Shown here piece by piece: positions 1 to 64,000 of a stretch of 64,000 bases of DNA. Numbering within the stretch: position 1 is the first letter of the stretch; each line of letters starts with the position of its first letter. The notes beneath the pieces are model-generated. The model ran no database searches. It was not told the origin of the DNA and saw only the letters and a program-made list of their open reading frames with translations. Location of the stretch: NCBI RefSeq assembly GCF_030817495.1, contig NZ_JAUSZK010000001.1, forward strand, positions 6,427,376 through 6,491,375. Direction: 5' to 3'. The translations under genes were made by a program, and so were the position numbers. The stretch comes from Streptomyces sp. V3I7 (GTDB lineage Bacteria; Actinomycetota; Actinomycetes; Streptomycetales; Streptomycetaceae).

Positions 1-1
1 C

Positions 2-193
2 GGCGTCACCTCGCTGCTCCTGCTCCTGCTCGCCTACGGCGGACTGATGTGGGTCTGGTTCAGCACCCTGCGGCGCTGGGTAGGGCCGGTGTGGGCGGTG
101 GTGATCCTCGCCGCGGAGACCGCCCTGGTGGCGGCCATCCTGTCCCTGGCCGCACGCGGCCGCGACGCAGAACGGCGGACCGCCGATGCCTGA
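2..193 (+). CDS. C-terminal end of a membrane protein, probably ABC-transporter permease (5' truncated by window)
   Basis: The frame is open from base 2 and ends at TGA 191-193. It encodes about 63 residues with two hydrophobic stretches (a Leu-rich run, then VWAVVILAAETALVAAIL) and a short charged tail, as at the end of an integral membrane protein. The ATG of the ABC ATPase (186) lies inside its last codons, so the two are translationally coupled. This suggests it is a membrane partner of the exporter that follows. The rest of the gene is outside the window, so the role is inferred from context. Confidence 0.6.
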   Translation, partial: GVTSLLLLLLAYGGLMWVWFSTLRRWVGPVWAVVILAAETALVAAILSLAARGRDAERRTADA

Positions 194-1181
194 ACGCACC
201 GACACGAGCGAACGCACCGACACGAGCAGCACCGACAACAGCGACGACTTGGTGATCCGCACCAGCGGACTCACCAAGAAGTACGCACCCGACACCGGCG
301 TCTTCGACCTCGCCCTGCGGGTGCGCCGCGGCGAGGTCTACGGCTTCCTCGGCCCCAACGGCTCCGGCAAGAGCACCACCATGCGCATGCTGGTCGGACT
401 CATCCGCCCCACCTCCGGCACCGCCACCGTCCTCGGCCACCCGGCCGGGACCCGCCCCAGCCTGCGCGGAGTCGGCGCCCTCATCGAGGCCCCGGCCCTC
501 TACCCGCACCTCTCCGGGCGGGACAACCTGCGCGTCCTCGCCGGATACGCCTGCGTACCCGCCGCCCGCGTCGGCGAGACGCTGGCGGAGGTGGGCCTGA
601 CCGCCAAGGCCGACGTCGCCTTCCGCGCGTACTCCCTCGGCATGAAACAGCGCCTCGCCGTCGCCGCCGCCCTGCTCAAGGACCCCGAACTGCTCATCCT
701 CGACGAGCCGACCAACGGCCTCGACCCCGAGGGCATGGCGAGCATGCGCGACCTCATCGACAGCCTGCGCCGCGCCCACCGCACCGTCCTGCTCTCCAGC
801 CACCTCCTGTCCGAGGTGGAGCACCTCTGCGACCGCGTGGGGGTGATCCGCCGGGGCCGGCTGATCGCCGAGGGCACCGTCGCCGAGCTGCGCCGCAACG
901 TCGGCGAGAGCGGACTGGCGCTGAGCGTGGACGCGCCCGAGCGCGCCGCCGAGCTCCTGCGGACGCTGCCGGAGGTCCGCTCGGCGACGGTCGTCGACGG
1001 ACAGCTGCGCGTGGGCGCCGACCCGCGCGAGGCCGCCGCCGTCAACCGGTATCTCGTGGTGAACGGCGTCCAGGTCAGCGAACTGCGCAGGAACGTCCTC
1101 TCCCTGGAGGACGTGTTCCTCGACCTGGTCGAGGACGAACGGCCGGCCGGGACGGAACCCGTGGAGGTGATGGGCGGTTGA
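186..1181 (+). CDS. ABC transporter ATP-binding protein (DrrA/CcmA-type exporter ATPase)
   Basis: A 331-residue ATPase that would power an exporter at the cytoplasmic membrane. Visible motifs are Walker A GPNGSGKST near residue 58, a signature region YSLGMKQRL near 150, Walker B LLILDEPTNGLDPEG near 170 and the switch histidine in LLSSHLLSEVEHLC. The C-terminal 100 residues are the extra domain usual in drug- and bacteriocin-type exporters. It starts inside the end of the upstream gene and its TGA (1179-1181) overlaps the TTG start of the permease, so ATPase and permease are made together. Substrate unknown. Confidence 0.93.
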   Translation: MPERTDTSERTDTSSTDNSDDLVIRTSGLTKKYAPDTGVFDLALRVRRGEVYGFLGPNGSGKSTTMRMLVGLIRPTSGTATVLGHPAGTRPSLRGVGALIEAPALYPHLSGRDNLRVLAGYACVPAARVGETLAEVGLTAKADVAFRAYSLGMKQRLAVAAALLKDPELLILDEPTNGLDPEGMASMRDLIDSLRRAHRTVLLSSHLLSEVEHLCDRVGVIRRGRLIAEGTVAELRRNVGESGLALSVDAPERAAELLRTLPEVRSATVVDGQLRVGADPREAAAVNRYLVVNGVQVSELRRNVLSLEDVFLDLVEDERPAGTEPVEVMGG

Positions 1182-2023
1182 ACGGCGTCCTTCAGGCAGA
1201 GCTGCTGGCGACCCGCAAGCGTCCCGGCGTGTGGATCGTCGGCGGGGCCTGGGCCGGGCTCGCGGTGGCGTTCGGCATGGTGGTGCCGTACATCGTCTGG
1301 CTGGCCGTCAGGAACCACCCGACCGGCTCCTCCGGCGACCCCGAGAAGCTGATCAGCGGCCTGCTCCCGGACAGGTTCCTGTCCGGCACCGTGGACCTGT
1401 ACCCGATGTTCGGCAGCGCCCTGATGCTGATCCTCGGCGCGGTCCTCGTCGGCGGCGAGTACCGCTGGGAGACCTGGGGCACCCTGCTGGTCCAGGGCCC
1501 CGGCCGCGGCAGCGCCGTCCTCGGCAAGGCCGCCGCGACCGCGGTGGCTGTCCTGTGCATCACCGTGCTCGTGCTCGCCGCGAGCGCCGGGGCGAGCGCC
1601 CTCGTCGCCGCGGTCACCGGCCGGTCCGCGCCCTGGCCGGACGCGGCGACCCTGCTCGGCGGCGTCGGCGCCGTCTGGCTGATCAGCATGGCCGCGGCCA
1701 GTGTCGGCATCCTCCTGTCGATCCTGCTGCGCGGTACCGGACCCGCCATCGGCGTCGGCCTGCTGTGGCTGCTCGCCGTGGAGAACCTGGTCACCGGGCT
1801 CGCGGGCACCCTGCCCGCGCTGAAGGGCGTCCAGCGGCTGCTGATCGGCCCGAGCGCGGGCTCCCTCGCCACGGCCCTCGACCCGTCGGGCAAGCCCAAC
1901 GCCTCGGTCCCCGGGGTCGTTTCGGTCTCCGGCCCGCTGACGGCGAGCCTGGTGCTCGCGGCGTACGTCGTGGTGTGCCTCGCGGTGTCCTCCGCGCTCG
2001 TCTCGCGCCGCGACGTGAGCTGA
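1178..2023 (+). CDS. ABC transporter permease (ABC-2 type)
   Basis: A 281-residue integral membrane protein with about six hydrophobic segments (for example GGAWAGLAVAFGMVVPYIV and the last SLVLAAYVVVCLAVSSALVS), arranged like ABC-2 family permeases. It starts at TTG 1178, overlapping the ATPase stop by four bases. It is presumably the membrane channel of the ATPase at 186-1181. It ends with a short basic tail. Nothing in the sequence indicates what is exported. Confidence 0.88.
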   Translation: MNGVLQAELLATRKRPGVWIVGGAWAGLAVAFGMVVPYIVWLAVRNHPTGSSGDPEKLISGLLPDRFLSGTVDLYPMFGSALMLILGAVLVGGEYRWETWGTLLVQGPGRGSAVLGKAAATAVAVLCITVLVLAASAGASALVAAVTGRSAPWPDAATLLGGVGAVWLISMAAASVGILLSILLRGTGPAIGVGLLWLLAVENLVTGLAGTLPALKGVQRLLIGPSAGSLATALDPSGKPNASVPGVVSVSGPLTASLVLAAYVVVCLAVSSALVSRRDVS

Positions 2024-2122
2024 GGGTCCGGCCGGCAGGGCACGCGTAACACTCCTGGCGCGCGCCGCGATGTGCGCACCGTCGGTCCGGACCGGGCCGA
2101 CGCCACACCACCAGGAGGTCAC

Positions 2123-2764
2123 ATGCCGGCCGCGACGCGGACCCTGCCGCCCCTCGGCGACCAAGCGGACCGACTGATCGAACTCGGCGTCCACGAGAGC
2201 GCCGGCCTACGCCCCACCGAACTGCGCTCCCTGGCCGCGGGCGCCGGAACCCGCGAGGGCCTCCTCGTGATCCACCCGGACCGGGCCCCGGCGTCGGCCC
2301 TCGCACCCCTGCTCCGACACCAGGACAAGCCCGGCTTCGTCGTGGAGGACATGACCGACGTCGACGACTTCGCGCCCCTCGACACCGTCAAGGTCCCCGA
2401 GGACCCGGCGTACGTGCTTCAGGACGTGGACCGCGGCGACGAGATGGCCGACTGGAGCCCCGACGAGGCCCTGCCCGCCCTCACCGGCGCGGGCCGGACC
2501 CCGCTGCTCCTGACGGAGGGCATCCACTGGCTCCTCCAGCGCCCCGACGTCCTCGAACGGGGCCACTGCTTCATGACCATCGGCTCGCGCGTACGCAAGC
2601 CCGACGGCACTCTCGACGCCCGTACCCCCGCGCTCTGGATCAGCAACGGCACCGGACGCGACGGCCGCGAGCGCCGCAACGCCCCCAAGGTCGGCTGGTG
2701 TTGGGCCGGCAACCGGCACACCTGGCTCGGCTTCGCCTCGGCGGCCGCGCGCTGCGCCCTGTGA
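2123..2764 (+). CDS. DUF5701 family protein
   Basis: A 213-residue protein of a family common in Streptomyces and known as DUF5701. It has no assigned activity. The start is ATG 2123, preceded by a good ribosome site (AGGAGGTCAC) eight bases upstream. The frame is open further upstream but without a comparable site. The protein is soluble, with no signal peptide or membrane segment. It stands alone between the ABC exporter and a small DUF1737 gene. Confidence 0.75.
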   Translation: MPAATRTLPPLGDQADRLIELGVHESAGLRPTELRSLAAGAGTREGLLVIHPDRAPASALAPLLRHQDKPGFVVEDMTDVDDFAPLDTVKVPEDPAYVLQDVDRGDEMADWSPDEALPALTGAGRTPLLLTEGIHWLLQRPDVLERGHCFMTIGSRVRKPDGTLDARTPALWISNGTGRDGRERRNAPKVGWCWAGNRHTWLGFASAAARCAL

Positions 2765-2807
2765 CCCGACGGCCGGGCCGCCGGGCCGGCCTGAGATCCT
2801 TGCACCC

Positions 2808-2993
2808 ATGATCACACCACCGGACGGCCTGCCCGTCTATCGCGTCCTGACCGGCCCGGACGACGCCGCGTTCTGCCGCCGCGTGAGCGAAGCCCTCGCC
2901 CTCGGCTACGAACTGCACCAAGGCCCGTCCGTCACCTTCGACGGCGACCGGGTCATCGTCGCCCAGGCCGTGCTCTGGCCGTCGGCGGGGTAG
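2808..2993 (+). CDS. Small DUF1737-domain protein
   Basis: A 61-residue protein that matches the short DUF1737 pattern over nearly its whole length: YRVLTG, then FCRRVSEAL, then GYELHQGPS and VIVAQAVLW. The function of DUF1737 is unknown. It is usually a single small alpha/beta unit, alone or fused to other domains. It lies 43 bases after the DUF5701 gene on the same strand and may share its transcript. Confidence 0.75.
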   Translation: MITPPDGLPVYRVLTGPDDAAFCRRVSEALALGYELHQGPSVTFDGDRVIVAQAVLWPSAG

Positions 2994-3392
2994 TGGGCGC
3001 AGGTCAGGCGGCGGCCGCGATGCATGCACTCGATCGGGCCGCTTTCCGTCAACGGCGGCCAGTGGAAGGCCGACTACTGCTCGCCGTGCGGACCATCCGT
3101 CGGTGAAGGACCCGGGCACCCTGCCACGACTGGGCGCCCGGGCCGGCTCGCGTGCACGAGCGGGGTCAGCACGGGGAGCCGCTCCTGCTCCTGCACGCCG
3201 GGGCCCGCCGGCCTCCCCCAAGAGGTTGGGCCCCAAGACCCGCATGATCGGGTCACTCCTTCCAGCGTCGGCGGCGGCAGGAGTGTCACAGGGGAGATGA
3301 AAGGCCATATCAGGCCCGGTGGAGGCGTACTCCCGGCCTACAAACGCCCCAGGGCCCAACTCCCGGGAATCCGGGGGCTGGGCCCTGTCTCG
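2994..3392. other. Intergenic stretch downstream of the tRNA-Gly, no convincing gene
   Basis: No open frame here has convincing family features. On the minus strand, just downstream of the tRNA, there is a hairpin (arms GGGCCCAG and CTTGGGCCC-like, about 3352-3385) that could end tRNA transcription, although no T tract follows. The remainder is G/C-rich with small local inverted repeats. Confidence 0.4.
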
Positions 3393-3462
3393 AGCGCCGG
3401 GCAGGCCTTGCACCTGCATTTCCCCGCAGGAAGCGGGGCGTCTTTCCTTGGACCACCGACGC
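3393..3462 (-). tRNA. tRNA-Gly (anticodon UCC) with unusual T loop, possibly non-proteinogenic
   Basis: Read on the minus strand, 70 bases fold as a cloverleaf. The acceptor stem is GCGTCGG with CCGGCGC (one G-T pair). The D arm is GTC/GAC with an AAGG-containing loop. The anticodon stem CCCCG/CGGGG holds loop CTTCCTG (anticodon TCC). The variable loop is AAAT and the T stem GCAGG/CCTGC holds loop TGCAAGG. G1-C72, C2-G71, G3-C70, C35, C36 and U73 agree with known bacterial glycine identity bases. CCA is not encoded. The T-arm tetrad is G-T-G-C instead of the near-universal G-T-T-C. That same change marks the staphylococcal glycine tRNAs used for cell-wall bridges. Inference: this tRNA may feed the glycine bridge of the LL-DAP-Gly wall. 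Confidence 0.75.
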
Positions 3463-3659
3463 ACTGCGCACCGTCCGCTCCTCGAGCGGCGGCGTGCTCA
3501 AGATCCACCGTAGCGCATTCCGGCGCTCCGATGAAGCCGGCAGGTCATCGGGCCGGTTCGCGGCCGCAAGTCCCGCGTGCGATCAGCGCGTTCGCCGTAA
3601 GGTGTCCGCGCGCCGCGCCGCTCGGCGTGTCGCATCGGGCGAGTCCTGGGGGAGTACGG

Positions 3660-4631
3660 ATGCGGGTGGCACTCTTCGCGCTGGGCGGGACGATCTCGGT
3701 CACCGGCGGCGAACCCCGGCTGACCGGCGAGCAGATCGTGGCCGCGGTGCCGGGGCTGGAGCGCGTCGGGGCGCGCATCGACGTCCAGGACGCCGAGGCG
3801 GTGCCCAGTTCCGGGCTGACGTTCGTGAAGGTGCTGGAGGTCGTGGACGCGGCGTCGCGCGCGGTCGCCGACGGCGCCACGGGAGCCGTCGTCCTCCAGG
3901 GCACGGACACCCTCGAAGAGACGGCGTTCCTGGCCGACTTGGTCTGGCCGCACCCCCAACCCCTCGTCCTGACCGGCGCGATGCGCAACGCCTCGCTGGC
4001 CGGCGCCGACGGAGCCGCCAACGTCCTGGCGGCGGTGCGTGTCGCCTGCGCCCCCGAGGCCCGCGGGCTGGGCGCGCTGGTGGTCTTCAACGACCAGGTT
4101 CACGCCGCCCGTTGGGTCCGCAAGACCCACAGCACGAGCACCGCGACGTTCGTCTCGCCCAACACCGGCCCCCTCGGTCACGTCGTGGAGGACCGCGTAC
4201 GGGTCCTGGCCGCACCCCCGCGCCTCGACCCGCTGCCCTACCGGCCCACCCCCGCTCAGCTCGCGGCCACCCGCGTGGGCGTCTACACGGCGGTACTGGA
4301 CGAGGAGGACACGGTCGTCGACGACGCGGCGCGCGGCTGCCAGGGGCTGGTGGTCGCCGGGTTCGGCGCCGGCCACGTCGCCGGCGCCCTCGCACCGCGC
4401 CTCGGCGCCCTGACCGACCGCATCCCCGTCGTCCTGACCTCCCGCACCGGCAGCGGTTCCGTCCTGCGCGCCACGTACCGCTCACCCGGCTCGGAGAGCG
4501 ACCTGCTCTCCCGCGGCCTCATCGACGCGGGGATGCTCGACCCGTGGAAGGCACGCGTCCTGCTGCGCCTGCTTCTCGCCGGAGGTGCCGGGCGGGACGA
4601 GATCGCCGCCGCCTTCTCCCGATGGGGCTGA
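3660..4631 (+). CDS. L-asparaginase/glutaminase family amidohydrolase
   Basis: A 323-residue enzyme that should hydrolyse asparagine to aspartate and ammonia. The two catalytic threonine motifs are present: ALGGTIS near the N terminus (residues 6-12) and QGTDTLEETAF (about residue 80), followed by LTGAMR. The C-terminal domain has GFGAGHV and the TSRTGSGSV loop typical of the family. The start is ATG 3660, after GGGGGAG; the same frame runs upstream to 3024 but that extension is low-complexity and unlike the family. There is no signal peptide, so it is probably cytoplasmic. Confidence 0.93.
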   Translation: MRVALFALGGTISVTGGEPRLTGEQIVAAVPGLERVGARIDVQDAEAVPSSGLTFVKVLEVVDAASRAVADGATGAVVLQGTDTLEETAFLADLVWPHPQPLVLTGAMRNASLAGADGAANVLAAVRVACAPEARGLGALVVFNDQVHAARWVRKTHSTSTATFVSPNTGPLGHVVEDRVRVLAAPPRLDPLPYRPTPAQLAATRVGVYTAVLDEEDTVVDDAARGCQGLVVAGFGAGHVAGALAPRLGALTDRIPVVLTSRTGSGSVLRATYRSPGSESDLLSRGLIDAGMLDPWKARVLLRLLLAGGAGRDEIAAAFSRWG

Positions 4632-4720
4632 GCCAAGCCGAGCCGAACGGAACTGTTCGCCGCCCGCTGACGTGATTGCTCTCCAGGACGCGACAACCGC
4701 GTTCCGGAGGGGGTGTCCGT

Positions 4721-5488
4721 ATGCGCACGGATGCGAAGGCGGCATCGGGTACGGCTGACACGACCATTGAATTCGCCAAGTGGGTAAGGCATTTCGAGGA
4801 GGAGCGCGAGCGCGGAGAGGCCCAGGGCGACCCGGACTGGGCGCAGCGCGCCACGCTTCCCCCGACCGTCTGGGCCAGCATCCAGCGCTTCCAGGTCGGC
4901 GAGGACGGCGACGGCGCCAACCTCGTCGGCAAGGCGGACGAGGCCGGCGACGCCGCCTACGCGCAGGCCGTCCGCCTCTTCGTCGCCGAGGAGCAGAACC
5001 ACGCCCGCCTGCTGGCACTCCTGCTGAGCGCGGGCGGCATGCCGACGCTGGGCGGCCACTGGAGCGACACCGTCTTCGTACGGCTGCGGCGCCTCATGGG
5101 CCTGCGCCTGGAGCTCCTGGTGCTGATGATCGCGGAAGTGGTGGCGCTGCGGTACTACCGCGCCCTGCGCGACGGCACCGGCGACGCGCTCACGAGCGAG
5201 GTCGCCGGACGGATCCTGGCCGACGAGCAGCGTCATGTCCCCTTCCACTGCGAGCGGTTGCACGCCTCCATGGCCGAGCTGCCCCGCATCACCCGCCGAC
5301 CGGTGCTGGCTCTGTGGCGCGTCCTGCTGCTCGCGGCCTGTCTCGTGGTCACCGCGGACCACGGCTCCGCCCTGCGCCGGCTCGGTGTGGGCCGCCTGCG
5401 TTTCGCGGCCGACGTCATGGCCTCGTCCCGCGCGGTGGTCACGGCGATACGCACGCCCCGGCCGGACGCCTGGGGGAGCGTGGGCTGA
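4721..5488 (+). CDS. Ferritin-like di-iron protein
   Basis: A 255-residue helical protein with two EXXH-type motifs typical of ferritin-like di-iron centres: EEQNHARLL (about residue 89) and DEQRHVPFH (about residue 169). An intervening helix carries another Glu (LMIAEVVALRYYRAL). The substrate is unknown; such proteins include oxidases and storage proteins. Its start ATG 4721 follows a GGAGGGGG ribosome site. The C-terminal third is hydrophobic (ALWRVLLLAACLVVTAD) and may associate with the membrane. Upstream it shares no overlap with asparaginase. Confidence 0.72.
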   Translation: MRTDAKAASGTADTTIEFAKWVRHFEEERERGEAQGDPDWAQRATLPPTVWASIQRFQVGEDGDGANLVGKADEAGDAAYAQAVRLFVAEEQNHARLLALLLSAGGMPTLGGHWSDTVFVRLRRLMGLRLELLVLMIAEVVALRYYRALRDGTGDALTSEVAGRILADEQRHVPFHCERLHASMAELPRITRRPVLALWRVLLLAACLVVTADHGSALRRLGVGRLRFAADVMASSRAVVTAIRTPRPDAWGSVG

Positions 5489-5554
5489 CGGTGTTGCGCC
5501 GAAAGGCGGTAGGAAGGAACAGGTGACAGTTCTGGAGCAGGAGACGGGGGACGA

Positions 5555-6196
5555 ATGAGCCTGAAGAACGCCTACCTGGACGTAGCGGCCCGGGCGGTGA
5601 ACCTGCTGGACACCTCCGAGGTGGCCGCGGCCTGGGATCGCCCGAGCGCCCTGCCCGAGTGGAACGTCAGCGGTCTGTCGGGCCACCTCGCGTACCAGAT
5701 CCTCAGCGTGACCCCGGCCCTCCGACAACCCGCCTCCGATGAAGAGGCGAAGCCGGTCCCCGTCCTGGAGCACTACACACGCGCCGTCTGGATCGACGCG
5801 CCACTGGACGGCGAGGTCAACTCCGGAATCCGAGCCAAGGGCGAGGCACTCTCCGTGGAGGGAGTGGGCCCCCTCATCGACCAACTCCGCACCACCCTCG
5901 AAGCCCAACGCCCCCGCCTGGCCGAACTCCCCTCCAACCATGTGGTGTTCATGCCCCAGACAGGCTGGTCCCTGACCCTGGACGACTTCCTGCTCACACG
6001 CATGGTGGAACTGGCAGTCCACCTGGAAGACCTCGCGTCCAGCACCGCAATGACCCCACCGGAACTCCCCGAGGCCGCCTTCGCCCCAGTCCTGACGGTC
6101 CTGACGTCCCTCGCCGCCCGACGCCACGGCCAAGCAGCCCTGCTGAGAACACTGACCCGCACGGAGCGAGCACCGGGCGCGATCAACGTGTTCTGA
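5555..6196 (+). CDS. Maleylpyruvate isomerase-family (mycothiol-dependent, DinB-like) protein
   Basis: A 213-residue protein of the DinB/MDMPI four-helix-bundle fold. The N-terminal pattern W..PSALPEWNVSGLSGHLAYQ supplies one metal histidine, and RMVELAVHLEDLA the other. In actinobacteria the family includes mycothiol-dependent isomerases and S-transferases, but most members have unknown substrates. It starts at ATG 5555 inside the sequence GACGAATGAG, 66 bases after the ferritin-like gene. Confidence 0.8.
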   Translation: MSLKNAYLDVAARAVNLLDTSEVAAAWDRPSALPEWNVSGLSGHLAYQILSVTPALRQPASDEEAKPVPVLEHYTRAVWIDAPLDGEVNSGIRAKGEALSVEGVGPLIDQLRTTLEAQRPRLAELPSNHVVFMPQTGWSLTLDDFLLTRMVELAVHLEDLASSTAMTPPELPEAAFAPVLTVLTSLAARRHGQAALLRTLTRTERAPGAINVF

Positions 6197-6231
6197 GGAC
6201 GGTGGCGTTGGTGACCAGCGAAGCCGCGTCG

Positions 6232-6400
6232 CTACAGCGACGTCTGCAACGTCACGGACCGGGGCGCGAAACCGTTCCGCTCGTAGAACCGCGTGTCCTC
6301 CGTCACGATCCTGCTCGTGCTGCTCCAGGCCGGCGCCGCCATGACCTCCACCTGGCTCGTGTGACCGGCCTCGGCCGCGGCCCTCGTGTCCTTCCTCACC
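6232..6400 (-). pseudogene. C-terminal remnant of a GNAT acetyltransferase
   Basis: The minus strand reads a GNAT-like end: HTSQVEVMAAPAW, then TEDTRFYERNGFAPRSVTLQ, stopping at TAG 6232-6234. The FYERNGF and EVM..AP signatures belong to the family. The acetyl-CoA loop between them is missing and no start or N-terminal half exists, so this is decayed. The rest of the 343-base gap (6197-6539) shows nothing else. Confidence 0.45.
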
Positions 6401-6539
6401 GGTGGAAGCCCTGCCGTACGAACAACCAGCGACCGGCCCCGCCGAAGCTGTAGGCATGGTCAACTAGCCTGGGTACGTTGTCCGTTGCGTCATCCAGCGC
6501 ACTGCATCGCACCGCACCGCACAGCCTCAGGAGCGTCCC

Positions 6540-7364
6540 ATGACGACGAACGAACCGCTCAGCCGGACCGGACAGAGCTCCGGTCACTTGGTCGGGACCG
6601 GCGTTCCGCACTCGCCGCGGATCTGGAACTACTGGCTCGGCGGCAAGGACAACTACGTGGTCGACCGCGAGGTCGGTGACCAGTTCAGCGCCATCTACCC
6701 GGACATCGTGGCCGTGGCACGCCAGTCGCGGGCGTTCCTGCAGCGGGCGGTGACCCACCTGACGGGCACGGTCGGCGTCCGCCAGTTCCTCGACATCGGC
6801 ACCGGCCTCCCCACCGCCGACAACACGCACCAGGTCGCCCAGCGGGTGGCGCCTGAGGCTCGCGTCGTCTACGTCGACAACGACCCGATCGTGCTGGCGC
6901 ACGCGCGCGCCCTGCTCACCGGCAGCACCGAGGGCACCACCCAGTACATCGACGCGGACCTGCGGGAACCGGAGGCCATCATCGCCGCGGCCCGCGAACT
7001 GCTGGACTTCGACCAGCCGATCGCCCTGATGCTGCTGAACATCCTGGGCCACATCGAGGACACCTCCGAGGCCCGCTCGATCGTCAAGCGGCTGGTCGAC
7101 GCCCTGCCTGCGGGCAGCTACCTCGTCACGGCCGACGGCACCAACGTCATCACCGGCGAAGTGTTCGAGCAGGCGATCGACCTGTGGAACCAGAACGGCA
7201 AGCCCACGTACCACCTGCGCGACACGGACGCCCTCGCGCAGTTCCACGAGGGTCTCGAACTCCTGGAGCCCGGCATCGTCTCGTGCCCGCGCTGGCGTCC
7301 CGAGGACGGCACTCCGGCCGCGCCCGACGTGGACGAGTTCTGCGCCGTCAGCCGCAAGCCGTAA
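6540..7364 (+). CDS. SAM-dependent methyltransferase, DUF574 (Methyltransf_19) family
   Basis: A 274-residue protein of the actinobacterial S-adenosylmethionine methyltransferase family formerly DUF574, often present in many copies in Streptomyces. The conserved opening SPRIWNYWLGGKDNY, the SAM-binding FLDIGTGLPTADNTH (about residue 82), VVYVDNDPIV and the LLNILGHI motif are all intact. The methyl acceptor is not known for the family. It starts at ATG 6540 behind a short AGGAGCG site and forms a single-gene unit, convergent with the deaminase that follows. Confidence 0.92.
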   Translation: MTTNEPLSRTGQSSGHLVGTGVPHSPRIWNYWLGGKDNYVVDREVGDQFSAIYPDIVAVARQSRAFLQRAVTHLTGTVGVRQFLDIGTGLPTADNTHQVAQRVAPEARVVYVDNDPIVLAHARALLTGSTEGTTQYIDADLREPEAIIAAARELLDFDQPIALMLLNILGHIEDTSEARSIVKRLVDALPAGSYLVTADGTNVITGEVFEQAIDLWNQNGKPTYHLRDTDALAQFHEGLELLEPGIVSCPRWRPEDGTPAAPDVDEFCAVSRKP

Positions 7365-7378
7365 CCCCGGCCGGTGCG

Positions 7379-7840
7379 TCAGTCGGCCCGGGCGTCGGAC
7401 GGTGAACTCCCCGGTGTCCGGGCCGCGTTGTCGGCGTCGAGCTGGTGGTCGGCCCAGACGTAGCTCTCGGGCAGCAAGTCCGCGATGAGGACGGTCAGGA
7501 CGCGGCCCTCGTCCCCGACGATGACCTTGACGTCGGGGAAGTAGTCGAGCAGGACCTGACGGCACCGGCCGCACGGAGGGACGACCCCGCGGTCGCGGTC
7601 GCCCACCGCGACGATCGTGTCGATCGAGTAGACGCCCTGGGCGGCTGCCGCACCGATCAGGACCAGCTCGGCGCACGGCCCTCCCGTGAAGTGGTAGGCG
7701 TTCACCGCGGTGACGATCCGGCCGTCCTGGGCGCGGGCCGCGGCTGCCATGGTGTGGTTGTCGCCCCTGCAGCGCGTACGGGCGACGTGGGCCGCCGCCT
7801 CGATGAGTTCGTGGTCGACGGGATAGGGCTGCGTGGTCAT
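7379..7840 (-). CDS. Blasticidin-S-deaminase-like cytidine deaminase
   Basis: A 153-residue zinc deaminase. The catalytic motifs are PCAEL (Cys56, Glu58) and PCGRC (Cys90, Cys93), at almost the same spacing and positions as in the Aspergillus BSD enzyme. Resemblance extends along the chain (VNAYHFTGGPCAEL, PCGRCRQVLLDYFP, LLPESYVW), closer to blasticidin deaminase than to housekeeping cytidine deaminase. It should convert a cytosine-type nucleoside, possibly blasticidin S or free cytidine, to the uracil form. The start is ATG 7840; the frame is open further upstream but loses similarity. Confidence 0.85.
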   Translation of the reverse strand: MTTQPYPVDHELIEAAAHVARTRCRGDNHTMAAAARAQDGRIVTAVNAYHFTGGPCAELVLIGAAAAQGVYSIDTIVAVGDRDRGVVPPCGRCRQVLLDYFPDVKVIVGDEGRVLTVLIADLLPESYVWADHQLDADNAARTPGSSPSDARAD

Positions 7841-7919
7841 CTTCTCCGCCTTCGTCAGATGTCGGGCGAGGCGACGTTGACCCGGGCGACGCCGATGCGC
7901 AAGCGAATATCGGCGGGCT

Positions 7920-8498
7920 GCCGACCCGGTCTTCCTCGCCCCGACGGCCGCGCTGGCGGCGGCGACCGCGGCCCTGTCGGCCGGAGTCGGCTTCCTCCCG
8001 GTCTCGGGCCGGGACGCCGGGCTCGGCACGGTCGCCACCGGTGCGGCGGTGTCGGTGCTCGCCGGCTGCGCCGCTGTCGTCCAGCCGACAGCCGGGCGCA
8101 CGCTGGACGACGGACGGCTCACCACGCGCTCCGGCCTGGCCGCCGGGCTGCTGGTCACCGCCGCCGGGCTGGGCTTCGCGATGCTGCCCGGTCTGACCGG
8201 CATCCTCCTCGGCGCCGCCCTCATCGGCGTCGGCACCGGGCTGATCACCCCGCTCGGCTTCGCCGCCCTGGCCACCGGCACGCCCACGGAGCGCCTCGGC
8301 CAGACCATGGGCGCCGCCGAACTCGGCCGCGAACTCGGCGACGCGGGCGGCCCCCTCCTCGTCGCCACCATCGCCTCGCTCACCACACTCACGTACGGCT
8401 TCGGTGTGCTCGCCGCGCTGATCGGGGCGGGCGCGGTGGTCGCGTACGTCCATCGGCGCCCGGTGGTGGCGGTGCCGCCACCCGGGGCGGAGCAGTGA
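7920..8498 (+). pseudogene. C-terminal half of an MFS transporter (N terminus lost)
   Basis: The open frame encodes about six membrane segments of a major-facilitator transporter (TAALAAATAALSAGVGFLPV, AAGLLVTAAGLGFAML, GILLGAALIGVGTGLITPLGFAAL, FGVLAALIGAGAVVAYV), ending at TGA 8496-8498. The first six segments are missing and the sequence before about 7915 is unrelated. The first ATG is at about 8049, within the half-protein. It lies against the deaminase gene and a kinase fragment, consistent with a deletion scar. Confidence 0.65.
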
Positions 8499-8519
8499 AC
8501 CGGGACCCCCGTCCATCGA

Positions 8520-8715
8520 TCAGCCGGGCAGATCGAGCGTGACCGCGGTGCCGTCGCCGGTGTTCTCGGCGCGCGCGGTGCCGCCGTGGGCGATGACGAC
8601 GGCCCGGACGAAGGCCAGACCCAGGCCGGAGCCCTCGCTGGTGCGGCTCGCCTCGGCGCGGGCGAAGCGGTCGAACGCGCGAGGCCGGAACTCCGGCGGG
8701 AAACCGGGCCTGGCC
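8520..8715 (-). pseudogene. C-terminal ATPase fragment of a sensor histidine kinase
   Basis: The minus strand encodes the end of a HATPase domain: FDRFARAE (F-box), then GSGLGLAFVRAVVIAHGG (G2 box) and TAVTLDLPG before the stop. The upstream N-boxes, dimerisation domain and membrane part are absent; the sequence above 8715 is unrelated. It is a remnant, and no partner response regulator is nearby. Confidence 0.6.
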
Positions 8716-8865
8716 AAGGTACTCACGGACTGGTGGACCGCCCGCCGAAGTGGCTGCTCCGAGGGCGTGTAGCGCCGCCGATGTTTCGCCAGGAGGAACA
8801 GGCGGCCGACTCGGCCGCGTTCGCCGACTGCGGGAACTGAAGACACGCTCACGTGATAGCCAATG

Positions 8866-8879
8866 ACGGACGCGTCCGT
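8866..8879. repeat. 14-bp perfect palindrome ACGGACGCGTCCGT
   Basis: A perfect inverted repeat in the otherwise featureless gap between the kinase remnant and the TRYPCO1 gene. It could be a protein-binding site, but no promoter or gene start lies next to it, so no function is assigned. Confidence 0.3.
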
Positions 8880-8998
8880 GAGGTGCTCCGCATGCTGACG
8901 AGGCCGCCTGCTGCCAGGCCGACGAAAACCGGCACTGCCCCCGATCGACCAAGAAGCCGAACCGATGGCCCGTGCTTAAAGCAACCGCATTGGCGGCC

Positions 8999-9382
8999 TC
9001 AGGCCCCCGACGAGCCCCCGCCGGAACCGTCATCCCCCGCCGCGGAATCACCCCCAGTCACAGAACCATCCCCCGCCCCACGCCACTGCAACGAAATCTC
9101 CAGATGCACCCCGGCCTTCGTACTCGCGATGACCGCCCCCAACTTGCTGTCCAGTTGCACCCCGAACTTCACCTGAACCTCGTCGGGCCTCCGGGCTTGC
9201 GCCCGGATCGTGCTCATCACCTCCTGGGCGGTGGCGGCGATCGGCGCGAGTGCCTGCTGAAGGGAGCGCGCCGCGTCCTGCACATGGTCGCTCATCCCGA
9301 CCAACTGGTCGCCGGCCCGGCCCGGCGGGGCGACGAGGACGGAGGTGCCGTCGGAAAGGGTGAACCGCACGATGTCTGCCAT
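8999..9382 (-). CDS. TRYPCO1 (trypsin-co-occurring domain 1) / CU044_2847-type protein
   Basis: A 127-residue protein matching the small family named for co-occurrence with trypsin-like proteases in bacterial conflict systems: opening beta strand IVRFTLSDGTSVLVA, a helical middle (LQQALAPIAATAQEVM), then VQVKFGVQLDSKLGAVIAST and VHLEISLQW. The last 25 residues are a Gly/Ser-rich tail. It lies 34 bases after the lipoprotein gene and is the last gene of the operon headed by the protease at 17197. Inference: it may be an adaptor or substrate of that protease. Confidence 0.8.
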   Translation of the reverse strand: MADIVRFTLSDGTSVLVAPPGRAGDQLVGMSDHVQDAARSLQQALAPIAATAQEVMSTIRAQARRPDEVQVKFGVQLDSKLGAVIASTKAGVHLEISLQWRGAGDGSVTGGDSAAGDDGSGGGSSGA

Positions 9383-9416
9383 GGAATGAGGACCGTCCTT
9401 CGCCGGGGCGCCCGGC

Positions 9417-10664
9417 TCACGAGGGGATGGAGCACAACTTGGCCCGCGGAACGGGGGAGCCGTGCAGTTTCCCCTGGACCACGTCGAGGTTCTTCAGGAG
9501 CGTCCCGAGCAGGCCCGGGTCGGCCGAGTAGTCGAGCACGGCCCGGTAGAAGGCGGCGGACACGTCGGCCTCCATGGCGTCGGCGGCACTGAAGCACAGG
9601 GTGTAACCCGCCTCGGGGCGCAGCATCTTGGCGATCCCCTGCCGGGCGGCGTCCGTGTACTCGCCCGGTGACACCTGCCCGTTGGGGCTGAGCGCCGAAC
9701 CGCCCTGCTGCTCCACCCAGAGCCGCTGCGCCGCCGCACCCGCGAGGTACCTGAGCAGCGCCATGGCGCTCTGGTCGTTGTCGTCGGTGAACTTGCCGAT
9801 GAAGTCGGCGGACACCTCAAGGGCACGCGTGGGCGACGAGGGGACGAAGCGGTAGCGCGCGCCCTCCAGCCCGAGGGCCGAGCGTGCGCCATGGGCCAGG
9901 GCGCACTTCGGGGGAGACGCCGTCATGCCGTGCGCCGCCTCTGAAGGACCTTGCGTCGCCGCGGACTTGGTGCTGTCCCGGACCAGGTCGTGCCAGGCGG
10001 TCCAGGACTTCCTCACCGCGTCCGACGTCCAGGCGCGGTCCTTCGTCAGCCAGTCCTCGTACGCCCGCGTCCCCCCGGGCCGGGCGAGCAGGAGGTCGGC
10101 GATCCAGTCGGCGCCCGGCCAGCCGGACGTCGGTCCGGACTCAAGACCCAGGCACCAGGTCCGGCCCTTGTCGCCGAGGGCAAGGAGCAGGCCGGGGAGG
10201 GAGGCGTACGTACGGGGGGTACGGGGCGTCCGCTCGGAGTCGTACCAGACGAGGCTCTTGACGTCGGCCTTGACGGGCAGCGCGTAGACCCCGCCGTTCT
10301 CTCCGGTCGCCAGCCCGCGGAAGGGCTGGAGGAAGGCGCGCGTGCTCACGCCCTTGAGCGCCTTCGCGGCGCCCGTCTCGGCGTAGTGCGTGACGGCGGC
10401 CGGGCTGGGGAGCACGGCGAGGTCGGGCGGGGCGTCGGCCGACACCGCGGCATCGAGCTGCTGGGTCTGCGCCCGGGTGACCTGCACGTCGACGTCGATG
10501 CCGGAGCTGAGCTCGAACTGTCTGAGCACGGTGTAGAACGCCGCGAACTCCTGCCCCGACCACGGCACCATGATCGTCACCCGGCCGTGCCGCGGCCCGC
10601 CGCCGCAGCCCGCGACCGCGAGCAGGAGAGCGAGGACCAGCGCCGCGCGCAGCATCCGGATCAT
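9417..10664 (-). CDS. Extracellular solute-binding lipoprotein in the protease-kinase operon
   Basis: A 415-residue lipoprotein with signal peptide and lipobox (LALLLAVAGCGGG, Cys20), so anchored outside the membrane. The mature part has the family-1 solute-binding look: VTIMVPWSGQE, then DLAVLPSPAAV, GGVYALPVKADVKSLVWYD and a C-terminal helical region. No ABC permease or ATPase is nearby, so it is unlikely to serve uptake. It overlaps the preceding membrane-protein gene by four bases (ATGA). Inference: it may be an external sensor feeding the operon's kinase and protease. Confidence 0.85.
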   Translation of the reverse strand: MIRMLRAALVLALLLAVAGCGGGPRHGRVTIMVPWSGQEFAAFYTVLRQFELSSGIDVDVQVTRAQTQQLDAAVSADAPPDLAVLPSPAAVTHYAETGAAKALKGVSTRAFLQPFRGLATGENGGVYALPVKADVKSLVWYDSERTPRTPRTYASLPGLLLALGDKGRTWCLGLESGPTSGWPGADWIADLLLARPGGTRAYEDWLTKDRAWTSDAVRKSWTAWHDLVRDSTKSAATQGPSEAAHGMTASPPKCALAHGARSALGLEGARYRFVPSSPTRALEVSADFIGKFTDDNDQSAMALLRYLAGAAAQRLWVEQQGGSALSPNGQVSPGEYTDAARQGIAKMLRPEAGYTLCFSAADAMEADVSAAFYRAVLDYSADPGLLGTLLKNLDVVQGKLHGSPVPRAKLCSIPS

Positions 10665-11662
10665 GCGCGGCCCCGCGCGTCCGGGAACGTGTACTCGGCG
10701 AGACGGGGACGGTAGCCGAGATGGACCAGCGCGCCCGCGGCGCTCAGCAGGATCAGCGCGCAGGCCATGGTCGCCGGGGAACTCGCGGCCGCGTCCCGGG
10801 GCAGGTGGTACGTGTCGCTGTGGACCAGCAGGCCGGTCCCGACGGCGACCCCGGTGGTGATCAGCAGCGCGGCGGCGAGACAGGGACTCGGGTAGCGGCG
10901 GAAGTGCCGGGCGACGACGTACCCCGTGGCGAGGACCAGACCCAGCAGGACGGCCACCGGGACGAGCAGCAGGGACCAGACGAGCACCGGGTCGAGCCAG
11001 CCCGACCCGCGCAGCCGGGTGAGCGCGCTCTGCTGGAGGTCCTCGAGATCGATCAGGGACTCTGTCAGACCGCCCGTGCCCCGGATCGGCCCCTCCTCAC
11101 CCTCGAAGCCAACTCCACGGGCTCGCTTGGCAGTCAGGGCCGCACGGGCGATGCCCATGCCCGCCTCCTTCGTACGGTCGTAGTCCCGCACCGCCGTGTC
11201 CGCGAGCCGTACGCAGGTGGTCAACTGGCCCTGGACGAACTGGAACTCGATGAGCCCCTCCCTGCCCGCCGCGTTCCCCTCGGCCGCCTGGGTCACCCAA
11301 CTGCTCACGCGAGCGGTCGCGTTGGTGAACCGGCTGCCCGTCCCGATCAACGGCACCTGCCGCGAGGCGACCGCCTCCGCGAGGGCCTGGTCCGCCCGCA
11401 CCGCCTCCGCACGGGCCTGCTCGACGTCCTCGACGGCCTCGTGCGCACAGCGCGCGGCGGCCACCTGGCGGTCCGCCTCCACGGAGACCAGCAGGTACAT
11501 GAGCGCCGTCACGAGCACCATCACCACCGTCCCCGCGCGCAGCGCCCGCAGCACCGCCACCGGATGCGCCCCGCGCAGCCGCCGCGCACGCCACCGGGCC
11601 GTCGTCGCCGCGGTCGTCCCCGTGGCCGCCGTCGCACGAGTCAGGGAGCCGGGACCGCTCAC
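10661..11662 (-). CDS. Membrane protein with large extracytoplasmic helical loop (conflict operon)
   Basis: A 333-residue protein of no named family. Residues 1-50 are basic and cytoplasmic; a membrane segment (VVMVLVTALMYLLVSV) follows, then about 170 residues rich in Ala, Glu and Arg, likely helical or coiled, and three further hydrophobic segments near the end (VWSLLLVPVAVLLGLVLATGYVV, CLAAALLITTGVAVGTGLLV, ACALILLSAAGALVHLGY). The start is GTG 11662, overlapping the vWA stop (GTGA). It would be the membrane anchor or signal relay between the external lipoprotein and the cytoplasmic components. Confidence 0.8.
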   Translation of the reverse strand: MSGPGSLTRATAATGTTAATTARWRARRLRGAHPVAVLRALRAGTVVMVLVTALMYLLVSVEADRQVAAARCAHEAVEDVEQARAEAVRADQALAEAVASRQVPLIGTGSRFTNATARVSSWVTQAAEGNAAGREGLIEFQFVQGQLTTCVRLADTAVRDYDRTKEAGMGIARAALTAKRARGVGFEGEEGPIRGTGGLTESLIDLEDLQQSALTRLRGSGWLDPVLVWSLLLVPVAVLLGLVLATGYVVARHFRRYPSPCLAAALLITTGVAVGTGLLVHSDTYHLPRDAAASSPATMACALILLSAAGALVHLGYRPRLAEYTFPDARGRA

Positions 11663-13209
11663 CGGGATCCCCCCGCGACGGAGCGCCCGCACTTCTCGCA
11701 GAACGCGTCGGCCGCGGCGACCGGTCTCCCGCAGTGCGGGCACGGCTGCCGGGCCTGCTCCGCCCCCTCCGGCCCGGGCGCCGTCGACGCGCCGGGGCGG
11801 TGCGGGCGCGTCGTACGGGCCGAGAGCACACCGAGGGCCTGCATCTCGCCGCGCGGCACGCCGTCCCGCAGCCGCCATCGCCCGTCGGCCCCCTGGTGTG
11901 CCACCGCCCGCAGCGCGCCCAGCCGGCCGGTGTCCCCGAGTTCCTCGGCCCTGCCCAGCGCCCGGCGCAGCGCTCGGTCGGCCCTGTCCCGGTCGTCCGC
12001 AGCCCAGGCATCGATGCAGTCGCTGATCGCCTCCCCCAGCTCACGCATGTTCTCCGCATGCGTGAGCCCCGCCGGCGGAGCGATGCCGACGCCGGGTGTG
12101 GGGAGGCGCTCCACGGCGATGTGCTGCTCGGGAACACAGGGGGAGTCCGGGGAGTCCCAGGAGTCCGGGACGTCGGGGGAGTCGGAGGAGCCCAGGGCGC
12201 CACCCGTCTCGGCGTGCAGCCCGAGGCGCAGCACCCGGGTCTTGGCACCGACGGTGAGCAGATCCGGCGCGTACGCCAGCGACACCTGGTAATGGCGCTC
12301 CTGCGCGGACCAGGAACCGAGCGGCACACGCACCCCGCCGCCGTCCTCCCGCTGCACGGCCAGGTCGGCCTCCACGGGATAGGTCTGCCGGACGAAGACC
12401 ACCCTGAAGCCGGCCCTGGGCCTCAGCCGCAGGTACACGCGCGGCACCACGATGCCCTGCACCCGCCGCATGAGCTGGGTGAAGTCCTCGGTGAGACCGG
12501 TGAGTTCGACCACGGCCTCGGCCTCGCCGTGCAACGCCTGGGCGATGCGCAGCACTTCACGGTAGTTCCAGTCCTCGCCGAATCCGCGCGCGTCGCAGAC
12601 GAAGTGGTCGGCGCACGCCGTCAGCGCGGCGGCGAGTTCCTCGGGCGTCTCGTGCTCGTCGATGCCGTCCGTGTAGAGCACGGCATGGCGTACGGTGCCG
12701 CGCGCCGAGGCCGCCTCCGAGGCGACGAAGAGCCGGTCGGCCCGCCGGAGCCAGGAGCCGATCCGTGTCCCGCCGGAGGGGACGACCGCGGCGATACGGG
12801 CCTTGGCCGCCTCGCGCACCGCGGCGTCGACCGGCGCCAGCCCGCCGCCCGGCGGATAGATCACCTCGGCCTCGTGGTGACCGGCGACGACACCCAGCAG
12901 GGTGCCGTCGCGCACCGCGTCGACCGCAGCCGCCAACGCGCTCTGCGCCGCGGCGAGTTTGCCGCGCGCGGCCATCGACAGGGAGCGGTCCATGATGAGG
13001 ACCTCGGCGCTCGGCGCCGCGGCAGCCGGTGTCTCGCCGGCGTGTGCCCGGACGGTGACGAGTGCGTCGAGGCGCGTCTCGTCGTACGCCACTTCCCTGG
13101 GCGCCTCCGGGAGCAGGGTGAAGGCCAGGCCCAGGCTCTCCGCATCCCCCAACGGAAAACCCCCGGTCGCATCGTCGCGTGTGCCACGTGTATCCGCGCG
13201 TAACCTCAC
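11659..13209 (-). CDS. vWA domain protein with C-terminal zinc ribbon
   Basis: A protein of about 516 residues. The von Willebrand A domain has its metal-ion-dependent adhesion motif DRSLSM (about residue 74), a distal SGGTRIGSW and LYTDGIDEHE. A beta-rich section and a helical stretch follow. The end is a four-cysteine zinc ribbon, CPHCGRP and CEKCGR. The likely start is GTG 13209, overlapping the kinase stop; ATG 13284 would extend it 25 residues inside the kinase gene. vWA proteins often scaffold AAA+ or kinase partners. Here the kinase and protease also carry or accompany zinc ribbons. Confidence 0.88.
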   Translation of the reverse strand: MRLRADTRGTRDDATGGFPLGDAESLGLAFTLLPEAPREVAYDETRLDALVTVRAHAGETPAAAAPSAEVLIMDRSLSMAARGKLAAAQSALAAAVDAVRDGTLLGVVAGHHEAEVIYPPGGGLAPVDAAVREAAKARIAAVVPSGGTRIGSWLRRADRLFVASEAASARGTVRHAVLYTDGIDEHETPEELAAALTACADHFVCDARGFGEDWNYREVLRIAQALHGEAEAVVELTGLTEDFTQLMRRVQGIVVPRVYLRLRPRAGFRVVFVRQTYPVEADLAVQREDGGGVRVPLGSWSAQERHYQVSLAYAPDLLTVGAKTRVLRLGLHAETGGALGSSDSPDVPDSWDSPDSPCVPEQHIAVERLPTPGVGIAPPAGLTHAENMRELGEAISDCIDAWAADDRDRADRALRRALGRAEELGDTGRLGALRAVAHQGADGRWRLRDGVPRGEMQALGVLSARTTRPHRPGASTAPGPEGAEQARQPCPHCGRPVAAADAFCEKCGRSVAGGSR

Positions 13210-15392
13210 GAGGAGCTTAACTGCCGTCGGGACGAATCGGAACGGGACTGACGACTCCGGCCACTTCGCCCCCGCCAGCTCCAACTCAACGGCGGACGCA
13301 GCCGGTTGACGAGGTCGACGAGAGCGACGTACTCGCGTTCCCCGGGAGCGTGCGGGGCCAGCGCGCGGACCGTCTCCGACAGTTCGAGCCGGTCCTGGCC
13401 GCGCAGGAACGCGGCGTACTGGATCTCCGCCTCCAGCCCCGCACGCCCCGCGTCGTCGACATCGAGCCCGGCCAGGGCCGCTCGCGCCGCCGCCAGATCA
13501 CCCTCCGCCGCCAGATCACCCTGCGTCGGCACCGCGCCGTGCGGTGGCCCGATGACGGCGGTGCGCAGTCGTACGGCGGCGATGCGGGCCTCGCGCTGGT
13601 AGCGGAACTCCTGCGCCAGCCGATCCACCACCTCGGCCGCCGCGTTCCGCCGCCCGGTGTGCAGATGGACACGGGCCATGCCGAAGCCGGCGGCGGCGAG
13701 CGCGGGGGCGGTCTCGAACACCGTGCGGTAGTACATCAGGGCGGCGGCGGCGTCACCGGGAGGCGCCGAGGCCGTTGATTCCCGTACAGCATCGGGGAGT
13801 TCGGCACACAGCCCGAGCGCGAGGAGCGGAAGCAGCTCGCCGGGCAGCGCTGCGCGGACCACGTTGAAGTGACCGGCGGCGGCCGGTACGCGACTGCCGA
13901 GCAGGGCGACCAGACCCGAGTACCAGGCATGCAGCCAATGCCACTGCGGCAGCCCCGTTCCCGCGAGGGCATGCCGAGCACCCTCCGCATCGCCGTCGCG
14001 TACGGCCTGCCGACAGGCGGCGAGGGCACCTTGGGTCGCGGCGGGGAGTCCGGGATCGTCGGGGTCGGTCACGGGCGTGGGCAGCGCGGACGCGATCTCC
14101 GGGGGCCGCGGGCAGGAGAACGGGGCGGCGAGGACGGGCGATCCGGCCGTGTCCGTACGGGCATCGGTCCAGTCGCTGAGCGGCCGCAGCGAGCCGAGCC
14201 CGCCGTGCAGCGGCTCGCGCATCGGCCCGAACAGAGCGGAGGGGCGGGTGACTTGACGCCCGGTGGGCGACACGGCCACCACCTGCCGTACGACACCACT
14301 GAGTTGCTCCGCGAACTGCCGCGCCGACACGAACCGCCGCCCGGGTACCTCACGGTCCGTGGCCCGCTCCAGCAGGAGCACGAGCGCGCGCACCCCGGGC
14401 GCCGACAGGTCCCGTACATGGGCGGCGCACACCTCCTGCAACGTCCTGCCGACGGTGAACAGGTCGAACCCGGGGGAGGGTTCACTCCGCTCCGGATCGT
14501 TCGGGGGCGGCGCGTAGAACTCCGTGTACGCCTGGAGCGGCCGCCTGTCCCGCAGCCTGCGCACGGCACCGAAGTCGATCACCCGCACCCGGTCCAGCGC
14601 GGTGCCGCCCCGCTCGTCCGCGAAACGGATGATGTTGAGCGGCTTGACGTCGCAGTGCAGCAGCTCGCGGTCGTGAAGGTACTCCAGCGCCTGGAGGATG
14701 CGGATGCCGTGCGCCAGCAGGGTCTCCAGACGGTCGTCACGATGCGCGGTGAAGGGGGCGCCCGGCACGTACTCCAGGGCGAGGTACCGCCCCTCCTTCG
14801 CGTAGTCGAGGATGCGCACGATCGCGTCGTGCCGGAGACTGACGAGCGCCTCCCGCTCCTCCTCGGCCGTCTCGGCCACGGAGGCCGCCAACTCCTTGAT
14901 GACCACAGGGGCCTTGAGATTGCGGTCCCAGGCGAGGTACGCCGCCCCGTACGCCCCGGAGCCGAGCAGCAGCCGAAGCTCGTACCGATCGCCGACGACA
15001 CGGCCCCACACATCGGTGAAGTCGAAGGCCGTACCGCATCTACCGCAGTAGCCGCGGGTGAGCCCCGGCTCCCCGTCACGCGCGCGCCCGACGGGTAGTT
15101 GGCAGGCCGGGTTGGGACAGTACCGGTGCTCCTCCGCGACGGGACCGGGGGACCGGGCGGCCGGGAGGGAGGGAAGCGGACGGTCAGGAACGAGCCCGAG
15201 TCCGTACCAGGGATCGGGCCGTACGGGCGCCACCCCGACGGCGCCCTGCGGCAGGGCCCGCGGGCCCTGCGCGGACGACGGGGAGCTGCCCCCGTCCGCC
15301 CCGTCCCGGGGGAGCGGCTCGCGGTCGCAGACGGAGCAGAAGCCCTCGTCGTCGACGTCGCCCTGACCGCAGTCGTCGCGATTGCACCGCAT
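13206..15392 (-). CDS. Zinc-ribbon Ser/Thr protein kinase with C-terminal helical (TPR-like) region, PknG-like
   Basis: A 728-residue cytoplasmic kinase. It starts with a zinc ribbon (Cys3, Cys8, Cys19, Cys22). A second follows (CPNPAC and CGRCG) before the kinase core at about residue 130. Core motifs are GSGAYGAAY (P-loop), VVIKEL (catalytic Lys), HCDVKPLNI (HRD variant with Cys) and VIDFGAVRR (DFG). The C-terminal 300 residues look like TPR-type helices. This order recalls PknG. The start ATG 15392 shares a base with the protease stop (TGATG). The last 20 residues are Ser/Arg-rich and atypical, overlapping the vWA start region. Confidence 0.92.
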   Translation of the reverse strand: MRCNRDDCGQGDVDDEGFCSVCDREPLPRDGADGGSSPSSAQGPRALPQGAVGVAPVRPDPWYGLGLVPDRPLPSLPAARSPGPVAEEHRYCPNPACQLPVGRARDGEPGLTRGYCGRCGTAFDFTDVWGRVVGDRYELRLLLGSGAYGAAYLAWDRNLKAPVVIKELAASVAETAEEEREALVSLRHDAIVRILDYAKEGRYLALEYVPGAPFTAHRDDRLETLLAHGIRILQALEYLHDRELLHCDVKPLNIIRFADERGGTALDRVRVIDFGAVRRLRDRRPLQAYTEFYAPPPNDPERSEPSPGFDLFTVGRTLQEVCAAHVRDLSAPGVRALVLLLERATDREVPGRRFVSARQFAEQLSGVVRQVVAVSPTGRQVTRPSALFGPMREPLHGGLGSLRPLSDWTDARTDTAGSPVLAAPFSCPRPPEIASALPTPVTDPDDPGLPAATQGALAACRQAVRDGDAEGARHALAGTGLPQWHWLHAWYSGLVALLGSRVPAAAGHFNVVRAALPGELLPLLALGLCAELPDAVRESTASAPPGDAAAALMYYRTVFETAPALAAAGFGMARVHLHTGRRNAAAEVVDRLAQEFRYQREARIAAVRLRTAVIGPPHGAVPTQGDLAAEGDLAAARAALAGLDVDDAGRAGLEAEIQYAAFLRGQDRLELSETVRALAPHAPGEREYVALVDLVNRLRPPLSWSWRGRSGRSRQSRSDSSRRQLSSS

Positions 15393-17197
15393 CACGCGTT
15401 CTCCTCCCACTGGTTCGGCTCCGGTGGCCGGTCGTGCGGGTCCTGCCGCTCCTCCTCCCGCGCGTCCTCAGCGATACGGCGGTCGACCTCCCGTACGTAG
15501 TCTTCGACGGCCCGCCGCGCCGCGGCGAGGTCGACGGGCTCGTGCCGCAGCGCCTCGGCGGCGGGGCCGTGCAGGGCGCCGAGCGAGGGGTCCTCGGCGC
15601 CGAATCGGTCGGCGGCGCGTACCCGGTGCAGCTCCAGCGTCCGCACCAGGTCGCGCCACGCCTCCGTCATGCGCAGCGACGTCCGTACGTACCCCTCGGC
15701 AGCCTTGCGTGCACGCTCGGCGAACGCGCACGCGGCGGCGAGCTCGGTGTTGGGCCCGGTCTGCCGGGCGAAGGCGAGGCGGACCCGTACCCGGGGCGCG
15801 GCGGGCGCGGGAAGCCGCGGCGCGGCGAAGAACTTCACCCCCCACTCCAGATGCTGCCGAAGCGCCTCGTCCTCCGCCGCGCAGAGGGCGTCCAGAGCTT
15901 GCAGCGCCTGCTCGGCGGAGGCGATGCCGGGTCCGGCGGTGGGTAGCGGTAGCGGTTCGGGGTCGAGGAACACGTCGTAGGGCAGCTGTTCGGGCGGCCG
16001 CCCCGCGAAGCCGAGCACGAGCCGCAGCCCGCGCGAGCGGGCCCGCCGGGCGAGAGGCCCGAGCAAGTCCTGTACCAGCACCGCGGAGTCCACGGCCCGG
16101 TCGACCCCGCCCACCACGATGCAGGGCGGCGGCCGCCGTCTGGCCAACTGCATGGCCAGGTCGCCGTCGGCGGCGAGCCCGAAGCGCTCGGTCAGATATG
16201 TACGTACGTCGGCGAGGGACTTCCCGGCCGCGTCGTAGGCGGCGTCGATGGTGCCCGGGGCGAGGGCGGTGTCCTCGCGTACGGTGGCGTGGGCGTGGGC
16301 GTGGGCGTGGGCGTCGGTGCCGGCGTCGTTCGAGGCCGTGGCGCGCGCGGTGGGATCGGCCGTGCGCACCAGCCGTACCAGCCACGAGGCACCCGCCGAG
16401 GTCCTGGTCCCGGTGCCGACCACGACGGTGCCCGTCCACCCGCTCTGCAGAAGCCGCGTGAGCTCTTGCGTCAGCGCGAGCCGCAGCGGGTCGCCCAGCA
16501 CCTCACCATCGGCCGGACTGTCGGCGGGATCGAAGGCGTTGGTGCGCGACCCGGCGGCGTACGCCTCCAGCCGGGGCAGGTAGCCGGTGATCGTCTCGGT
16601 CGGCAGCATCCAGGCGCCCTCGACGTCGTCGTCCCTGTGGTTCGCCACGACGATCCCGATCAGGCACTCGGCGAACTCGTCGCCCTGCGCCACCACCCCG
16701 GCGCCCGAGTAACCCGGCACGATCCACTGCGCCCGTCCCAACGGCCGGATCAGCTGCCCGAGTTCGCCCCGGTAGCCTCCCGAACCGGTCAACTCGGCCA
16801 GCGCCCACATGCCGTCCCGCGCACTCCCCTTGAACCCGTATGCACGCACATGCCCACCGGACAGCGGCACCCGCCACAACGACACACGCTCAGCACACGC
16901 CACCGGCTCCTGCAGCTCCAGCAACGTCACATCACCCGGCGGCACCCGGTTCCGCGGCAGGACGCCCTCCTGAACGACCCAGGTCCCGGGAACGACCCGC
17001 GCCGTACGGCTCCACTCCGGCGTACAAGCCACACTCCGGATCCGCAACGGGACGTCACGGCCCCCGGCCCCGACGACGACATGCGCGCAGGTGAGCACAT
17101 GCGCCTCGTCGAGCAGCACCCCGGCTCCGTGAGGCTCACCGCGCGTGTCGTCCACTCTTACGCGCCACGGGTGCTCTCTGTGTCTGTGATCCCCCAT
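15392..17197 (-). CDS. Trypsin-like serine protease fused to a degenerate STAND/NTPase-like region
   Basis: A 601-residue protein heading a six-gene operon. The N-terminal 210 residues are a trypsin-like domain with the complete triad: His39 in TCAHVV, Asp89 in GDVTLLEL and Ser164 in GYSGAGV. No signal peptide is visible, so it acts in the cytoplasm. Residues 240-480 resemble a P-loop NTPase without a working P-loop (GTGTRTSAGAS where GxxGxGK[ST] would be, and CIVVGGVDRA in the Walker B place). The rest is helical. A short His-Ala repeat (residues 296-303) is encoded by a hexanucleotide repeat. The start is ATG 17197; no ribosome site precedes it, so it may be leaderless. Confidence 0.9.
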   Translation of the reverse strand: MGDHRHREHPWRVRVDDTRGEPHGAGVLLDEAHVLTCAHVVVGAGGRDVPLRIRSVACTPEWSRTARVVPGTWVVQEGVLPRNRVPPGDVTLLELQEPVACAERVSLWRVPLSGGHVRAYGFKGSARDGMWALAELTGSGGYRGELGQLIRPLGRAQWIVPGYSGAGVVAQGDEFAECLIGIVVANHRDDDVEGAWMLPTETITGYLPRLEAYAAGSRTNAFDPADSPADGEVLGDPLRLALTQELTRLLQSGWTGTVVVGTGTRTSAGASWLVRLVRTADPTARATASNDAGTDAHAHAHAHATVREDTALAPGTIDAAYDAAGKSLADVRTYLTERFGLAADGDLAMQLARRRPPPCIVVGGVDRAVDSAVLVQDLLGPLARRARSRGLRLVLGFAGRPPEQLPYDVFLDPEPLPLPTAGPGIASAEQALQALDALCAAEDEALRQHLEWGVKFFAAPRLPAPAAPRVRVRLAFARQTGPNTELAAACAFAERARKAAEGYVRTSLRMTEAWRDLVRTLELHRVRAADRFGAEDPSLGALHGPAAEALRHEPVDLAAARRAVEDYVREVDRRIAEDAREEERQDPHDRPPEPNQWEENA

Positions 17198-17211
17198 GTA
17201 CCCACGGTAGT

Positions 17212-17268
17212 ACTGGAGTTGTGCGAGGGCGTGGGGTGTGCCGGAAGGTGTGCACTGGAGTTGTGCGA
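17212..17268 (-). promoter_or_regulatory. Two 15-bp direct repeats upstream of the protease operon
   Basis: On the plus strand, ACTGGAGTTGTGCGA occurs at 17212-17226 and exactly again at 17254-17268, 42 bases apart (about four helix turns). They lie 15-71 bases before the ATG of the protease, where the promoter must be. They are therefore good candidates for an operator bound cooperatively by a regulator. The remainder of the gap (17269-17522) shows no gene. Confidence 0.5.
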
Positions 17269-17522
17269 CAGCGTCCAGTGAGCCGCAAGGTCTGCGGGGC
17301 GAGTTGGCACAGCCGCCGGGGTGCAGCCGCCGGTGTCGCACGGCTTCCCGCCGCAGGCGCCGCGTGTTCCGCGGCGGTCGGGGGCGGGTCGGCTCTGCCA
17401 CACGACCTACAGGGCGAGCAGAGTGGCCGGCTTTGAGCTGGCGCGGACGGAGGGGACCAAACCCCCGGCCCAGGTGATGACCCCGTCCGCTCCCGTCCGT
17501 CCGGCGTTCTCCGTCGTCATCC

Positions 17523-18407
17523 TCAACTGACTTCCGGTGATGCGGCGCACGAGAAGTCGTACGCCGCCCAGTCGGTGAGCGTGCGATAGCCGAGGCGCTG
17601 GTAGAGGGCGTTGCTGGTGGGGTTGGACAGGTCCGCGAACAGGACGACGTCCCTCGCGCCCGCGGCCAGCGCCGCCCGGCTGACCTCCGCCGCCACGGCG
17701 CCCGCGTAGCCACGCCCGCGCAGGTGAGCGGGGGTGTAGACGATGTCCACCTGGATCTGGCCGCCGATCAGCGGGTTCATACCCGCGATGGAGACGGGCA
17801 CTCCGTCCGGGGTCTCCCAGAGCGTGTAGCGCTTGTCGGCGTAGCGGGTGCCGACCCACGTGTCGGCGTCGATGGTTACGTCCTCCTCGACGGCCTTGGC
17901 GAACTCGCCGCACCAGAACATGACTTGTTCAAGGTCCTGCTCGCCCAGGACACGGCCGCGGCCAGCCGGCATCGGGTCCGGCGGGGTGAGGGTGCCGAGG
18001 CGATATAGACGCAGCCGCGTGTCGCGGGGTTCCGGCGTCACGCCGGTGTGCCGCTGCCAGGCTTCGGCGAAGGCGGTGGCCGAGTCGTGGTCCGCGCTGA
18101 CGGAGGGAACGGGGTGCCCGAGGGCGGCCAGGCGGGCGGCGAGGGAGTCGGCCTGCTCGGGCGTGAGCGGGGAGAGGCCGACACCACGGCGCGGGAGGCG
18201 GTAGAAGGTGGCGTGGACCTCGCCTGCCCGCTCCAGCACGCCGAAGAGGGGGGCTTCGGTGCCGAACGCCCCCGCCTCACGCACCCGCACTCTCTCGGCC
18301 CAGGTCAGCTGCATGACGTGCGGCCCGGGCCGCGAGCGCAGGAAGTCGCCGGCCCGGGCGAGAAAGTCGTCGACGTCTTCGGTGAGGTGCCAGTCATCTG
18401 ATCGCAT
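17523..18407 (-). CDS. GNAT family N-acetyltransferase
   Basis: A 294-residue protein with the GNAT fold in its C-terminal half: VDIVYTPAHLRGRGYAGAVAAE (acetyl-CoA loop Q/RxxGxG/A), then LFADLSNPTSNALYQRLGY. The N-terminal half (residues 1-130) is a helical region found in the longer actinobacterial members. The substrate is unknown. It is a single gene reading away from the decayed segment and is not overlapped with the protease operon. Confidence 0.88.
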   Translation of the reverse strand: MRSDDWHLTEDVDDFLARAGDFLRSRPGPHVMQLTWAERVRVREAGAFGTEAPLFGVLERAGEVHATFYRLPRRGVGLSPLTPEQADSLAARLAALGHPVPSVSADHDSATAFAEAWQRHTGVTPEPRDTRLRLYRLGTLTPPDPMPAGRGRVLGEQDLEQVMFWCGEFAKAVEEDVTIDADTWVGTRYADKRYTLWETPDGVPVSIAGMNPLIGGQIQVDIVYTPAHLRGRGYAGAVAAEVSRAALAAGARDVVLFADLSNPTSNALYQRLGYRTLTDWAAYDFSCAASPEVS

Positions 18408-18849
18408 GCTTCATGCTTCCCTGTGCTGGAAAGTGCCCAACGGTTTTCCGCCAGGGGGAGGAGACAGACGGAGCAGGGATGGGCCTCAGAACAGGTCGGA
18501 CTCGGTGCAACCGCGGGATTCGCCGAGGCAGAAGGCAGGAGCTTGCCGATCGACGCGGTTGAGCGCGCCAGGCCACCGGCCGAACGTCGCGACCGGGAGG
18601 GTGGCCGAGAAAGGAAGGAGCGCGCCGTGCAAGGAAGTTGGTCGAAACACATAGGCTGGAACTGATCCTGGCCCTTGACCGGCTGCCCCTGCCAACTCGA
18701 CCGCCCCGAAGACGGCGCAACCTCCCTCACTCTCACCGCCGTACGGTCATTCTTCTCGGGCTGCGCCCAGGTCAGCGGCAACGGCAGCCTGCCCCACTTT
18801 CTCCACCGGGTGATCGGAATGCCTCGGAAGGCAGGACGCGGGTGTTGAG
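18408..18849. other. Intergenic 440 bases without a recognisable gene
   Basis: Several short frames are open but none carries a family signature or ribosome site. It lies between the GNAT start and the TauD remnant and is probably degraded sequence. Confidence 0.4.
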
Positions 18850-19578
18850 GACTTGACCAAGGGTGGGACCGGCACCCCGTGATGGTGCTCTTCTTTCGCG
18901 GCCAGCGCCTCAGCAGCGGGCGGCAGCGTGAATTCTCCCGTGTCTGGGGTGAGTTGGAGACGAACCCCTCCTGGAGCCTGGTGGCGGGATGGGTGGTGGG
19001 GTTCGGTAGGAGGGTCGTGTCGGTGTCCGGTTTCGAGATTGTGTGGCATGTGGTTGTTGCTTTCCGTGAGCGGCGGCCCGGGATGGGTGTCGTGCTTCGG
19101 CTGGGTGTGGTTCCGTCGTTCGGCGGGGATACTCTGTGGGCTGACATGGCCGCTGCCTGCGACAACCTGCCGGACGGGGTGAGAGCGCGCGTCGACGGGG
19201 TTGTGGTGGAGCACGTTTTCGTGCCTGGCTTCCGGTGCTTGTTCGGGGTGCGGCGGCTTGCCCGTCGGCAGGACGTGTTCCCCGCTGGTGGCTCATCCTG
19301 TCGTACGGCGGTATCCGGAGACCGGACGGCGGGTGTTGTTTGTGGACACGTCGTTCACTACTTGGATCCTCGGGTTCGAACGGGCCGGGAGTGACCGGTG
19401 GTTGTGCCTGTTGTTCCAGCGGGCGTATGTGCCGGAGTTCGAGGTGCGGTTTTGCTGGCAGGCCGGGGACATCGCGTTCTGGGACAACCGGGCCACGCAG
19501 GCCTACGTGGTGGCCGACTACGGTGACGCGCGCGGGGTCGTCGAGCGTGTCGCGATCGCGGGGGGCCGGCCGTACTGA
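18850..19578 (+). pseudogene. TauD/TfdA-family dioxygenase pseudogene
   Basis: The plus strand carries a recognisable but broken Fe(II)/2-oxoglutarate dioxygenase. VLFFRGQRL, then FRERRPGM and GGDTLWADMAAACDNLPDGVR, run in one frame to about 19215. Then HPVVRRYPETGRRVLFVD, RAYVPEFEVRF, AGDIAFWDNRATQAYVVADY continue in another frame to TGA 19576-19578. A frameshift therefore lies near 19215-19285. The HxD metal motif is ruined (WHVVV instead of WHxDV) and no start is evident. It is dead. Confidence 0.75.
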
Positions 19579-20062
19579 TCCGCCCCCTGGCCCGTTAGGT
19601 CGGCCGGCGTTGTCGACGAGGACGAGATGCCAGGCTGCTGCCGTATGTGCCGCGACGTGTTTTGGATGCCAGCGTCCTGTGTGCGGTCAACGCGTTCACG
19701 GTGACGTCGGCCGGTGACGCAGGGGCTCGGGGGCGTGCCCCGTATTCCGCCGGGCCTGCGCATTCGCCTGCTGGTCAGGCCACCGGTGCGATTGGGCGTC
19801 CTGCCCACTGCGGTGCCGGTTCCACCAGGGGGGTGAACCGGTCACGGACGTCACCAGGGAACTCCGTTGCCCGGCCGGCCTGTCGGTCGACGCACCCTTC
19901 CCTCTGGCGTTCGAGGAGCGGGGGCGGGGTCGGATCTCCGTGCCTTTCGCACCGTGGGGGCGAGTCGCTTGTTCGTGGGTTCGGGTTCGTCGTAACCGGT
20001 CGCGATGACAAGGCGGAGCCGCTCCTGGGTCCGGCAGGGGACCCGGGCCCCCTGCCGGACCT
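19579..20062. other. Intergenic 480 bases without a recognisable gene
   Basis: Open frames exist on both strands, but none shows motifs or ribosome sites. It separates the TauD pseudogene from the TetR gene and looks like remnant DNA. Confidence 0.4.
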
Positions 20063-20743
20063 CTACGGGGTCACCAGGAGCGCGGACCTGATGTGTGCCT
20101 CCAGTGCCGCGTGCATGGCATCCGCGCCATCGGCGCCGGTGGCGCCTGACGCCAGCACCTGTGTGGCCAGGCCGTCGATCAGGGCGGTCGGCGTCAGCGC
20201 CGCCGCCTCGGGATCGATCGTCGCGCGGAACACACCCTCTGCGACGCCTCTTTTGATGACGTCGGCGACGGTCTCGCGCCACTGCCGGTAGTACTCGGTG
20301 TGCAGCCGGCCCACCGCGGTGGAGCGTGCGGCCTCGGCCCACACCTCGAGCCGGACCGCCCACTGGCGGCGCTGCTGCTCGGTGCGCGGTGTCTGCAGGG
20401 CGATGAGCTGACGCAGCTCCGCGGCCGCGTCGTCCGCCTCGGCGAGCCGGGCGGCGCGGTGCGCGGTGTCCTCGTCCATGCACCAGCGCACCGCCGCCTC
20501 CAGGAGGTCGGCGCGGCCGGGGAAGTGGTGGTGGATCGCGGCGGTGCTGGTGGCGCAGGCGCGCGCGATGTCCGCGACCGGCACCGGGTGGAAACCGTGC
20601 TCGGCGACAAGCCGGACCGTCTCGCGGACGATCTGCAGCGGCCGCCTGCCCTCGACCGGCGCGGCGGGGGTCGCCCGCCGGGCGCCCAGCGCCCGCGGCG
20701 CGCGTACCGCGCTGCAGGCGTGTGTGATTCCCGAGGTGGTCAT
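20063..20743 (-). CDS. TetR/AcrR family transcriptional regulator
   Basis: A protein of about 226 residues. The N-terminal helix-turn-helix is clear (VPVADIARACATSTAAIHHHF, then PGRADLLEAAV). The C-terminal ligand domain resembles the BetI-type group (RQWAVRLEVWAEAARS, then LIDGLATQVLA). The start is ATG 20743 (MTTSGITHACS); the frame extends to 20821 without support. No divergent target gene is intact next to it; an orphan MerR-type promoter lies 120 bases upstream. Confidence 0.9.
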   Translation of the reverse strand: MTTSGITHACSAVRAPRALGARRATPAAPVEGRRPLQIVRETVRLVAEHGFHPVPVADIARACATSTAAIHHHFPGRADLLEAAVRWCMDEDTAHRAARLAEADDAAAELRQLIALQTPRTEQQRRQWAVRLEVWAEAARSTAVGRLHTEYYRQWRETVADVIKRGVAEGVFRATIDPEAAALTPTALIDGLATQVLASGATGADGADAMHAALEAHIRSALLVTP

Positions 20744-20864
20744 GACGGTGTGAGTTCCCGGCTTTGTGCTGTGTCTGAGGGGGTGTTGAGCTGGGGAGTC
20801 GGGGCAGATCTGGATTCTCATGAGGTGTTGGTGTGCTGATCTGACCAGCTTGAACTGCGGAGTG

Positions 20865-20890
20865 TTGACCTCTGGTTAGAGGTGCATGAG
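20865..20890 (+). promoter_or_regulatory. MerR-family-type promoter/operator without an intact gene
   Basis: TTGACC (20865-20870) is followed by the dyad ACCTCT-ggtt-AGAGGT (20868-20883), the geometry recognised by MerR/SoxR-type regulators. An ATG at 20886 opens only three codons (ATG AGT CTG TGA), so the original gene is lost. The surrounding gap 20744-21335 shows no other gene. Confidence 0.45.
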
Positions 20891-21335
20891 TCTGTGACCT
20901 GCTGATACGTGGTAGATCTGGAATGTCGCGGATACCTCGGGAACTCCTGTGAATGTGGCGGCGTTTGCGCAGGTCAGGGAGCTGATGGAGTGCAGGGGTG
21001 GTTTGCTACTTCGTGGGCGGCCGTCCTGAGAGGCGGCAGGCGTCTCGCACTGTCGGGGCGTTTTCGATCATGGCTCGCGACCGGGCCGTGAGTCCCCGTC
21101 CGGTCAGTGGTGCGGTCCCGAAGAGCGCTGAGCACGGCCCCGGTGGTGGCAGAGCTCATCCTCGTGCCGCCGCACGATCCGGTGGACCCCACAGGACCAA
21201 CCGGCCCCCCGTCCGTGACTCGTGGACGGGGCCCTTCGCGTGCGCGGCGGGGCTCATGGCCGGTTGGAAAAGCGGCGGTGGCGGGACGTCCAGCCCGGCA
21301 GAATCGGGTGATCGACACGTCCCTTTGGGGGAGCT

Positions 21336-22154
21336 ATGCAGGAACTTCGCTTCGACGACGACATCCGGTTCACCGCAACGGTCAGCAGCGATCAGACGTG
21401 GCTGAAGCGTGCGCTGGGAGCCCACGAGCTGAGCGTCCAACTCGCCCTTGGAGTGTCGCCCTTCACCGAGGCTGGGAAGATCCTCGCCCTGGAGACGGAC
21501 CTGTTCGGCTTCGACACGACAGGGCAGCGCCACCGGCTCGCCCGGACCACGGCGAACCTGGCGTACACTCCGAAGATCACCGTCCACCGTGTGAACCTGT
21601 CCTTCCCGCTGACGTCACTGCAGGTCCATGCGATCGAGGAAGGCCGCACCGGCGACGTACGGTTTGAGATCGACCTCAACGCGACGCTGCCGCAGGCGCC
21701 CGGCTACCCGGGGAGCGCCCAGGACACGGCGCACATCACCATCGCCAAGAGCCGGTGGGAACAGCAGCTCGCGCAGCTGGGGCCGTCCGCGGCGTTCGAG
21801 ATGGCCGTGCCGTATCCGCTCGGCGACCCGGAGAGGGACGAGGTCGGCCGGACCCTGCGAGAAGCGCAGCGTCTGCTGACCATGGGTGAGATCCCCGCGT
21901 CCATCCTGCAGATCAGGCGGGCACTTGAGTGGGTCCGGGAGAACGCGGGATGGGACAACCCCGGCAGGAAGGTCCCCAGCCAGTGCAGCCAGACCGAGCG
22001 GTGGTGGCGGATCCTGGACGCCCTGTACGGCCAGACGTGCGGCGCTCTGCACAATGACGCGGTCACCAGGGACTTCGCATACGACCGGGCCGAGGCCGAG
22101 ACGCTCTTGGCGATGACCGCCGCACTACTGCGGAACGTACGCACCGCTGCGTGA
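21336..22154 (+). CDS. Hypothetical protein, possibly with HEPN-like C-terminal helices
   Basis: A 272-residue protein of no family I recognise. The ATG follows a good ribosome site (GGGGGAGCT). Residues 1-150 are predicted mostly beta; residues 165-272 are helical (AQRLLTMGEIPASILQIRRALEWV, then CGALHNDAVTRDFAYDRAEAETLLAMTAALL). The latter has the look of a HEPN-type bundle, although this is a guess from pattern. It lies at the edge of the defence-gene cluster. No signal peptide or membrane segment. Confidence 0.7.
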   Translation: MQELRFDDDIRFTATVSSDQTWLKRALGAHELSVQLALGVSPFTEAGKILALETDLFGFDTTGQRHRLARTTANLAYTPKITVHRVNLSFPLTSLQVHAIEEGRTGDVRFEIDLNATLPQAPGYPGSAQDTAHITIAKSRWEQQLAQLGPSAAFEMAVPYPLGDPERDEVGRTLREAQRLLTMGEIPASILQIRRALEWVRENAGWDNPGRKVPSQCSQTERWWRILDALYGQTCGALHNDAVTRDFAYDRAEAETLLAMTAALLRNVRTAA

Positions 22155-22321
22155 TGTGAAGGCGTCATTCCCGGCGGTGGAGCCCGTTGTCGTGATGCCG
22201 GCACGTTACGCTCGCCGTCTGGCGCGACGGGCCGCACGGCGGCGCCACGCTTCTGGGCCCGAACGGCGTCAGCCGCCGCATCCACGCCCGTATCGGTGGT
22301 CGTCTGGGGGCGCTGGATCAC

Positions 22322-22687
22322 TCACCCGGCGCCGGACGCCCAGCGCTCAAGCTCTGGGAAGGCGGTCTCCCACGCGTCGCGGACGTGCCTGCTGATCATG
22401 GTCCTCATCGTGGGCCATAGCGCGAGCAGGAGATCGCGGTTCAGGAAGCAGGTGATGTCCTCGCGCTGCCCTTCGGCGAGCACGGAGCGGTAGAGGCTCA
22501 TGCGCTGGCGGGGCCGGTCGAGGTCGTAGGTGCGCAGCCCTGACCAGGCGATGTGGAGCGGCAGATCGACGAGGCCGTGCTCTGGTCCGGCGAGGGCCTC
22601 CAACGTGTCGGGAAGGCGTCCCGCATACCGCTCGTACAGCACCGCGGCGACGGGCGGCCTGGCACCAGGGCGCGGCTGCTGAACCAT
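22322..22687 (-). CDS. Conserved actinobacterial hypothetical protein
   Basis: A 121-residue protein seen in many Streptomyces genomes without a known role. The conserved core is YERYAGRLPDTLEALAGP, then LPLHIAWSGLRTYDLDRPRQRMSLYRSVLAEG and FLNRDLLLALWPTMR. It starts at ATG 22687, with the stop of the NACHT gene 78 bases upstream on the same strand, so it probably ends that transcript. I cannot assign a function. Confidence 0.75.
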   Translation of the reverse strand: MVQQPRPGARPPVAAVLYERYAGRLPDTLEALAGPEHGLVDLPLHIAWSGLRTYDLDRPRQRMSLYRSVLAEGQREDITCFLNRDLLLALWPTMRTMISRHVRDAWETAFPELERWASGAG

Positions 22688-22764
22688 GGTCCCAGTATTC
22701 CGCGTGGGCCAGCAGAGAAGTGAGTCAGGACCGTCGGGAGCTGCTGCTGGGGCCGCATGACGTG

Positions 22765-25700
22765 TCATCGCCCTGTTCCTGACTGCAGCATGCGCAGCAG
22801 GAGAGCGGGGACGGAGATGTCTGTGGCGGTGACGAAGTCGTGCACGGCATCGGGCAGCTGAAGGCCTTGCCGGTGGAGCCGCTGGCGCAGGTTGTCCGCG
22901 ACGTCCGGGGACAGGGTGGTGGCCGCGCTCCGGAGAGAGGCGAGCTGCGCGGCCTGGGCATCGGAGGTGTCCGCACTGGTGATGGCGGCGTCGGCCTGAG
23001 CGCGAGCTTCGGGATCACGTTCCAGGCGGCGGATGACGGCCTGGGCGAACGGCGGGTCGACGTCCTTGGTGAAGTGACTGCAGATCCATGCGCTGTCGTG
23101 GGCTACCTGGTCCACGAAGCCGGCAGTCTCGACGGCTGCGTAGGCCAGCGGGTAATACACCGACACGTCCACCTCGACGTGTCCGTGCAGGTCGCGCTCG
23201 CGTTGGAGGGCCTCCCAGGCGCCGGCGACGGCTGTGTCGTCGGGGAACCCGGCGGCCAGGGCGAGGAACGCACCCGAGGCGGGGAGCGGGTAACCGCCGC
23301 GTCCTGGGCCCAGTTCGGTGTGCAGTGCGCGTTGCACGCTCGCCGGGTCGAGGCCGAGGACCAGGGGGTCGGCCAGGAGCAGGGGTGCGACGTCCCGGCT
23401 TCCGGTGTCGCTCGGCCGGAGGTTGTCGATCAGGGTTCGCAGCAGGTGCGGCTCGCCGCGGTGAGTGTGGGCGTACCAGGCGAGCACGGTGTCGTGGGTG
23501 AGGAGGTCGGGTTGCTGGTCGACGGCCGCGGTGAGTTCTTGCGCGAGCTGGGGGTGGCGGTCGGCGACCAGCGCAAGATACTCCCAGGCCGTGTCCGTGG
23601 CGGGGGAGAGCATGTCGCCGGTGAGGCGTGTGAGGAGGGTGTCGCCGAAGTGGGCGCATAGAGCGGGCCAGTGGTCGGCGATCTCGCCGAGCACGAGCAG
23701 GTCGAGGTCGGTGCTGATGAATTCACCCAGGGGCAGCCGGATGGGGCGGCCGTCGTGTTCGACGAGGTCGTCCAGCAGGCCGAGTTGGCCGGTCAGCAGG
23801 ATGCCCACCCATGCGGCACGCCGCCGTGCCCAGTTGTTGTGGCCGAGGCCTGAGGCGGTGTCGCGGAGTACGGACTGGGCCTGCTGCCATTCCAGTTCGG
23901 GAAGCGCGCCGCGGTCGTGGTCGCGCAGCAGGTGGGTGTGGAACACGGCGGAGGCGGCGGGGCGGATGAGGTCGTGGGGCTCGTTTGGCCACTGAGCGGT
24001 CAGCTGCCGGATGAGGCTGCTGTCGCCGGGATGGTCGCGTAGCAGGGTGCACAGGTGCAGGCGGGCGGCGGTGGGCAGGACCGGGTGGGCGGCTCGCACC
24101 CGGTCGAGGACGGGCTCGAGGGCGGAGGGCTCGCTGCCGTAGCCGGCCAGAAGCGATCCAAGTGGGGCCTGCGGTCTGCGCAGCATGCTGGCCGCGCGGT
24201 CGCGGGCCGAAGCGGTTGCGGGCAGGGCGGCGATGACCGCGGCTTCGGCAGTGAACTCGTATTCGTTGGCGGGTTCTTGCACCGCCTCCAGGCACACTCG
24301 GGCGATCTGCTCGGCCACCGGCCCCGAGGTCAGGGACTGGTGCTGGCAGCTCTCCAGCAGCGCATGGATGACGATTTCCTTGCGGAAGCGGCTGTCTTGT
24401 GCCGGTGCTGGTATGGCAAGGAGGGCGAGCAGCCGCTCCCGGGCCTGCTCGGCGCCCAGGACTCGCACGGCCGCGTTGGCCACCCGTGATGCCCGGCCTG
24501 CCTCGCCGTTCAGCACCGCGCACAGCGCCTGCTGCACCTCGGCGTCGTGGGCCCAGTGCTCGGCCAGGGCATCGGCGGCCCAGTGCGGGACCTCGCTGTC
24601 GTGCAACTCCTTCAGCAGCACGGACCGCAGCACCGGGCCCTGGTCCAGGGCAACGAGGGAGGGGAGCTCGAAGTCGAGGAAGGCCCGTGGATCCTGTTGC
24701 AGGAGTTCCTCGGCCGCGGCGGCCACGACCGTATGGCCAGGGTAGGCGCGGGCCAGCGCCCCGATGCCAAGGAACCGGATCTGGTGCGGGTCGTTCACCA
24801 GCGTGGTGCAGATGTAGTCGATGACGGTCGCATCCTGGGACCAGGCCAGCAGCAGCACACTCCAGGCCACAGCTCGGTCGCCCTGTTCGGGGCGCTGGCC
24901 GGACACGATGGACAGGCAGGTGTCGCGCACCTGTTCGGCCTCGCCGGGAGCTTCACGCAGGGCGGCCGCGATCGTGTCGGCGAGCACAGGCTTCCACACG
25001 TCGTCGGTGAAATCCTCGGTGTCGAGTCGGCTGACCAGCCAGGCGCGCTCTTCGGCCGTCACGGCCTTCGGCTGCGGGCCGCCGGCCTTGCGGCCGGTGG
25101 TGTGCTGCCCAGGCAGTACGCCCAGGACGGCGGCCAGGGCCGTCAGCCGCAGCCCCAGCACCTGCTGCTGCCGGGCAGCTGCAGCCGCGGCCGTGACCCG
25201 GTCATCATCGGGCCAGCCCAGCAGCAGACCGTGCAGGGTCACGGCTGCGTGATCGGCACTGGCTGCGTGGCGCAGCGCCGTCAGCATCGCCTCAACTACG
25301 TGCTCCTGCCCGTCCCCCGTCCCGTAGCGGGCGGCGAGCGCGCGGGCGGCCGCCCAGGCCACGTGCACGTCCTCTGACCTCAACGCGGCCACCAGCAGTG
25401 GCCAGACGGGCTTGGCCAGCTGCCGGTCGTCGGCCACCTGCCCGAGCCGGTAAAACACCTGCCACGGCAGCGGCTGACCGGCCGCAACCCAGCGTGACAG
25501 GTACGGCACCAGATCACCGCTCACTGATGGATCGTCCAGCCCGGCCACACACGCCGACAGCAGCCGCTGTCGGTGCCCGACGAGGGGGTGGCTGTCGACC
25601 GCTTCCAGGATCGTGGCGGCGTGACGCCGAGCCTGGGGGAGAGGCAGCCGGATCCCGCCGAACACGACCTGTGCCACCAGCTCGCGCACTGCCAGTGCTT

Positions 25701-28008
25701 CCGGTTCCGGCCCGTCGGCCTGCTCGGCGAGTTCCTTAAGCAGCAGGCTGGTCTCCTCGGCGCGCTGCAGCTGCCACAGGATGGCCAACAGCACCTCATG
25801 CCAGCGTGGGTCCTGGGCGTGCTGGGCGAACAGGCGGCGCAGTTCGTCGAAGGACAGCTGCTGTGCGGCCTGTTCGGCGGCCAGCTGTTCCAGCAGGACC
25901 CGGTGCAGGAAGCCGATCTCGCGCGGGCCTTGGCGGACCAGCACGCCGAGCTGCCCCTCGGCGATGTCGACAAACCCTCGCGCCTGCGCGGCGGCTCCCG
26001 AGGCATCCAGCGCGAGGTGTCGTGGATCGCGAAGCGCGTCGATGATGTCCGCGCGGACTGTCTGTTCGGGCACGGCCTGGACATCGCCGCGCTGCTGGTG
26101 GGCCAGCGCAACGTGGGCCAGGACCTGACGGATGTCGTCCGGGTGCAGTGCGGTGTGCTCCGCGGTAATGCCGGCCGCCGTCTCACGCCGGGCGGGATGT
26201 TCCCCCAGCAGATGATCAATGGCGCCCGCGTACACCTCGAACCGCCTGTGCGGCAGGGCAGTCCCGGCCAGGCGCATGCCGGTGAGCAGGAGCAGGAAGA
26301 GCGGAATCCGGGCCAGCTGGCGAAGGTCCCGGACGCCGGACAGTTCCTTCACGAACGCCTCGGCCTGCGGGCCGCCGTCCGTCTCAGCGGCGCCGAGCCA
26401 GTGAGCCACCAACTCCCGCTGCTGGCGCGACGTGAGCGGGGCCAGCGAGGCGTACTGCCACACTCCCGTCGGCTGCAGCCGCGACAGGCCGTAGGGGCGG
26501 GTGGCGGCCACCGCGGGCAGCTGGCGTTGGTCCAGGAAAGTCTCCAGTGCGGTGAGAGCCCTGCGCGCAGCACTCTCGCTCACCCATTCGTCCAGGCCGT
26601 CGATGACCAGCAGCAGCCGGTCATCGGCCAGTGCCTTCTCCACCAGCGGCCACAGATGCCCGACGTCGTACTGCTCCAGCCAGGCCCACAGCGTCGCCGC
26701 CAGCGAGGCCTCGGCGCCGTCGTAGCGGGCCAGCCGGCGGGTGAAGAACGGGAAGGGAACCCACAGGGGCAGCCGGCCGCCGAACCGTTCGGTCCAGCGC
26801 GGCAGGGCAGGGGAGTCGGCGAACAGGTCCAACAGCGCGAAACGCAGAAGACTGCTCTTGCCCGAGCCTGCTTCCCCGATCAGGACATGGCGTCGGGCCC
26901 CGGCCAGCCAGGCGTCCGCGCTGGTGCGGATCCCGGTGGCCTCCCCGGTCACTGCCGGGGACGCGGTGCTGACGGCCACTATCTGCTCCCCGACCTCGGA
27001 GCCATGCACGCTGAGCGCCTTCCCCAGCTCGTCGGGATGGTGGCCGAAGGCGGACGCTCGCGCCTTGCGGTACCAGGCCGTGGGGGACATGCCGGGGGAG
27101 AGCGCGTCTGGTGGTGACAGATGGGCAGGCCAGCGGCCCAGTCGGTGCAGCGGGAGCACGTCGGGAAGGACGAATCGCTGCCGCAGATCCGGCTGGGCCT
27201 GGGCGTGCTGCAGGGCGATTGCGCCGGAGTCGGTGTGGGCGAAGAAGGTGGCGTAGAAGGAACCGAGCTGTGCACGCAGATCGGCGACCTGCACGGCATC
27301 GAGCCGGGTCGCCAAAGCGGTCACCTGCTCGGGCCCGAACAGTTCCTCCACCCATGCGCGGCCGAAGAAGTCGTGGACGACTTGCGGGCGTTGCTTCAGC
27401 CAGGCCGACAGATACTCCGCATCCCACACCTCGAAGGTGATGCCCGCACGCGCCAGCCGTTTACGCTGCGTCACCACCTCGTCGGCGGTCTTTTGCGGGA
27501 CGGCCGACAGACTGGTGGCGTAGACGAAGACCCGGCTGACCGCAGCCCACGTGCCGTCCAGGAAGTCAGTGACGGCCTCCTTGAGCTGCCTGGCGGTCAG
27601 CGACTTCACCCGCCGCGACTGCAGACTCAGGTAGACGCGCTCGGGATCAGAGCCGTTCTCCGCGGAGGCGTCAGGCAGACGGACATACAGATCGATGCCC
27701 TGCTGCTCCTGGCCCCGAGTGCCGTACAGGCTTCCCTGCGCCTGGGCGTCGTAGGCGCTCAAGCGCCCGGTGACACTGTCGCCCCCGGCGTGATCGGCGG
27801 AGTCCTCGACCGTCCCGCGCTCCACCGCCCGCTTCAGGCACAGCCGCTCGAAGTTCTCCCACGCCAGATGCTCCAGCGGCAGGAGCTGCTCGCTCGTATG
27901 GACGGGCAGCGGAACCGTCTGCGGCGATACCAGCGTGTGCAGCCGGGCCGGCGCCTTGGTGTACTGGGACGGGCTCATCGAGAGTGTGTGCCGCATGCAC
28001 CCCATCAT
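22765..28008 (-). CDS. Giant Mrr-like nuclease / NACHT ATPase / alpha-repeat protein (antiphage-type)
   Basis: About 1,747 residues. Residues 40-215 resemble an Mrr-type PD-(D/E)xK nuclease: a helix LAWENFERLCLKRA, then GIDLYV (catalytic Asp near 107) and YLSLQSRR (Q/R in place of the usual ExK). A NACHT-type NTPase follows: Walker A IGEAGSGKSS (about 379) and Walker B LLLVIDGLDEW (about 467). The C-terminal 1,000 residues are helical repeats, HEAT/ARM-like, the usual sensor part of such proteins. Several ATGs (28008, 28005, 27996, 27978) are possible; none has a strong ribosome site. Known relatives (Avs, bNACHT) defend against phage, so a similar role is inferred. Confidence 0.85.
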   Translation of the reverse strand: MMGCMRHTLSMSPSQYTKAPARLHTLVSPQTVPLPVHTSEQLLPLEHLAWENFERLCLKRAVERGTVEDSADHAGGDSVTGRLSAYDAQAQGSLYGTRGQEQQGIDLYVRLPDASAENGSDPERVYLSLQSRRVKSLTARQLKEAVTDFLDGTWAAVSRVFVYATSLSAVPQKTADEVVTQRKRLARAGITFEVWDAEYLSAWLKQRPQVVHDFFGRAWVEELFGPEQVTALATRLDAVQVADLRAQLGSFYATFFAHTDSGAIALQHAQAQPDLRQRFVLPDVLPLHRLGRWPAHLSPPDALSPGMSPTAWYRKARASAFGHHPDELGKALSVHGSEVGEQIVAVSTASPAVTGEATGIRTSADAWLAGARRHVLIGEAGSGKSSLLRFALLDLFADSPALPRWTERFGGRLPLWVPFPFFTRRLARYDGAEASLAATLWAWLEQYDVGHLWPLVEKALADDRLLLVIDGLDEWVSESAARRALTALETFLDQRQLPAVAATRPYGLSRLQPTGVWQYASLAPLTSRQQRELVAHWLGAAETDGGPQAEAFVKELSGVRDLRQLARIPLFLLLLTGMRLAGTALPHRRFEVYAGAIDHLLGEHPARRETAAGITAEHTALHPDDIRQVLAHVALAHQQRGDVQAVPEQTVRADIIDALRDPRHLALDASGAAAQARGFVDIAEGQLGVLVRQGPREIGFLHRVLLEQLAAEQAAQQLSFDELRRLFAQHAQDPRWHEVLLAILWQLQRAEETSLLLKELAEQADGPEPEALAVRELVAQVVFGGIRLPLPQARRHAATILEAVDSHPLVGHRQRLLSACVAGLDDPSVSGDLVPYLSRWVAAGQPLPWQVFYRLGQVADDRQLAKPVWPLLVAALRSEDVHVAWAAARALAARYGTGDGQEHVVEAMLTALRHAASADHAAVTLHGLLLGWPDDDRVTAAAAAARQQQVLGLRLTALAAVLGVLPGQHTTGRKAGGPQPKAVTAEERAWLVSRLDTEDFTDDVWKPVLADTIAAALREAPGEAEQVRDTCLSIVSGQRPEQGDRAVAWSVLLLAWSQDATVIDYICTTLVNDPHQIRFLGIGALARAYPGHTVVAAAAEELLQQDPRAFLDFELPSLVALDQGPVLRSVLLKELHDSEVPHWAADALAEHWAHDAEVQQALCAVLNGEAGRASRVANAAVRVLGAEQARERLLALLAIPAPAQDSRFRKEIVIHALLESCQHQSLTSGPVAEQIARVCLEAVQEPANEYEFTAEAAVIAALPATASARDRAASMLRRPQAPLGSLLAGYGSEPSALEPVLDRVRAAHPVLPTAARLHLCTLLRDHPGDSSLIRQLTAQWPNEPHDLIRPAASAVFHTHLLRDHDRGALPELEWQQAQSVLRDTASGLGHNNWARRRAAWVGILLTGQLGLLDDLVEHDGRPIRLPLGEFISTDLDLLVLGEIADHWPALCAHFGDTLLTRLTGDMLSPATDTAWEYLALVADRHPQLAQELTAAVDQQPDLLTHDTVLAWYAHTHRGEPHLLRTLIDNLRPSDTGSRDVAPLLLADPLVLGLDPASVQRALHTELGPGRGGYPLPASGAFLALAAGFPDDTAVAGAWEALQRERDLHGHVEVDVSVYYPLAYAAVETAGFVDQVAHDSAWICSHFTKDVDPPFAQAVIRRLERDPEARAQADAAITSADTSDAQAAQLASLRSAATTLSPDVADNLRQRLHRQGLQLPDAVHDFVTATDISVPALLLRMLQSGTGR

Positions 28009-28170
28009 CAATCACAACTTGCGAGCTCACCGCTGGTCGCTGGGCGCCGGGCAGCACGAGGTCGGCGATACGGGGTTTGCGGTGCATGGTCTGCCCAGGG
28101 GCCGCCGAAGAACCGGGCTGTCGTCTTATCGGCCGTCTGAGGACAGGGCTGCACCGGGCGGGTTTATGGC

Positions 28171-28198
28171 CCGCGCAGTGCTTCGCTCTACTGCGCGG
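28171..28198 (-). terminator. Hairpin at the end of the STAND NTPase gene
   Basis: Arms CCGCGCAGT (28171-28179) and ACTGCGCGG (28190-28198) pair perfectly across a 10-base loop that contains the TAG stop. No T tract follows. It may terminate or attenuate read-through toward the NACHT gene. Confidence 0.45.
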
Positions 28199-30641
28199 CG
28201 AGTCTTTCGACGATGCGCCGTTGGTGCTGGATGTCGTAGGCCTGGTCAGGGGTGACTTCGTAGTGATCGAGGCTGTCGAGTTCGGCACGGGCGGCGGCGA
28301 TGTCTCCGAGGTAGGCGAGTACGACGGCGCGCTGGGAACGCAGCCCGATCATGTCCTCAGGCAGGTTGTAGTCCTCAGCCACGGGGATGAGCTGACGGTT
28401 TATCAGGTCCAGGGCTGCTCGGGTTTCGTCGGCTCGCATCAGGGACTCGACGACGTCCTGGCCCAGGTCGATGGCGGAGCGCCAGGCGGCGGTGAACAGA
28501 TACAGCTTCATCGCGGGGAAGGCCATCGGGCCGTAGTCGAGGCCGAGTTGGCGGCAGGACTTGACGAACAGGGCGAAGCAGTCGGCCAGGCGCTTGTAGT
28601 CGTCGGGGTTTTCGCTGGTCTCGCAGGCCTCTTGCAACGCCTCGGTGTTGCCGAGGATGTGGGTGATCTCCAGGCCGAGGTGGCGGCGGTAGATATCGGC
28701 GAGCTCCATCGCGGCGTTGCCCGCGTCCTGGTAGGCGTCGGCGAGAAACAGGCTCTGCGCGTAGGCGTAGCGCAGAGCTCGTTCGTGGGGCGAGGGAACA
28801 GGGATCCCGGCGAGCGCGGTGTGGAAGGCCGAGTCGAGTGCGTCGACGTCGCATGCCTGCCCGTACAGGATGAATTGCCGGGTGGCCAGCAGGACTTTCT
28901 CCCGAGGGCCGATCTGGTTGCTGGTCTCGGCGAGGGTCTCCATGGCGTGCACGTGCTGTGCGCAGGTGTCCCAGTCGTCGTCCCCGTATGCCCAGGTGGC
29001 CAGTGCGTTGTGGGCTTCCAGGCGGCTGATGGCGTCGCGGTTGGTGTCCTGGGCCACCTCTGCGATCACGGCGCGCAGTTCACGAGGGTAGCCGCCCTGG
29101 AAGAAGCCTTCCTGGCCGGTGAGCTCGAGCAGGATGTCGATCCGTCCGGTCTCGGCCAGCAGGCGCATCCACCGGGCCAGCCGTGCGAGTCCCCGGTGTC
29201 CCTCCAGTAGGCCAACCAGGGCTTGCCTGACGGCGTCGGTGGCCTTCGCGGGCAGGTCTTCGGCTGCCTGGGCGGCCAGGGGGCGGATTGCGTCGTGGAG
29301 TTGACAGTGGCCGTCGGCGAAGGCCTGTGTTAGGCCGCGGCCAGCGAGTTCACGTACGGCCCGAGCCGCGGCCGGTCCTGTGCTCCCGGCGGCCGCGGCC
29401 AGCTGCTGGAGCTCGGCGGCGGTCAGGGGGACCTCGGCGATCGACAGCAGCCCGGCGGTGATGCGTGCCGGTGCGGAAAGCTGCTCGAAGATCTGCGCCA
29501 GGATGACTTCCTGGGTGGTGGGGGTGAGATGGGTCTGTGCCTGAACGGCGTCGCAGAAGGCGGCTCCGTCGCCCGCGTGCACGGTGCGGGCCAGGTGCAC
29601 GGAGTTGAGCACGTACAGGGGCAGGCCGGCCGTCAAGGCCAGGATGCGCTGGGCGGTGGGGTAGTCCAGGATGCAGCCTTCGGTGGCGAAGACGGCGGCC
29701 ACGGTGTCGGTGTCCCAGCCGGGCAGGGACTCGGCGGAGATCCCCAGATGCGCGGCGAGCGGGTTCTGCTCCGGGTGGGGGTGGCCCAGCAGTGTGATCC
29801 GGGCCGTCGGCAGCGCCTGAACAAGCAGCCGCACGTCGTCGGATGGGAGGTCGTGCACGTTGTCGATGACGACCGCGATGGCTGTGCCGTCGTGGGCCAG
29901 TCGGCCGTGCACGGCCCGCAGGACGTCGATGCCGGCCCCGCTCGGCAGGCTGACGGCATCGGGCCCGCTCAGGTGCCGGGCAGCGACCTCCCGGGCCAGC
30001 GCGCCGGGCACCACCGCGGGCGGCATCTTCCCGGCATCGAAGTAGGTGACCGGGAGCGGGCACCGGGCGGCGGCGTGCGCCGCCCAGGTCGTCTTGCCGG
30101 CCCCGGAGAAGCCCGTCACCAGCCGCACGCGCTGCTCGCCCGTCAGCTCCGGTTCGCTGCCATGCGGCCAGTAGACGTCGGGAATCTGCGGAAAGGCCTG
30201 CAACTCCTCGACGAACTGCTCATACAGGGCGGGCAGTTCACCAGCATGAAAGGCTCGTCCATGGGCTCCGGCACTCGCGTACTGCACGCGGGCAGCCAGC
30301 TTCCACACCAGCGTCTGCGCTTCCAGGGACCCAAACGGGACCTGAGCGGCCTGCTCGGTGCACCACTGCAGGACACCGGTGAGATCCGCAGCAGCGGGCG
30401 GCAGCCACGTCTCCTGCGGATCGGGATGACCCGGCCACAGCAGCGACACGTCCGCCGGCCAGCCCGGCTGCTGGGTCCGTTGCAGCAGATCCGGACCCGG
30501 TGCGGTATTGCTGACCACGACCAGCCTGGGTGTGCCGGGGCGCCGCCCTGCCGTGTGCTCCGCGCTGGTCCGGGCGGTTGTGTCGGGTGGCTTCGGGTGG
30601 CGAAGGGTGGCGAACAATTGAGCGACAAACGTGACGTCCAT
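28188..30641 (-). CDS. STAND P-loop NTPase with C-terminal helical (TPR-like) region
   Basis: A protein of about 817 residues. Residues 1-165 form an unassigned N-terminal domain. The NTPase core begins with Walker A GFSGAGKTT (about 177) and Walker B VVIDNVHDL (about 257). A winged-helix region follows (LTAAELQQLAAAAGS). Residues 400-817 are helical repeats resembling TPRs. This is the architecture of signal-sensing STAND ATPases. The start is ATG 30641, or GTG 30644. It lies 180 bases upstream of the Mrr-NACHT gene on the same strand, suggesting a two-component defence module; the effector is not recognisable. Confidence 0.8.
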   Translation of the reverse strand: MDVTFVAQLFATLRHPKPPDTTARTSAEHTAGRRPGTPRLVVVSNTAPGPDLLQRTQQPGWPADVSLLWPGHPDPQETWLPPAAADLTGVLQWCTEQAAQVPFGSLEAQTLVWKLAARVQYASAGAHGRAFHAGELPALYEQFVEELQAFPQIPDVYWPHGSEPELTGEQRVRLVTGFSGAGKTTWAAHAAARCPLPVTYFDAGKMPPAVVPGALAREVAARHLSGPDAVSLPSGAGIDVLRAVHGRLAHDGTAIAVVIDNVHDLPSDDVRLLVQALPTARITLLGHPHPEQNPLAAHLGISAESLPGWDTDTVAAVFATEGCILDYPTAQRILALTAGLPLYVLNSVHLARTVHAGDGAAFCDAVQAQTHLTPTTQEVILAQIFEQLSAPARITAGLLSIAEVPLTAAELQQLAAAAGSTGPAAARAVRELAGRGLTQAFADGHCQLHDAIRPLAAQAAEDLPAKATDAVRQALVGLLEGHRGLARLARWMRLLAETGRIDILLELTGQEGFFQGGYPRELRAVIAEVAQDTNRDAISRLEAHNALATWAYGDDDWDTCAQHVHAMETLAETSNQIGPREKVLLATRQFILYGQACDVDALDSAFHTALAGIPVPSPHERALRYAYAQSLFLADAYQDAGNAAMELADIYRRHLGLEITHILGNTEALQEACETSENPDDYKRLADCFALFVKSCRQLGLDYGPMAFPAMKLYLFTAAWRSAIDLGQDVVESLMRADETRAALDLINRQLIPVAEDYNLPEDMIGLRSQRAVVLAYLGDIAAARAELDSLDHYEVTPDQAYDIQHQRRIVERLAAQ

Positions 30642-30827
30642 CACAGCACAATGCGTGCGCGCAGGTCACACCGTGAGTCACAAGCGGATCGTTGCGCTCC
30701 GTCGAAAACGTGTGCCGCAGAGTTAACCCTGGGGGTGCTGCGCAGCGGTGAAGGGGTGAGGCCGCAAGGCTTCCCCTCGCTCAGCAATGACGCGGTGCGG
30801 GGGCCAAGTTGAGCAAAAGGAGGGTCC

Positions 30828-31052
30828 GTGGGGCTTCACTGGGCCTGGCACGTGCTGGCTGTGGCCGGCGTGTGCCGGATGACCGCAGTTGCCTTCGACG
30901 CCGTCGTCCGACGCGTCGTCCGCATCGCCTCGCTGGCTCGCGACGAGCACTGCTCCCGCGCACGCGTATTCGCACCACCCCCTGTCTTGCCCGCCGGACT
31001 GCGCCCCACTGGGGGGACCGCCGTTCCGCCGCCCGCCGTGGAGGAACAGTGA
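30828..31052 (+). CDS. Small protein coupled to an ECF sigma factor
   Basis: A 74-residue protein starting at GTG 30828, behind a strong ribosome site (AAAAGGAGGG). Its stop overlaps the sigma-factor start (GTGA at 31049-31052), so the two are translationally coupled. The N-terminal 30 residues are mildly hydrophobic (WAWHVLAVAGVC); the tail is Pro-rich. No family is recognised. It may be a regulatory leader peptide or small partner of the sigma factor. Confidence 0.6.
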   Translation: MGLHWAWHVLAVAGVCRMTAVAFDAVVRRVVRIASLARDEHCSRARVFAPPPVLPAGLRPTGGTAVPPPAVEEQ

Positions 31053-31618
31053 CCAGTGCCGACGAGCACGACTTCGACGTGATCGAACCCGCTGAACTCC
31101 CGACCGACTTCGAGGCGTTCTTCAGCCAGCACATGGGCGAATTCATCAGGGTCGCGGGCGCTCGCACGCGCAACCCGCACGACGCGGACGAGGTGCTCAT
31201 GGACGCGGCTGTGGTGATGTACCGCAAATGGGAGCGGATCCTGGCGCATCCCAACCCGATTGCGCTCGCCCACCGCATACTCGAAGGCGCCATCGTCGAC
31301 TTCTACCGCCGACGTGCCCGCACCGCCGACCGGGAGGTCAGCTACGGCGAACTCACCTACGCCGACGTGCCCACCGCAGACGATCTGCTGCTGCTACGCG
31401 GCCACGACCGCCTGGACCGCGCCCTGGCCGAACTCGAGCAGCGCGCTCCGCTTCAGGCGAGCTGTGTCCGCCTGCGCTACCTCGCCGAACTCGGCTTCGC
31501 TGAGATCGCTGCCCGCCTGGACATCACGTCCAACGCTGCCAAGGCCAACGTTCACCTGGGCCTGAAAAACCTCAATCGCCTCATCGACCTCCCGGATTCG
31601 GGGAAAGGGAAGTCCTGA
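31049..31618 (+). CDS. ECF-type RNA polymerase sigma factor
   Basis: A 189-residue sigma-70-family protein with region 2 (FSQHMGEFIRVAGARTRNPHDADEVLMDAAVVMYRKWERI) and region 4 with a helix-turn-helix (LAELGFAEIAARLDITSNAAKANVH). The start GTG 31049 follows GAGGA. It overlaps the small gene before it and its TGA shares bases with the ATG of the next (TGATG). No anti-sigma zinc motif is visible in the neighbours. It would direct polymerase to a limited regulon. Confidence 0.88.
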   Translation: MTSADEHDFDVIEPAELPTDFEAFFSQHMGEFIRVAGARTRNPHDADEVLMDAAVVMYRKWERILAHPNPIALAHRILEGAIVDFYRRRARTADREVSYGELTYADVPTADDLLLLRGHDRLDRALAELEQRAPLQASCVRLRYLAELGFAEIAARLDITSNAAKANVHLGLKNLNRLIDLPDSGKGKS

Positions 31619-32331
31619 TGCTGGAAGATCTCCTGCGCGCCGAAGCGCAGGCTCTGCACCGTACGTACGACAACCACGACACCGACGACTTCATGCGACG
31701 CCTCGCTGTGCGCATTGCCCAGAATGCCGCGCGACCGCCCCGAGTCACACGTGCCCTCATCGCACCCACCTTCCAGTCTTCCCGGGTGCCGCCGCCTGCG
31801 GCGGCGCCCGCGCCCAGCCACCCGGGCGGCACACGGCCACGCACGCGCCGTGGCATGCGTCGGCGTCCCACGCCGATCCTCAGCCCAGACCCGGCCGCCA
31901 GCCCGATGGCAGTGGTCGATCACGTGCGGCGGCTGTGCGATTTGGTGCTGCGGTCCAACGACATCGACTCCCTAGCCGACTTCGCCGCCGACTACGACCC
32001 CAGGGGCGCGCGCACCTTCGCCTGCCTCCTCTACACGCTCGACCGACGCGAAAGTGCCCTGTACTGGTGGCGCTTCGCCGCCGGCGGAGAGGACCCCCTC
32101 GCCGCTCACCTGCTCGCCGCCCACCACGCAGCTATCGGAATCAGTCCCGACGCGCGCCTGTGGCGAGCACAGGCTCGCATGCTGGGTTTCACCCGCGACC
32201 GCCACCTACCCCAGCCCGTACGCTCCAGCACCCATCTCGCCGAGGGGTTCGCTCGCGCCGTCCCCTGGGGAACCGAGCTCAGTACCTTCATCAAGACCGC
32301 GCGACTGCCCAGCGAACTGGCAACCCGCTGA
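31618..32331 (+). CDS. Hypothetical partner of the sigma factor
   Basis: A 237-residue soluble protein overlapping the sigma-factor stop by one base. Residues 1-55 are helical (EDLLRAEAQALHRTYDNHD), then a Pro/Ala-rich, basic linker, then a helical second half (VVDHVRRLCDLVLRSNDID and TLDRRESALYWWRFAAGGEDPLAAHLLAAHH). It has no membrane segment or zinc HxxxCxxC motif, so it is not a classical anti-sigma factor, but its position suggests it regulates or cooperates with the sigma factor. Confidence 0.7.
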   Translation: MLEDLLRAEAQALHRTYDNHDTDDFMRRLAVRIAQNAARPPRVTRALIAPTFQSSRVPPPAAAPAPSHPGGTRPRTRRGMRRRPTPILSPDPAASPMAVVDHVRRLCDLVLRSNDIDSLADFAADYDPRGARTFACLLYTLDRRESALYWWRFAAGGEDPLAAHLLAAHHAAIGISPDARLWRAQARMLGFTRDRHLPQPVRSSTHLAEGFARAVPWGTELSTFIKTARLPSELATR

Positions 32332-32370
32332 ACCGGGAACGACCTGCTGGTGAGAGAGGGAACCGCAGCT

Positions 32371-32406
32371 CTGCTCGGTGGCAGGGAAAGTACGGCCACC
32401 GAGCAG
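32371..32406 (+). terminator. Strong hairpin terminator after the sigma-factor operon
   Basis: CTGCTCGGTGGC (32371-32382) and GCCACCGAGCAG (32395-32406) form a perfect 12-bp stem with a 12-base loop, 40 bases after the last stop of the operon. No T tract follows, as usual in Streptomyces. The rest of the gap to ku shows nothing else. Confidence 0.75.
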
Positions 32407-32674
32407 ATTACAGATCGTGACGGCGGTCGGTGACGAGGGCCGCCATTGGTCGCGAACGGCGTCCTCGCTGCCGTGACATCGAGCAGCGTGTACGCCCCAC
32501 GAACGTCTCGCCGATCTGGACACGCCGGCCGCCCTCCGACCCGGGCGGGTAGATCACGACAGGCGGTGCGGTACTCATGGCACCAGCGTGCGATCTGCGC
32601 CGACAGCGCGCATGCGAGCCGCCTGTGGCGCTCATACGCTGGTGCTGCTCGGGGACTGCCGCGGAGGTACTCCC

Positions 32675-33538
32675 ATGACCCGAGCCATCTGGTCCGGAGC
32701 CATCTCGTTCGGCCTGGTCACCGTGCCGGTCCAGGTGGCCACCGCAACCGCCGACCACAGCGTCCGCTTTCACCAGTACCACTTGTCTGATCAGGGCCGG
32801 ATCCGCTACCGCAAGGTGTGCGAGCTGGAGGATCGCGAGATCCCTGAAGGCGAGATCGGCAAGGGGTACGAGCTGACGAAGGCGCGAATCATCCCGATCA
32901 GCGACGAAGAGCTGCACGATCTGCCGCTGCCGACGGCCAGGGCGATCGAGATCGTCACCTTCGTCTCGTGGGCGTCCATCGATCCGATACGGATCGGGGA
33001 GGGCTACTACCTGGCGGCACGCGAGCAGTTGGCCGCCAAGCCGTACCGGCTGCTGGTCGAGGCGCTGCGCCGCTCCTCACGGGTGGCGGTCGTGAAGTGG
33101 GCGTGGCACGGCCGCGAGCGCCTCGGCTTGCTCCGGGTCCGCGAGGACGCGCTCGTCATGCACGTCATGCACTGGCCCGACGAGATCCGCGACCCGTCCG
33201 AGCTGGTGCCGCCGCCGGTCGAGGTGAGCGACGCAGAGATCGACGGGGCCCTCACCCTCATGGACGCGATGGCCGTCGACAGCCTCGAAGGGCCTGAGTT
33301 CGGCGACCGGTACACCGAGGCGCTGGAACAGGTCATCGACGCGAAGCGCGAGGACCGTCCGCCGCCCGAAGCACCCGAGCCGGCTGCCGGACCGGGCACG
33401 GTGCTGGATCTCATGGCGGCGCTCCAGGAGAGCGTGGCCAAGGCGCAGGCCGCGCGCGGCGAAGCACCCGAGCAGAAGAGAACGGCCGCGCGGAAGCGGC
33501 CGGCCAAGAAGACGGCGCCGACTCGGAGAGGCAGCTAG
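32675..33538 (+). CDS. ku: Ku protein, DNA double-strand-break end-binding
   Basis: A 287-residue bacterial Ku of the non-homologous end-joining pathway. The core is complete: the opening TRAIWSGAISFGLVTVPV, then FHQYHL, YRKVCELED, GYELTKARI and the ring-forming middle. The tail is a Lys/Arg-rich extension (KRTAARKRPAKK) used for end threading. The start is ATG 32675 after GGAGG; upstream frames are unsupported. The TAG stop (33536-33538) lies in the target duplication of the inserted IS481 element, so the insertion left the protein intact. No ligase gene is adjacent. Confidence 0.95.
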   Translation: MTRAIWSGAISFGLVTVPVQVATATADHSVRFHQYHLSDQGRIRYRKVCELEDREIPEGEIGKGYELTKARIIPISDEELHDLPLPTARAIEIVTFVSWASIDPIRIGEGYYLAAREQLAAKPYRLLVEALRRSSRVAVVKWAWHGRERLGLLRVREDALVMHVMHWPDEIRDPSELVPPPVEVSDAEIDGALTLMDAMAVDSLEGPEFGDRYTEALEQVIDAKREDRPPPEAPEPAAGPGTVLDLMAALQESVAKAQAARGEAPEQKRTAARKRPAKKTAPTRRGS

Positions 33539-34491
33539 GTGTATTGACCCGCAGCGTTGTTCACGCGGCTGATGGGTGGTTGGCCGCCGAGTGCGGTGTG
33601 GCAGCGGTGGTGGTTGTAGGTGTGGAGGAAGTCTGGCAGGGCTTCGGCGCGTTCGGTGTTGCTGATGTAGGGCCGCAGGTAGGCCCATTCGTCGAGCAGT
33701 GTGCGGTTGAAGCGTTCGACCTTGCCGTTGGTCTGCGGCCGGTAGATGCGGGTGAGCTTGCCGGCCGCACCGAGGTCGGCCAGGGCTTGCCGCCAGGCGA
33801 AGCTTTTGCGGTAGGGCCAGGCGTTGTCGGTCAGAACGCGTTCGATGTGCTCGATGCCGCAGGTGGCGAAGAAGGCTGCGGCCCGGCGGAGGAAGCCTGC
33901 GCAGGTGTCGGCCTTCTCGTCCGGGTGGATCTCGCTGTAGGCGAGACGGCTGTGGTCGTCGACGGCGGAGTGGACGTAGTCGAAGCCCATGCTGCTGCGT
34001 CGGACACGGCCTGCCTGGCGGCCCAGGACCTTGTGACCGCCGCCGTCCGGGATCCGGCCGAGTTTCTTGACGTCGACGTGGACGAGCTCGCCGGGGCGGT
34101 CGCGTTCGTAGCGGCGGATGACCTCACTCGTGGGCCGGTCAAGATGGGCCAGGCGATTCAGGCCATGGCGGACCAGGATGCGGTGCACGGTCGAGGCGGG
34201 CATGCCCAGGACGGGGCCGATGCGGGCCGGGCCGAGCTTGCGGGCCTGACGCAGTTGGCACACGTGGGCCTCCACCATCGCGGGCGTGCGGTGGGGTGTC
34301 GTCCGCGGCCTGCTGGAACGGTCGTGCAGGCCCGACTCGCCCTCTGCCCGCCAGCGGCGGACCCACTTGTGAGCCGTGGCCCGCGAGATGCCCATCTCCG
34401 CCGCGACATGCGCAACGGGGCGACCTGCGCAGACACGTTCAACGAGAAGCCGCCTGCCGTGAACGGTCAGCCGGGCATTACGGTGGGACAC
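33535..34491 (-). CDS. IS481-family transposase
   Basis: A 318-residue DDE transposase, apparently intact. It has an N-terminal helix-turn-helix (VAHVAAEMGISRATAHKWVRRW) and the catalytic triad: Asp in VHVDVKKLGRIPD, Asp in VLTDNAWPY, Glu in GKVERFNRTL. The start is GTG 34491 (MSHRNARLTVHGRR). Its stop codon TAG is complementary to 33535-33537 and is not inside the element but supplied by the target duplication (GCTAGG). Confidence 0.9.
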   Translation of the reverse strand: MSHRNARLTVHGRRLLVERVCAGRPVAHVAAEMGISRATAHKWVRRWRAEGESGLHDRSSRPRTTPHRTPAMVEAHVCQLRQARKLGPARIGPVLGMPASTVHRILVRHGLNRLAHLDRPTSEVIRRYERDRPGELVHVDVKKLGRIPDGGGHKVLGRQAGRVRRSSMGFDYVHSAVDDHSRLAYSEIHPDEKADTCAGFLRRAAAFFATCGIEHIERVLTDNAWPYRKSFAWRQALADLGAAGKLTRIYRPQTNGKVERFNRTLLDEWAYLRPYISNTERAEALPDFLHTYNHHRCHTALGGQPPISRVNNAAGQYT

Positions 34492-34591
34492 GAAGACCTC
34501 CGTGCGGTGCAGTCCTAGACAGCTCCACCACACCGGAGGTCTTCGCCATGATCAAGCCCAGCGAGTGTCAACAACGCTCGTGATCAATACA
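33540..34591. mobile_element. IS481-family insertion sequence with 6-bp target duplication
   Basis: Ends TGTATTGA (33540) and TCAATACA (34591) are inverted; the inner terminal repeat includes AGCGTTGTTGA-like sequence on both sides. GCTAGG is directly repeated at 33534-33539 and 34592-34597. Total 1,052 bp. Removing the element and one duplicate restores a simple ku 3' end. It looks complete and possibly active. Confidence 0.85.
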
Positions 34592-34744
34592 GCTAGGTCC
34601 TGTCTGGAGTCCAGATCATGAATGCGGTGCGATGCTGCGAAGCCAGGTCGTGTGAGACCGGCCGGCGGGCGTAGGGCGCGGCCACGCGAGGACCGTTGCA
34701 TAGGCTGGCCGTCTCATCCGACGCACCGCGACGAGGATCAGCCC

Positions 34745-35272
34745 ATGCACAGCAGCACCAGGATCCGCCTGATCGAGCCCACCGACGCCGCCCCGATCGC
34801 AGCGCATCGGGTGCGGGACGTCGAGGCCTTTCGGCCATGGGAACCGGTCCAGCCGGACGACTTCTTCACCCCGGAGGGCCAGGCGGAGCGGATCGACAGG
34901 CTACTGGCCGGATACCGGGCCGGCACGGTCTGGCCAGGCGTGGTACTTGCCGACGACCAGGTGATCGGGCAGGTCACCGTCGGAGGCATCCTGCCACAGC
35001 CGCACCTGCGCCGCGGCTCCGTCGGATACTGGATCGCCAGTGTCGCCCAGAATCAAGGCCACGCCGGGCGCGCTGTCGGGCTCGTACTCCAAGTGATGAC
35101 CGACAAACTCGGGTTACACCGCGCCGAGGCGTCCACCAATCTGGAGAATCTGCCGTCGCAGCGGGTGCTGCGTCGCAACGGGTTCAGCCCGTACGGCGTC
35201 GCGCACTCCTCGATCTTTCTCGACGGGCGCTGGCGGGACGGGCTGCTGTGGGAGCGGCTCCTCGGCAACTAG
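34745..35272 (+). CDS. GNAT (RimJ/RimL-type) N-acetyltransferase
   Basis: A 175-residue protein of the ribosomal-protein-alanine-acetyltransferase-like group: LIEPTDAAPIAAHRVRDVEAF at the start, then VGYWIASVAQNQGHAGRAVGLVL and LHRAEASTNLENLPSQRVLRRNGF. The start ATG 34745 follows GAGGA with spacing of about nine bases. The substrate is unknown. It stands between the IS481 element and a decayed IS5. Confidence 0.88.
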   Translation: MHSSTRIRLIEPTDAAPIAAHRVRDVEAFRPWEPVQPDDFFTPEGQAERIDRLLAGYRAGTVWPGVVLADDQVIGQVTVGGILPQPHLRRGSVGYWIASVAQNQGHAGRAVGLVLQVMTDKLGLHRAEASTNLENLPSQRVLRRNGFSPYGVAHSSIFLDGRWRDGLLWERLLGN

Positions 35273-35323
35273 GGCCGGTGGATCCCCTGCGCGCGGAGGT
35301 TCGTTTTTGATAAGCCGTCAGTC

Positions 35324-36160
35324 ATGGCGCGAGGCGATCTCACCGACGAGCAGTGGACCCTGATCGAGCCCCATCTCCCGATCGCCGCGATCGGTCCTTT
35401 CCCTGACCTGCGGAAACACTTCAACGCGGTGATGTGGCGCTTCCGCGTCGGCAGCCCCTGGCGCGACCTGCCTGCCGAGTTCGGGCCCTGGTAGAGCGCG
35501 TACGACCGGTTCCGAATCTGGGCGAAGCAGGGCGTCTTCCAGCAGCTGATGGAAGCGGTGATCGCCGAGGCCGCGGCCCGTGGCGAGACCGACCTGGGCC
35601 TGGTCAGCGTGGACTCGGCGACCGCACGGGCCACCACCACGCCGCCGGGATGGCCTTGGACTCCGAGCAGTTGGCAGCCCTGGAGGCTGCCGTCGAGTCC
35701 GAAAAGGGGGCGATACGAAGGCACAACAGTCGCAAGACGGACCGGCCGAGGACGACTCGCGCGTCGACCGGCGACGGGGCCGCGGACGGCACCGAGCCCG
35801 CTTGAAAGGCGCTGAGCTGGGGCGTTCCCGGGGCGGGTTGACCAGCAAGATTCATCTGGCGGCCGACCGGCGCTGCCGCCCCCTGGCGTTCGTTCTCACG
35901 CCGGGACAGACCGGCGACAGCCCGCAGTTCGTTCCGGTCCTGGAGCGCGTCAAGGTGCGTGGACCGGTCGGACGCCCGCGGACCGGACGCGGTGGCCGCA
36001 GATAAGGCGTACTCGTCTCGGCGTAACCGTAGCTACCTGCGGCGACGCGGGATCAAGGTAGTGATCCCGGAGAAGGCCGACCAGGCCGCGAACCGCAAGA
36101 AGCGCGGCAGCGTCGGCGGCTGGCCGATCTCGCACGACGCGACGCTGTACAGGGAGCGCA
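35324..36160 (+). pseudogene. IS5-family transposase, 5' part, split and decayed
   Basis: MARGDLTDEQWTLIEPHLP and the following Transposase-IS5 region are clear, but codon 57 is TAG (35492-35494), the frame shifts near 35660, 35800 and 35960, and the gene is interrupted at 36160 by the IS21-type element. Typical pieces in three frames include RSRGGLTSKIHLAADRRCRPL and DKAYSSRRNRSYLRRRGI. The 3' end resumes at 40564 (SERNTVERCINRLRNWRG). Confidence 0.85.
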
Positions 36161-36306
36161 TGAGTATGGCGATGATGGGCAGCAACGCCTGTCGGTGAGT
36201 TCCAGCAACGACTGGATGAGGTCGGCGTCTGGAATGTCGGTGAGTTCCAGCAACACCGCCGGGGCCGCCGGAGCACCGACGAAAGTTCTGCTGACGCGCC
36301 GACGGA

Positions 36307-36337
36307 ACGGGCGGCATCATGACCTCGTGCCGCCCGT
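36307..36337 (-). terminator. Hairpin downstream of the MFS passenger gene
   Basis: Arms ACGGGCGGCA and TGCCGCCCGT pair perfectly (10 bp) around an 11-base loop, about 90 bases after the MFS stop. No T tract. It probably terminates the MFS transcript inside the IS21 element. Confidence 0.65.
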
Positions 36338-36425
36338 TCTGTCTCGTCAATCGTCGCGGCGGCCGGGCAGCTCCGGGCGGTGGTCCGCAGGTGGAAGACA
36401 GCCCAGGCACAAGCGGCCCGCGCCT

Positions 36426-37727
36426 CTACACCTGCTTCGATCCCGAGACACGCGGCGGCGAGCCCTCCGCCCTGTCGTGGGGAGAGCCGGTACTGTCCAT
36501 CTGCCTCCAGACCGGGAAGATCAACGGGCACAGCGTGGCGAGCAGATACACACCGCCAACCGCCAACATCGTGGAAGGCAGACCGACCGAATCCACGAGG
36601 AAGCCCGCAGCCAGTCCGCCCATCGGAGTGACCAGCTGGACCGAGGCCGTTGTCGCACTCAACACGCGGCTGCGCAGTTCCTCCGGCACCATCTCGTACG
36701 TCACTGTGGCCATGATGGGGTTGAGTACACCGAAGGCGAGACCCTCAACCGCCATGATCACGGCCAGCGGCGCGAATGTGTCGGTGAAGGCGGCGACCAC
36801 GAAGCGCGGCAGGCCTCCGATGAGAAAGGCGATCGTGAACACTGGCCACCGCCGAAAGCGGCTGCCGACCGCCCCATAGACCAGCGCCCCCGTGAGTGCA
36901 CACACCCCGAACGCTGCGTTCAGCAGACCGAGATCGATGGAACCATCAAGCTCCACACGGGCATCCACGGGGAGGAGCACGGCGCTCCATCCCTGGTCGA
37001 GGCCCCTGGTGACTAGCGTCATCAGGCACAGGCCCAGCAGCAACGGAGTGGCTGCCAGGAAGCGATAGCCTTCCGCGAGTTCACGACGGTAGGCACGCAA
37101 CGATGTCGGCTCGACCTGCCGCTGGGCTTGTGCCTCGGGCAGGCCGCGCACCCCGAACGCGAACAGCGGCGCGGACACAGCGAAGGTCGCGGCATCCACC
37201 CACAGGACGTTCTCGGCTCCGAGTACGGCGATCAGCACACCTCCGAGAGCGGATGCCGTCAGCGCCGCGCAGCGTGCCGCACCGTCGTACAACCCGGCAG
37301 CCCTGGTCAGCGGCATTCCGGCGCGTTCGGCGAGCGTGGGCAGCAGCACGCTGCGAGCGGTTTCACCCGGCGCACGGAACAGCCCTGTCACCGCCATGAG
37401 CACGCACAGCATCCAGAAACGCAGGACGCCGGCGAACTGCAGCAGCGGGATCGCCGCAACTGCGACTCCGCAGGCGAGATCCGAGGCGACACTCACCCGC
37501 CGTCGCCCGATCCGGTCGATGACCGGACCACCGACGAGCGCAACGAGTACCGCGGGCAGCAGTGTGCAGAACGCGACGATCCCGGCCTTGGCGGCACTGC
37601 CCGTGCTCTGCAGCACGAACCACGGCACGCCCATATATGTCAGGCAATTCCCAGTGATCGAAAGGAGGTTGGCGGCAAGAACCGTTGTCAGAGGACGGCG
37701 ATCAACCGTCCCGAAGTCTTCGGGCAC
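36426..37727 (-). CDS. MFS transporter, passenger of the IS21-type element
   Basis: A 433-residue major-facilitator protein with about twelve hydrophobic segments and the loop motif GGPVIDRIGRRRVSVASD between segments 2 and 3. It is of the MFS_3 type, in which drug and siderophore exporters are common. The start ATG 37727 (MPEDFGTVDRRPL) is the first in the frame. It is intact and oriented as istA/istB. No regulator gene is recognisable in the 279 bases between it and istB. The substrate is unknown. Confidence 0.88.
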   Translation of the reverse strand: MPEDFGTVDRRPLTTVLAANLLSITGNCLTYMGVPWFVLQSTGSAAKAGIVAFCTLLPAVLVALVGGPVIDRIGRRRVSVASDLACGVAVAAIPLLQFAGVLRFWMLCVLMAVTGLFRAPGETARSVLLPTLAERAGMPLTRAAGLYDGAARCAALTASALGGVLIAVLGAENVLWVDAATFAVSAPLFAFGVRGLPEAQAQRQVEPTSLRAYRRELAEGYRFLAATPLLLGLCLMTLVTRGLDQGWSAVLLPVDARVELDGSIDLGLLNAAFGVCALTGALVYGAVGSRFRRWPVFTIAFLIGGLPRFVVAAFTDTFAPLAVIMAVEGLAFGVLNPIMATVTYEMVPEELRSRVLSATTASVQLVTPMGGLAAGFLVDSVGLPSTMLAVGGVYLLATLCPLIFPVWRQMDSTGSPHDRAEGSPPRVSGSKQV

Positions 37728-38006
37728 TACGGTGGTCTCCCATGAAGGGAAGCGCCCACCGCGGACGAAGCAGGTCAGCCGGTGGGCGAAGCGAAGTGGT
37801 CAGCGTCTGGCGCGCACAGCGAGGCGCACCGCGATGCGGTGTTCACAAGCAGCGCCTCCAACACTTCGCCGGGATGACCACCCGGCACCTCCACGCATTG
37901 TCACCTCGGACAGCCGTACTCCGCAACGATGATCCGTTCGCAACGGGCAGCTCGCACAGGGAGTCGTCCGAGATGCGCAGATGAAGGCCGTCGGTGCCCC
38001 CTGCGG

Positions 38007-38801
38007 TCAGGTATCGGCTGACCGCCCGGCCTTGCTCCGGGTGTGGGCGAGTCGGTAGGAGTCGGTGCCGGTCTCGATGATCGTGCCGTTGAAGGTGAGT
38101 CGATCGACGATCGCGGTGCAGAGCCTGGGATCGGTGAAGGTCTTCGTCCAGCCGCCGAAGGACTCGTTGGAGGCGATGGCGATGGCCTTGTTCTCCTCCC
38201 GTTCGGTCAGTACCTGGAACATCAACTCGGCGCCATGACGGTCGAGTTCCATGTAGCCCAGCTCATCAATGCACAAAAGATCGACGCGTCCGTAGCGGGC
38301 GATGGTCTTGCTCAGCTGCTTCTCGTCCGCTGCCTCGACAAGCTCGTTCACGAGCTCGGTCGCCAGGGTGTACTTCACCCGGAAACCGGCCATCGCGGCC
38401 TCGGTTCCCAACGCGATCAGCAGGTGCGACTTGCCGGTGCCGGAATCGCCGATCAGGCAGAGGGGCTGCGCCTTCTTCACCCACTCGGAGGTGGCCAGGG
38501 TGTGGATCACGGCGGGGTCGATGTTGGGGTTGGCGTCGAAGTCGAACTCCCTGACCGACTTCTGCCTCGGGAACGCGGCGGCCTTGATCCGGCGCTCGGA
38601 GCGACGCCGGGCCCTGTCGTCGCACTCGGCCAGCAACAGCTCGGCGAGGAAGGTGAGGTAGGACATCTGCTCGCGGGACGCCTGCTCGGCCAGGTCGGGG
38701 AACTTCGCGCGGATGGTGGGCAGCCGCAGCATGCGGCAGGCGCCGACCACGGCGGTCTCCGCCGCCTGTTCGCTCATCCGGTGACGGTTGGGAGTACTCA
38801 C
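38007..38801 (-). CDS. istB: IS21-family ATPase IstB
   Basis: A 264-residue AAA+ transposition helper. Walker A is GDSGTGKSHL (about residue 118), Walker B LLCIDELGYM, and the sensor region IAIASNESFGGW. It acts with IstA to choose and load the target. The start ATG 38801 overlaps the IstA stop by four bases (ATGA). It appears intact, although IstA is broken. Confidence 0.92.
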   Translation of the reverse strand: MSTPNRHRMSEQAAETAVVGACRMLRLPTIRAKFPDLAEQASREQMSYLTFLAELLLAECDDRARRRSERRIKAAAFPRQKSVREFDFDANPNIDPAVIHTLATSEWVKKAQPLCLIGDSGTGKSHLLIALGTEAAMAGFRVKYTLATELVNELVEAADEKQLSKTIARYGRVDLLCIDELGYMELDRHGAELMFQVLTEREENKAIAIASNESFGGWTKTFTDPRLCTAIVDRLTFNGTIIETGTDSYRLAHTRSKAGRSADT

Positions 38802-40417
38802 GGCAGCGACTCCTTCGGTGCGGCGGGACGACGGTGCAGCAGCTGGTCATAGACGGCCGGCGAGGGCAACGGCCGAAGGTCGGGCGGAAGGTGCGCGAGA
38901 CGGCGCTGCGTCAACGAGGCCACGGAAGAGAGCTCTTGGGGCTGGACCGGGGTGGAGTCATCGTCGGCTTCGGCGGCCTTGCGGGCCTCCAGGGCGACGG
39001 CATCCGCGGTGAGGGCGCCCACCCGTAAGGATGCGGCGAGCCCTGCTACCAGGTGCTCGTGCGGGATGCGACGGTGCAACAGCAGCACTTCGATCAGGGC
39101 CTTCGTGCCGTCCTTGTCGCCGCGGGCCTTGCGGGCAGCGGACCACCACGCGTCGTGGATCGGGGTGAACCTGCCCGCTTGGCGGGCCTGTTCCAGCGCG
39201 GTCGCCCCGGGCAGGGCGCCCGGCTTGCGCAGCAACGTCTCCAGCTAGTGGTCGAGTTCGAGACGCTCGCCAGCCTTGGCGACCAGCCGCTCGTGGCGGG
39301 CGATCTCGGTGGCGCCGTCGTAGACGGCCAGCTCGTTGGCGTGCAGCACGATGCGGACCCGGCGCTCGATATAGCGGGCCGGCACCGAGTAGAAACCGGC
39401 GCGGGCCCAGACGCGGCTGTGCCGGTCCACCCGGGTCTCGATGACTTGTCCGGCGTCGAACGGCTCGGTGGGCAGCGGCGCCAGCAGCGGCTGTTCGACA
39501 GCGAAAGACTCACCGACCGTGCGCGGTCGCATCCGGATCCGGCGGGCCTCGTCCTCCTCGTCCTACCGCTCGACCAGCGTGTTCAGCTCAGCCAGCGAGC
39601 CGACCTCCGGGACGGGGACGAAGTGGTTGCGCCGGAAGCGGCCGATGTCACCCTCGACCCCACCCTTCTCGTGGGCGCCGACCAGGCCGGGGCGGCAGTA
39701 GAAACTGTCAACGCCGTAGTGCTCACGGAAGGCGAGCCACCGTGCACTCTCCTTGCGTTCCCGGGCGAACCCGATCACCTTGGCGACCGCCGCCTTCAAG
39801 TTGTCGTAGCGGACCTTGCCCCGGGGCACCCCGCCGAGCACGCTGAAGGCGTGGACGTGCCCCTCCAAGAACGCCTCCTGCCCGCTGGTGGCGAAGACGC
39901 GGTGCACCGCCTTGCCGGAGTACGACAATCGCAGGCTGAACAGGCTGCAGACCAGAGTCTGCCCGGCCAGGTGAACAGTAACGTCCCCGAAGTCGACCTC
40001 GGCTTCCTGCCCCGGATGGTGGGACTGCGGCACGAACACCTCCGCGCTGCCGCGTCCGGCCTCGGCCCGGATCTCGCCCCGGCGTACCGCAACATAGGCC
40101 CGGACGATGCCGTAGGAGATCCCGTCCGCATGATGCTCATCGACCAGACGATCAAAGACACGCTTGGCGGTGTGCTGCTGCTTGCGCGGGGCGTCCAGGT
40201 CCGCCCGCAGCATCTCGTCCACCAGCGACTTGAACGGATCGAGCCGGGTCGCCCGGGGCGGGAGCTTCTTCCGCGGCTGCGGCCACGCGGATTCCAACGC
40301 CTTCTGGACCGTGGGGTGTCCCACCCCGTACTTGCGCATCAGAGCGCGCTTGCCCAGCCCGGCACGATGGTCACGGCGGATCGCCGCGTACAGATCAGAC
40401 CTCGACTTCGACGCCAT
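38798..40417 (-). pseudogene. istA: IS21-family transposase IstA with two in-frame amber stops
   Basis: The whole reading frame is present from ATG 40417 (MASKSRSDLYAAIRRD) to 38798, with helix-turn-helix, catalytic block (EAEVDFGDVTV, VLGGVPRGKVRYDNLKAA, GGVEGDIGRFRRNHF) and C-terminal part. It is cut by two TAG codons in the same frame, at 39563-39565 and 39245-39247. Relatives have a tyrosine or tryptophan-like residue there. With no suppressor known, IstA would be truncated at 284 residues, so the element is not self-mobile unless another copy supplies it. Confidence 0.85.
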
Positions 40418-40563
40418 CGGCGGCCCCCAGCGGTATGGAGCAACCTCATGCTCCCACCGCAAGCCCCCGACTGTTGCTGGAACTCATCAACACCGTTCCC
40501 CACGAACTCCCGGTGTTGCCCGCGCTGAACGACAACCGTTGCTGGAACTCGCCCACATACTCA

Positions 40564-40672
40564 GAGCGCAACACCGTGGAACGGTGCATCAACCGACTGC
40601 GGAACTGGCGCGGCATCGCGTTCCGCTTCGACAAGACCCGGAGAGCTACGAGGCCGGAGAACAGGTTTTGAG
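40564..40672 (+). pseudogene. IS5-family transposase, 3' part
   Basis: After the second copy of GAGCGCA the frame reads ERNTVERCINRLRNWRGIAFRFDKT, the characteristic end of an IS5 transposase, stopping at TGA 40670-40672. It joins the part ending at 36160 when the IS21-type insertion is removed. Confidence 0.8.
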
Positions 40673-40781
40673 AACGAATCCGGGATCGGCGAGGTTCAGC
40701 GGCTCGTGATTGATCTTGCTCGTGCAAAGGGCCGTTTGTGAGACCGCTCGAAGACACCTCGATCGGAGTCCTATCGGTTGG

Positions 40782-41252
40782 CTAGACGCGGAGTGAGAAC
40801 CTGACCTTCGGGGATGCCTGGGCTCCTGCTCGGTTGTAGAAGCGGATGGCGTCGGCGTTCCAGTCGGGCGTCTGCCATTGCACCTGTGCCGCGCCGAAGG
40901 CTTCTGCTGTGCGCTTCACGGCGTCGAGCAGTAAGCGCCCCCAGCCTTCCCCGCGGTGTGGCTCGGTAATGAACAGGCAGTCCAAGTGAAGGTAGTCAGC
41001 TGCCTGCCAGGTGGAGAATTCAAGTGAGCATGTTGCGTAACCGATGAGCTCTTCCCTGAGATCGGCCACGAAACACCAGGCCCTCGGATGGGTCGAGAAC
41101 AAGGCGGACTCCAGGCGGGCCGCGAGGTCGGCAGGGACAGGCGCGGCGCGCTCGAACGCGGCATGGGCAGCGCACAGTCTCGCCACCGTAGGCAGGTCGG
41201 CCAGGATGGCTGGGCGGACCGTGCCGCCCAGCCGTGCGGTGTCCGTCAGCAC
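40782..41252 (-). CDS. GNAT family N-acetyltransferase
   Basis: A 156-residue single-domain GNAT: VRPAILADLPTVARLCAAH, then LHLDCLFITEPHRGEGWGRLLLDAV (acetyl-CoA loop) and VQWQTPDWNADAIRFYNRAGA. It starts at ATG 41252, seven bases inside the end of the rhodanese gene, so they form an operon. The substrate is unknown. Confidence 0.88.
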   Translation of the reverse strand: MLTDTARLGGTVRPAILADLPTVARLCAAHAAFERAAPVPADLAARLESALFSTHPRAWCFVADLREELIGYATCSLEFSTWQAADYLHLDCLFITEPHRGEGWGRLLLDAVKRTAEAFGAAQVQWQTPDWNADAIRFYNRAGAQASPKVRFSLRV

Positions 41253-41719
41253 GCGCAGGTGATGGAGCCGATCGGAGCGGTCAATGGGTCCGCCTCGCGC
41301 TGCTCGGTACCGGTCAGCGATTCGACCGGGAAGCCCTCGCGGATCCAGTATTCGATACCACCGATCATCTCCTTGACCCGGTAGCCGAGCTGGGCAAGGG
41401 CGAGTGCTGCGCGGGTGGCGCCGTCGCAGCCAGGCCCCCAGCAGTAGGTAATGACCGGGATCCGCGGGTCGAGCAGGCTTGCGGCTCGAGTCGGGATGTC
41501 GGCGGTGGGCAGGTGGACCGCGCCCGGCACATGACCTTGCTGCCAGCCGGCGCTCCCGCGCGAATCGACCAGAACGAACCCCGGGTCGCCGGAGTCGAGT
41601 GAGGCGCGGACGTCCGAGACGTCCGCCTGGAAGGCGAGGCGTGCGGCGAAGAAGGTAGCGGCTTCGGCGGGGGCCGCGGGCGGTACGTACAGCGCAGGGC
41701 TTGCAGCAGTGTTCGTCAT
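41246..41719 (-). CDS. Rhodanese-domain protein
   Basis: A 157-residue single rhodanese domain with the cysteine loop ITYCWGPGCDGA (catalytic Cys in YCWGPGC) and DSRGSAGWQQGHVPGAVHLP. It should transfer sulfane sulfur or act as a redox/persulfide relay. The last residues (ITCAC) are Cys-rich. The start ATG 41719 has no clear ribosome site. It is divergent from the Lrp-type regulator and overlaps the GNAT gene. Confidence 0.88.
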   Translation of the reverse strand: MTNTAASPALYVPPAAPAEAATFFAARLAFQADVSDVRASLDSGDPGFVLVDSRGSAGWQQGHVPGAVHLPTADIPTRAASLLDPRIPVITYCWGPGCDGATRAALALAQLGYRVKEMIGGIEYWIREGFPVESLTGTEQREADPLTAPIGSITCAC

Positions 41720-41791
41720 GGATGAAACATTACGAAGCGTAGCCACACGCTGGAACGGGTGATCACCGGCATTCCATGGCCATGACCGGGG

Positions 41792-41803
41792 ATACCGTGG
41801 TAT
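41792..41803. promoter_or_regulatory. Palindrome ATACCGTGGTAT, candidate operator for the Lrp-type regulator
   Basis: A perfect 12-bp dyad about 10 bases before the regulator start, in the 93-base divergent region between the rhodanese and the Lrp/AsnC gene. Lrp-family proteins usually control the neighbouring operon, so this is a plausible site. Not tested. Confidence 0.4.
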
Positions 41804-41812
41804 GTCTCGTCT

Positions 41813-42304
41813 ATGGCCGCTGATTCCGTTGACGAGACTGATATGCGCATCCTGGAAGCCCTGCAACAGGATGGGCGGGCCAGCTACGCCGAGTTGGCAC
41901 GCACCGTGTCCATGTCGGCCAGTGCTGTCACCGAACGGGTACGGCGGCTGGAAGAAAGCGGTGTGATCCGCGGCTACTCAGTCGTCGTGGACCCGGAACG
42001 ACTCGGACTCGGCATCCTGGCCTTCGTCCGCCTCCGCTACCCCACGGGCAACTACAAACCGTTCCACGATCTGATTGCGACCACGCCCGAGATCCTGGAA
42101 GCCCACCACGTCACCGGTGAGGACTGCTTCGTGCTCAAGGTCCTCGCTCGTTCCATGCGCCACCTGGAAACAACGACGGGCCGAATCGCCGGACTCGGCT
42201 CCGTCACGACCAGCGTCGTCTACTCCAGCCCACTCTCCGACCGCGCGATCACGACGATGACCTCATCGCCAGAGCGGCAAGATCGGGCGCATCGGCCTGC
42301 ATGA
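41813..42304 (+). CDS. Lrp/AsnC family transcriptional regulator
   Basis: A 163-residue regulator with the usual two domains: helix-turn-helix (MRILEALQQDGRASYAELARTVSMSASAVTERVRRLEESG, residues 10-50) and the RAM ligand-binding domain (ILAFVRLRYP, VTGEDCFVLKVLARSMRHLE). The start ATG 41813 follows TGTCTCGTCT with no strong ribosome site. It probably controls the divergent rhodanese-GNAT operon in response to an amino acid or sulfur signal. Confidence 0.92.
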   Translation: MAADSVDETDMRILEALQQDGRASYAELARTVSMSASAVTERVRRLEESGVIRGYSVVVDPERLGLGILAFVRLRYPTGNYKPFHDLIATTPEILEAHHVTGEDCFVLKVLARSMRHLETTTGRIAGLGSVTTSVVYSSPLSDRAITTMTSSPERQDRAHRPA

Positions 42305-42501
42305 CGATCTTGTGGCCCATCGAGGCTGACGAGCTGACCCATGCCTGTGCTCGTCCGCGAACCGCACCACTACGGCGGGCATCACCGCCAGGCCCTCGGT
42401 GGGAAACACCCCGCGCATCGCCTCCTACAACACCGCGAACCCGAGCCGGTACCTCGGTCAACGATCGAGCCGGCCGCCGGCGACGCCGGGGCACCGGTTC
42501 T

Positions 42502-42699
42502 TCAGGATGCCGACCCGGCCGCACCCTCCGCCGCCGGTTCAGGAGTCCGCGTGTCGGGTGCGGTGCGAGGGCCGGGCACCATGGCCGCCGCGGCGAGGGC
42601 GAGGTGGGAGTTCATGTCCAGCTCGAACCGGTCGTAGGGGTTCACGTGCGTCCAGAACAGCGGGGACAGGGCCCGCCGGTCGGCATCGGTGAGTCGCAT
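42502..42699 (-). pseudogene. Tn3-family transposase C-terminal remnant
   Basis: The minus strand reads MRLTDADRRALSPLFWTHVNPYDRFELDM, the characteristic end of Tn3-type transposases, followed by unrelated residues to the stop. The rest of the transposase is missing. It abuts an IS5 N-terminal fragment, so two element remnants are joined. Confidence 0.7.
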
Positions 42700-42744
42700 C
42701 GCGCCACGGGACACCGGTACGGACCCGGAACCGTATGCCGTCAA

Positions 42745-42850
42745 TCAGCTGCCGCCGAGGCCAGACGGGCGGCCGCTCCGCCCTGGCCCCCTTCGGCAAC
42801 AACGGCTCCAGCACCGCCCACTGCTCGTCCGTGAGATCCCCCCGACACAT
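42745..42850 (-). pseudogene. IS5-family transposase N-terminal remnant
   Basis: The frame from ATG 42850 reads MCRGDLTDEQWAVLEPLLPKG, then RRQLIDGIRFRVRTGVPWRD, as at the start of IS5 transposases, then passes into unrelated sequence. It is a truncated copy and cannot be functional. 42305-42501 upstream holds nothing recognisable. Confidence 0.75.
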
Positions 42851-42895
42851 GAATCATGATCATTCACAATCCAAGATCCACTTTCGATGCACGGC

Positions 42896-43231
42896 CTAGT
42901 CGAGGTAGCCCAGCTCGGAGTCGGGTCGGCAGTGCATGCACGCGGGTACGCCGTCGGCGAGTCAGTGGAGGGCGTCGCTGCGGGTGATGCCGCGGGTCCG
43001 TTTGCCCGCCATGTGACAGCCGCCGACGTGCACCGCATTGGGGGGTGCGTCTCGGTTGAGGCCGATTTCGAGCAGCCAGTCTGGGGCGGGCGGTCGCTGC
43101 TCCTGCCCGTGCCGCTGCTCGACCTCGCGGCGCTCAAGGTCTGCGATCTGCTGCCACGCCCGGCCGAGGGTGAACTCCAGCCAGGTCTCCAGGGTGCGGA
43201 GACGTGGCAGGTCAGGCGGCAGATCGTTCAC
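42896..43231 (-). pseudogene. DUF6233 family gene with a nonsense codon
   Basis: The frame from ATG 43231 begins LPRLRTLETWLEFTLGRAWQQIADLE and continues PDWLLEIGL, VHVGGCHMAGKRTRGITRSDALH, then TGA at 42962-42964; the same frame continues LADGVPACMHCRPDSELGYLD to TAG 42896-42898. CGA (Arg) to TGA is the likely change. The family is common and short in Streptomyces, of unknown role, with two Cys/His pairs that may bind zinc. Confidence 0.75.
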
Positions 43232-43334
43232 ATGTTCGATAATAGGGGGATGTCAGTTCATCTGACTCACCCATCGACCGGATCCCGCGGAACCTGTAGC
43301 AGCGGGCACCCATCAACGACCATGCTGTCCGACT

Positions 43335-43850
43335 ATGGGAAACCAGGCGCCGCGCAGCCCACTCAAGACAGCAGTGGCCGTAATCCTCGCGATCACGGCA
43401 GCAGCCGCGCCGGCCGCGTTGACCAACGTGTTCTCCTCCGACTGGCATCGCTTCGATGCGGCCACATCCACTGTCATTGCTGGGGTTACCTTCGCCATTT
43501 GGCAGAGCGTGAAGGAAGTGCGGTCCATCGAGCAGGTACGCGCGCGAGTTCACGAAGCCGAGCGAAGCGTTGAAGGCGCCCTCTCCGGACCCGCTGCCAG
43601 ACCTGTAGGACGGTTGCCGCGCCCCTCATCCAGCCAGGACTCTGACGAACCTGGCCGCAACCGATCCGCTCACCCCGAGCAGAGCGAGGCGGAGACGGAA
43701 GCGCGCCGCGAGCGCCGCGACCTTGCGCTGGCCCGACTGTGGACGCTGACTCGGCGCCGCCTGGACCTCTACCACCAGATCGCCCCCAACCAGGCGAGAC
43801 GGTCATTCATCAGTGCTCAAGTCTCAATAATTGTCGGCTTTGCCCTGCTA
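43335..43850 (+). pseudogene. TRADD-N-associated membrane-domain protein, 5' part, interrupted by IS630 element
   Basis: ATG 43335 opens 172 codons that end at the TA target of the element. The part has two N-terminal hydrophobic segments (AVAVILAITAAAAPAAL, STVIAGVTFAIWQ), a charged Pro/Glu-rich linker, then WTLTRRRLDLYHQIAPNQARRSF, the hallmark of the TRADD-N-associated membrane domain of conflict systems, and the first membrane helix. It rejoins in frame with 45600-45875 if the element is removed, giving 263 residues. Such domains accompany effector-associated adaptors. Confidence 0.8.
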
Positions 43851-43920
43851 CTGAACTTGATTGGGTGATGTCGGGTCATCAGCCTGACAGTTGGGTGTCG
43901 GGTCCGGTAGTTCTGGGTGG

Positions 43921-44984
43921 GTGAGATACGCGCAGGGTGGCGGGCTGACCGACGCCGGGAGGGCCGCGCGGGAGCGCATTCGGCTTCAGGCCGTGGACCG
44001 CTTCGAGCGTGGGGAGAAGAACAAGGACATCGCCGCTGCGTTACGGGTGTTGGAGCGGTCGGTGGAACGCTGGCGCAAGTCCTGGCGCGAGCAGGGGGAG
44101 GCCGGGGTTCGATCGAAGGGCTCGCCGGGGCGGCCGAGGCTGGGGCCGGTCCAGATAGAGCGGCTGGAGCGGGAGTTGGAGCGTGGTCCGCTCGCGCACG
44201 GCTGGCCGGACCAGCGGTGGGCCCTGGCGAGGATCAAGACGCTGATCGGCCGGCTGTTTCACGTCTCGTACACGGTCGAGGGCACCTGGCTGCTGTTGAG
44301 GCGGCACGGCTGGTCCTGGCAGCAGCCGGTCCGTCGCGCGATCGAGCGGGACGACGGCTCGGTGGAGCTGTGGAAGAAGGAGGTCTGGCCGCAGGTAAAA
44401 GAGAAGCGGCGGCCCGGGGTGCGTGGATCGCCTTTGAGGACGAGGCCGGGCAGTCGATGACGCCGCCGCGAGCCAGGACCTGGGGCCGGGTCGGCCGCAC
44501 CCCGGTTGTGAGGGCCCGTAGCCGGGGAACTGGCCGTCTGTCGATGGTGGGCATGTGCTGCTTCAAGCCGGGGTCCAGGTCGAGGCTGATCTACGGGCTA
44601 CGGGAGTACCGGGGCCGCAAGGACGAGCCGAAGGGCTTCGGATGGCGCGATTTCTGCCGTCTCCTCACGAGGGCCCACATCCAGCTCGGCGGCCCGATCG
44701 TGCTGGTCTGGGACAACGTCCGTCTCCATCTCACCTTCGGCATGCGGGAGTTCATCGACCGGAACTCCGACTGGCTGACCGTGTTCCAGCTACCCACCTA
44801 CGCTCCGGACCTCAACCCGCAGGAAGGCATCTGGTCGCTCGTCAAACGCGAGATCGGCAACCTCGCCGCCGCGGAACTCACTCAGATCAGCCGAGCCGTG
44901 AAGCGTCGGCTCAAGAGGATCCAGTACCGCCCGGAACTGGTCGACGGCTGCCTAGCGGCCACGGGTCTGCTGTTGGAGGGCTGA
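43921..44984 (+). CDS. IS630-family transposase, expressed by a -1 frameshift
   Basis: The first frame, from GTG 43921 (MRYAQGGGLTDAGR), encodes the helix-turn-helix part (NKDIAAALRVLERSVERWRKSW). The catalytic part lies in the -1 frame: Asp in FEDEAGQS, Asp in VWDNVRLH and Glu in NPQEGIW. The overlap has AAAAG at 44397-44401 in the context GTA AAA GAG, a site where slipping back by one base gives an uninterrupted protein of about 354 residues. Such A-run frameshifts are typical for this family, so it is probably not a mutation. Confidence 0.85.
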
Positions 44985-44990
44985 CGTGCT

Positions 44991-45500
44991 TCAGTCCTCC
45001 CAGTTCGCGTAGTCGCCCATCGCGACGTCGTCGCACAGGGTCTCCCATAGCCCGTTGTGTGCGAGTGCGGTGTCATCGAGGGAGGCCAGGAGCTCGCGAA
45101 GGTCGTCCGCCGCCTCTTGGAATCTGTCTTCCTCGCCTTCCTCGTAGAACGGGAAGCAGGCGATGGTGGCTGCGACGCACCGGTGGAAGGTTCCGAGGTC
45201 CCTGTTCACGTGATTGGCGGCCGCAGACTCGATCTTGGGGATGTGCACGACGCGATGCGAATCCACGTCGATGCCGAGTCGTCCGAGCAGGCCGCTGGTC
45301 CCGAAGACGACCAACCCGCTCTCGCCGATCCCGCCGAGGAGTGTCGCCTCGGTCAGCGGTTGGTACTCGTAACCAATCAGCCCTGCCGGGACGCCGACCT
45401 GTCGCAGATCGGTGGCGATCTCAGCGGGCACCTCTGGTGAACAGTCGATACGGACCACGGCGTACTGGGGCAACGGCAACGGCGGCAGGTCTCGAATCAC
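44991..45500 (-). CDS. SUKH-4-like immunity-type protein, IS passenger
   Basis: A protein of about 169 residues with the SUKH-4 pattern: IGESGLVVFGTSGLLGRLGIDVDSHRVVHIP, then VNRDLGTFHRCVAATIACF and a Trp/Asp-rich tail. SUKH proteins are immunity partners of polymorphic toxins or general phage/toxin protection. The start is GTG 45500 or, less likely, ATG 45587. It lies inside the IS630 element, convergent with the transposase. No cognate toxin is next to it. Confidence 0.72.
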   Translation of the reverse strand: MIRDLPPLPLPQYAVVRIDCSPEVPAEIATDLRQVGVPAGLIGYEYQPLTEATLLGGIGESGLVVFGTSGLLGRLGIDVDSHRVVHIPKIESAAANHVNRDLGTFHRCVAATIACFPFYEEGEEDRFQEAADDLRELLASLDDTALAHNGLWETLCDDVAMGDYANWED

Positions 45501-45599
45501 GCGAACATCATCCTCGCGCTCTGGCCACGCCGGGAAGGCGTGAGCTGAGCCCGGCACGACCGAGCGGCAAGCCCCGACATCACGCATTCAAGTTCAGTA

Positions 45600-45875
45600 G
45601 TGGTGTTCGTGCTGCTGGCCCTGAAGGTGAGTAACACGGCCGGTGCCATTGTGACGGGCGGCCTCGGAGCCGTCGCCGCCGCGCTGGCGGGATTCATCAG
45701 CAAGACCTTCAAGAGTGCCCCGCTGGACGCGAAGGGGCTGGCGGCGCAGTTGCAGGAACTTCTGCCTGGCCAGGGTAGTGACAGGGGGCACAAGGCCGGT
45801 CATCCGACTTATCGACCGATCGGGCGAGCTGGCCGGACGAGGCGTAGCCGTCTGCCGTCCTGGCCCGATGATTGA
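45600..45875 (+). pseudogene. TRADD-N-associated membrane-domain protein, 3' part
   Basis: Continues the interrupted gene: VVFVLLALKVSNTAGAIVTGG, then LGAVAAALAGFISKTF, i.e. the second membrane helix of the domain, then a basic tail to TGA 45873-45875. It has no own start with ribosome site. With the first part it restores a continuous membrane domain. Confidence 0.78.
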
Positions 45876-45991
45876 AGTCCGCGAGAAGAGTTGGACGAGG
45901 ACGGCTTCGAGGATGTCGTGAGCGAGGCGCCGCGCGTCGGCGACTACCAGGTGTCGACCCGCCGAGCGGCGCCCCCGAACCAGGCGAGCCG

Positions 45992-46237
45992 CTACTCCGC
46001 CGGGTCCTCCTGGGCGTGCCGTGCGGCCCTCTTCGCCGCCTGCTCCACCTCGTAGCGCGAGGCGGTCACATCATCGCGGGCCGCGTACTCGGTGACCGCG
46101 GCCTGGAAGGCGGTGGCCGCGTCGCGCCACGCGCGCCACTGCGCGTCATACGCCTCGCCGTCGAGGCCGGCGAGCTTGGCGCGCGCCTCTTCAGCGGATC
46201 GTTCCAGATTGATCAATTCGTCGGGGATGTCTGTCAT
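45992..46237 (-). CDS. Small conserved helical protein
   Basis: An 81-residue, highly charged helical protein (MTDIPDELINLERSAEEARAKL, then WRAWRDAATAFQAAVTEYA and YEVEQAAKRAARHAQEDP), likely a coiled coil. I recognise it as a common Streptomyces hypothetical protein but know no role. The start ATG 46237 is the first in the conserved part; the frame extends to 46354 without support. Confidence 0.65.
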   Translation of the reverse strand: MTDIPDELINLERSAEEARAKLAGLDGEAYDAQWRAWRDAATAFQAAVTEYAARDDVTASRYEVEQAAKRAARHAQEDPAE

Positions 46238-46348
46238 GACCTGGGATTTTAAGCTGCACGGTGCGACTGGCTGACGATCACGCTTACCGTCCGATCGGGT
46301 ACAGCCGCCGTCAACCTCCGCGCGCAGCTCCGTGGGGCCCGCTACGAA

Positions 46349-46369
46349 GATCACGTCCCGTTCGTGATC
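46349..46369. promoter_or_regulatory. Dyad GATCACG-N7-CGTGATC upstream of the HNH gene
   Basis: GATCACG (46349-46355) and CGTGATC (46363-46369) form a perfect inverted repeat 17 bases before the GTG start. The same dyad, with a different centre, lies in the same place before the second HNH copy (47533-47553). Conservation of the arms but not the centre suggests a protein-binding site or RNA hairpin. Confidence 0.55.
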
Positions 46370-46386
46370 TCCGAGAGGATCCCCGA

Positions 46387-47061
46387 GTGCGTCTCGCCCG
46401 CACCACTGTCGCCGCGGCCGCCGTTGCCGTACTGCTCAGCCCCGCCACCGCCCACGCCGCCCCCACCGCTGGCCACGTTCCCGGTGAGACGGTCACCGCT
46501 CCCGTCCATGACGCCCTCGCCAGCCTGCCCGTCCGTACCGAGGACCGCACCGGCTACTCCCGCAACCTGTTCAAGCACTGGGTCGACGCCGACCGCGACG
46601 GCTGCAACACACGCGCGGAGGTCCTCCTGGAGGAAGCTGTCGTCGCCCCTGAACGGACCGGGACCTGCACGCTCGCCGGCGGTGAGTGGTACTCCGCGTA
46701 CGACGACCGGTACATCGACGGCGCCCGTGGCCTCGACATCGACCACCTCGTCCCGCTCGCCGAGGCATGGGACTCCGGCGCCAGCGCCTGGTCGGCCGCC
46801 GAACGGGAGGCGTACGCCAACGATTTGGCTGACGCCCGAGCATTGATCGCCGTCTCCGCCACCAGCAACAGGAGCAAAGCTGACCAGGACCCGGCCACCT
46901 GGCTACCGCCGGCCGTCGGTTACCGGTGCCAGTACACCGCCGACTGGATCGCGGACAAGATGCGCTGGGGACTGAGTATCGACGCCGCCGAGCAAGCCGC
47001 GCTCACAAACATGCTGGCCGACTGCCCGGACGTACCCATCACCGTCACACTCGCTCGATAG
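46387..47061 (+). CDS. Secreted HNH-family (GmrSD C-terminal/DUF1524-type) nuclease
   Basis: A 224-residue protein with a signal peptide (residues 1-28, ending AHAAP). The mature part has the DUF1524-type HNH nuclease pattern: DRDGCNTRAEVLLEEA, then DGARGLDIDHLVPLAEAWDSGA (catalytic DIDHLVPL) and SNRSKADQDPATWLPP. It would cut nucleic acid outside the cell. The start GTG 46387 follows GAGAGG. A damaged second copy lies 0.5 kb downstream. Confidence 0.85.
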   Translation: MRLARTTVAAAAVAVLLSPATAHAAPTAGHVPGETVTAPVHDALASLPVRTEDRTGYSRNLFKHWVDADRDGCNTRAEVLLEEAVVAPERTGTCTLAGGEWYSAYDDRYIDGARGLDIDHLVPLAEAWDSGASAWSAAEREAYANDLADARALIAVSATSNRSKADQDPATWLPPAVGYRCQYTADWIADKMRWGLSIDAAEQAALTNMLADCPDVPITVTLAR

Positions 47062-47064
47062 CGC

Positions 47065-47080
47065 GGCGCAAGCTTGCGCC
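47065..47080 (+). terminator. 16-bp palindromic hairpin after the HNH gene
   Basis: GGCGCAAGCTTGCGCC is a perfect palindrome, four bases after the HNH stop. No T tract. It may end the transcript. A short remnant frame (about 47188-47296, AAEEYCTLTAAEREDFLAHAA) follows and cannot be assigned. Confidence 0.5.
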
Positions 47081-47295
47081 TCATGGACCGAGACGGGAGC
47101 GAGCTGTCTGACGAAGCAAAGCCGTTCTCCGCCACGGCTGCGGGAAGCGGCATGCGCGAACAGATCCACGAGGGAGTTCTTGCCACCCGATAGTGCACTC
47201 ATCACCCACCGCCGTACCCTGCGCGCCGCCGAGGAGTACTGCACCCTCACCGCAGCCGAGCGGGAGGACTTCCTCGCTCATGCAGCAGGCCAGCT

Positions 47296-47478
47296 TGAGT
47301 AGGTGTTTTTCTTCCAGCCCGGAGCGGATCAAGGAGTTCCTCCCGAACCGCCCTAGCCCCACCGCATTTACCCGCCTTCGCCGACGCCACTTGGCTGACG
47401 GCCGGGAACCGCTGACGGCGTGAGGCATGTCTACTCGGCCGTTGATTCGCTCCGGGCTGGAAGAAAAACACCTACTCA
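47296..47478. mobile_element. 183-bp MITE-like element with 37-bp inverted ends
   Basis: TGAGTAGGTGTTTTTCTTCC... at 47296-47332 is the inverse of 47442-47478 with a single mismatch in 37 bases. The 109-base centre has no gene. No clear target duplication is visible. It separates the intact HNH gene from the damaged copy. It is either a miniature element or a large regulatory hairpin. Confidence 0.65.
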
Positions 47479-47532
47479 GGGGTGATCTTGCCGCTTGTGC
47501 GTGGGCGTGTTGCCGCAGGGAGCTGCTACGGA

Positions 47533-47553
47533 GATCACGAACGCGTCGTGATC
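47533..47553. promoter_or_regulatory. Second copy of dyad GATCACG-N7-CGTGATC
   Basis: Arms at 47533-47539 and 47547-47553, 15 bases before the GTG of the broken HNH copy. Same arms, different centre from the copy at 46349-46369. Confidence 0.5.
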
Positions 47554-47568
47554 TGCGAGAGGGGTCCC

Positions 47569-47770
47569 GTGCGCCTTACCCGTGCCGCCGCCACAGCGGC
47601 CGCCTTCGCCCCCTGCTCATCTCCACCACCGCCCACGCTGCACCCGCTCAGCGGCATGCCCCGGGGAACACCCTCACTATGCCCGCCCGTGATGCCCTAG
47701 CCGCCCTCCCTGTCGCTGACGAGGACCGCACTGGCTACACCCGGGACAAGTTCCGCTACTGGATGGATGA
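47569..47770 (+). pseudogene. Second secreted HNH nuclease gene, frameshifted and truncated
   Basis: From GTG 47569 the frame reads MRLTRAAATAAAFAP, as in the gene at 46387; it then shifts frame (near 47613) and continues ALAALPVADEDRTGYTRDKFRYWMD, again parallel to that gene, and breaks off at about 47770. The HNH part is missing. The upstream region is also duplicated, so this was a tandem copy. Confidence 0.75.
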
Positions 47771-47887
47771 CTCTGTTCACGAGAACCGGCTCTGGCTCGC
47801 TTTTCGTGACGCGGTCACACACTGTTCAGTGACGTCGGCCGCTGAGATGATCACCGCTCACCCAAAGTTGAGGAGTCGAGGTCCCAG

Positions 47888-48355
47888 ATGAGTAGCTGGT
47901 CGCCAGAGGTAGACGAGGTGTTGGAGGCGTCGGGATGGACGCCTGGACGGAAGGTGGACACGGCCCGCTGGCAGTCCATGTTCGAAGCGGTCGGCCTCGC
48001 CATGCACGATGCTGCGGAAGCCTTCCTGCAAGAGTTCGGCGGTTTGACTGTGAACCTCAGTGGGCCAGGGATCAGTTGTGCACGCACGCCGTTTGAGCTG
48101 GATCCCGAGCTGGCCTGGGGTGAGGAGGGCCGTTTCACGGGGTGGGGCGAAGCGATCGGGCGCCATCTGTACCCGCTCGGCGAGCTGGACGAAGGCCGGT
48201 TCTTCCTGGGCATCGATGAAGAGGGTGTGATCTATCTCGTCGAGACTTGGGTTGCCAGCTTCGGACCGATGCCTTACGCCATGGAGAACTTGGTTCTCGG
48301 CGTGGCTCCTCGCCGAATCGATGAGGTGGACGAGCCAGCGGGACAACCGTCCTGA
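47888..48355 (+). CDS. SUKH-3 domain immunity-type protein
   Basis: A 155-residue protein with the SUKH-3 pattern: LEASGWTPGRKVDTARWQSMFEAVGL, then AAEAFLQEFGGLTVNL and GRHLYPLGELDEGRFFLGIDEEGVIYLV. These are immunity partners of toxins in polymorphic systems. It starts at ATG 47888 and follows a stretch that may be the end of a toxin gene (SVTSAAEMITAHP), suggesting a lost toxin-immunity pair. Confidence 0.82.
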   Translation: MSSWSPEVDEVLEASGWTPGRKVDTARWQSMFEAVGLAMHDAAEAFLQEFGGLTVNLSGPGISCARTPFELDPELAWGEEGRFTGWGEAIGRHLYPLGELDEGRFFLGIDEEGVIYLVETWVASFGPMPYAMENLVLGVAPRRIDEVDEPAGQPS

Positions 48356-48761
48356 CGCCTCGGTCACCTGTAGAGAAGTACTCGCTTTCGGAGGAGCAGG
48401 AATCCGGCTCGGCCGAACATCTGCCGTTTGAGCATCTTAGGCCGGCTGAGGGCCCCGTTCACAGGGGCCCCGGAGCCGAAACCTGGGGGGCCTGGCGGCC
48501 GTCGCCGAGACTTGCACGGCAGTGGTCGCACTCACCCGATCGAGACTCCCGTTCGACCAATACCACTCAAGATCGGAACGACAACAGCCACTTAAACGTC
48601 CCGTCGACTGCAAAGCTGGCGGGACGTCACCAGCTCGTCGCCCAGGCGGATATGTGCCCCAGGCCGAGGCCGTCCGAAATCCTCCAGGGCGGCATTCTTT
48701 TAGGGCAGCACGGCCATTACGAGCCAGTACGGAGCGGAATACTCAGAGGGCTGCGCCTCGT
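48356..48761. other. Intergenic 400 bases between SUKH-3 and cas2, with a hairpin
   Basis: GGGCCCC-gttcaca-GGGGCCC (48450-48470) is a perfect 7-bp hairpin that may terminate either side. No gene or CRISPR repeat is recognisable elsewhere in this stretch. Confidence 0.5.
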
Positions 48762-49121
48762 TTATCCCCTTCCGAAGCGGCGGCGTTTGGCTGCCTTACT
48801 CCACCCTGGACGAGGATCTTTGTCGGTGCTCGATTGCGGCCGGGTGTCGGACTCGGGACGTCGGATCAGGGTGATGCCCTCGTGGTCGACAGGGTGCCAT
48901 GCGTGGTCGTGGGTGCGGAAGGTGAAGCCCTGTTCGGAGTTGTCGGTATAAGTGAGAAGGGCGCGGCCTTGCCCGGCGTGCTGCTGGACTTCTGTCCACA
49001 GCAGGTCGCGGATCCTGGCGGAAGGGTTGCCGACGAAGACGCCGGCGGAGATCTCCAGCAGCCAGCGGGTGAGTAGGCCGCGCAGTCCGGCGGGGCAGTT
49101 CGTGAGGACGATGACGGTCAC
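48762..49121 (-). CDS. cas2: CRISPR-associated Cas2 (type I-E)
   Basis: A 119-residue Cas2e. The opening VTVIVLTNCPAGLRGLLTRW and the segment ISAGVFVGNPSARIRDLLW are typical; LLTYTDNSEQGFTFRTHDHAWHPVDHEGITLIRR ends the domain. A 30-residue charged tail follows. The start GTG 49121 overlaps the Cas1 stop (GTGA). It pairs with Cas1 for spacer capture. It is the last gene of the cas operon. Confidence 0.93.
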   Translation of the reverse strand: MTVIVLTNCPAGLRGLLTRWLLEISAGVFVGNPSARIRDLLWTEVQQHAGQGRALLTYTDNSEQGFTFRTHDHAWHPVDHEGITLIRRPESDTRPQSSTDKDPRPGWSKAAKRRRFGRG

Positions 49122-50077
49122 CAGGTGGCGTTTTCGTGGTCGTCGTAGTTGATGCCGGAGGCGATGTGGTGACCGCCATCGGTCTGGAGCGTGACCACGT
49201 CCCGGTCCGTCTCGGCAGCGGCGCGGGCAGTTGCTTCCGGGATGAGTAGACGTTTGATGTCGTCGACGCAACGGTTGAGCAGTGAGATCTCATTGATGCG
49301 GTCCCGCAGTGCGCGGCGGGTGCGAGGGCCAGGGTCTTCGTCGCTCTCGGCGGCGATGTCGAAGGCGAGGGGGATGCCGATTTCTGTCTTGTAGAGGTCG
49401 GCGATGTCCAGGACGAAGGAGAGTTCGTGGCCTGAGTGGACGAAGCCGAGGGCGGGGCTGCAGGCGAGGGATGTGACGACGGCGTGGGCGATGCCGTACA
49501 TGCACTGAGCGGCGGCAGTGATGGACTGGTTGACGGTATCGCCGGCGGTGAAGTCACCGGGAGAGTAGCGGCGGCCGCGCCAGGGCACGCCGGTGCGGGC
49601 GGCTTGAGCGCGGTAGCAGTCCTTGACGCGGCGGCCTTCGCGGCCGAGGAGTTCTTGCCGGGTCAGGCTGGTGGGGTCCTCGTCGGGGAAGCGCATCCGG
49701 TACATGTCGCGGGCGACAGCGAGGCGTTGGCGGGGGTTGGCCCACTGGCGGGCCTGGGCTTCCATGAGTGCGGAGGAGCGGCTGAGGGCGCGACCGGAGG
49801 CGTAGTAGCGGACGCCGTGTTCTCCGACCCAGCAGACGGCGGCGCCGGTTTCACCCAGGACGCTCATGGCTTGATGGGTGACGCGTGTTCCGGGGCCGAG
49901 AAGGAGGGTGCCGATGGTCGCCGAGGGGATGTGGGTGGTGCCTTCGGCGTCCTGGGCGGTGATGGCGTTGGCTTCGCGGTGAACGGTGCAGCGTTCCAGG
50001 TAGATGAAGGAGAGACGGTCGCTGGTACGGGTGAGTTGTCTCGGGGTCGGCGCGGGGCGCTGGGACACGCTGGTCAT
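49118..50077 (-). CDS. cas1: CRISPR-associated Cas1 integrase (type I-E)
   Basis: A 319-residue Cas1e that joins new spacers to the array. The N-terminal beta domain (RLSFIYLERCTVHRE) and the helical catalytic domain are present, including GFVHSGHELSFVLDIADLYKTEI with the conserved His and Asp; Glu lies in the QARQWANPRQRLAVARDMYRMRF region or adjacent. The start ATG 50077 overlaps the cas6e stop. Intact. Confidence 0.95.
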   Translation of the reverse strand: MTSVSQRPAPTPRQLTRTSDRLSFIYLERCTVHREANAITAQDAEGTTHIPSATIGTLLLGPGTRVTHQAMSVLGETGAAVCWVGEHGVRYYASGRALSRSSALMEAQARQWANPRQRLAVARDMYRMRFPDEDPTSLTRQELLGREGRRVKDCYRAQAARTGVPWRGRRYSPGDFTAGDTVNQSITAAAQCMYGIAHAVVTSLACSPALGFVHSGHELSFVLDIADLYKTEIGIPLAFDIAAESDEDPGPRTRRALRDRINEISLLNRCVDDIKRLLIPEATARAAAETDRDVVTLQTDGGHHIASGINYDDHENATW

Positions 50078-50862
50078 GGTGTCGGCCGGGGGGGTTGGTT
50101 GATCGGGGCGAGGGTGAGGAGGCCGCAGCCGTAGGCGCGGGCGCGCCCGATGCCCTGGGTGAGTGCGCGTCGCAGGGCGGTGGGGTCGGTAACCTCCAGG
50201 CGGCCGTCGAAGGTGACGGTGACGACCGTGACAGGTTTGCCGCGGCGTTTGCCGTCGTGGCCGCGGGACTTGTCGAAGGACAGGGGGCGCATGTCGCTGA
50301 CCGCGAGTTCATGGCGGTCGCCTTGCGCCGCGCCTCCAGGGGCGGTGCTGTCGGGCAGGAGGCGCTCGCTGTCGGGTTTCTGGAGGATGCGGAAGCCGCA
50401 GCGTGCCTGGCGGTCGGGGTCGAGGAGCCAGCCCCTCTGGTGGGTGGGGGTGAGGTGGGCGGTGATCTTCTTGGGTTCGTCGTCGGTGCGGCGGATGGTA
50501 TGGACCGGGTTCGCGGTGAGGCGGAAGCCCCAGTGCTGCCCGGTGGTCAGGCGGTCGAGGAACGGCTTGTAGGAACGGGTGTGCCAGCCCGGATTCTCCG
50601 GGTCTGCCACGGCAGGCCAGCCAGCCTGTTCGACGAGGTGGGTCATGTCTGGGCGGTCGGGGCTGACGACATACAGCAGGACCTCGGCCCGCGCTTTCTG
50701 CTCCAGGCGCCACAGGACGCGAGGGCTTTCGGGTGCGGGCAGGTCGCTGGGGAGCAAGGACGGGAAGGAGGACATGACGGCGGCGTGCAGGGCCTGCGGT
50801 GAGGACAGGAGGCGGCGTGCGGCGGGGCGCCCGGTGTTGACGCGGAAGCGGGAGAGGTACAT
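50074..50862 (-). CDS. cas6e: CRISPR-associated Cas6e crRNA endonuclease (Cse3)
   Basis: A 262-residue Cas6e that cuts the repeat hairpin and stays on the crRNA 3' end. It begins MYLSRFRVNTGRPAARRLLSSPQALHAAVM, where the His and Tyr used for cleavage lie. The C terminus has the Gly-rich loop (QGIGRARAYGCGLLTLAPI). The start is ATG 50862, sharing a base with the cas5e stop. Confidence 0.95.
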   Translation of the reverse strand: MYLSRFRVNTGRPAARRLLSSPQALHAAVMSSFPSLLPSDLPAPESPRVLWRLEQKARAEVLLYVVSPDRPDMTHLVEQAGWPAVADPENPGWHTRSYKPFLDRLTTGQHWGFRLTANPVHTIRRTDDEPKKITAHLTPTHQRGWLLDPDRQARCGFRILQKPDSERLLPDSTAPGGAAQGDRHELAVSDMRPLSFDKSRGHDGKRRGKPVTVVTVTFDGRLEVTDPTALRRALTQGIGRARAYGCGLLTLAPINQPPRPTP

Positions 50863-51617
50863 CAGACGGTTTCTCCGTCCAGGAGCTCCGGATCGTCGAT
50901 GAGTGCGGTGAAGGGGTCGTGGTCGGGGATGTGTTCGCCCGCGGCAGCCGGGACCGGGACCGCATCGGTGACGACGGTGCGCAGGGTGTGGCGTCGGTGT
51001 GCGGCGGAGAAGCTGAGGGGCTGGTCGGTCAATGTGTCGGCGGGGTTCTTCTCGTCCGCACCTTTCTCCCTGAGCACGGTCAGCCGGCCGGGTGGGTGGT
51101 TGCGGTGGCGTCGGCGGTACCAGGGGGAGGCTTGCCAGGGTAGGTCGCGCAGGACGTCCTCGAGGCAGGTGTGCTCGCGCAAGTGCGGTTCGAGCGGGGC
51201 GGCCGGCGGGCAGGAGCGGCGGCCGAGGAACGGGAGGTAGACGGGGTTGCGCAGTGCGGTGTGGAGGCGGCTGAGCAGAGCGGGATCGCCTTCGACGGCG
51301 GCGACGAAGACGGCGTCGGCGAGATAGTAACGCTCCGACAGGGGCATGGACTTGCCGGTGACGCCGTGGTGGGCTGTGTGGAAGTCTCGTAGCAGGGTGC
51401 CGGGTTGGTCGATGCGAACGCCGAATCGCAAGTGGGTGAGGGGGGCGAGGCTGTCGTCGTCCTCACGGTCGATACCGGCCGCGGCGGCGAGCAGTCCGAT
51501 GACGCCGCTCTTGGTGGGGGCGGTCTCGGTGGTGCGGCGGGTGAAGCGGGAGGAGGCCCCCCAGGACTGCAGGGGGCCTGCCAGCCGCAGTGCGAGAACA
51601 CTGGCGGAACTGCTCAT
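50862..51617 (-). CDS. cas5e: CRISPR-associated Cas5e (CasD)
   Basis: A 251-residue Cascade subunit that holds the crRNA 5' handle. It has the typical LALRLAGPLQSWGASSRFTRRTTETAPTKSGVIGLLAAAAGI start and the YYLADAVFVAAVEGD and LPFLGRRSCPPAAPL sections. It overlaps cas7e upstream (4 bases) and cas6e downstream (1 base). Confidence 0.95.
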   Translation of the reverse strand: MSSSASVLALRLAGPLQSWGASSRFTRRTTETAPTKSGVIGLLAAAAGIDREDDDSLAPLTHLRFGVRIDQPGTLLRDFHTAHHGVTGKSMPLSERYYLADAVFVAAVEGDPALLSRLHTALRNPVYLPFLGRRSCPPAAPLEPHLREHTCLEDVLRDLPWQASPWYRRRHRNHPPGRLTVLREKGADEKNPADTLTDQPLSFSAAHRRHTLRTVVTDAVPVPAAAGEHIPDHDPFTALIDDPELLDGETV

Positions 51618-52813
51618 GCGGGGTTCCCCAGGCGTTCGGTCACGGCGTGGCCGATGGCGCTGACCAGGTCGCGCAGGGATTCGGCCTCGCTGCCGAGATC
51701 GGCGATCTTCTGTGTGTTCGGTCCGACCCTGAGGACCCAGGTGTGGGTGGTGTCCTCGTCCGCGAACTTGTGCTCGATGTCGGGTACGTAGGCAGCGAGG
51801 CGGTCGCAGGCTTCGCGGACGTGGCCGCCCCCGCTCAGGTCGCTGCGGATGGGGTCTTCGAAGGCGGCGACGAAGCTCATCGGCCGGGTGGTGCGGAGTT
51901 TGACGATCACGGCGTCAGGGAGCGTGTGGTGCCCGAATGTGTTGATCTTGCCGGTGGGCAGGGAGGCGACGAAGCTGTGTACGAATGCCTCGACGGCTCG
52001 CCGGAGGGGTTCGGTGAGGGGTTCGTCCTCACGCAGGCCCTGGCCGAGGGTGGTGGCGAGGTGGTGGACGCCGAGGGCCGCGTAGCGGTAGAGGGTGGCG
52101 GAGTTGAAGTCGATGGTGCCGATCATGCCGGCGCCGGTCTCCTCCGCGGTGTTCTCGTCGTCGACGGCGGTGTAGTAGTCGGACTCGGTCTCCGTCCGGT
52201 GGACGCTGATCGCGTGGGCGACCTGTACGGCGGCGTCGACGTTGATGTCGGCGGCGTCGGCGACCATGCGGCCGAAGAGGGCGATGTCCACGGAGTGCCG
52301 GCTGTCGGCGATCTCGCGGGCCTTGTCCTTGTTCTTCTTGTCCTTCAGGAAGGCGGTGATGTCGCCGGCGCCTGCGAGGGCGTGGCGGGCCAGGCCGTCG
52401 AGTTGGCGGGCGCTGAGGAAGACCAGGTACTTTGCCTCGGGAGGAGGTGCCGCCTGACCTTCCTTGGCCTGGTCGGCTTTCCGCTTGGGTACTTCGGTCT
52501 TCAGACCAGCCGCTTTGATGGTCTCGTCCGCGAGGCGCAGCGCGGTCTCGCCCTGGACGGCCGGGTCGAGTCCGCTGATGCGGTCCGCGAGGAGTTCCAC
52601 GATCTTCTTGGTGCGGACGCCGAGTTCGGACGGGTCCAGGAGGTGCTCGTCAGCGAAGTAGGTGCGCATGGCCCGCTTCCATGCCTGGCTGGAGACCCTG
52701 GCTCGCGGCACGCCACCGTAGACGGCGGTCTTCGGCGCTCCGGTGTCGTCCCGGTTGAGGTTGCTGGGCGGGACGGTCTGCAGGGCGTGCACGTCCAGGA
52801 AGATGCGGTTCAC
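51614..52813 (-). CDS. cas7e: CRISPR-associated Cas7e (Cse4/CasC), Cascade backbone
   Basis: A 399-residue backbone subunit that coats the crRNA. The start GTG 52813 (VNRIFLDVHALQTVPPSNLNRDDTGAPKTAVYGGVPRARVSSQ) is the conserved family start and overlaps the cse2 stop. It also has DSRHSVDIALFGRMVADA and ATLYRYAALGVHHLA. The frame runs upstream of 52813 but the sequence is not Cas7. Confidence 0.95.
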   Translation of the reverse strand: MNRIFLDVHALQTVPPSNLNRDDTGAPKTAVYGGVPRARVSSQAWKRAMRTYFADEHLLDPSELGVRTKKIVELLADRISGLDPAVQGETALRLADETIKAAGLKTEVPKRKADQAKEGQAAPPPEAKYLVFLSARQLDGLARHALAGAGDITAFLKDKKNKDKAREIADSRHSVDIALFGRMVADAADINVDAAVQVAHAISVHRTETESDYYTAVDDENTAEETGAGMIGTIDFNSATLYRYAALGVHHLATTLGQGLREDEPLTEPLRRAVEAFVHSFVASLPTGKINTFGHHTLPDAVIVKLRTTRPMSFVAAFEDPIRSDLSGGGHVREACDRLAAYVPDIEHKFADEDTTHTWVLRVGPNTQKIADLGSEAESLRDLVSAIGHAVTERLGNPA

Positions 52814-53490
52814 GAGGCGTCCTTGTCGTCCGGGTCGAGGTGGGTGTCGGTGCGTGCGGGGTCGGCGCCGGGCGTGCGGGGCCGGCTGTGGAAGGAGCGG
52901 CCCCAGTCGCGGCGGACGGCGTCGGCGCCGCCGGGCCACTGCCAGGTGTAGAGCTGTCCGGCGAGGAGTCCGTAGTCGAGGGGGATGTCGGAGCGGCGCA
53001 GCAGGACGACGAGGTCGCGCAGCCGCTGGGACAGGACGGTCAGGTCGGGGGCGGTTCCCGCGCGGACGAGGCGTTTGAGGGCGGGTTCGTCGATGCCGCC
53101 GGCCGGCATGAGGTTGCGTACGGCGTAGCCGAGTCCGCGGGGCTGTTCGGGCTGGTGTGGGCGGTGCATGCGCGCGGGTCGGGACTGCTGGTGGAGCGCC
53201 CACAGGGTGAGGGCCGTGTAGAGGGCGCCTTCGGCGCGGGTGAGTTCGAGTTCGTTCAGGGGACCGTGGTCGTCGTCGCCCTCGTGGAGCGGGCCGGTGT
53301 CGACCAGGCTCCACAGGTCGGGCATCGCGCTGGCCGGCCGGCCGGCACCGCGGCGCAACCGGGCGAGCGCGGCAACGTGGTGGGCTTGGTCGCGGAGGTA
53401 TCCCTCCTGCCAGAGCGTGATTCGGGAGGCGGCGAGCCGGGCGATCCGGGTACGGGTCGCCGCCGGAGTCGGGGCCGGTGCGGTGGTCAT
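52810..53490 (-). CDS. cse2: CRISPR-associated Cse2 (CasB), small Cascade subunit
   Basis: A 226-residue helical protein that forms the Cascade belly. It has LARLRRGAGRPASAMPDLW near residue 42, ALYTALTLWALHQQ and a C-terminal helical part (LRDLVVLLRRSDIPLDYGLLAGQLYTWQ). The start ATG 53490 lies 24 bases after the cse1 stop. Confidence 0.93.
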   Translation of the reverse strand: MTTAPAPTPAATRTRIARLAASRITLWQEGYLRDQAHHVAALARLRRGAGRPASAMPDLWSLVDTGPLHEGDDDHGPLNELELTRAEGALYTALTLWALHQQSRPARMHRPHQPEQPRGLGYAVRNLMPAGGIDEPALKRLVRAGTAPDLTVLSQRLRDLVVLLRRSDIPLDYGLLAGQLYTWQWPGGADAVRRDWGRSFHSRPRTPGADPARTDTHLDPDDKDAS

Positions 53491-53514
53491 GCACGTACCT
53501 CCGTACGGGATGAG

Positions 53515-55200
53515 TCAGGCTTGGGCAGATGATGTGGCGGCCGCAGCCTCGCCCGCGTCTTGCAGGGCGCTGCCGGCCGGGATGGCGCGTGCCAGACGGG
53601 CACGGAACCAGGTCTCGGCGAGGCCGGCGTTCAGCCACACGGTGCTCTTCTTGTCGGTGACGGTCTTGCCCTGCCAGGCGGCGTTCCCGGCGTTTTCGAC
53701 GAGTCGGTGCGCGAGCTGGGTGATCAGGCGCCGCAGGGTGTGCTGCCATGCCGTGCGGTGGGCGAAGGGATCGTCCACGGCGGCCATCTCGATGAGCCAC
53801 TGCCGGTAGGGCTCTTCCAGGGCTGAGAATCCGGTGGCCTTGGCGGTGTCCGAAGGTCCCTGAGGGTCGCTGCCGGCGGCACGGGCGAGGTCGGCGGCGA
53901 GGTCACCCAGTGCCTTCACCGCGCGGTCGGCGTCCTCTGCGGCGGCCACAGCCTGCCGGGCGAAGGTGCGGTCCTGGCGGTGGAGCAGGACGACCGGCAT
54001 CGTCAGGCGGTCGTCGATGAGGTCGTCGACCACGGACTGCTGGGTTCCGTAGACAGCGCCGACGACTCTGGCTCGCACGAGGTAGTTGCGCGGCAGGCAC
54101 CTGCTGGTGACCAGGTAGGCGAGCCATTCCAGCACACCGGGGCGCAGGAAGGCGGCTGCGTCCTGTCCTTGCCCGGCTTCCGTGCGGTCCGCGACGAGAG
54201 AGGCCAACCCTCGCCAGGCGGAGCAGGACGGGGTGTGCTCCCGGGGCAGATAGACGGGGGAACGGCGCAGTTTCTTCTCCTGGGCGGTACTGCGCCGCCA
54301 GGCTGTCATCGGTTCGCGTTGGTGGGTATTGCGTGAGGCGAGCGGGTCGCCGTATCCGAGGACGACGCCGTGCACGGCGTCGCCGTCATGGTGCAGGCGC
54401 ACGCGGCGCGACTGCCAGGTGTACAGATCGCGTGGGCCGGTGGCGGGGCGTTCGGCGCCGCCGGGACCGGACGGCTCGCGCCGCCAGGCGGGCCGGTCGT
54501 CCGGAAGGAAGTCCATCTCTTGGGTGTCCGTGGCCACGAGGTTGAGCAGGAGGGTCTCGCGCAGGGTGTCGCCCTCGGCGAATACGCCACCCAGGCCGCC
54601 CGCCCAGCCGGTGCCCAGGGGGTAGACCTTCCCGCCCTTGACGCGGTCGTCTCCGGCCACTCCGGTCTTGATGCCTGAGGTGTCGTAGGCGTGGGCGTGT
54701 ACGACCCAGCGGGCTGCCTCGGCGTAGGTGAGCCGCTCCACGCCTGGCATCCGGGCGGTGAAGAACGGTTCGCCGTTGGGCACGTCGGCGACGATCCGGG
54801 CGAGCGGGAAGATCTCGTCTTTCTCCGTGCGCAGGCCGGCCGTCTGGAAGAACGGTGTTGCCGGGTGCAGCAGGTCGAACCGGTCGCGGTGCTGGTCGAG
54901 GTAGGTCTCGATCGGGGCGAAGCAGTCCTCGTCCGCCCACAGCTCGTCCCAGTCCTCCACATCGCGGGGGCCGTCGAGCGCGTCGTGCGCGACGGCCAGG
55001 AGCAGCCGCAGCAGGGCGAACTCCTGGGTAGGGATATCCCCCACCACGCGTCGGATCCGGCCGGCCCGGGTGAAGACGTCCCGCAGGGAGACTTCTACGC
55101 ACGTGCCGTCGGCGGCCAGGACGCCGATCCATGGCCGGCTGGTCAGGTCGAACGAGACAGGTGTGGTCATGGTTGCGCGGGGCGGTTCAGTCACCGTCAC
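53515..55200 (-). CDS. cse1: CRISPR-associated Cse1 (Cas8e/CasA), large Cascade subunit
   Basis: A 561-residue large subunit that reads the PAM. It has SFDLTSRPWIGVLAADGTCVEVSLRDVF at the start, FFQTAGLRTEKDE, LLLNLVATDTQEM and the C-terminal helical bundle (GFSALEEPYRQWLIEMAAVDD). The start is GTG 55200, six bases after a GGAGG within the end of cas3; ATG 55170 is an alternative. It overlaps cas3 by 14 bases. Confidence 0.93.
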   Translation of the reverse strand: MTVTEPPRATMTTPVSFDLTSRPWIGVLAADGTCVEVSLRDVFTRAGRIRRVVGDIPTQEFALLRLLLAVAHDALDGPRDVEDWDELWADEDCFAPIETYLDQHRDRFDLLHPATPFFQTAGLRTEKDEIFPLARIVADVPNGEPFFTARMPGVERLTYAEAARWVVHAHAYDTSGIKTGVAGDDRVKGGKVYPLGTGWAGGLGGVFAEGDTLRETLLLNLVATDTQEMDFLPDDRPAWRREPSGPGGAERPATGPRDLYTWQSRRVRLHHDGDAVHGVVLGYGDPLASRNTHQREPMTAWRRSTAQEKKLRRSPVYLPREHTPSCSAWRGLASLVADRTEAGQGQDAAAFLRPGVLEWLAYLVTSRCLPRNYLVRARVVGAVYGTQQSVVDDLIDDRLTMPVVLLHRQDRTFARQAVAAAEDADRAVKALGDLAADLARAAGSDPQGPSDTAKATGFSALEEPYRQWLIEMAAVDDPFAHRTAWQHTLRRLITQLAHRLVENAGNAAWQGKTVTDKKSTVWLNAGLAETWFRARLARAIPAGSALQDAGEAAAATSSAQA

Positions 55201-58096
55201 CGCTCACCTCCAGTCCGTCGAAGGGGCTGTAGCGCAGCGAGTAGCCTGCCAGTCGGGTCTGACAGTCCTCGTCCAGAGCGAGAATCAACTGCCCGTCCAG
55301 CCAGGGGCTGTTCTTGCCCTGCCAGGCCGGCAGATACAGCTTCTCCAGCTCCTCGATCGCACGGTCCGTGGTGGGGGCGTAGGAGAACTGCAGTGGCAGG
55401 CGCAGCCCGCATGCTGCCGCCGTACGGGCGGCGAGCGGGGCCGGTACCTGGTCCGCGGACAGGTCCAGCCCTGCACGGGGTCGATTCCGCCGGTCCTGCG
55501 GAAGCCAGGGCAGCGTGGACAGGCTGCCGTCGTCACGCCGCTGCACGACAATGACCTCGAGGCTTTCCCGGCTGTCACGGACCTGGGCGCGTCCTGCGCG
55601 GCTGTCGTCGCTGTCTCCTACTCCGGCCGCCACCCAGCCGAACAGCGGACGTCCCGGCCGCCCTACCTCTCCCAGGCGGAATGCTCCCGCCCGTTCGGCC
55701 TGGTCACACCGGTGCGCGTCGAACCGTAAGCGGGCCTCGTCCAGCACGACCTGCCATCCGTCCGGCACTATGGCCGCGGGTCCGTAGGCGCCCTGCACGA
55801 GGGGGCTGATGTCCCCGGGCAGCCGCACCGGCCGCCCGGCCCCCTGCTCCAGGTGCGGCAGCAGCACCGCCGCGGACCGCAGCAGCAGGTAACTGCCGTA
55901 GACGGCGACCGAACCGCGCACCGGAGCCGGCACCCCGCCCGCCCAGTCGACCCCGGTGACCAGACACCGTGCCTGTCTCAGTCGTTCCGGCCGCTCGCGC
56001 TGGTCGTTTCCCCGCTGGTGACGGTGCAGCCGCCCCATCCGCTGCAGCAGCAGGTCCACGGGACACAGGTCGCTCACCAGCAGGTCGAAGTCGACGTCCA
56101 GCGACTGCTCGGCCACCTGGCTGGCCACCACAACATGCCCGTCCACCGGCCTGTCAGCTCCCGCCGTGTCCGGCGGTCCGAAACGCCGCAGCAGATCGCT
56201 GTCCTTCGCGGCCCGGTCGAGGTCGACGAAACACGAATGCGCGACGGTGACGTTGCCCTCGCCGAACCTCTCCCGCAGTACTCGCGCGGTCTCCAGCACC
56301 CGCTTGACCGTGTTGCGTACAACCAGCACGCACCCACCGCCGACAAGTTCGTCCTCCAACCGATCGGCGAGAATCTGCAGATCGTCGTCCAGCCGTTCCA
56401 CCACGACCTGTGTGGAACGGCCGGACAGACCTGGCCGACGCACCACGGGCGGGCCGCCAGGAACGACAGCAGTCAGCAACGGATACGCGCCATCGCCTTC
56501 CCGCAACACCTCAGGCGCTTGGTCGCTACCCGCGTAGGCGCGCACCAGTTCACCCCGTCGAGCGGCCGGCAACGTCGCGGACAGCACGACCACCGGTACC
56601 CCGTACGCACCCAGCCACGACAGCACCCGGTCCAGATAGACCGACATGTACGTGTCGTAGGCGTGCGCCTCGTCGATGACGACGACCTTCCCCGCGACCG
56701 CGAGGTGACGAAGCGCCAGGTGGCGGCTCTTGAGCCCGGCGAACAGAAGCTGGTCGATGGTGCCCGCCACGAACGAGGCCAGCATGGCCTTCTTACGTCC
56801 GCGCAGCCATGCGTGCGCCACCAGGTCCGCTCCCTGCCGGCGCCGCTGGCCAGGCTGACGCGAGGCCACCTCCCCCTCCTCGTCGACGGCGACCGCCGCG
56901 ACCCTGCCGCCACGGGCCATCACATCGGCGAAGTCCTCGTTCAACGCCGCTTTCGCGTGGGCGAGCTGCACCGAGTGGCGTCCACCCACCACCCCCGGCA
57001 GCCGACTCAGCCAGTCGAGCAGTCGAGGAAACATCGCATTGCCCGTAGCCATCGTGGGCAGAGCAAAGAAGACACCGCCCGCGCCGGACCGGGCGGCGAA
57101 AATCTCCGCTACGGCCAGCGCCGCCTCCGTCTTCCCCTCCCCCATCGGCGCCTCGACGATCATCAACCCCGGACGCTCCATGTCACGGGCCAGCCGCAGG
57201 GCCTCCTCCTGCACAGGCCGCACCCGAGCATTCTCCGGAAGACGGAACCGCGAGGTGAACAGGTCCTCCGCGTCTCCGGCCGGCTCCTGGGCACGCCAGG
57301 GCTCCGGCAGATCCAGCCCCTCCCAGGCCGCAGTAAGCCGCTCCCGTTCATTGCGGCCCGCGGCATCCGGGAAGTACGGGAACAGCTCTGGGTTGCTGGC
57401 AATCCAGTCGGAGACGATGACCATCGCGGTGAGCAACACCTGCACCGGCTGCGGCAGTTTGACGGAGGCCCATTCGTTCAGGCGCCCCTTCACACCGAAC
57501 CGGTCGGCACACGCATCCAGCAACTCTTCCTGTACCGTCCGCCAGACCCGCCCGTTCGGCCCCGGTGTCCGCAGCAACTCCTCATGTTCGAAAAGGGCTT
57601 TGATCTGCCCGTGCTCCGGTGGAACCCCGTGATGGCCACCCACGGTCACGGCGAACTGCCCCGTACGTGCAGGCGGCCACCCATACCGATCCTCCAGCCA
57701 TTCCCCCAGCAACACCTGCCCGGCCAGTCCATGAGGAGCCACACGGCGATCCGGCCCCATCGCCTGCCGCGAACGCATCAACAGCCCCTGGCTGCGCATC
57801 ACATCCGCCAGACCCTCCACCTGGCAGGCGAACGCCGGCGTGGCCTTTCCGATGTCATGCACGCCCGCCAGCCACCCAACCAACGCGGCCGCGTCAACCT
57901 CACCCCCGGGCAACGCGGCAGCAACCTGTGCACGCACCGCCGCAGGCAGCCACCGCTCCCACAAGAGCCCTGCAACTGCGGCACTGTCCTCCATATGCCG
58001 CCACAACGGCAGCCAACCGTCCGTGTCCCGATCATGCTTGGCCCACACCGTCCGAGCCCGCTCCCCAAGCAAGCCAAACAGCGCAGAACCAGTCAT
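55187..58096 (-). CDS. cas3: CRISPR-associated Cas3 helicase-nuclease (type I-E)
   Basis: A protein of about 969 residues that destroys target DNA recruited by Cascade. The N-terminal HD nuclease shows WRHMEDSA and GVHDIGKATPAFA (His80, Asp81). The helicase has Walker A APMGEGKTEAA and DEAHAYD, then SATLPAARR and QVAEQSLDVDFDLLVSDLCPVDLLLQRMGRLHR. The start is ATG 58096 or ATG 58111; upstream frames read through the CRISPR array and are not coding. It is the first gene of the cas operon. Confidence 0.95.
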   Translation of the reverse strand: MTGSALFGLLGERARTVWAKHDRDTDGWLPLWRHMEDSAAVAGLLWERWLPAAVRAQVAAALPGGEVDAAALVGWLAGVHDIGKATPAFACQVEGLADVMRSQGLLMRSRQAMGPDRRVAPHGLAGQVLLGEWLEDRYGWPPARTGQFAVTVGGHHGVPPEHGQIKALFEHEELLRTPGPNGRVWRTVQEELLDACADRFGVKGRLNEWASVKLPQPVQVLLTAMVIVSDWIASNPELFPYFPDAAGRNERERLTAAWEGLDLPEPWRAQEPAGDAEDLFTSRFRLPENARVRPVQEEALRLARDMERPGLMIVEAPMGEGKTEAALAVAEIFAARSGAGGVFFALPTMATGNAMFPRLLDWLSRLPGVVGGRHSVQLAHAKAALNEDFADVMARGGRVAAVAVDEEGEVASRQPGQRRRQGADLVAHAWLRGRKKAMLASFVAGTIDQLLFAGLKSRHLALRHLAVAGKVVVIDEAHAYDTYMSVYLDRVLSWLGAYGVPVVVLSATLPAARRGELVRAYAGSDQAPEVLREGDGAYPLLTAVVPGGPPVVRRPGLSGRSTQVVVERLDDDLQILADRLEDELVGGGCVLVVRNTVKRVLETARVLRERFGEGNVTVAHSCFVDLDRAAKDSDLLRRFGPPDTAGADRPVDGHVVVASQVAEQSLDVDFDLLVSDLCPVDLLLQRMGRLHRHQRGNDQRERPERLRQARCLVTGVDWAGGVPAPVRGSVAVYGSYLLLRSAAVLLPHLEQGAGRPVRLPGDISPLVQGAYGPAAIVPDGWQVVLDEARLRFDAHRCDQAERAGAFRLGEVGRPGRPLFGWVAAGVGDSDDSRAGRAQVRDSRESLEVIVVQRRDDGSLSTLPWLPQDRRNRPRAGLDLSADQVPAPLAARTAAACGLRLPLQFSYAPTTDRAIEELEKLYLPAWQGKNSPWLDGQLILALDEDCQTRLAGYSLRYSPFDGLEVSGDGD

Positions 58097-58225
58097 CCCC
58101 CCGTACACCATGAAAGATTGATACAGCATCCGTGCCGACCACGTCCCGGCAACGAAAACAATCGCTGTCCGCACTCGGAAGGAGCGGCATCTCCGAGGTA
58201 AGACCATTCCGCCCCGTCCGTGAAC

Positions 58226-58746
58226 GGGACCATCCCCGCGCGTGCGGGGAGCAGCCGGGCGGATGTACCGGCCAGTCAGGACCACCGGGACCATCCCTGC
58301 GCGTGCGGGGAGCAGGCCGCGAACCCGGTTGAGGCCCGCCTCGGCCGGGTACCATCCCCGCGAGTGCGGGGAGCAGGCGGCGGTGGCGCCGCCGGTCAGG
58401 GCGAACAGGGGACCATCCTCGCGCGTGCGGGGAGCAGAGCTCGTCGTCGTCCGCGACGTGCGCCTCGCCGGGACCATCCCCGCGCGTGCGGGGAGCAGAC
58501 AGGACGGCCTCCCATCCTCCCCCCGGGGTGGGGACCATCCCCGCGCGTGCGGGGAGCAGCATCCCGATACCGATGAGACCCATTGCGATGCGGGACCATC
58601 CCCGCGCGTGCGGGGAGCAGATCGGTGTCCAGAGCCCGAACCCCGAGGCCGTCGGACCATCCCCGCGCGTGCGGGGAGCAGCAGCCCGTCCCGAGCGTGA
58701 CCAACCGCGCCGACACGGGACCATCCCCGCGCGTGCGGGGAAGCAG
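58226..58746 (-). CRISPR. CRISPR array 1, type I-E, 9 repeats
   Basis: Nine 29-base repeats (GGGACCATCCCC...GGGGAGCAG on the plus strand) with 32-base spacers, period 61, starting 58226, 58287, 58348, 58409, 58470, 58531, 58592, 58653 and 58717. Compared with the I-E hairpin orientation, transcription is to the left, as for cas genes, so the leader side is at 58747. Left repeats are the more degenerate. The right-most repeat carries one extra A and follows a 35-base spacer. The repeat ends in ATGGTCCC as crRNA handle. Confidence 0.93.
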
Positions 58747-58842
58747 TCTGTCAGCGGTCACGCAATTCCCCACTTCCGAGGGCTAGAGCGTCACGACTCC
58801 CCATGGGGACGGCGGATGTAAGCGTGCCGCGGACAGCTGAGG
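58747..58842 (-). promoter_or_regulatory. Presumed leader side of CRISPR array 1
   Basis: The 96 bases between the array and the NUDIX stop contain CACTTCCGAGG and GGTCACGCAATTCCCC; they are only moderately A/T-rich. An I-E leader would lie here if the direction is correct, but it is short and may depend on transcription from the NUDIX gene. Confidence 0.35.
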
Positions 58843-59460
58843 CTACCGGTGATGCCTTCTGGCTCGGGTGTGCTGCAACTTACGGGCGAAGCGGTGCATG
58901 TGGGGGTCGAGCAGCTCGTCCGGCTCCTCGAGTACCTGCTCGACGGTCAGCCACCGGATGGCGTCGAACTCTCCCTGGTCGTAGGAGGTGATGGTGTCGG
59001 CGTCGGCGTTGAGGAGGTACCAGAGCGAGACGTCGGTGTGTGTGCCCTGTCCCCGAGTCCGGGTGACGGTCAGAAAGAGGGGATGCTCGCCGGTGATCGG
59101 CGAAGCCACGGCCTCGATGCCCAGTTCCTCACGGCATTCGCGAACCACCGTGGCCCACGGCTCCTCACCCGGTTCAACATGACCTCCGGCCGGCAGCCAC
59201 AGGCCCGCCTTGCGGTGCGCGACGAGCAGCAACTGCCCGCGCATGTCGTCGAGGATGACGAAGTAGCTCACCAAGTGCATCGCCGGAAGGTCCGGCTTGC
59301 GCACCCGGTGGAGCGGAGCTCCGCTGGCGATCCACTGCGTGGCGGTCTTCTGATGAGTGCGCTCCAGGTCGTCCCACGGTTCGATGGCGCCGACCAACTC
59401 AAGGAGGCAAGCACGCGGCTGATCGTCAGGGGCATTGAGTGGTCGGTCCGGTGAGGTCAT
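58843..59460 (-). CDS. NUDIX hydrolase between the two CRISPR arrays
   Basis: A 205-residue NUDIX protein that should cleave a nucleoside diphosphate linked to another moiety. The complete NUDIX box is visible: GHVEPGEEPWATVVRECREELGI (about residues 94-116). The N-terminal helical part contains LLELVGAIEPWDDLERTHQ. The start is ATG 59460 (MTSPDRPLNAPDD). It reads toward array 1 and away from array 2. The frame continues upstream through array 2 without being coding. Confidence 0.88.
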   Translation of the reverse strand: MTSPDRPLNAPDDQPRACLLELVGAIEPWDDLERTHQKTATQWIASGAPLHRVRKPDLPAMHLVSYFVILDDMRGQLLLVAHRKAGLWLPAGGHVEPGEEPWATVVRECREELGIEAVASPITGEHPLFLTVTRTRGQGTHTDVSLWYLLNADADTITSYDQGEFDAIRWLTVEQVLEEPDELLDPHMHRFARKLQHTRARRHHR

Positions 59461-59619
59461 CCGCGCATCGTGGCACGTGGCACATGATTTCGACACCGGC
59501 GAGCCTCTGACCAACTGACCGACGACGCGAGGGGGTGGGGAATGACGTGACGTTTGCCCTGGGGAAATACGTGACCGTCGACAGCAGTCCACCTCCGCCG
59601 TGCCGTTGCCGCCGCTGTA

Positions 59620-61417
59620 GGGACCATCCCCGCGCGTGCGGGGAGCAGTTCTGGTGTTCGCGGAGCGCGGCCCGCAGCCGGGGGCCATCCCCGCGCGTGC
59701 GGGGAGCAGAAGGTGGCTCCCTACTTGTCGGTGGTCCGCCGGGGGCCATCCCCGCGCGTGCGGGGAGCAGCTGTTCGGACTCCTCCCGCTCCCGTTCCTC
59801 GCGGGGCCATCCCCGCGCGTGCGGGGAGCAGACGGCGCTCGCCGTGCACGAGGCGGTGGGCGCGGGGCCATCCCCGCGCGTGCGGGGAGCAGCCGCACGC
59901 CTTGATGAGGGCGCGGATGTCCTCGGGGCCATCCCCGCGCGTGCGGGGAGCAGCGTCGGCCAGAACACCACTGCGATCTCCGGCGGGGGCCATCCCCGCG
60001 CGGGCGGGGAGCAGTTCTGGTCATCTTGCGTTCTCTGCGGCCGTCCGGGGCCATCCCCGCGCGTGCGGGGAGCAGCGCGGCATGAACACGGAGCAGGTCG
60101 AGGCCGGGGGGCCATCCCCGCGCGTGCGGGGAGCAGCCGTCGACCACGGCCGCCAGGACCTTGTCCCGGGGGCCATCCCCGCGCGTGCGGGGAGCAGACG
60201 GACCCGACCGCGTGCGAGGCGTGCGGGGCGGGGCCATCCCCGCGCGTGCGGGGAGCAGGAACCGGGACTGGGGGTCCCGGAGTGGCATGCGGGGCCATCC
60301 CCGCGCGTGCGGGGAGCAGTCGTTGGTGAGTGACGAGTAGCCGGTAAGGGCGGGGCCATCCCCGCGCGTGCGGGGAGCAGCCGCTTCGGTCAGGTTGGCG
60401 GGGCGAACCCTCGGGGCCATCCCCGCGCGTGCGGGGAGCAGTTCGGCGCGCTCATGCGGCAGTTGCACACGTGGGGGCCATCCCCGCGCGTGCGGGGAGC
60501 AGCCGAGCCCCGTGATCGTGAGCGAGGTGGGCACGGGGCCATCCCCGCGCGTGCGGGGAGCAGGTGGCTGCACGTCCGATCTGTGCCAGCGGGTTGGGGC
60601 CATCCCCGCGCGTGCGGGGAGCAGACGCTGCCCGGGCCCTCACCGAGGTCGGTGAAGGGGCCATCCCCGCGCGTGCGGGGAGCAGACGCTGCCCGGGCCC
60701 TCACCGAGGTCGGTGAAGGGGCCATCCCCGCGCGTGCGGGGAGCAGTCTCCGAGAGGGTCGATGGACGACTCGTCGACGGGGCCATCCCCGCGCGTGCGG
60801 GGAGCAGATCGAGCCCGCGCTGCGCCGCGTTCACGCCCGGGGGCCATCCCCGCGCGTGCGGGGAGCAGATCGCCCCCGCTTGTACGGCGGACAGGCCGAA
60901 GGGGCCATCCCCGCGCGTGCGGGGAGCAGCATGAGGTCCCGGCCGGCGAGCTCGGAGCGGAGGGGCCATCCCCGCGCGTGCGGGGAGCAGTGGTACATCT
61001 CCAGGTCCCACACGCCGTTGCGGGGGCCATCCCCGCGCGTGCGGGGAGCAGGCCAAGGTGCAGCCGAGCGCCTCTCTCATCATGGGGCCATCCCCGCGCG
61101 TGCGGGGAGCAGACGTACAGGCGCCGGATGCCGTCGTCCTCCGGGGGGCCATCCCCGCGCGTGCGGGGAGCAGTGGTACATCTCCAGGTCCCACACGCCG
61201 TTGCGGGGGCCATCCCCGCGCGTGCGGGGAGCAGGCCAAGGTGCAGCCGAGCGCCTCTCTCATCATGGGGCCATCCCCGCGCGTGCGGGGAGCAGACGTA
61301 CAGGCGCCGGATGCCGTCGTCCTCCGGGGGGCCATCCCCGCGCGTGCGGGGAGCAGTGCACCGCTCGAAACCCGCCGCCTACCGCGCGGGGGCCATCCCC
61401 GCGCGTGCGGGGAGCAG
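59620..61417 (-). CRISPR. CRISPR array 2, type I-E, about 30 repeats with duplicated spacers
   Basis: Repeats start every 61 bases from 59620 to 61389 (30 repeats, 29 spacers of 32 bases). The consensus is GGGGCCATCCCC...GGGGAGCAG, one base different from array 1; only the left-most repeat has the array-1 form GGGACC. The repeat at 59986 has an internal T-to-G change. Orientation is leftward, leader at the right. One spacer (starting ACGCTGCCCGGG) occurs twice in a row (60625 and 60686) and a block of three spacers occurs twice (from 60991 and 61174). Confidence 0.95.
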
Positions 61418-61639
61418 ACTCACTGACCTGCGACTCTAGCCACGCCACTGCTCGATTCTTAGTACTTTCACCGACTCTGGCATTCTCCCTAAACCTCTGC
61501 CAAACCTGACAAGATGTAGCGGCATCCCGATGCAATCACTCATATACGCAGAACAGCCCTTCCTGCAGGCGAAGTGTTCCACTGCTCTCTGCAATCTGGC
61601 GCACGTCACCGTTCTTACTTCCTAGCGAGCTCGTGCACG
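61418..61639 (-). promoter_or_regulatory. Leader region of CRISPR array 2
   Basis: This region is noticeably more A/T-rich than its surroundings (for example TTCTTAGTACTTTCACC on the plus strand) and directly adjoins the youngest end of array 2. It should contain the leftward promoter and the Cas1-Cas2 insertion signals. It is followed by the IS1380 element at 61644. Confidence 0.6.
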
Positions 61640-61643
61640 GTAG

Positions 61644-63321
61644 CCTCGCCGTTTCACTTGGGGACAGCTGGCTGTGGGGCGGAAACGCGAAAGTGCCTTC
61701 CTGACCTGGAACGATGAACCTTGCTGAGGGGTTCTGTCGGTCCAGGCGGAGGGCACTTTCTACGTGCAGGCTATCGGGTTGCGTCCCAGGGTTCATGTCA
61801 GTGCCGATGGTTCGGGGGTGGTCGGGCATGCCGGGGCACGGTTGCTGGCTGATCTCGCTGATGGCACCGGGCTCACCGCCGCGTACTCCACCGCGCTCAG
61901 GCCGCTCCGGCCGCGCGGGACCGGGCATGATCCGGGCCGGATCGCCACCGATCTGGCGGTGATGCTCGCCGACGGCGGTGAGGCCATTGCGGATCTGGCC
62001 CTACTGCGCGACCAAGCAGAGGTGTTCGGTTCGGTCGCCTCGGCCCCGACGGCCTGGCGGCTGCTCGCCGACACCGATGGGAGGGCACTGTCTTCTCTGC
62101 GCTCGGCCCGTGCTCAGGCCCGGGAAGTGGCCTGGCTGCAGGCCGCCGAGCAAGGTGAGGGCATTCCTGCAGTCTGGGCCGCGGGACGCATTCTGCCCGG
62201 GCTGGTCCTGGACCTCGACGCCACGCTGGTCACCTGCCACTCCGAGAAAGAGCAGGCCGCACCCACCTATAAGGGCGGCTTCGGCTTCCACCCGCTGTTG
62301 TGCTTCCTGGCCAACACGGGCGAGGCACTGTCCGGCCGGCTGCGGCCCGGGAACGCCGGTGCCAACACCGCCGCCGACCACATCACGGTGCTCGACCAGG
62401 CACTCGCGCAGATCCCCGACGCCCACCGGCACGGCACCGACATCCTGATCCGCACCGACAGTGCCGGATCCGCGAAAGCCTTCCTCGCCCACGTCCGCGA
62501 CGCGCGGAAACGAGGAATCCGTACCTTCTTCTCGGTCGGATACTCCATCACCGAGCCGGTCCGCCGCGCTGTCCGGGCCATGCCCGACCGTCTCTGGCAT
62601 CCCGCCCTGGACCAGGACGGGACTCTGCGTGGTGGCGCCGAGGTCGCCGAGCTGACCGGGATGGTCGAGCTGACCGGCTATCCGGACGGCACCCGCATCA
62701 TCGTGCGCCGAGAGCGGCCGCACCCCGGCGCCCAACTGTCCCTGTTCGACCAGGACGAGGGCCTGCGGCATCAGGTGTTTCTCACCGACACCCCGTCCTG
62801 CGGTGGTGGTTCCGCCCAGTTTTTGGAGGTCCGCCACCGCGGGCATGCCACCGTCGAGGACCACATCCGGTGCGGCAAGACCACCGGCTTCGGCCGCTTC
62901 CCCTCACGCGACTTCGACATCAACACTGTCTGGCTCGAACTCAGCCTCGCGGCGATCGATCTGCTGGCCTGGACCCGTGTCCTGCTGCTGGACGGCGAAC
63001 TCGCCACTGCCGAGCCGAAGAAACTCCGCTACCGGCTGCTGCACGTCGCCGCCCGCCTCACCCGCGGCGGTCGACGCCTGCGCTTGCGGATATCGGCGAC
63101 CTGGCCCTGGAGAAAGGAACTGGCCATGGCCTTCCACCGCCTCGCCGCACTGCCCCGACCTGGCGGCTGACCGGCAGTCCCTCGTCCGCCCACGACCCGA
63201 AAGACCTTGGAGAACCCGACCACCGCGCCGGGACTCAGCCCTGCCCAAGCACCGAAATCGCGTCGACCACCCAACAACTGCTGATCAGCGACGCCGCCTC
63301 ATCCCAACCGAAACGGCGAGG
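61644..63321. mobile_element. IS1380-family insertion sequence with GTAG target duplication
   Basis: The left end CCTCGCCGTTTCACTTGGG (61644) and right end, inverted, CCTCGCCGTTTCGGTTGGG (63321) match except for two bases. GTAG is directly repeated at 61640-61643 and 63322-63325. Total 1,678 bp, one intact transposase. It was inserted about 225 bases from array 2. Confidence 0.88.
61764..63170 (+). CDS. IS1380-family transposase
   Basis: A 468-residue intact DDE transposase: VHVSADGSGVVGHAGARLLADLAD at the start; catalytic regions LVLDLDATLVTCHSEKE and ILIRTDSAGSAKAFL; then YRWPH-like C-terminal part with HRGHATVEDHIRCGKTTGFGRFPSRDFDINTVWL. The start is GTG 61764, although the frame may begin slightly upstream. 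It lies entirely within the IS1380 element. Confidence 0.9.
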   Translation: MQAIGLRPRVHVSADGSGVVGHAGARLLADLADGTGLTAAYSTALRPLRPRGTGHDPGRIATDLAVMLADGGEAIADLALLRDQAEVFGSVASAPTAWRLLADTDGRALSSLRSARAQAREVAWLQAAEQGEGIPAVWAAGRILPGLVLDLDATLVTCHSEKEQAAPTYKGGFGFHPLLCFLANTGEALSGRLRPGNAGANTAADHITVLDQALAQIPDAHRHGTDILIRTDSAGSAKAFLAHVRDARKRGIRTFFSVGYSITEPVRRAVRAMPDRLWHPALDQDGTLRGGAEVAELTGMVELTGYPDGTRIIVRRERPHPGAQLSLFDQDEGLRHQVFLTDTPSCGGGSAQFLEVRHRGHATVEDHIRCGKTTGFGRFPSRDFDINTVWLELSLAAIDLLAWTRVLLLDGELATAEPKKLRYRLLHVAARLTRGGRRLRLRISATWPWRKELAMAFHRLAALPRPGG

Positions 63322-63344
63322 GTAGACGGTGAGGCGTCAAGCTC

Positions 63345-63716
63345 GTGATCGTCGATCACGGTCCTGTGGTGAGGAGTGCGAGTCGTGACGAGATCATCAG
63401 CGACCGGAGGATCACTGGCCTGTCGGCCTATGCGGTCGCTGAACTTGTCGCTGAGATAGGCCCGTTGTGGCACGAACGGCACAAGGCCAAGCTCGCCTCG
63501 CGGCCACAGAAGCGGGTCTCGGGCGCCGGCGCGAAGCGCCGGCTGGTGTTCGTCGACCAGCTCCTGGCCACGCTCGTGCATCTCCGCCATGGGGTCACGC
63601 GCGACGTGCTGGCATGCTGCGGCGTCGTAGCCGCAGCTGTCGCGGCCGACGGTGAAGGCATCCGGTACGAGGTCGGCCGATTCTCCGACCAGCTCTGGTC
63701 TCGTCCGGCGGGGTAG
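63345..63716 (+). pseudogene. Transposase N-terminal fragment
   Basis: The frame reads DRRITGLSAYAVAELVAEIGPLWHERHKAKLASRPQKR, then GAKRRLVFVDQLLATLVHLRHGVTRDVLACCG, the helix-turn-helix start of an IS5-type transposase, and breaks off in unrelated residues (about 63610). It would not be functional. Confidence 0.7.
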
Positions 63717-63771
63717 CGAAGTAGGGCTGCACGGATAATCCGGCACCCGCCGTCGCGCCCGCAGGACCGGT

Positions 63772-64000
63772 GTGCACCCGGGAGTCCGCGTCCGACGGCT
63801 ACCGCCGCGCCCTCGCCTCGCACCAGGAAGTGGCCCCGCCTCGCCGGGTGGACACGGCCATCGCGGACGCGGTGGAACGGCAGACCGCCGCGATGCGGGA
63901 ACTCAGTGCCCGCGCCTTCCCGGAACCGGACCCGGATGGCGGGCCAGCCACGATCGAGCAGGCCCATACTCAGCGCCGCTGCCAGGCCGATGCCTCCCAG
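63772..64000 (+). CDS. Partial hypothetical gene running off the window
   Basis: From GTG 63772 the frame is open to the end of the window. It encodes a charged helical segment (ASDGYRRALASHQEVAPPRRVDTAIADAVERQTAAMRELSARAFPE), followed by ATIEQAHTQRR. It resembles widespread actinobacterial hypothetical proteins, but I cannot name a family. The N terminus may be displaced by the transposase fragment. Confidence 0.5.
   Translation, partial: MHPGVRVRRLPPRPRLAPGSGPASPGGHGHRGRGGTADRRDAGTQCPRLPGTGPGWRASHDRAGPYSAPLPGRCLP

What the first reader, a model, noticed from the sequence alone, without database searches (positions are those of the whole stretch)
8999..17197. Six-gene protease/kinase/vWA/membrane/lipoprotein/TRYPCO1 operon
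All genes are on one strand, and the first five overlap by one to four bases. The set unites a cytoplasmic trypsin-like protease, a double zinc-ribbon kinase, a vWA-zinc ribbon protein, a membrane protein, a solute-binding lipoprotein and a TRYPCO1 protein. The TRYPCO/trypsin association is known from analyses of NTP-dependent conflict systems, but the particular combination with an external lipoprotein suggests a transmembrane danger or nutrient sensor linked to regulated proteolysis.
Basis: partly seen in the sequence, partly recalled or inferred. Interest (0 to 1): 0.78.

Follow-up and report, generated by a model that had tools for sequence, protein, structure and literature searches.

The report
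PknG sensor kinase wired to protease
Six co-oriented genes in a Streptomyces-like bacterium look like a second version of the known PknG nutrient-sensing relay, in which an outside binding protein signals through the membrane to a kinase, here joined to a protein-cutting enzyme and a small protein known from bacterial defence systems.

Summary
The six genes and their near-overlapping layout are real. The order is conserved: of 78 loci found with the protease alone, 42 have all six genes in order, 15 have the first five, and 4 agree up to a contig end. It is PknG-type (rubredoxin, kinase, PknG TPR). The membrane protein is a shortened GlnX-type relay. The lipoprotein is an SBP, but not of the GlnH family. 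The operon is thus a paralogue of the GlnH-GlnX-PknG sensory cascade; the same genome also holds the canonical locus. Added are a trypsin fused to a degenerate AAA+/STAND-like domain, and TRYPCO1. The protease's C-terminal domain is homologous to a protein encoded next to canonical pknG. Most relays of both kinds end in an R-L/I-x-E-Y tail, a candidate docking peptide for the PknG TPR. Protease-linked and canonical kinases separate by one branch. I propose: outside ligand, SBP, GlnX-like relay, PknG, then control of the cytoplasmic protease with vWA and TRYPCO1. Direction, ligand and substrate are inferred. Whether the output is immunity, development or nutrient adaptation is open.

The parts
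15392..17197 (-). Cytoplasmic trypsin-like protease (601 aa): trypsin domain, degenerate AAA+/STAND-like middle domain, C-terminal helical domain
   Evidence: Pfam Trypsin_2; triad H39/D89/S164 conserved in 81 of 81 aligned rows, some being one genome under two ids; model pLDDT 85
15926..16510 (-). Middle domain (residues 230-424), AAA+/STAND-like fold without the P-loop lysine
15413..15700 (-). C-terminal helical domain (about residues 500-595) homologous to the coil protein next to canonical pknG
   Evidence: hhalign long-form protease vs coil prob 98.7, E 1.5e-16; reversed control 0.3; short form 85.9, reversed 0.3
13206..15392 (-). PknG-type Ser/Thr kinase: N-terminal zinc ribbon, rubredoxin, kinase, PknG TPR
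   Evidence: Pfam; best solved relative PknG 2pzi E 6.5e-40, best non-PknG kinase 6.9e-11; K166, D248, N253, D273 (167, 249, 254, 274's numbering) invariant in all three groups
11659..13209 (-). vWA protein with intact MIDAS and a C-terminal zinc ribbon
   Evidence: Pfam; MIDAS D74 and D181 in 98 of 98, S76, S78 and T148 in 95 of 98 (54, 161, 56, 58, 128's numbering)
10661..11662 (-). GlnX-type membrane relay, four hydrophobic segments, second extracytoplasmic domain almost lost
   Evidence: hhalign short vs long form 99.8, long form vs GlnX 99.0; direct short form vs GlnX 6.7, not significant; segments
10691..10705 (-). RLAEY motif in the cytoplasmic tail, candidate docking peptide for the kinase TPR
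   Evidence: Tail motif in 36 of 36 distinct short-form, 31 of 41 long-form, 21 of 21 canonical GlnX tails; 1 of 1511 background ORFs
9417..10664 (-). SBP_bac_8 extracellular solute-binding lipoprotein
   Evidence: Pfam; lipobox in sequence; nearest solved relatives are maltodextrin-binding proteins, many as fusion tags, weak
8999..9382 (-). TRYPCO1 protein
   Evidence: Pfam PF19493 1.1e-22; the only Trypco1 match found in the genome

Best explanation
The operon encodes a second, paralogous PknG signalling module whose output is a cytoplasmic protease. An SBP lipoprotein binds an extracytoplasmic ligand (sugar-type family, so probably not Asp/Glu) and engages a GlnX-type membrane protein. The relay's short cytoplasmic tail (RLAEY) contacts the TPR domain of a PknG-type kinase and switches it on. 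The active kinase, held in a complex with the vWA protein, phosphorylates the protease or its partners (protease C-terminal domain, vWA or TRYPCO1), releasing or blocking proteolysis by the trypsin domain; the degenerate AAA+ domain acts as an oligomerisation or binding platform. Shown: gene set, order, intact kinase, protease and vWA sites, homologies, a separate canonical PknG in the same genome. Inferred: the signalling direction, tail-TPR docking, phosphorylation target, and ligand.
For: At least five genes in order in 57 of 78 protease-selected loci. A second PknG at the SBP operon in 23 of 23 chosen operon-bearing genomes, one PknG only in 5 of 5 chosen without it; each of the 28 has a match of at least 189 bits away from the SBP operon. 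Canonical locus glnX-glnH-coil-pknG-PP2C-vWA-FHA in 21 of 21 same-genus loci that I chose by their PknG match, own genome included, so coil, kinase, vWA and relay each have a counterpart. hhalign with reversed controls. Shared tail motif. Kinase tree: 41 protease-linked and 18 canonical rows split by one branch, SH-aLRT 100. Protease and kinase fused in one ORF in L122 and L129. Protease-kinase-vWA units beside a GlnX/GlnH-type pair and TRYPCO1 in L046, L178, L187. The known GlnH-GlnX-PknG cascade (PMC6069109, PMC9769921, PMC8546545, passages read).
Against: Short-form relay vs canonical GlnX is not significant directly (prob 6.7); homology rests on the long form and the tail. The SBP is not GlnH's family. 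No FHA substrate or PP2C lies in the operon. TRYPCO1 was not detected in 15 of the 57 loci with five or more genes, nor in the 13 five-gene loci among 20 intermediate same-genus SBP matches. Ten of 41 distinct long-form tails lack the motif, as does the relay of L187. Some PknG-SBP loci have no detected protease (L124, L125, L170-L172), so sensor and kinase can exist without it. No biochemical data.
Confidence: 0.7

Rival explanations
1. A conflict (immunity or programmed death) system that borrowed a PknG sensor: damage or invasion activates the trypsin, which cleaves host or invader proteins.
For: Trypsin plus TRYPCO1 plus vWA plus an inactive AAA+/STAND-like domain recall trypsin-bearing VMAP and iSTAND systems (PMC7159879, passages). 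The window also carries NACHT and type I-E-like CRISPR-Cas genes.
Against: No MoxR or VMAP in the six proteins; PADLOC hits only for the kinase, to kinase-bearing models; an external SBP lipoprotein is an odd phage sensor; no further gene such as a nuclease is conserved beside it.
Confidence: 0.3
2. A plain nutrient regulator: the kinase still acts on GarA/OdhI-like FHA proteins, and the protease merely tunes turnover of metabolic enzymes.
For: All relay components are nutrient-sensor types; the canonical locus in the same genome includes an FHA gene. Micromonospora G297 and G301 show only one PknG match, in the protease locus.
Against: No FHA gene in the operon; protease conserved with its triad (81 of 81 rows) and fused to the kinase in two genomes, which suggests direct coupling.
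Confidence: 0.3
3. The protease acts upstream: it cleaves the kinase N-terminal or zinc-ribbon region to switch the kinase on.
For: Two protease-kinase fusions; protease is the first gene, next to the kinase.
Against: Some PknG-SBP loci lack a detected protease.
Confidence: 0.2
4. Unrelated genes transcribed together, the SBP serving an ABC importer.
For: SBP_bac_8 proteins usually serve importers (general knowledge, no call).
Against: Order conserved across families; no conserved seventh gene such as a permease (best cluster 17 of 58 loci in mixed positions and strands); gene fusions.
Confidence: 0.04

Closest known systems
GlnH-GlnX-PknG amino-acid sensing cascade (Mycobacterium, Corynebacterium)
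   Same: SBP lipoprotein, four-segment membrane relay, cytoplasmic PknG kinase with TPR; conserved operon (PMC6069109, PMC9769921, PMC8546545, passages)
   Different: SBP of another family; relay has lost most of its second extracytoplasmic domain; no FHA substrate in the operon; protease, vWA and TRYPCO1 present
Canonical PknG locus of this genome (L004)
   Same: Counterparts of kinase, vWA, relay and the protease C-terminal domain
   Different: Coil protein without trypsin; SBP_bac_3; PP2C and FHA genes; no TRYPCO1; vWA lacks the C-terminal zinc ribbon (0 of 21 canonical)
MoxR-vWA ternary conflict systems (VMAP, iSTAND) with trypsin and Trypco1
   Same: Trypsin, TRYPCO1, vWA, inactive AAA+/STAND-like domain fused behind a peptidase (PMC7159879, passages)
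   Different: No MoxR, no VMAP hit; input is a kinase with an external SBP; the paper calls iSTAND systems almost entirely absent in actinobacteria
Actinobacterial GAP1-N2 neighbourhoods with zinc-ribbon kinase, PP2C and vWA
   Same: Zinc-ribbon kinase with stand-alone vWA (PMC7159879, passage)
   Different: GTPase/GAP1 core not seen here; 'PknG' and 'solute-binding' occur 0 times in that paper's main text
SBP-linked Ser/Thr kinases of Streptomyces named in PMC6069109 (SGR_4432, SCO1468)
   Same: A kinase gene linked to an SBP gene; the paper proposes SBPs as kinase sensors (passage read)
   Different: Described there as beyond PknG; no protease, vWA or Trypco1 mentioned in the passage; I did not examine these genes
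Trypsin-nuclease pairs of Hachiman, AVAST, Lamassu and DRT
   Same: Defence-type trypsin fused to a regulatory protein (PMC12799240, abstract and passages)
   Different: No conserved further gene such as a nuclease beside the operon

Membership tests
PknG kinase family | Rubredoxin, kinase and PknG TPR domains | tested here: met
   PF16919, PF00069, PF16918 all above cut-off; nearest solved kinases are PknG
PknG kinase family | Intact catalytic residues | tested here: met
   K166, D248, N253, D273 invariant in 35 short-form, 41 long-form and 21 canonical rows (there numbered one higher)
GlnH-GlnX-PknG cascade | GlnX-type membrane relay | tested here: met
   Via the long form (prob 99.0) and the tail motif; direct comparison prob 6.7, not significant
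GlnH-GlnX-PknG cascade | Extracytoplasmic SBP lipoprotein | tested here: met
   SBP_bac_8 with lipobox
GlnH-GlnX-PknG cascade | SBP of the GlnH (SBP_bac_3) family | tested here: not met
   SBP_bac_8 here vs SBP_bac_3 in the canonical locus
GlnH-GlnX-PknG cascade | FHA substrate (GarA/OdhI) regulated by the kinase | not testable with these tools
   No FHA gene in the operon; one in the canonical locus
GlnH-GlnX-PknG cascade | Asp/Glu as ligand | not testable with these tools
   Needs binding assays
MoxR-vWA ternary conflict system | Trypsin with Trypco1 | tested here: met
MoxR-vWA ternary conflict system | vWA with MIDAS | tested here: met
MoxR-vWA ternary conflict system | MoxR AAA+ ATPase | tested here: not met
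   None among the six proteins
MoxR-vWA ternary conflict system | VMAP-C or iSTAND third component | tested here: inconclusive
   Middle domain is AAA+/STAND-like but has no Pfam assignment (AAA_16 in 1 of 38 members, E 0.0021)

The most novel reading that the evidence does not exclude
A Ser/Thr-kinase receptor cascade (SBP, GlnX relay, PknG) directly gates a cytoplasmic executioner-type trypsin, so that an extracellular chemical cue triggers regulated proteolysis, possibly cell death or differentiation, in multicellular actinobacteria. The RLxEYR tail is the general docking code by which GlnX proteins address PknG kinases, in this and in the canonical pathway.
Probability: 0.35. Interest if true: 0.86.

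Novelty: new variant of a known kind. Interest (0 to 1): 0.72.

Why it matters
In the papers read, PknG is tied to one sensor pair and a metabolic output, and its contact with GlnX is proposed rather than located. This operon shows a second, widely distributed PknG module with another sensor family and a protease as likely output, linking nutrient-type sensing to conflict-type proteolysis. The shared cytoplasmic tail motif offers a short, mutable candidate for the GlnX-to-PknG contact.

Tried and rejected
Considered and rejected: independent genes (order conserved); catalytically dead protease, kinase or vWA; SBP serving a neighbouring importer (no conserved permease); recent tandem duplication as origin. 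In G105 the canonical locus and the protease operon lie next to each other on one strand, but the G105 kinase groups with the other protease-linked kinases, so it is not a recent copy of its neighbour.

Led nowhere: promoter and terminator scan (0 promoter-like sites; 2 terminator-like against 1.4 expected); PADLOC (only kinase models); Pfam on the middle domain (weak scattered hits); Foldseek of the whole protease (the 50 rows shown are nearly all S1-type proteases matched over the trypsin part); solved structures for TRYPCO1 (7 designed proteins, best E 0.0025); a lipobox count over the SBP family, which I discard because the stretch searched often began after the signal peptide; GlnX tails from the protein search (all 120 listed of 2492 read RRLSEYR, but those with an organism name are Streptomyces, so this adds little breadth); a class-wide search for GlnX tails, never answered.

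Limits: the 78 loci were chosen by the protease and are the best of 222 confirmed stretches. Some G-handle loci are the same genomes as named loci, so loci of different calls must not be summed. Short and long form were split by one score cut on the relay; L025 fell on the long side though its kinase groups with the short form. Rows dropped: kinases of 550 aa or less and identical rows (98 kept); proteases of 480 aa or less (81 kept); L036 as a fusion, because its kinase runs on in another frame. One search used a hand-picked subset of the earlier 98 rows (10 short-form, 27 long-form, 7 canonical, L046) plus 14 new rows; 'canonical' there means GlnX/GlnH-linked without a protease, and L188 counts as protease-linked on a weak hit. 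The two trees are quick ones (SH-aLRT only) and their root is not known. The counts 17 of 18 and 32 of 34 in the full report were made by hand from the listings, of which one search's was cut short.

Full report
What is there. The window lies in a 6.55 Mb genome of two contigs. Six minus-strand genes occupy 8999-17197. The first five overlap by 1, 4, 4 and 4 bases; TRYPCO1 follows after 34 bases. Pfam gives Trypsin_2, PknG rubredoxin plus kinase plus PknG TPR, vWA with a zinc ribbon just under cut-off, nothing above cut-off for the membrane protein, SBP_bac_8, and Trypco1.

The kinase is PknG-type. Its best solved relative is PknG (2pzi, E 6.5e-40); the best non-PknG kinase is at 6.9e-11. The genome has a second, canonical PknG elsewhere (TPR 1.8e-85 against 2.1e-24 here). 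The canonical locus (L004) reads glnX, glnH (SBP_bac_3), a coil protein, pknG, PP2C, vWA, FHA. The same order was found in 20 of 20 further same-genus loci, chosen by me from the PknG matches.

Gene-by-gene correspondence. Kinase and vWA are shared families. The long-form relay aligns with canonical GlnX over 275 columns (prob 99.0, E 6e-18; reversed control 8.7). Short and long relays align at 99.8; short form against GlnX directly is not significant (6.7). By hydropathy, canonical GlnX has segments at 60-78, 229-247, 262-280 and 447-465; the window protein at 43-61, 226-244, 262-280 and 291-309, so the second extracytoplasmic domain is almost gone. The protease C-terminus corresponds to the coil protein (long form 98.7, short form 85.9; reversed controls 0.3). 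The SBP belongs to another family than GlnH.

The tail motif. Canonical GlnX and these relays end shortly after the last hydrophobic segment. R[LIVMH]x[ED]Y occurs in the last 30 residues of 36 of 36 distinct short-form relays, 31 of 41 long-form relays and 21 of 21 canonical GlnX, against 1 of 1511 background ORFs and 0 of 75 background ORFs with a hydrophobic end. All 11 canonical GlnX proteins fetched from the genomes of loci of other genera (Amycolatopsis twice, Actinokineospora, Saccharothrix, Lentzea, Actinosynnema, Actinoplanes, Nocardiopsis, Kitasatospora, Streptantibioticus, Actinacidiphila) end in RLxEYR. Of the three relays in hybrid loci, L178 ends RLEEYR, L046 RIKDYL and L187 RIRRYL, the last without the motif. 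PMC6069109 (passages) predicts a 6-residue cytoplasmic C-terminus of GlnX and suggests the termini as TPR ligands. 'EYR' has 0 occurrences in the main texts of PMC6069109, PMC8546545 and PMC9769921.

Conservation. A profile of 37 proteases found 78 loci: 42 with all six genes in order on one strand, 15 with the first five, L009, L055, L011 and L061 consistent until the contig ends, L046 a variant, and 16 with the trypsin in other settings. In 295 same-genus genomes, 100 match the protease profile at E up to 1e-20, many only in the trypsin domain. Counting by hand, 18 matches are short-form (E up to 4.9e-228); 17 have the SBP match on the same contig within about 7 kb, and the other (G256) has it on another contig. 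Of 34 weaker matches spanning 300 or more model positions, 32 have an SBP match on the same contig within about 8 kb; G139 and G112 have it on another contig. In 28 genomes that I chose, each has a PknG match of at least 189 bits away from the SBP operon; the 23 with the SBP operon have another PknG there and the 5 without it have one only. Of 15 genomes reached through loci, Micromonospora G297 and G301 and Planotetraspora G299 show only one PknG match, in the protease locus. Of 20 intermediate same-genus SBP matches, 13 have the first five genes, 2 have protease and kinase in one ORF with the SBP downstream, and 5 have no protease-kinase pair.

Kinase tree. 41 protease-linked kinases and 18 canonical ones (several families) fall on two sides of one branch, SH-aLRT 100. 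An earlier tree of 98 rows with same-genus canonicals only agrees.

Coupling between parts. Protease and kinase are one ORF in L122 (1501 aa) and L129 (1220 aa). In L046, L178 and L187 a protease-kinase-vWA unit lies beside a GlnX/GlnH-type pair with TRYPCO1, which suggests that the sensor pair can be exchanged; GlnH there is assigned by profile score only. No seventh gene is conserved within 6 kb (best cluster 17 of 58 loci, mixed position and strand).

Active sites. Triad H39/D89/S164 in 81 of 81 protease rows. Kinase K166, D248, N253, D273 invariant; the lysine two after the catalytic Asp is K in 85% of long-form rows. MIDAS D74 and D181 in 98 of 98, S76, S78 and T148 in 95 of 98. The vWA C-terminal zinc ribbon is in 35 of 36 short-form and 38 of 41 long-form proteins and 0 of 21 canonical ones. 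Numbers here follow the window proteins; searches count from the match start (one higher and twenty lower).

Mechanism. By analogy with GlnH-GlnX-PknG, ligand-bound SBP engages the relay, its tail signals to the TPR domain, and the kinase acts on the protease complex. Only components, order, homologies and intact sites are shown; direction, ligand and substrate are inferred. SBP_bac_8 and weak similarity to maltodextrin-binding proteins favour a sugar-type ligand, without proof.

Literature. Searches in the held library: PknG with Streptomyces, trypsin and von Willebrand, 0 papers; PknG with trypsin-like, actinobacteria and operon, 0; five of six terms describing the operon, 0; PknG with Streptomyces and GlnX, 6 papers, 5 listed, of which I read passages of one (PMC6069109). 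That paper names Streptomyces kinases linked to SBPs beyond PknG (SGR_4432, SCO1468). Supplementary files and most subscription papers were not searched, so a prior listing of this neighbourhood cannot be excluded.

Noticed in passing
window 49118-58660: Type I-E-like CRISPR-Cas genes on the minus strand: Cas3, Cse1, Cas5, CRISPR_assoc and Cas1.
   Followed up: no
window 22765-30644: A 1748-aa NACHT protein and an 818-aa protein with weak AAA hits, adjacent and co-oriented; may be a second conflict locus.
   Followed up: no
window 32588-33538: Ku70/80-family gene.
   Followed up: no
window 19201-19578: A 125-aa ORF matching only the last third of the TauD dioxygenase profile, perhaps a gene remnant.
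   Followed up: no
window 46261-47061: ORF with a GmrSD restriction C-terminal domain.
   Followed up: no
L046 5879-15477; L178; L187: Protease-kinase-vWA units paired with a GlnX/GlnH-type pair and TRYPCO1 instead of the SBP_bac_8 sensor.
   Followed up: partly
L126 and L173 (G105): Canonical PknG locus and protease-linked PknG operon directly adjacent on one strand.
   Followed up: partly
L124, L125, L170, L171, L172: PknG-like kinase with an SBP and in some a relay, but no detected protease or vWA: a further PknG variant.
   Followed up: partly
Canonical GlnX, e.g. L004:3027-4445: C-terminal RLxEYR: all 120 listed homologues (of 2492 matched) end in RRLSEYR.
   Followed up: yes
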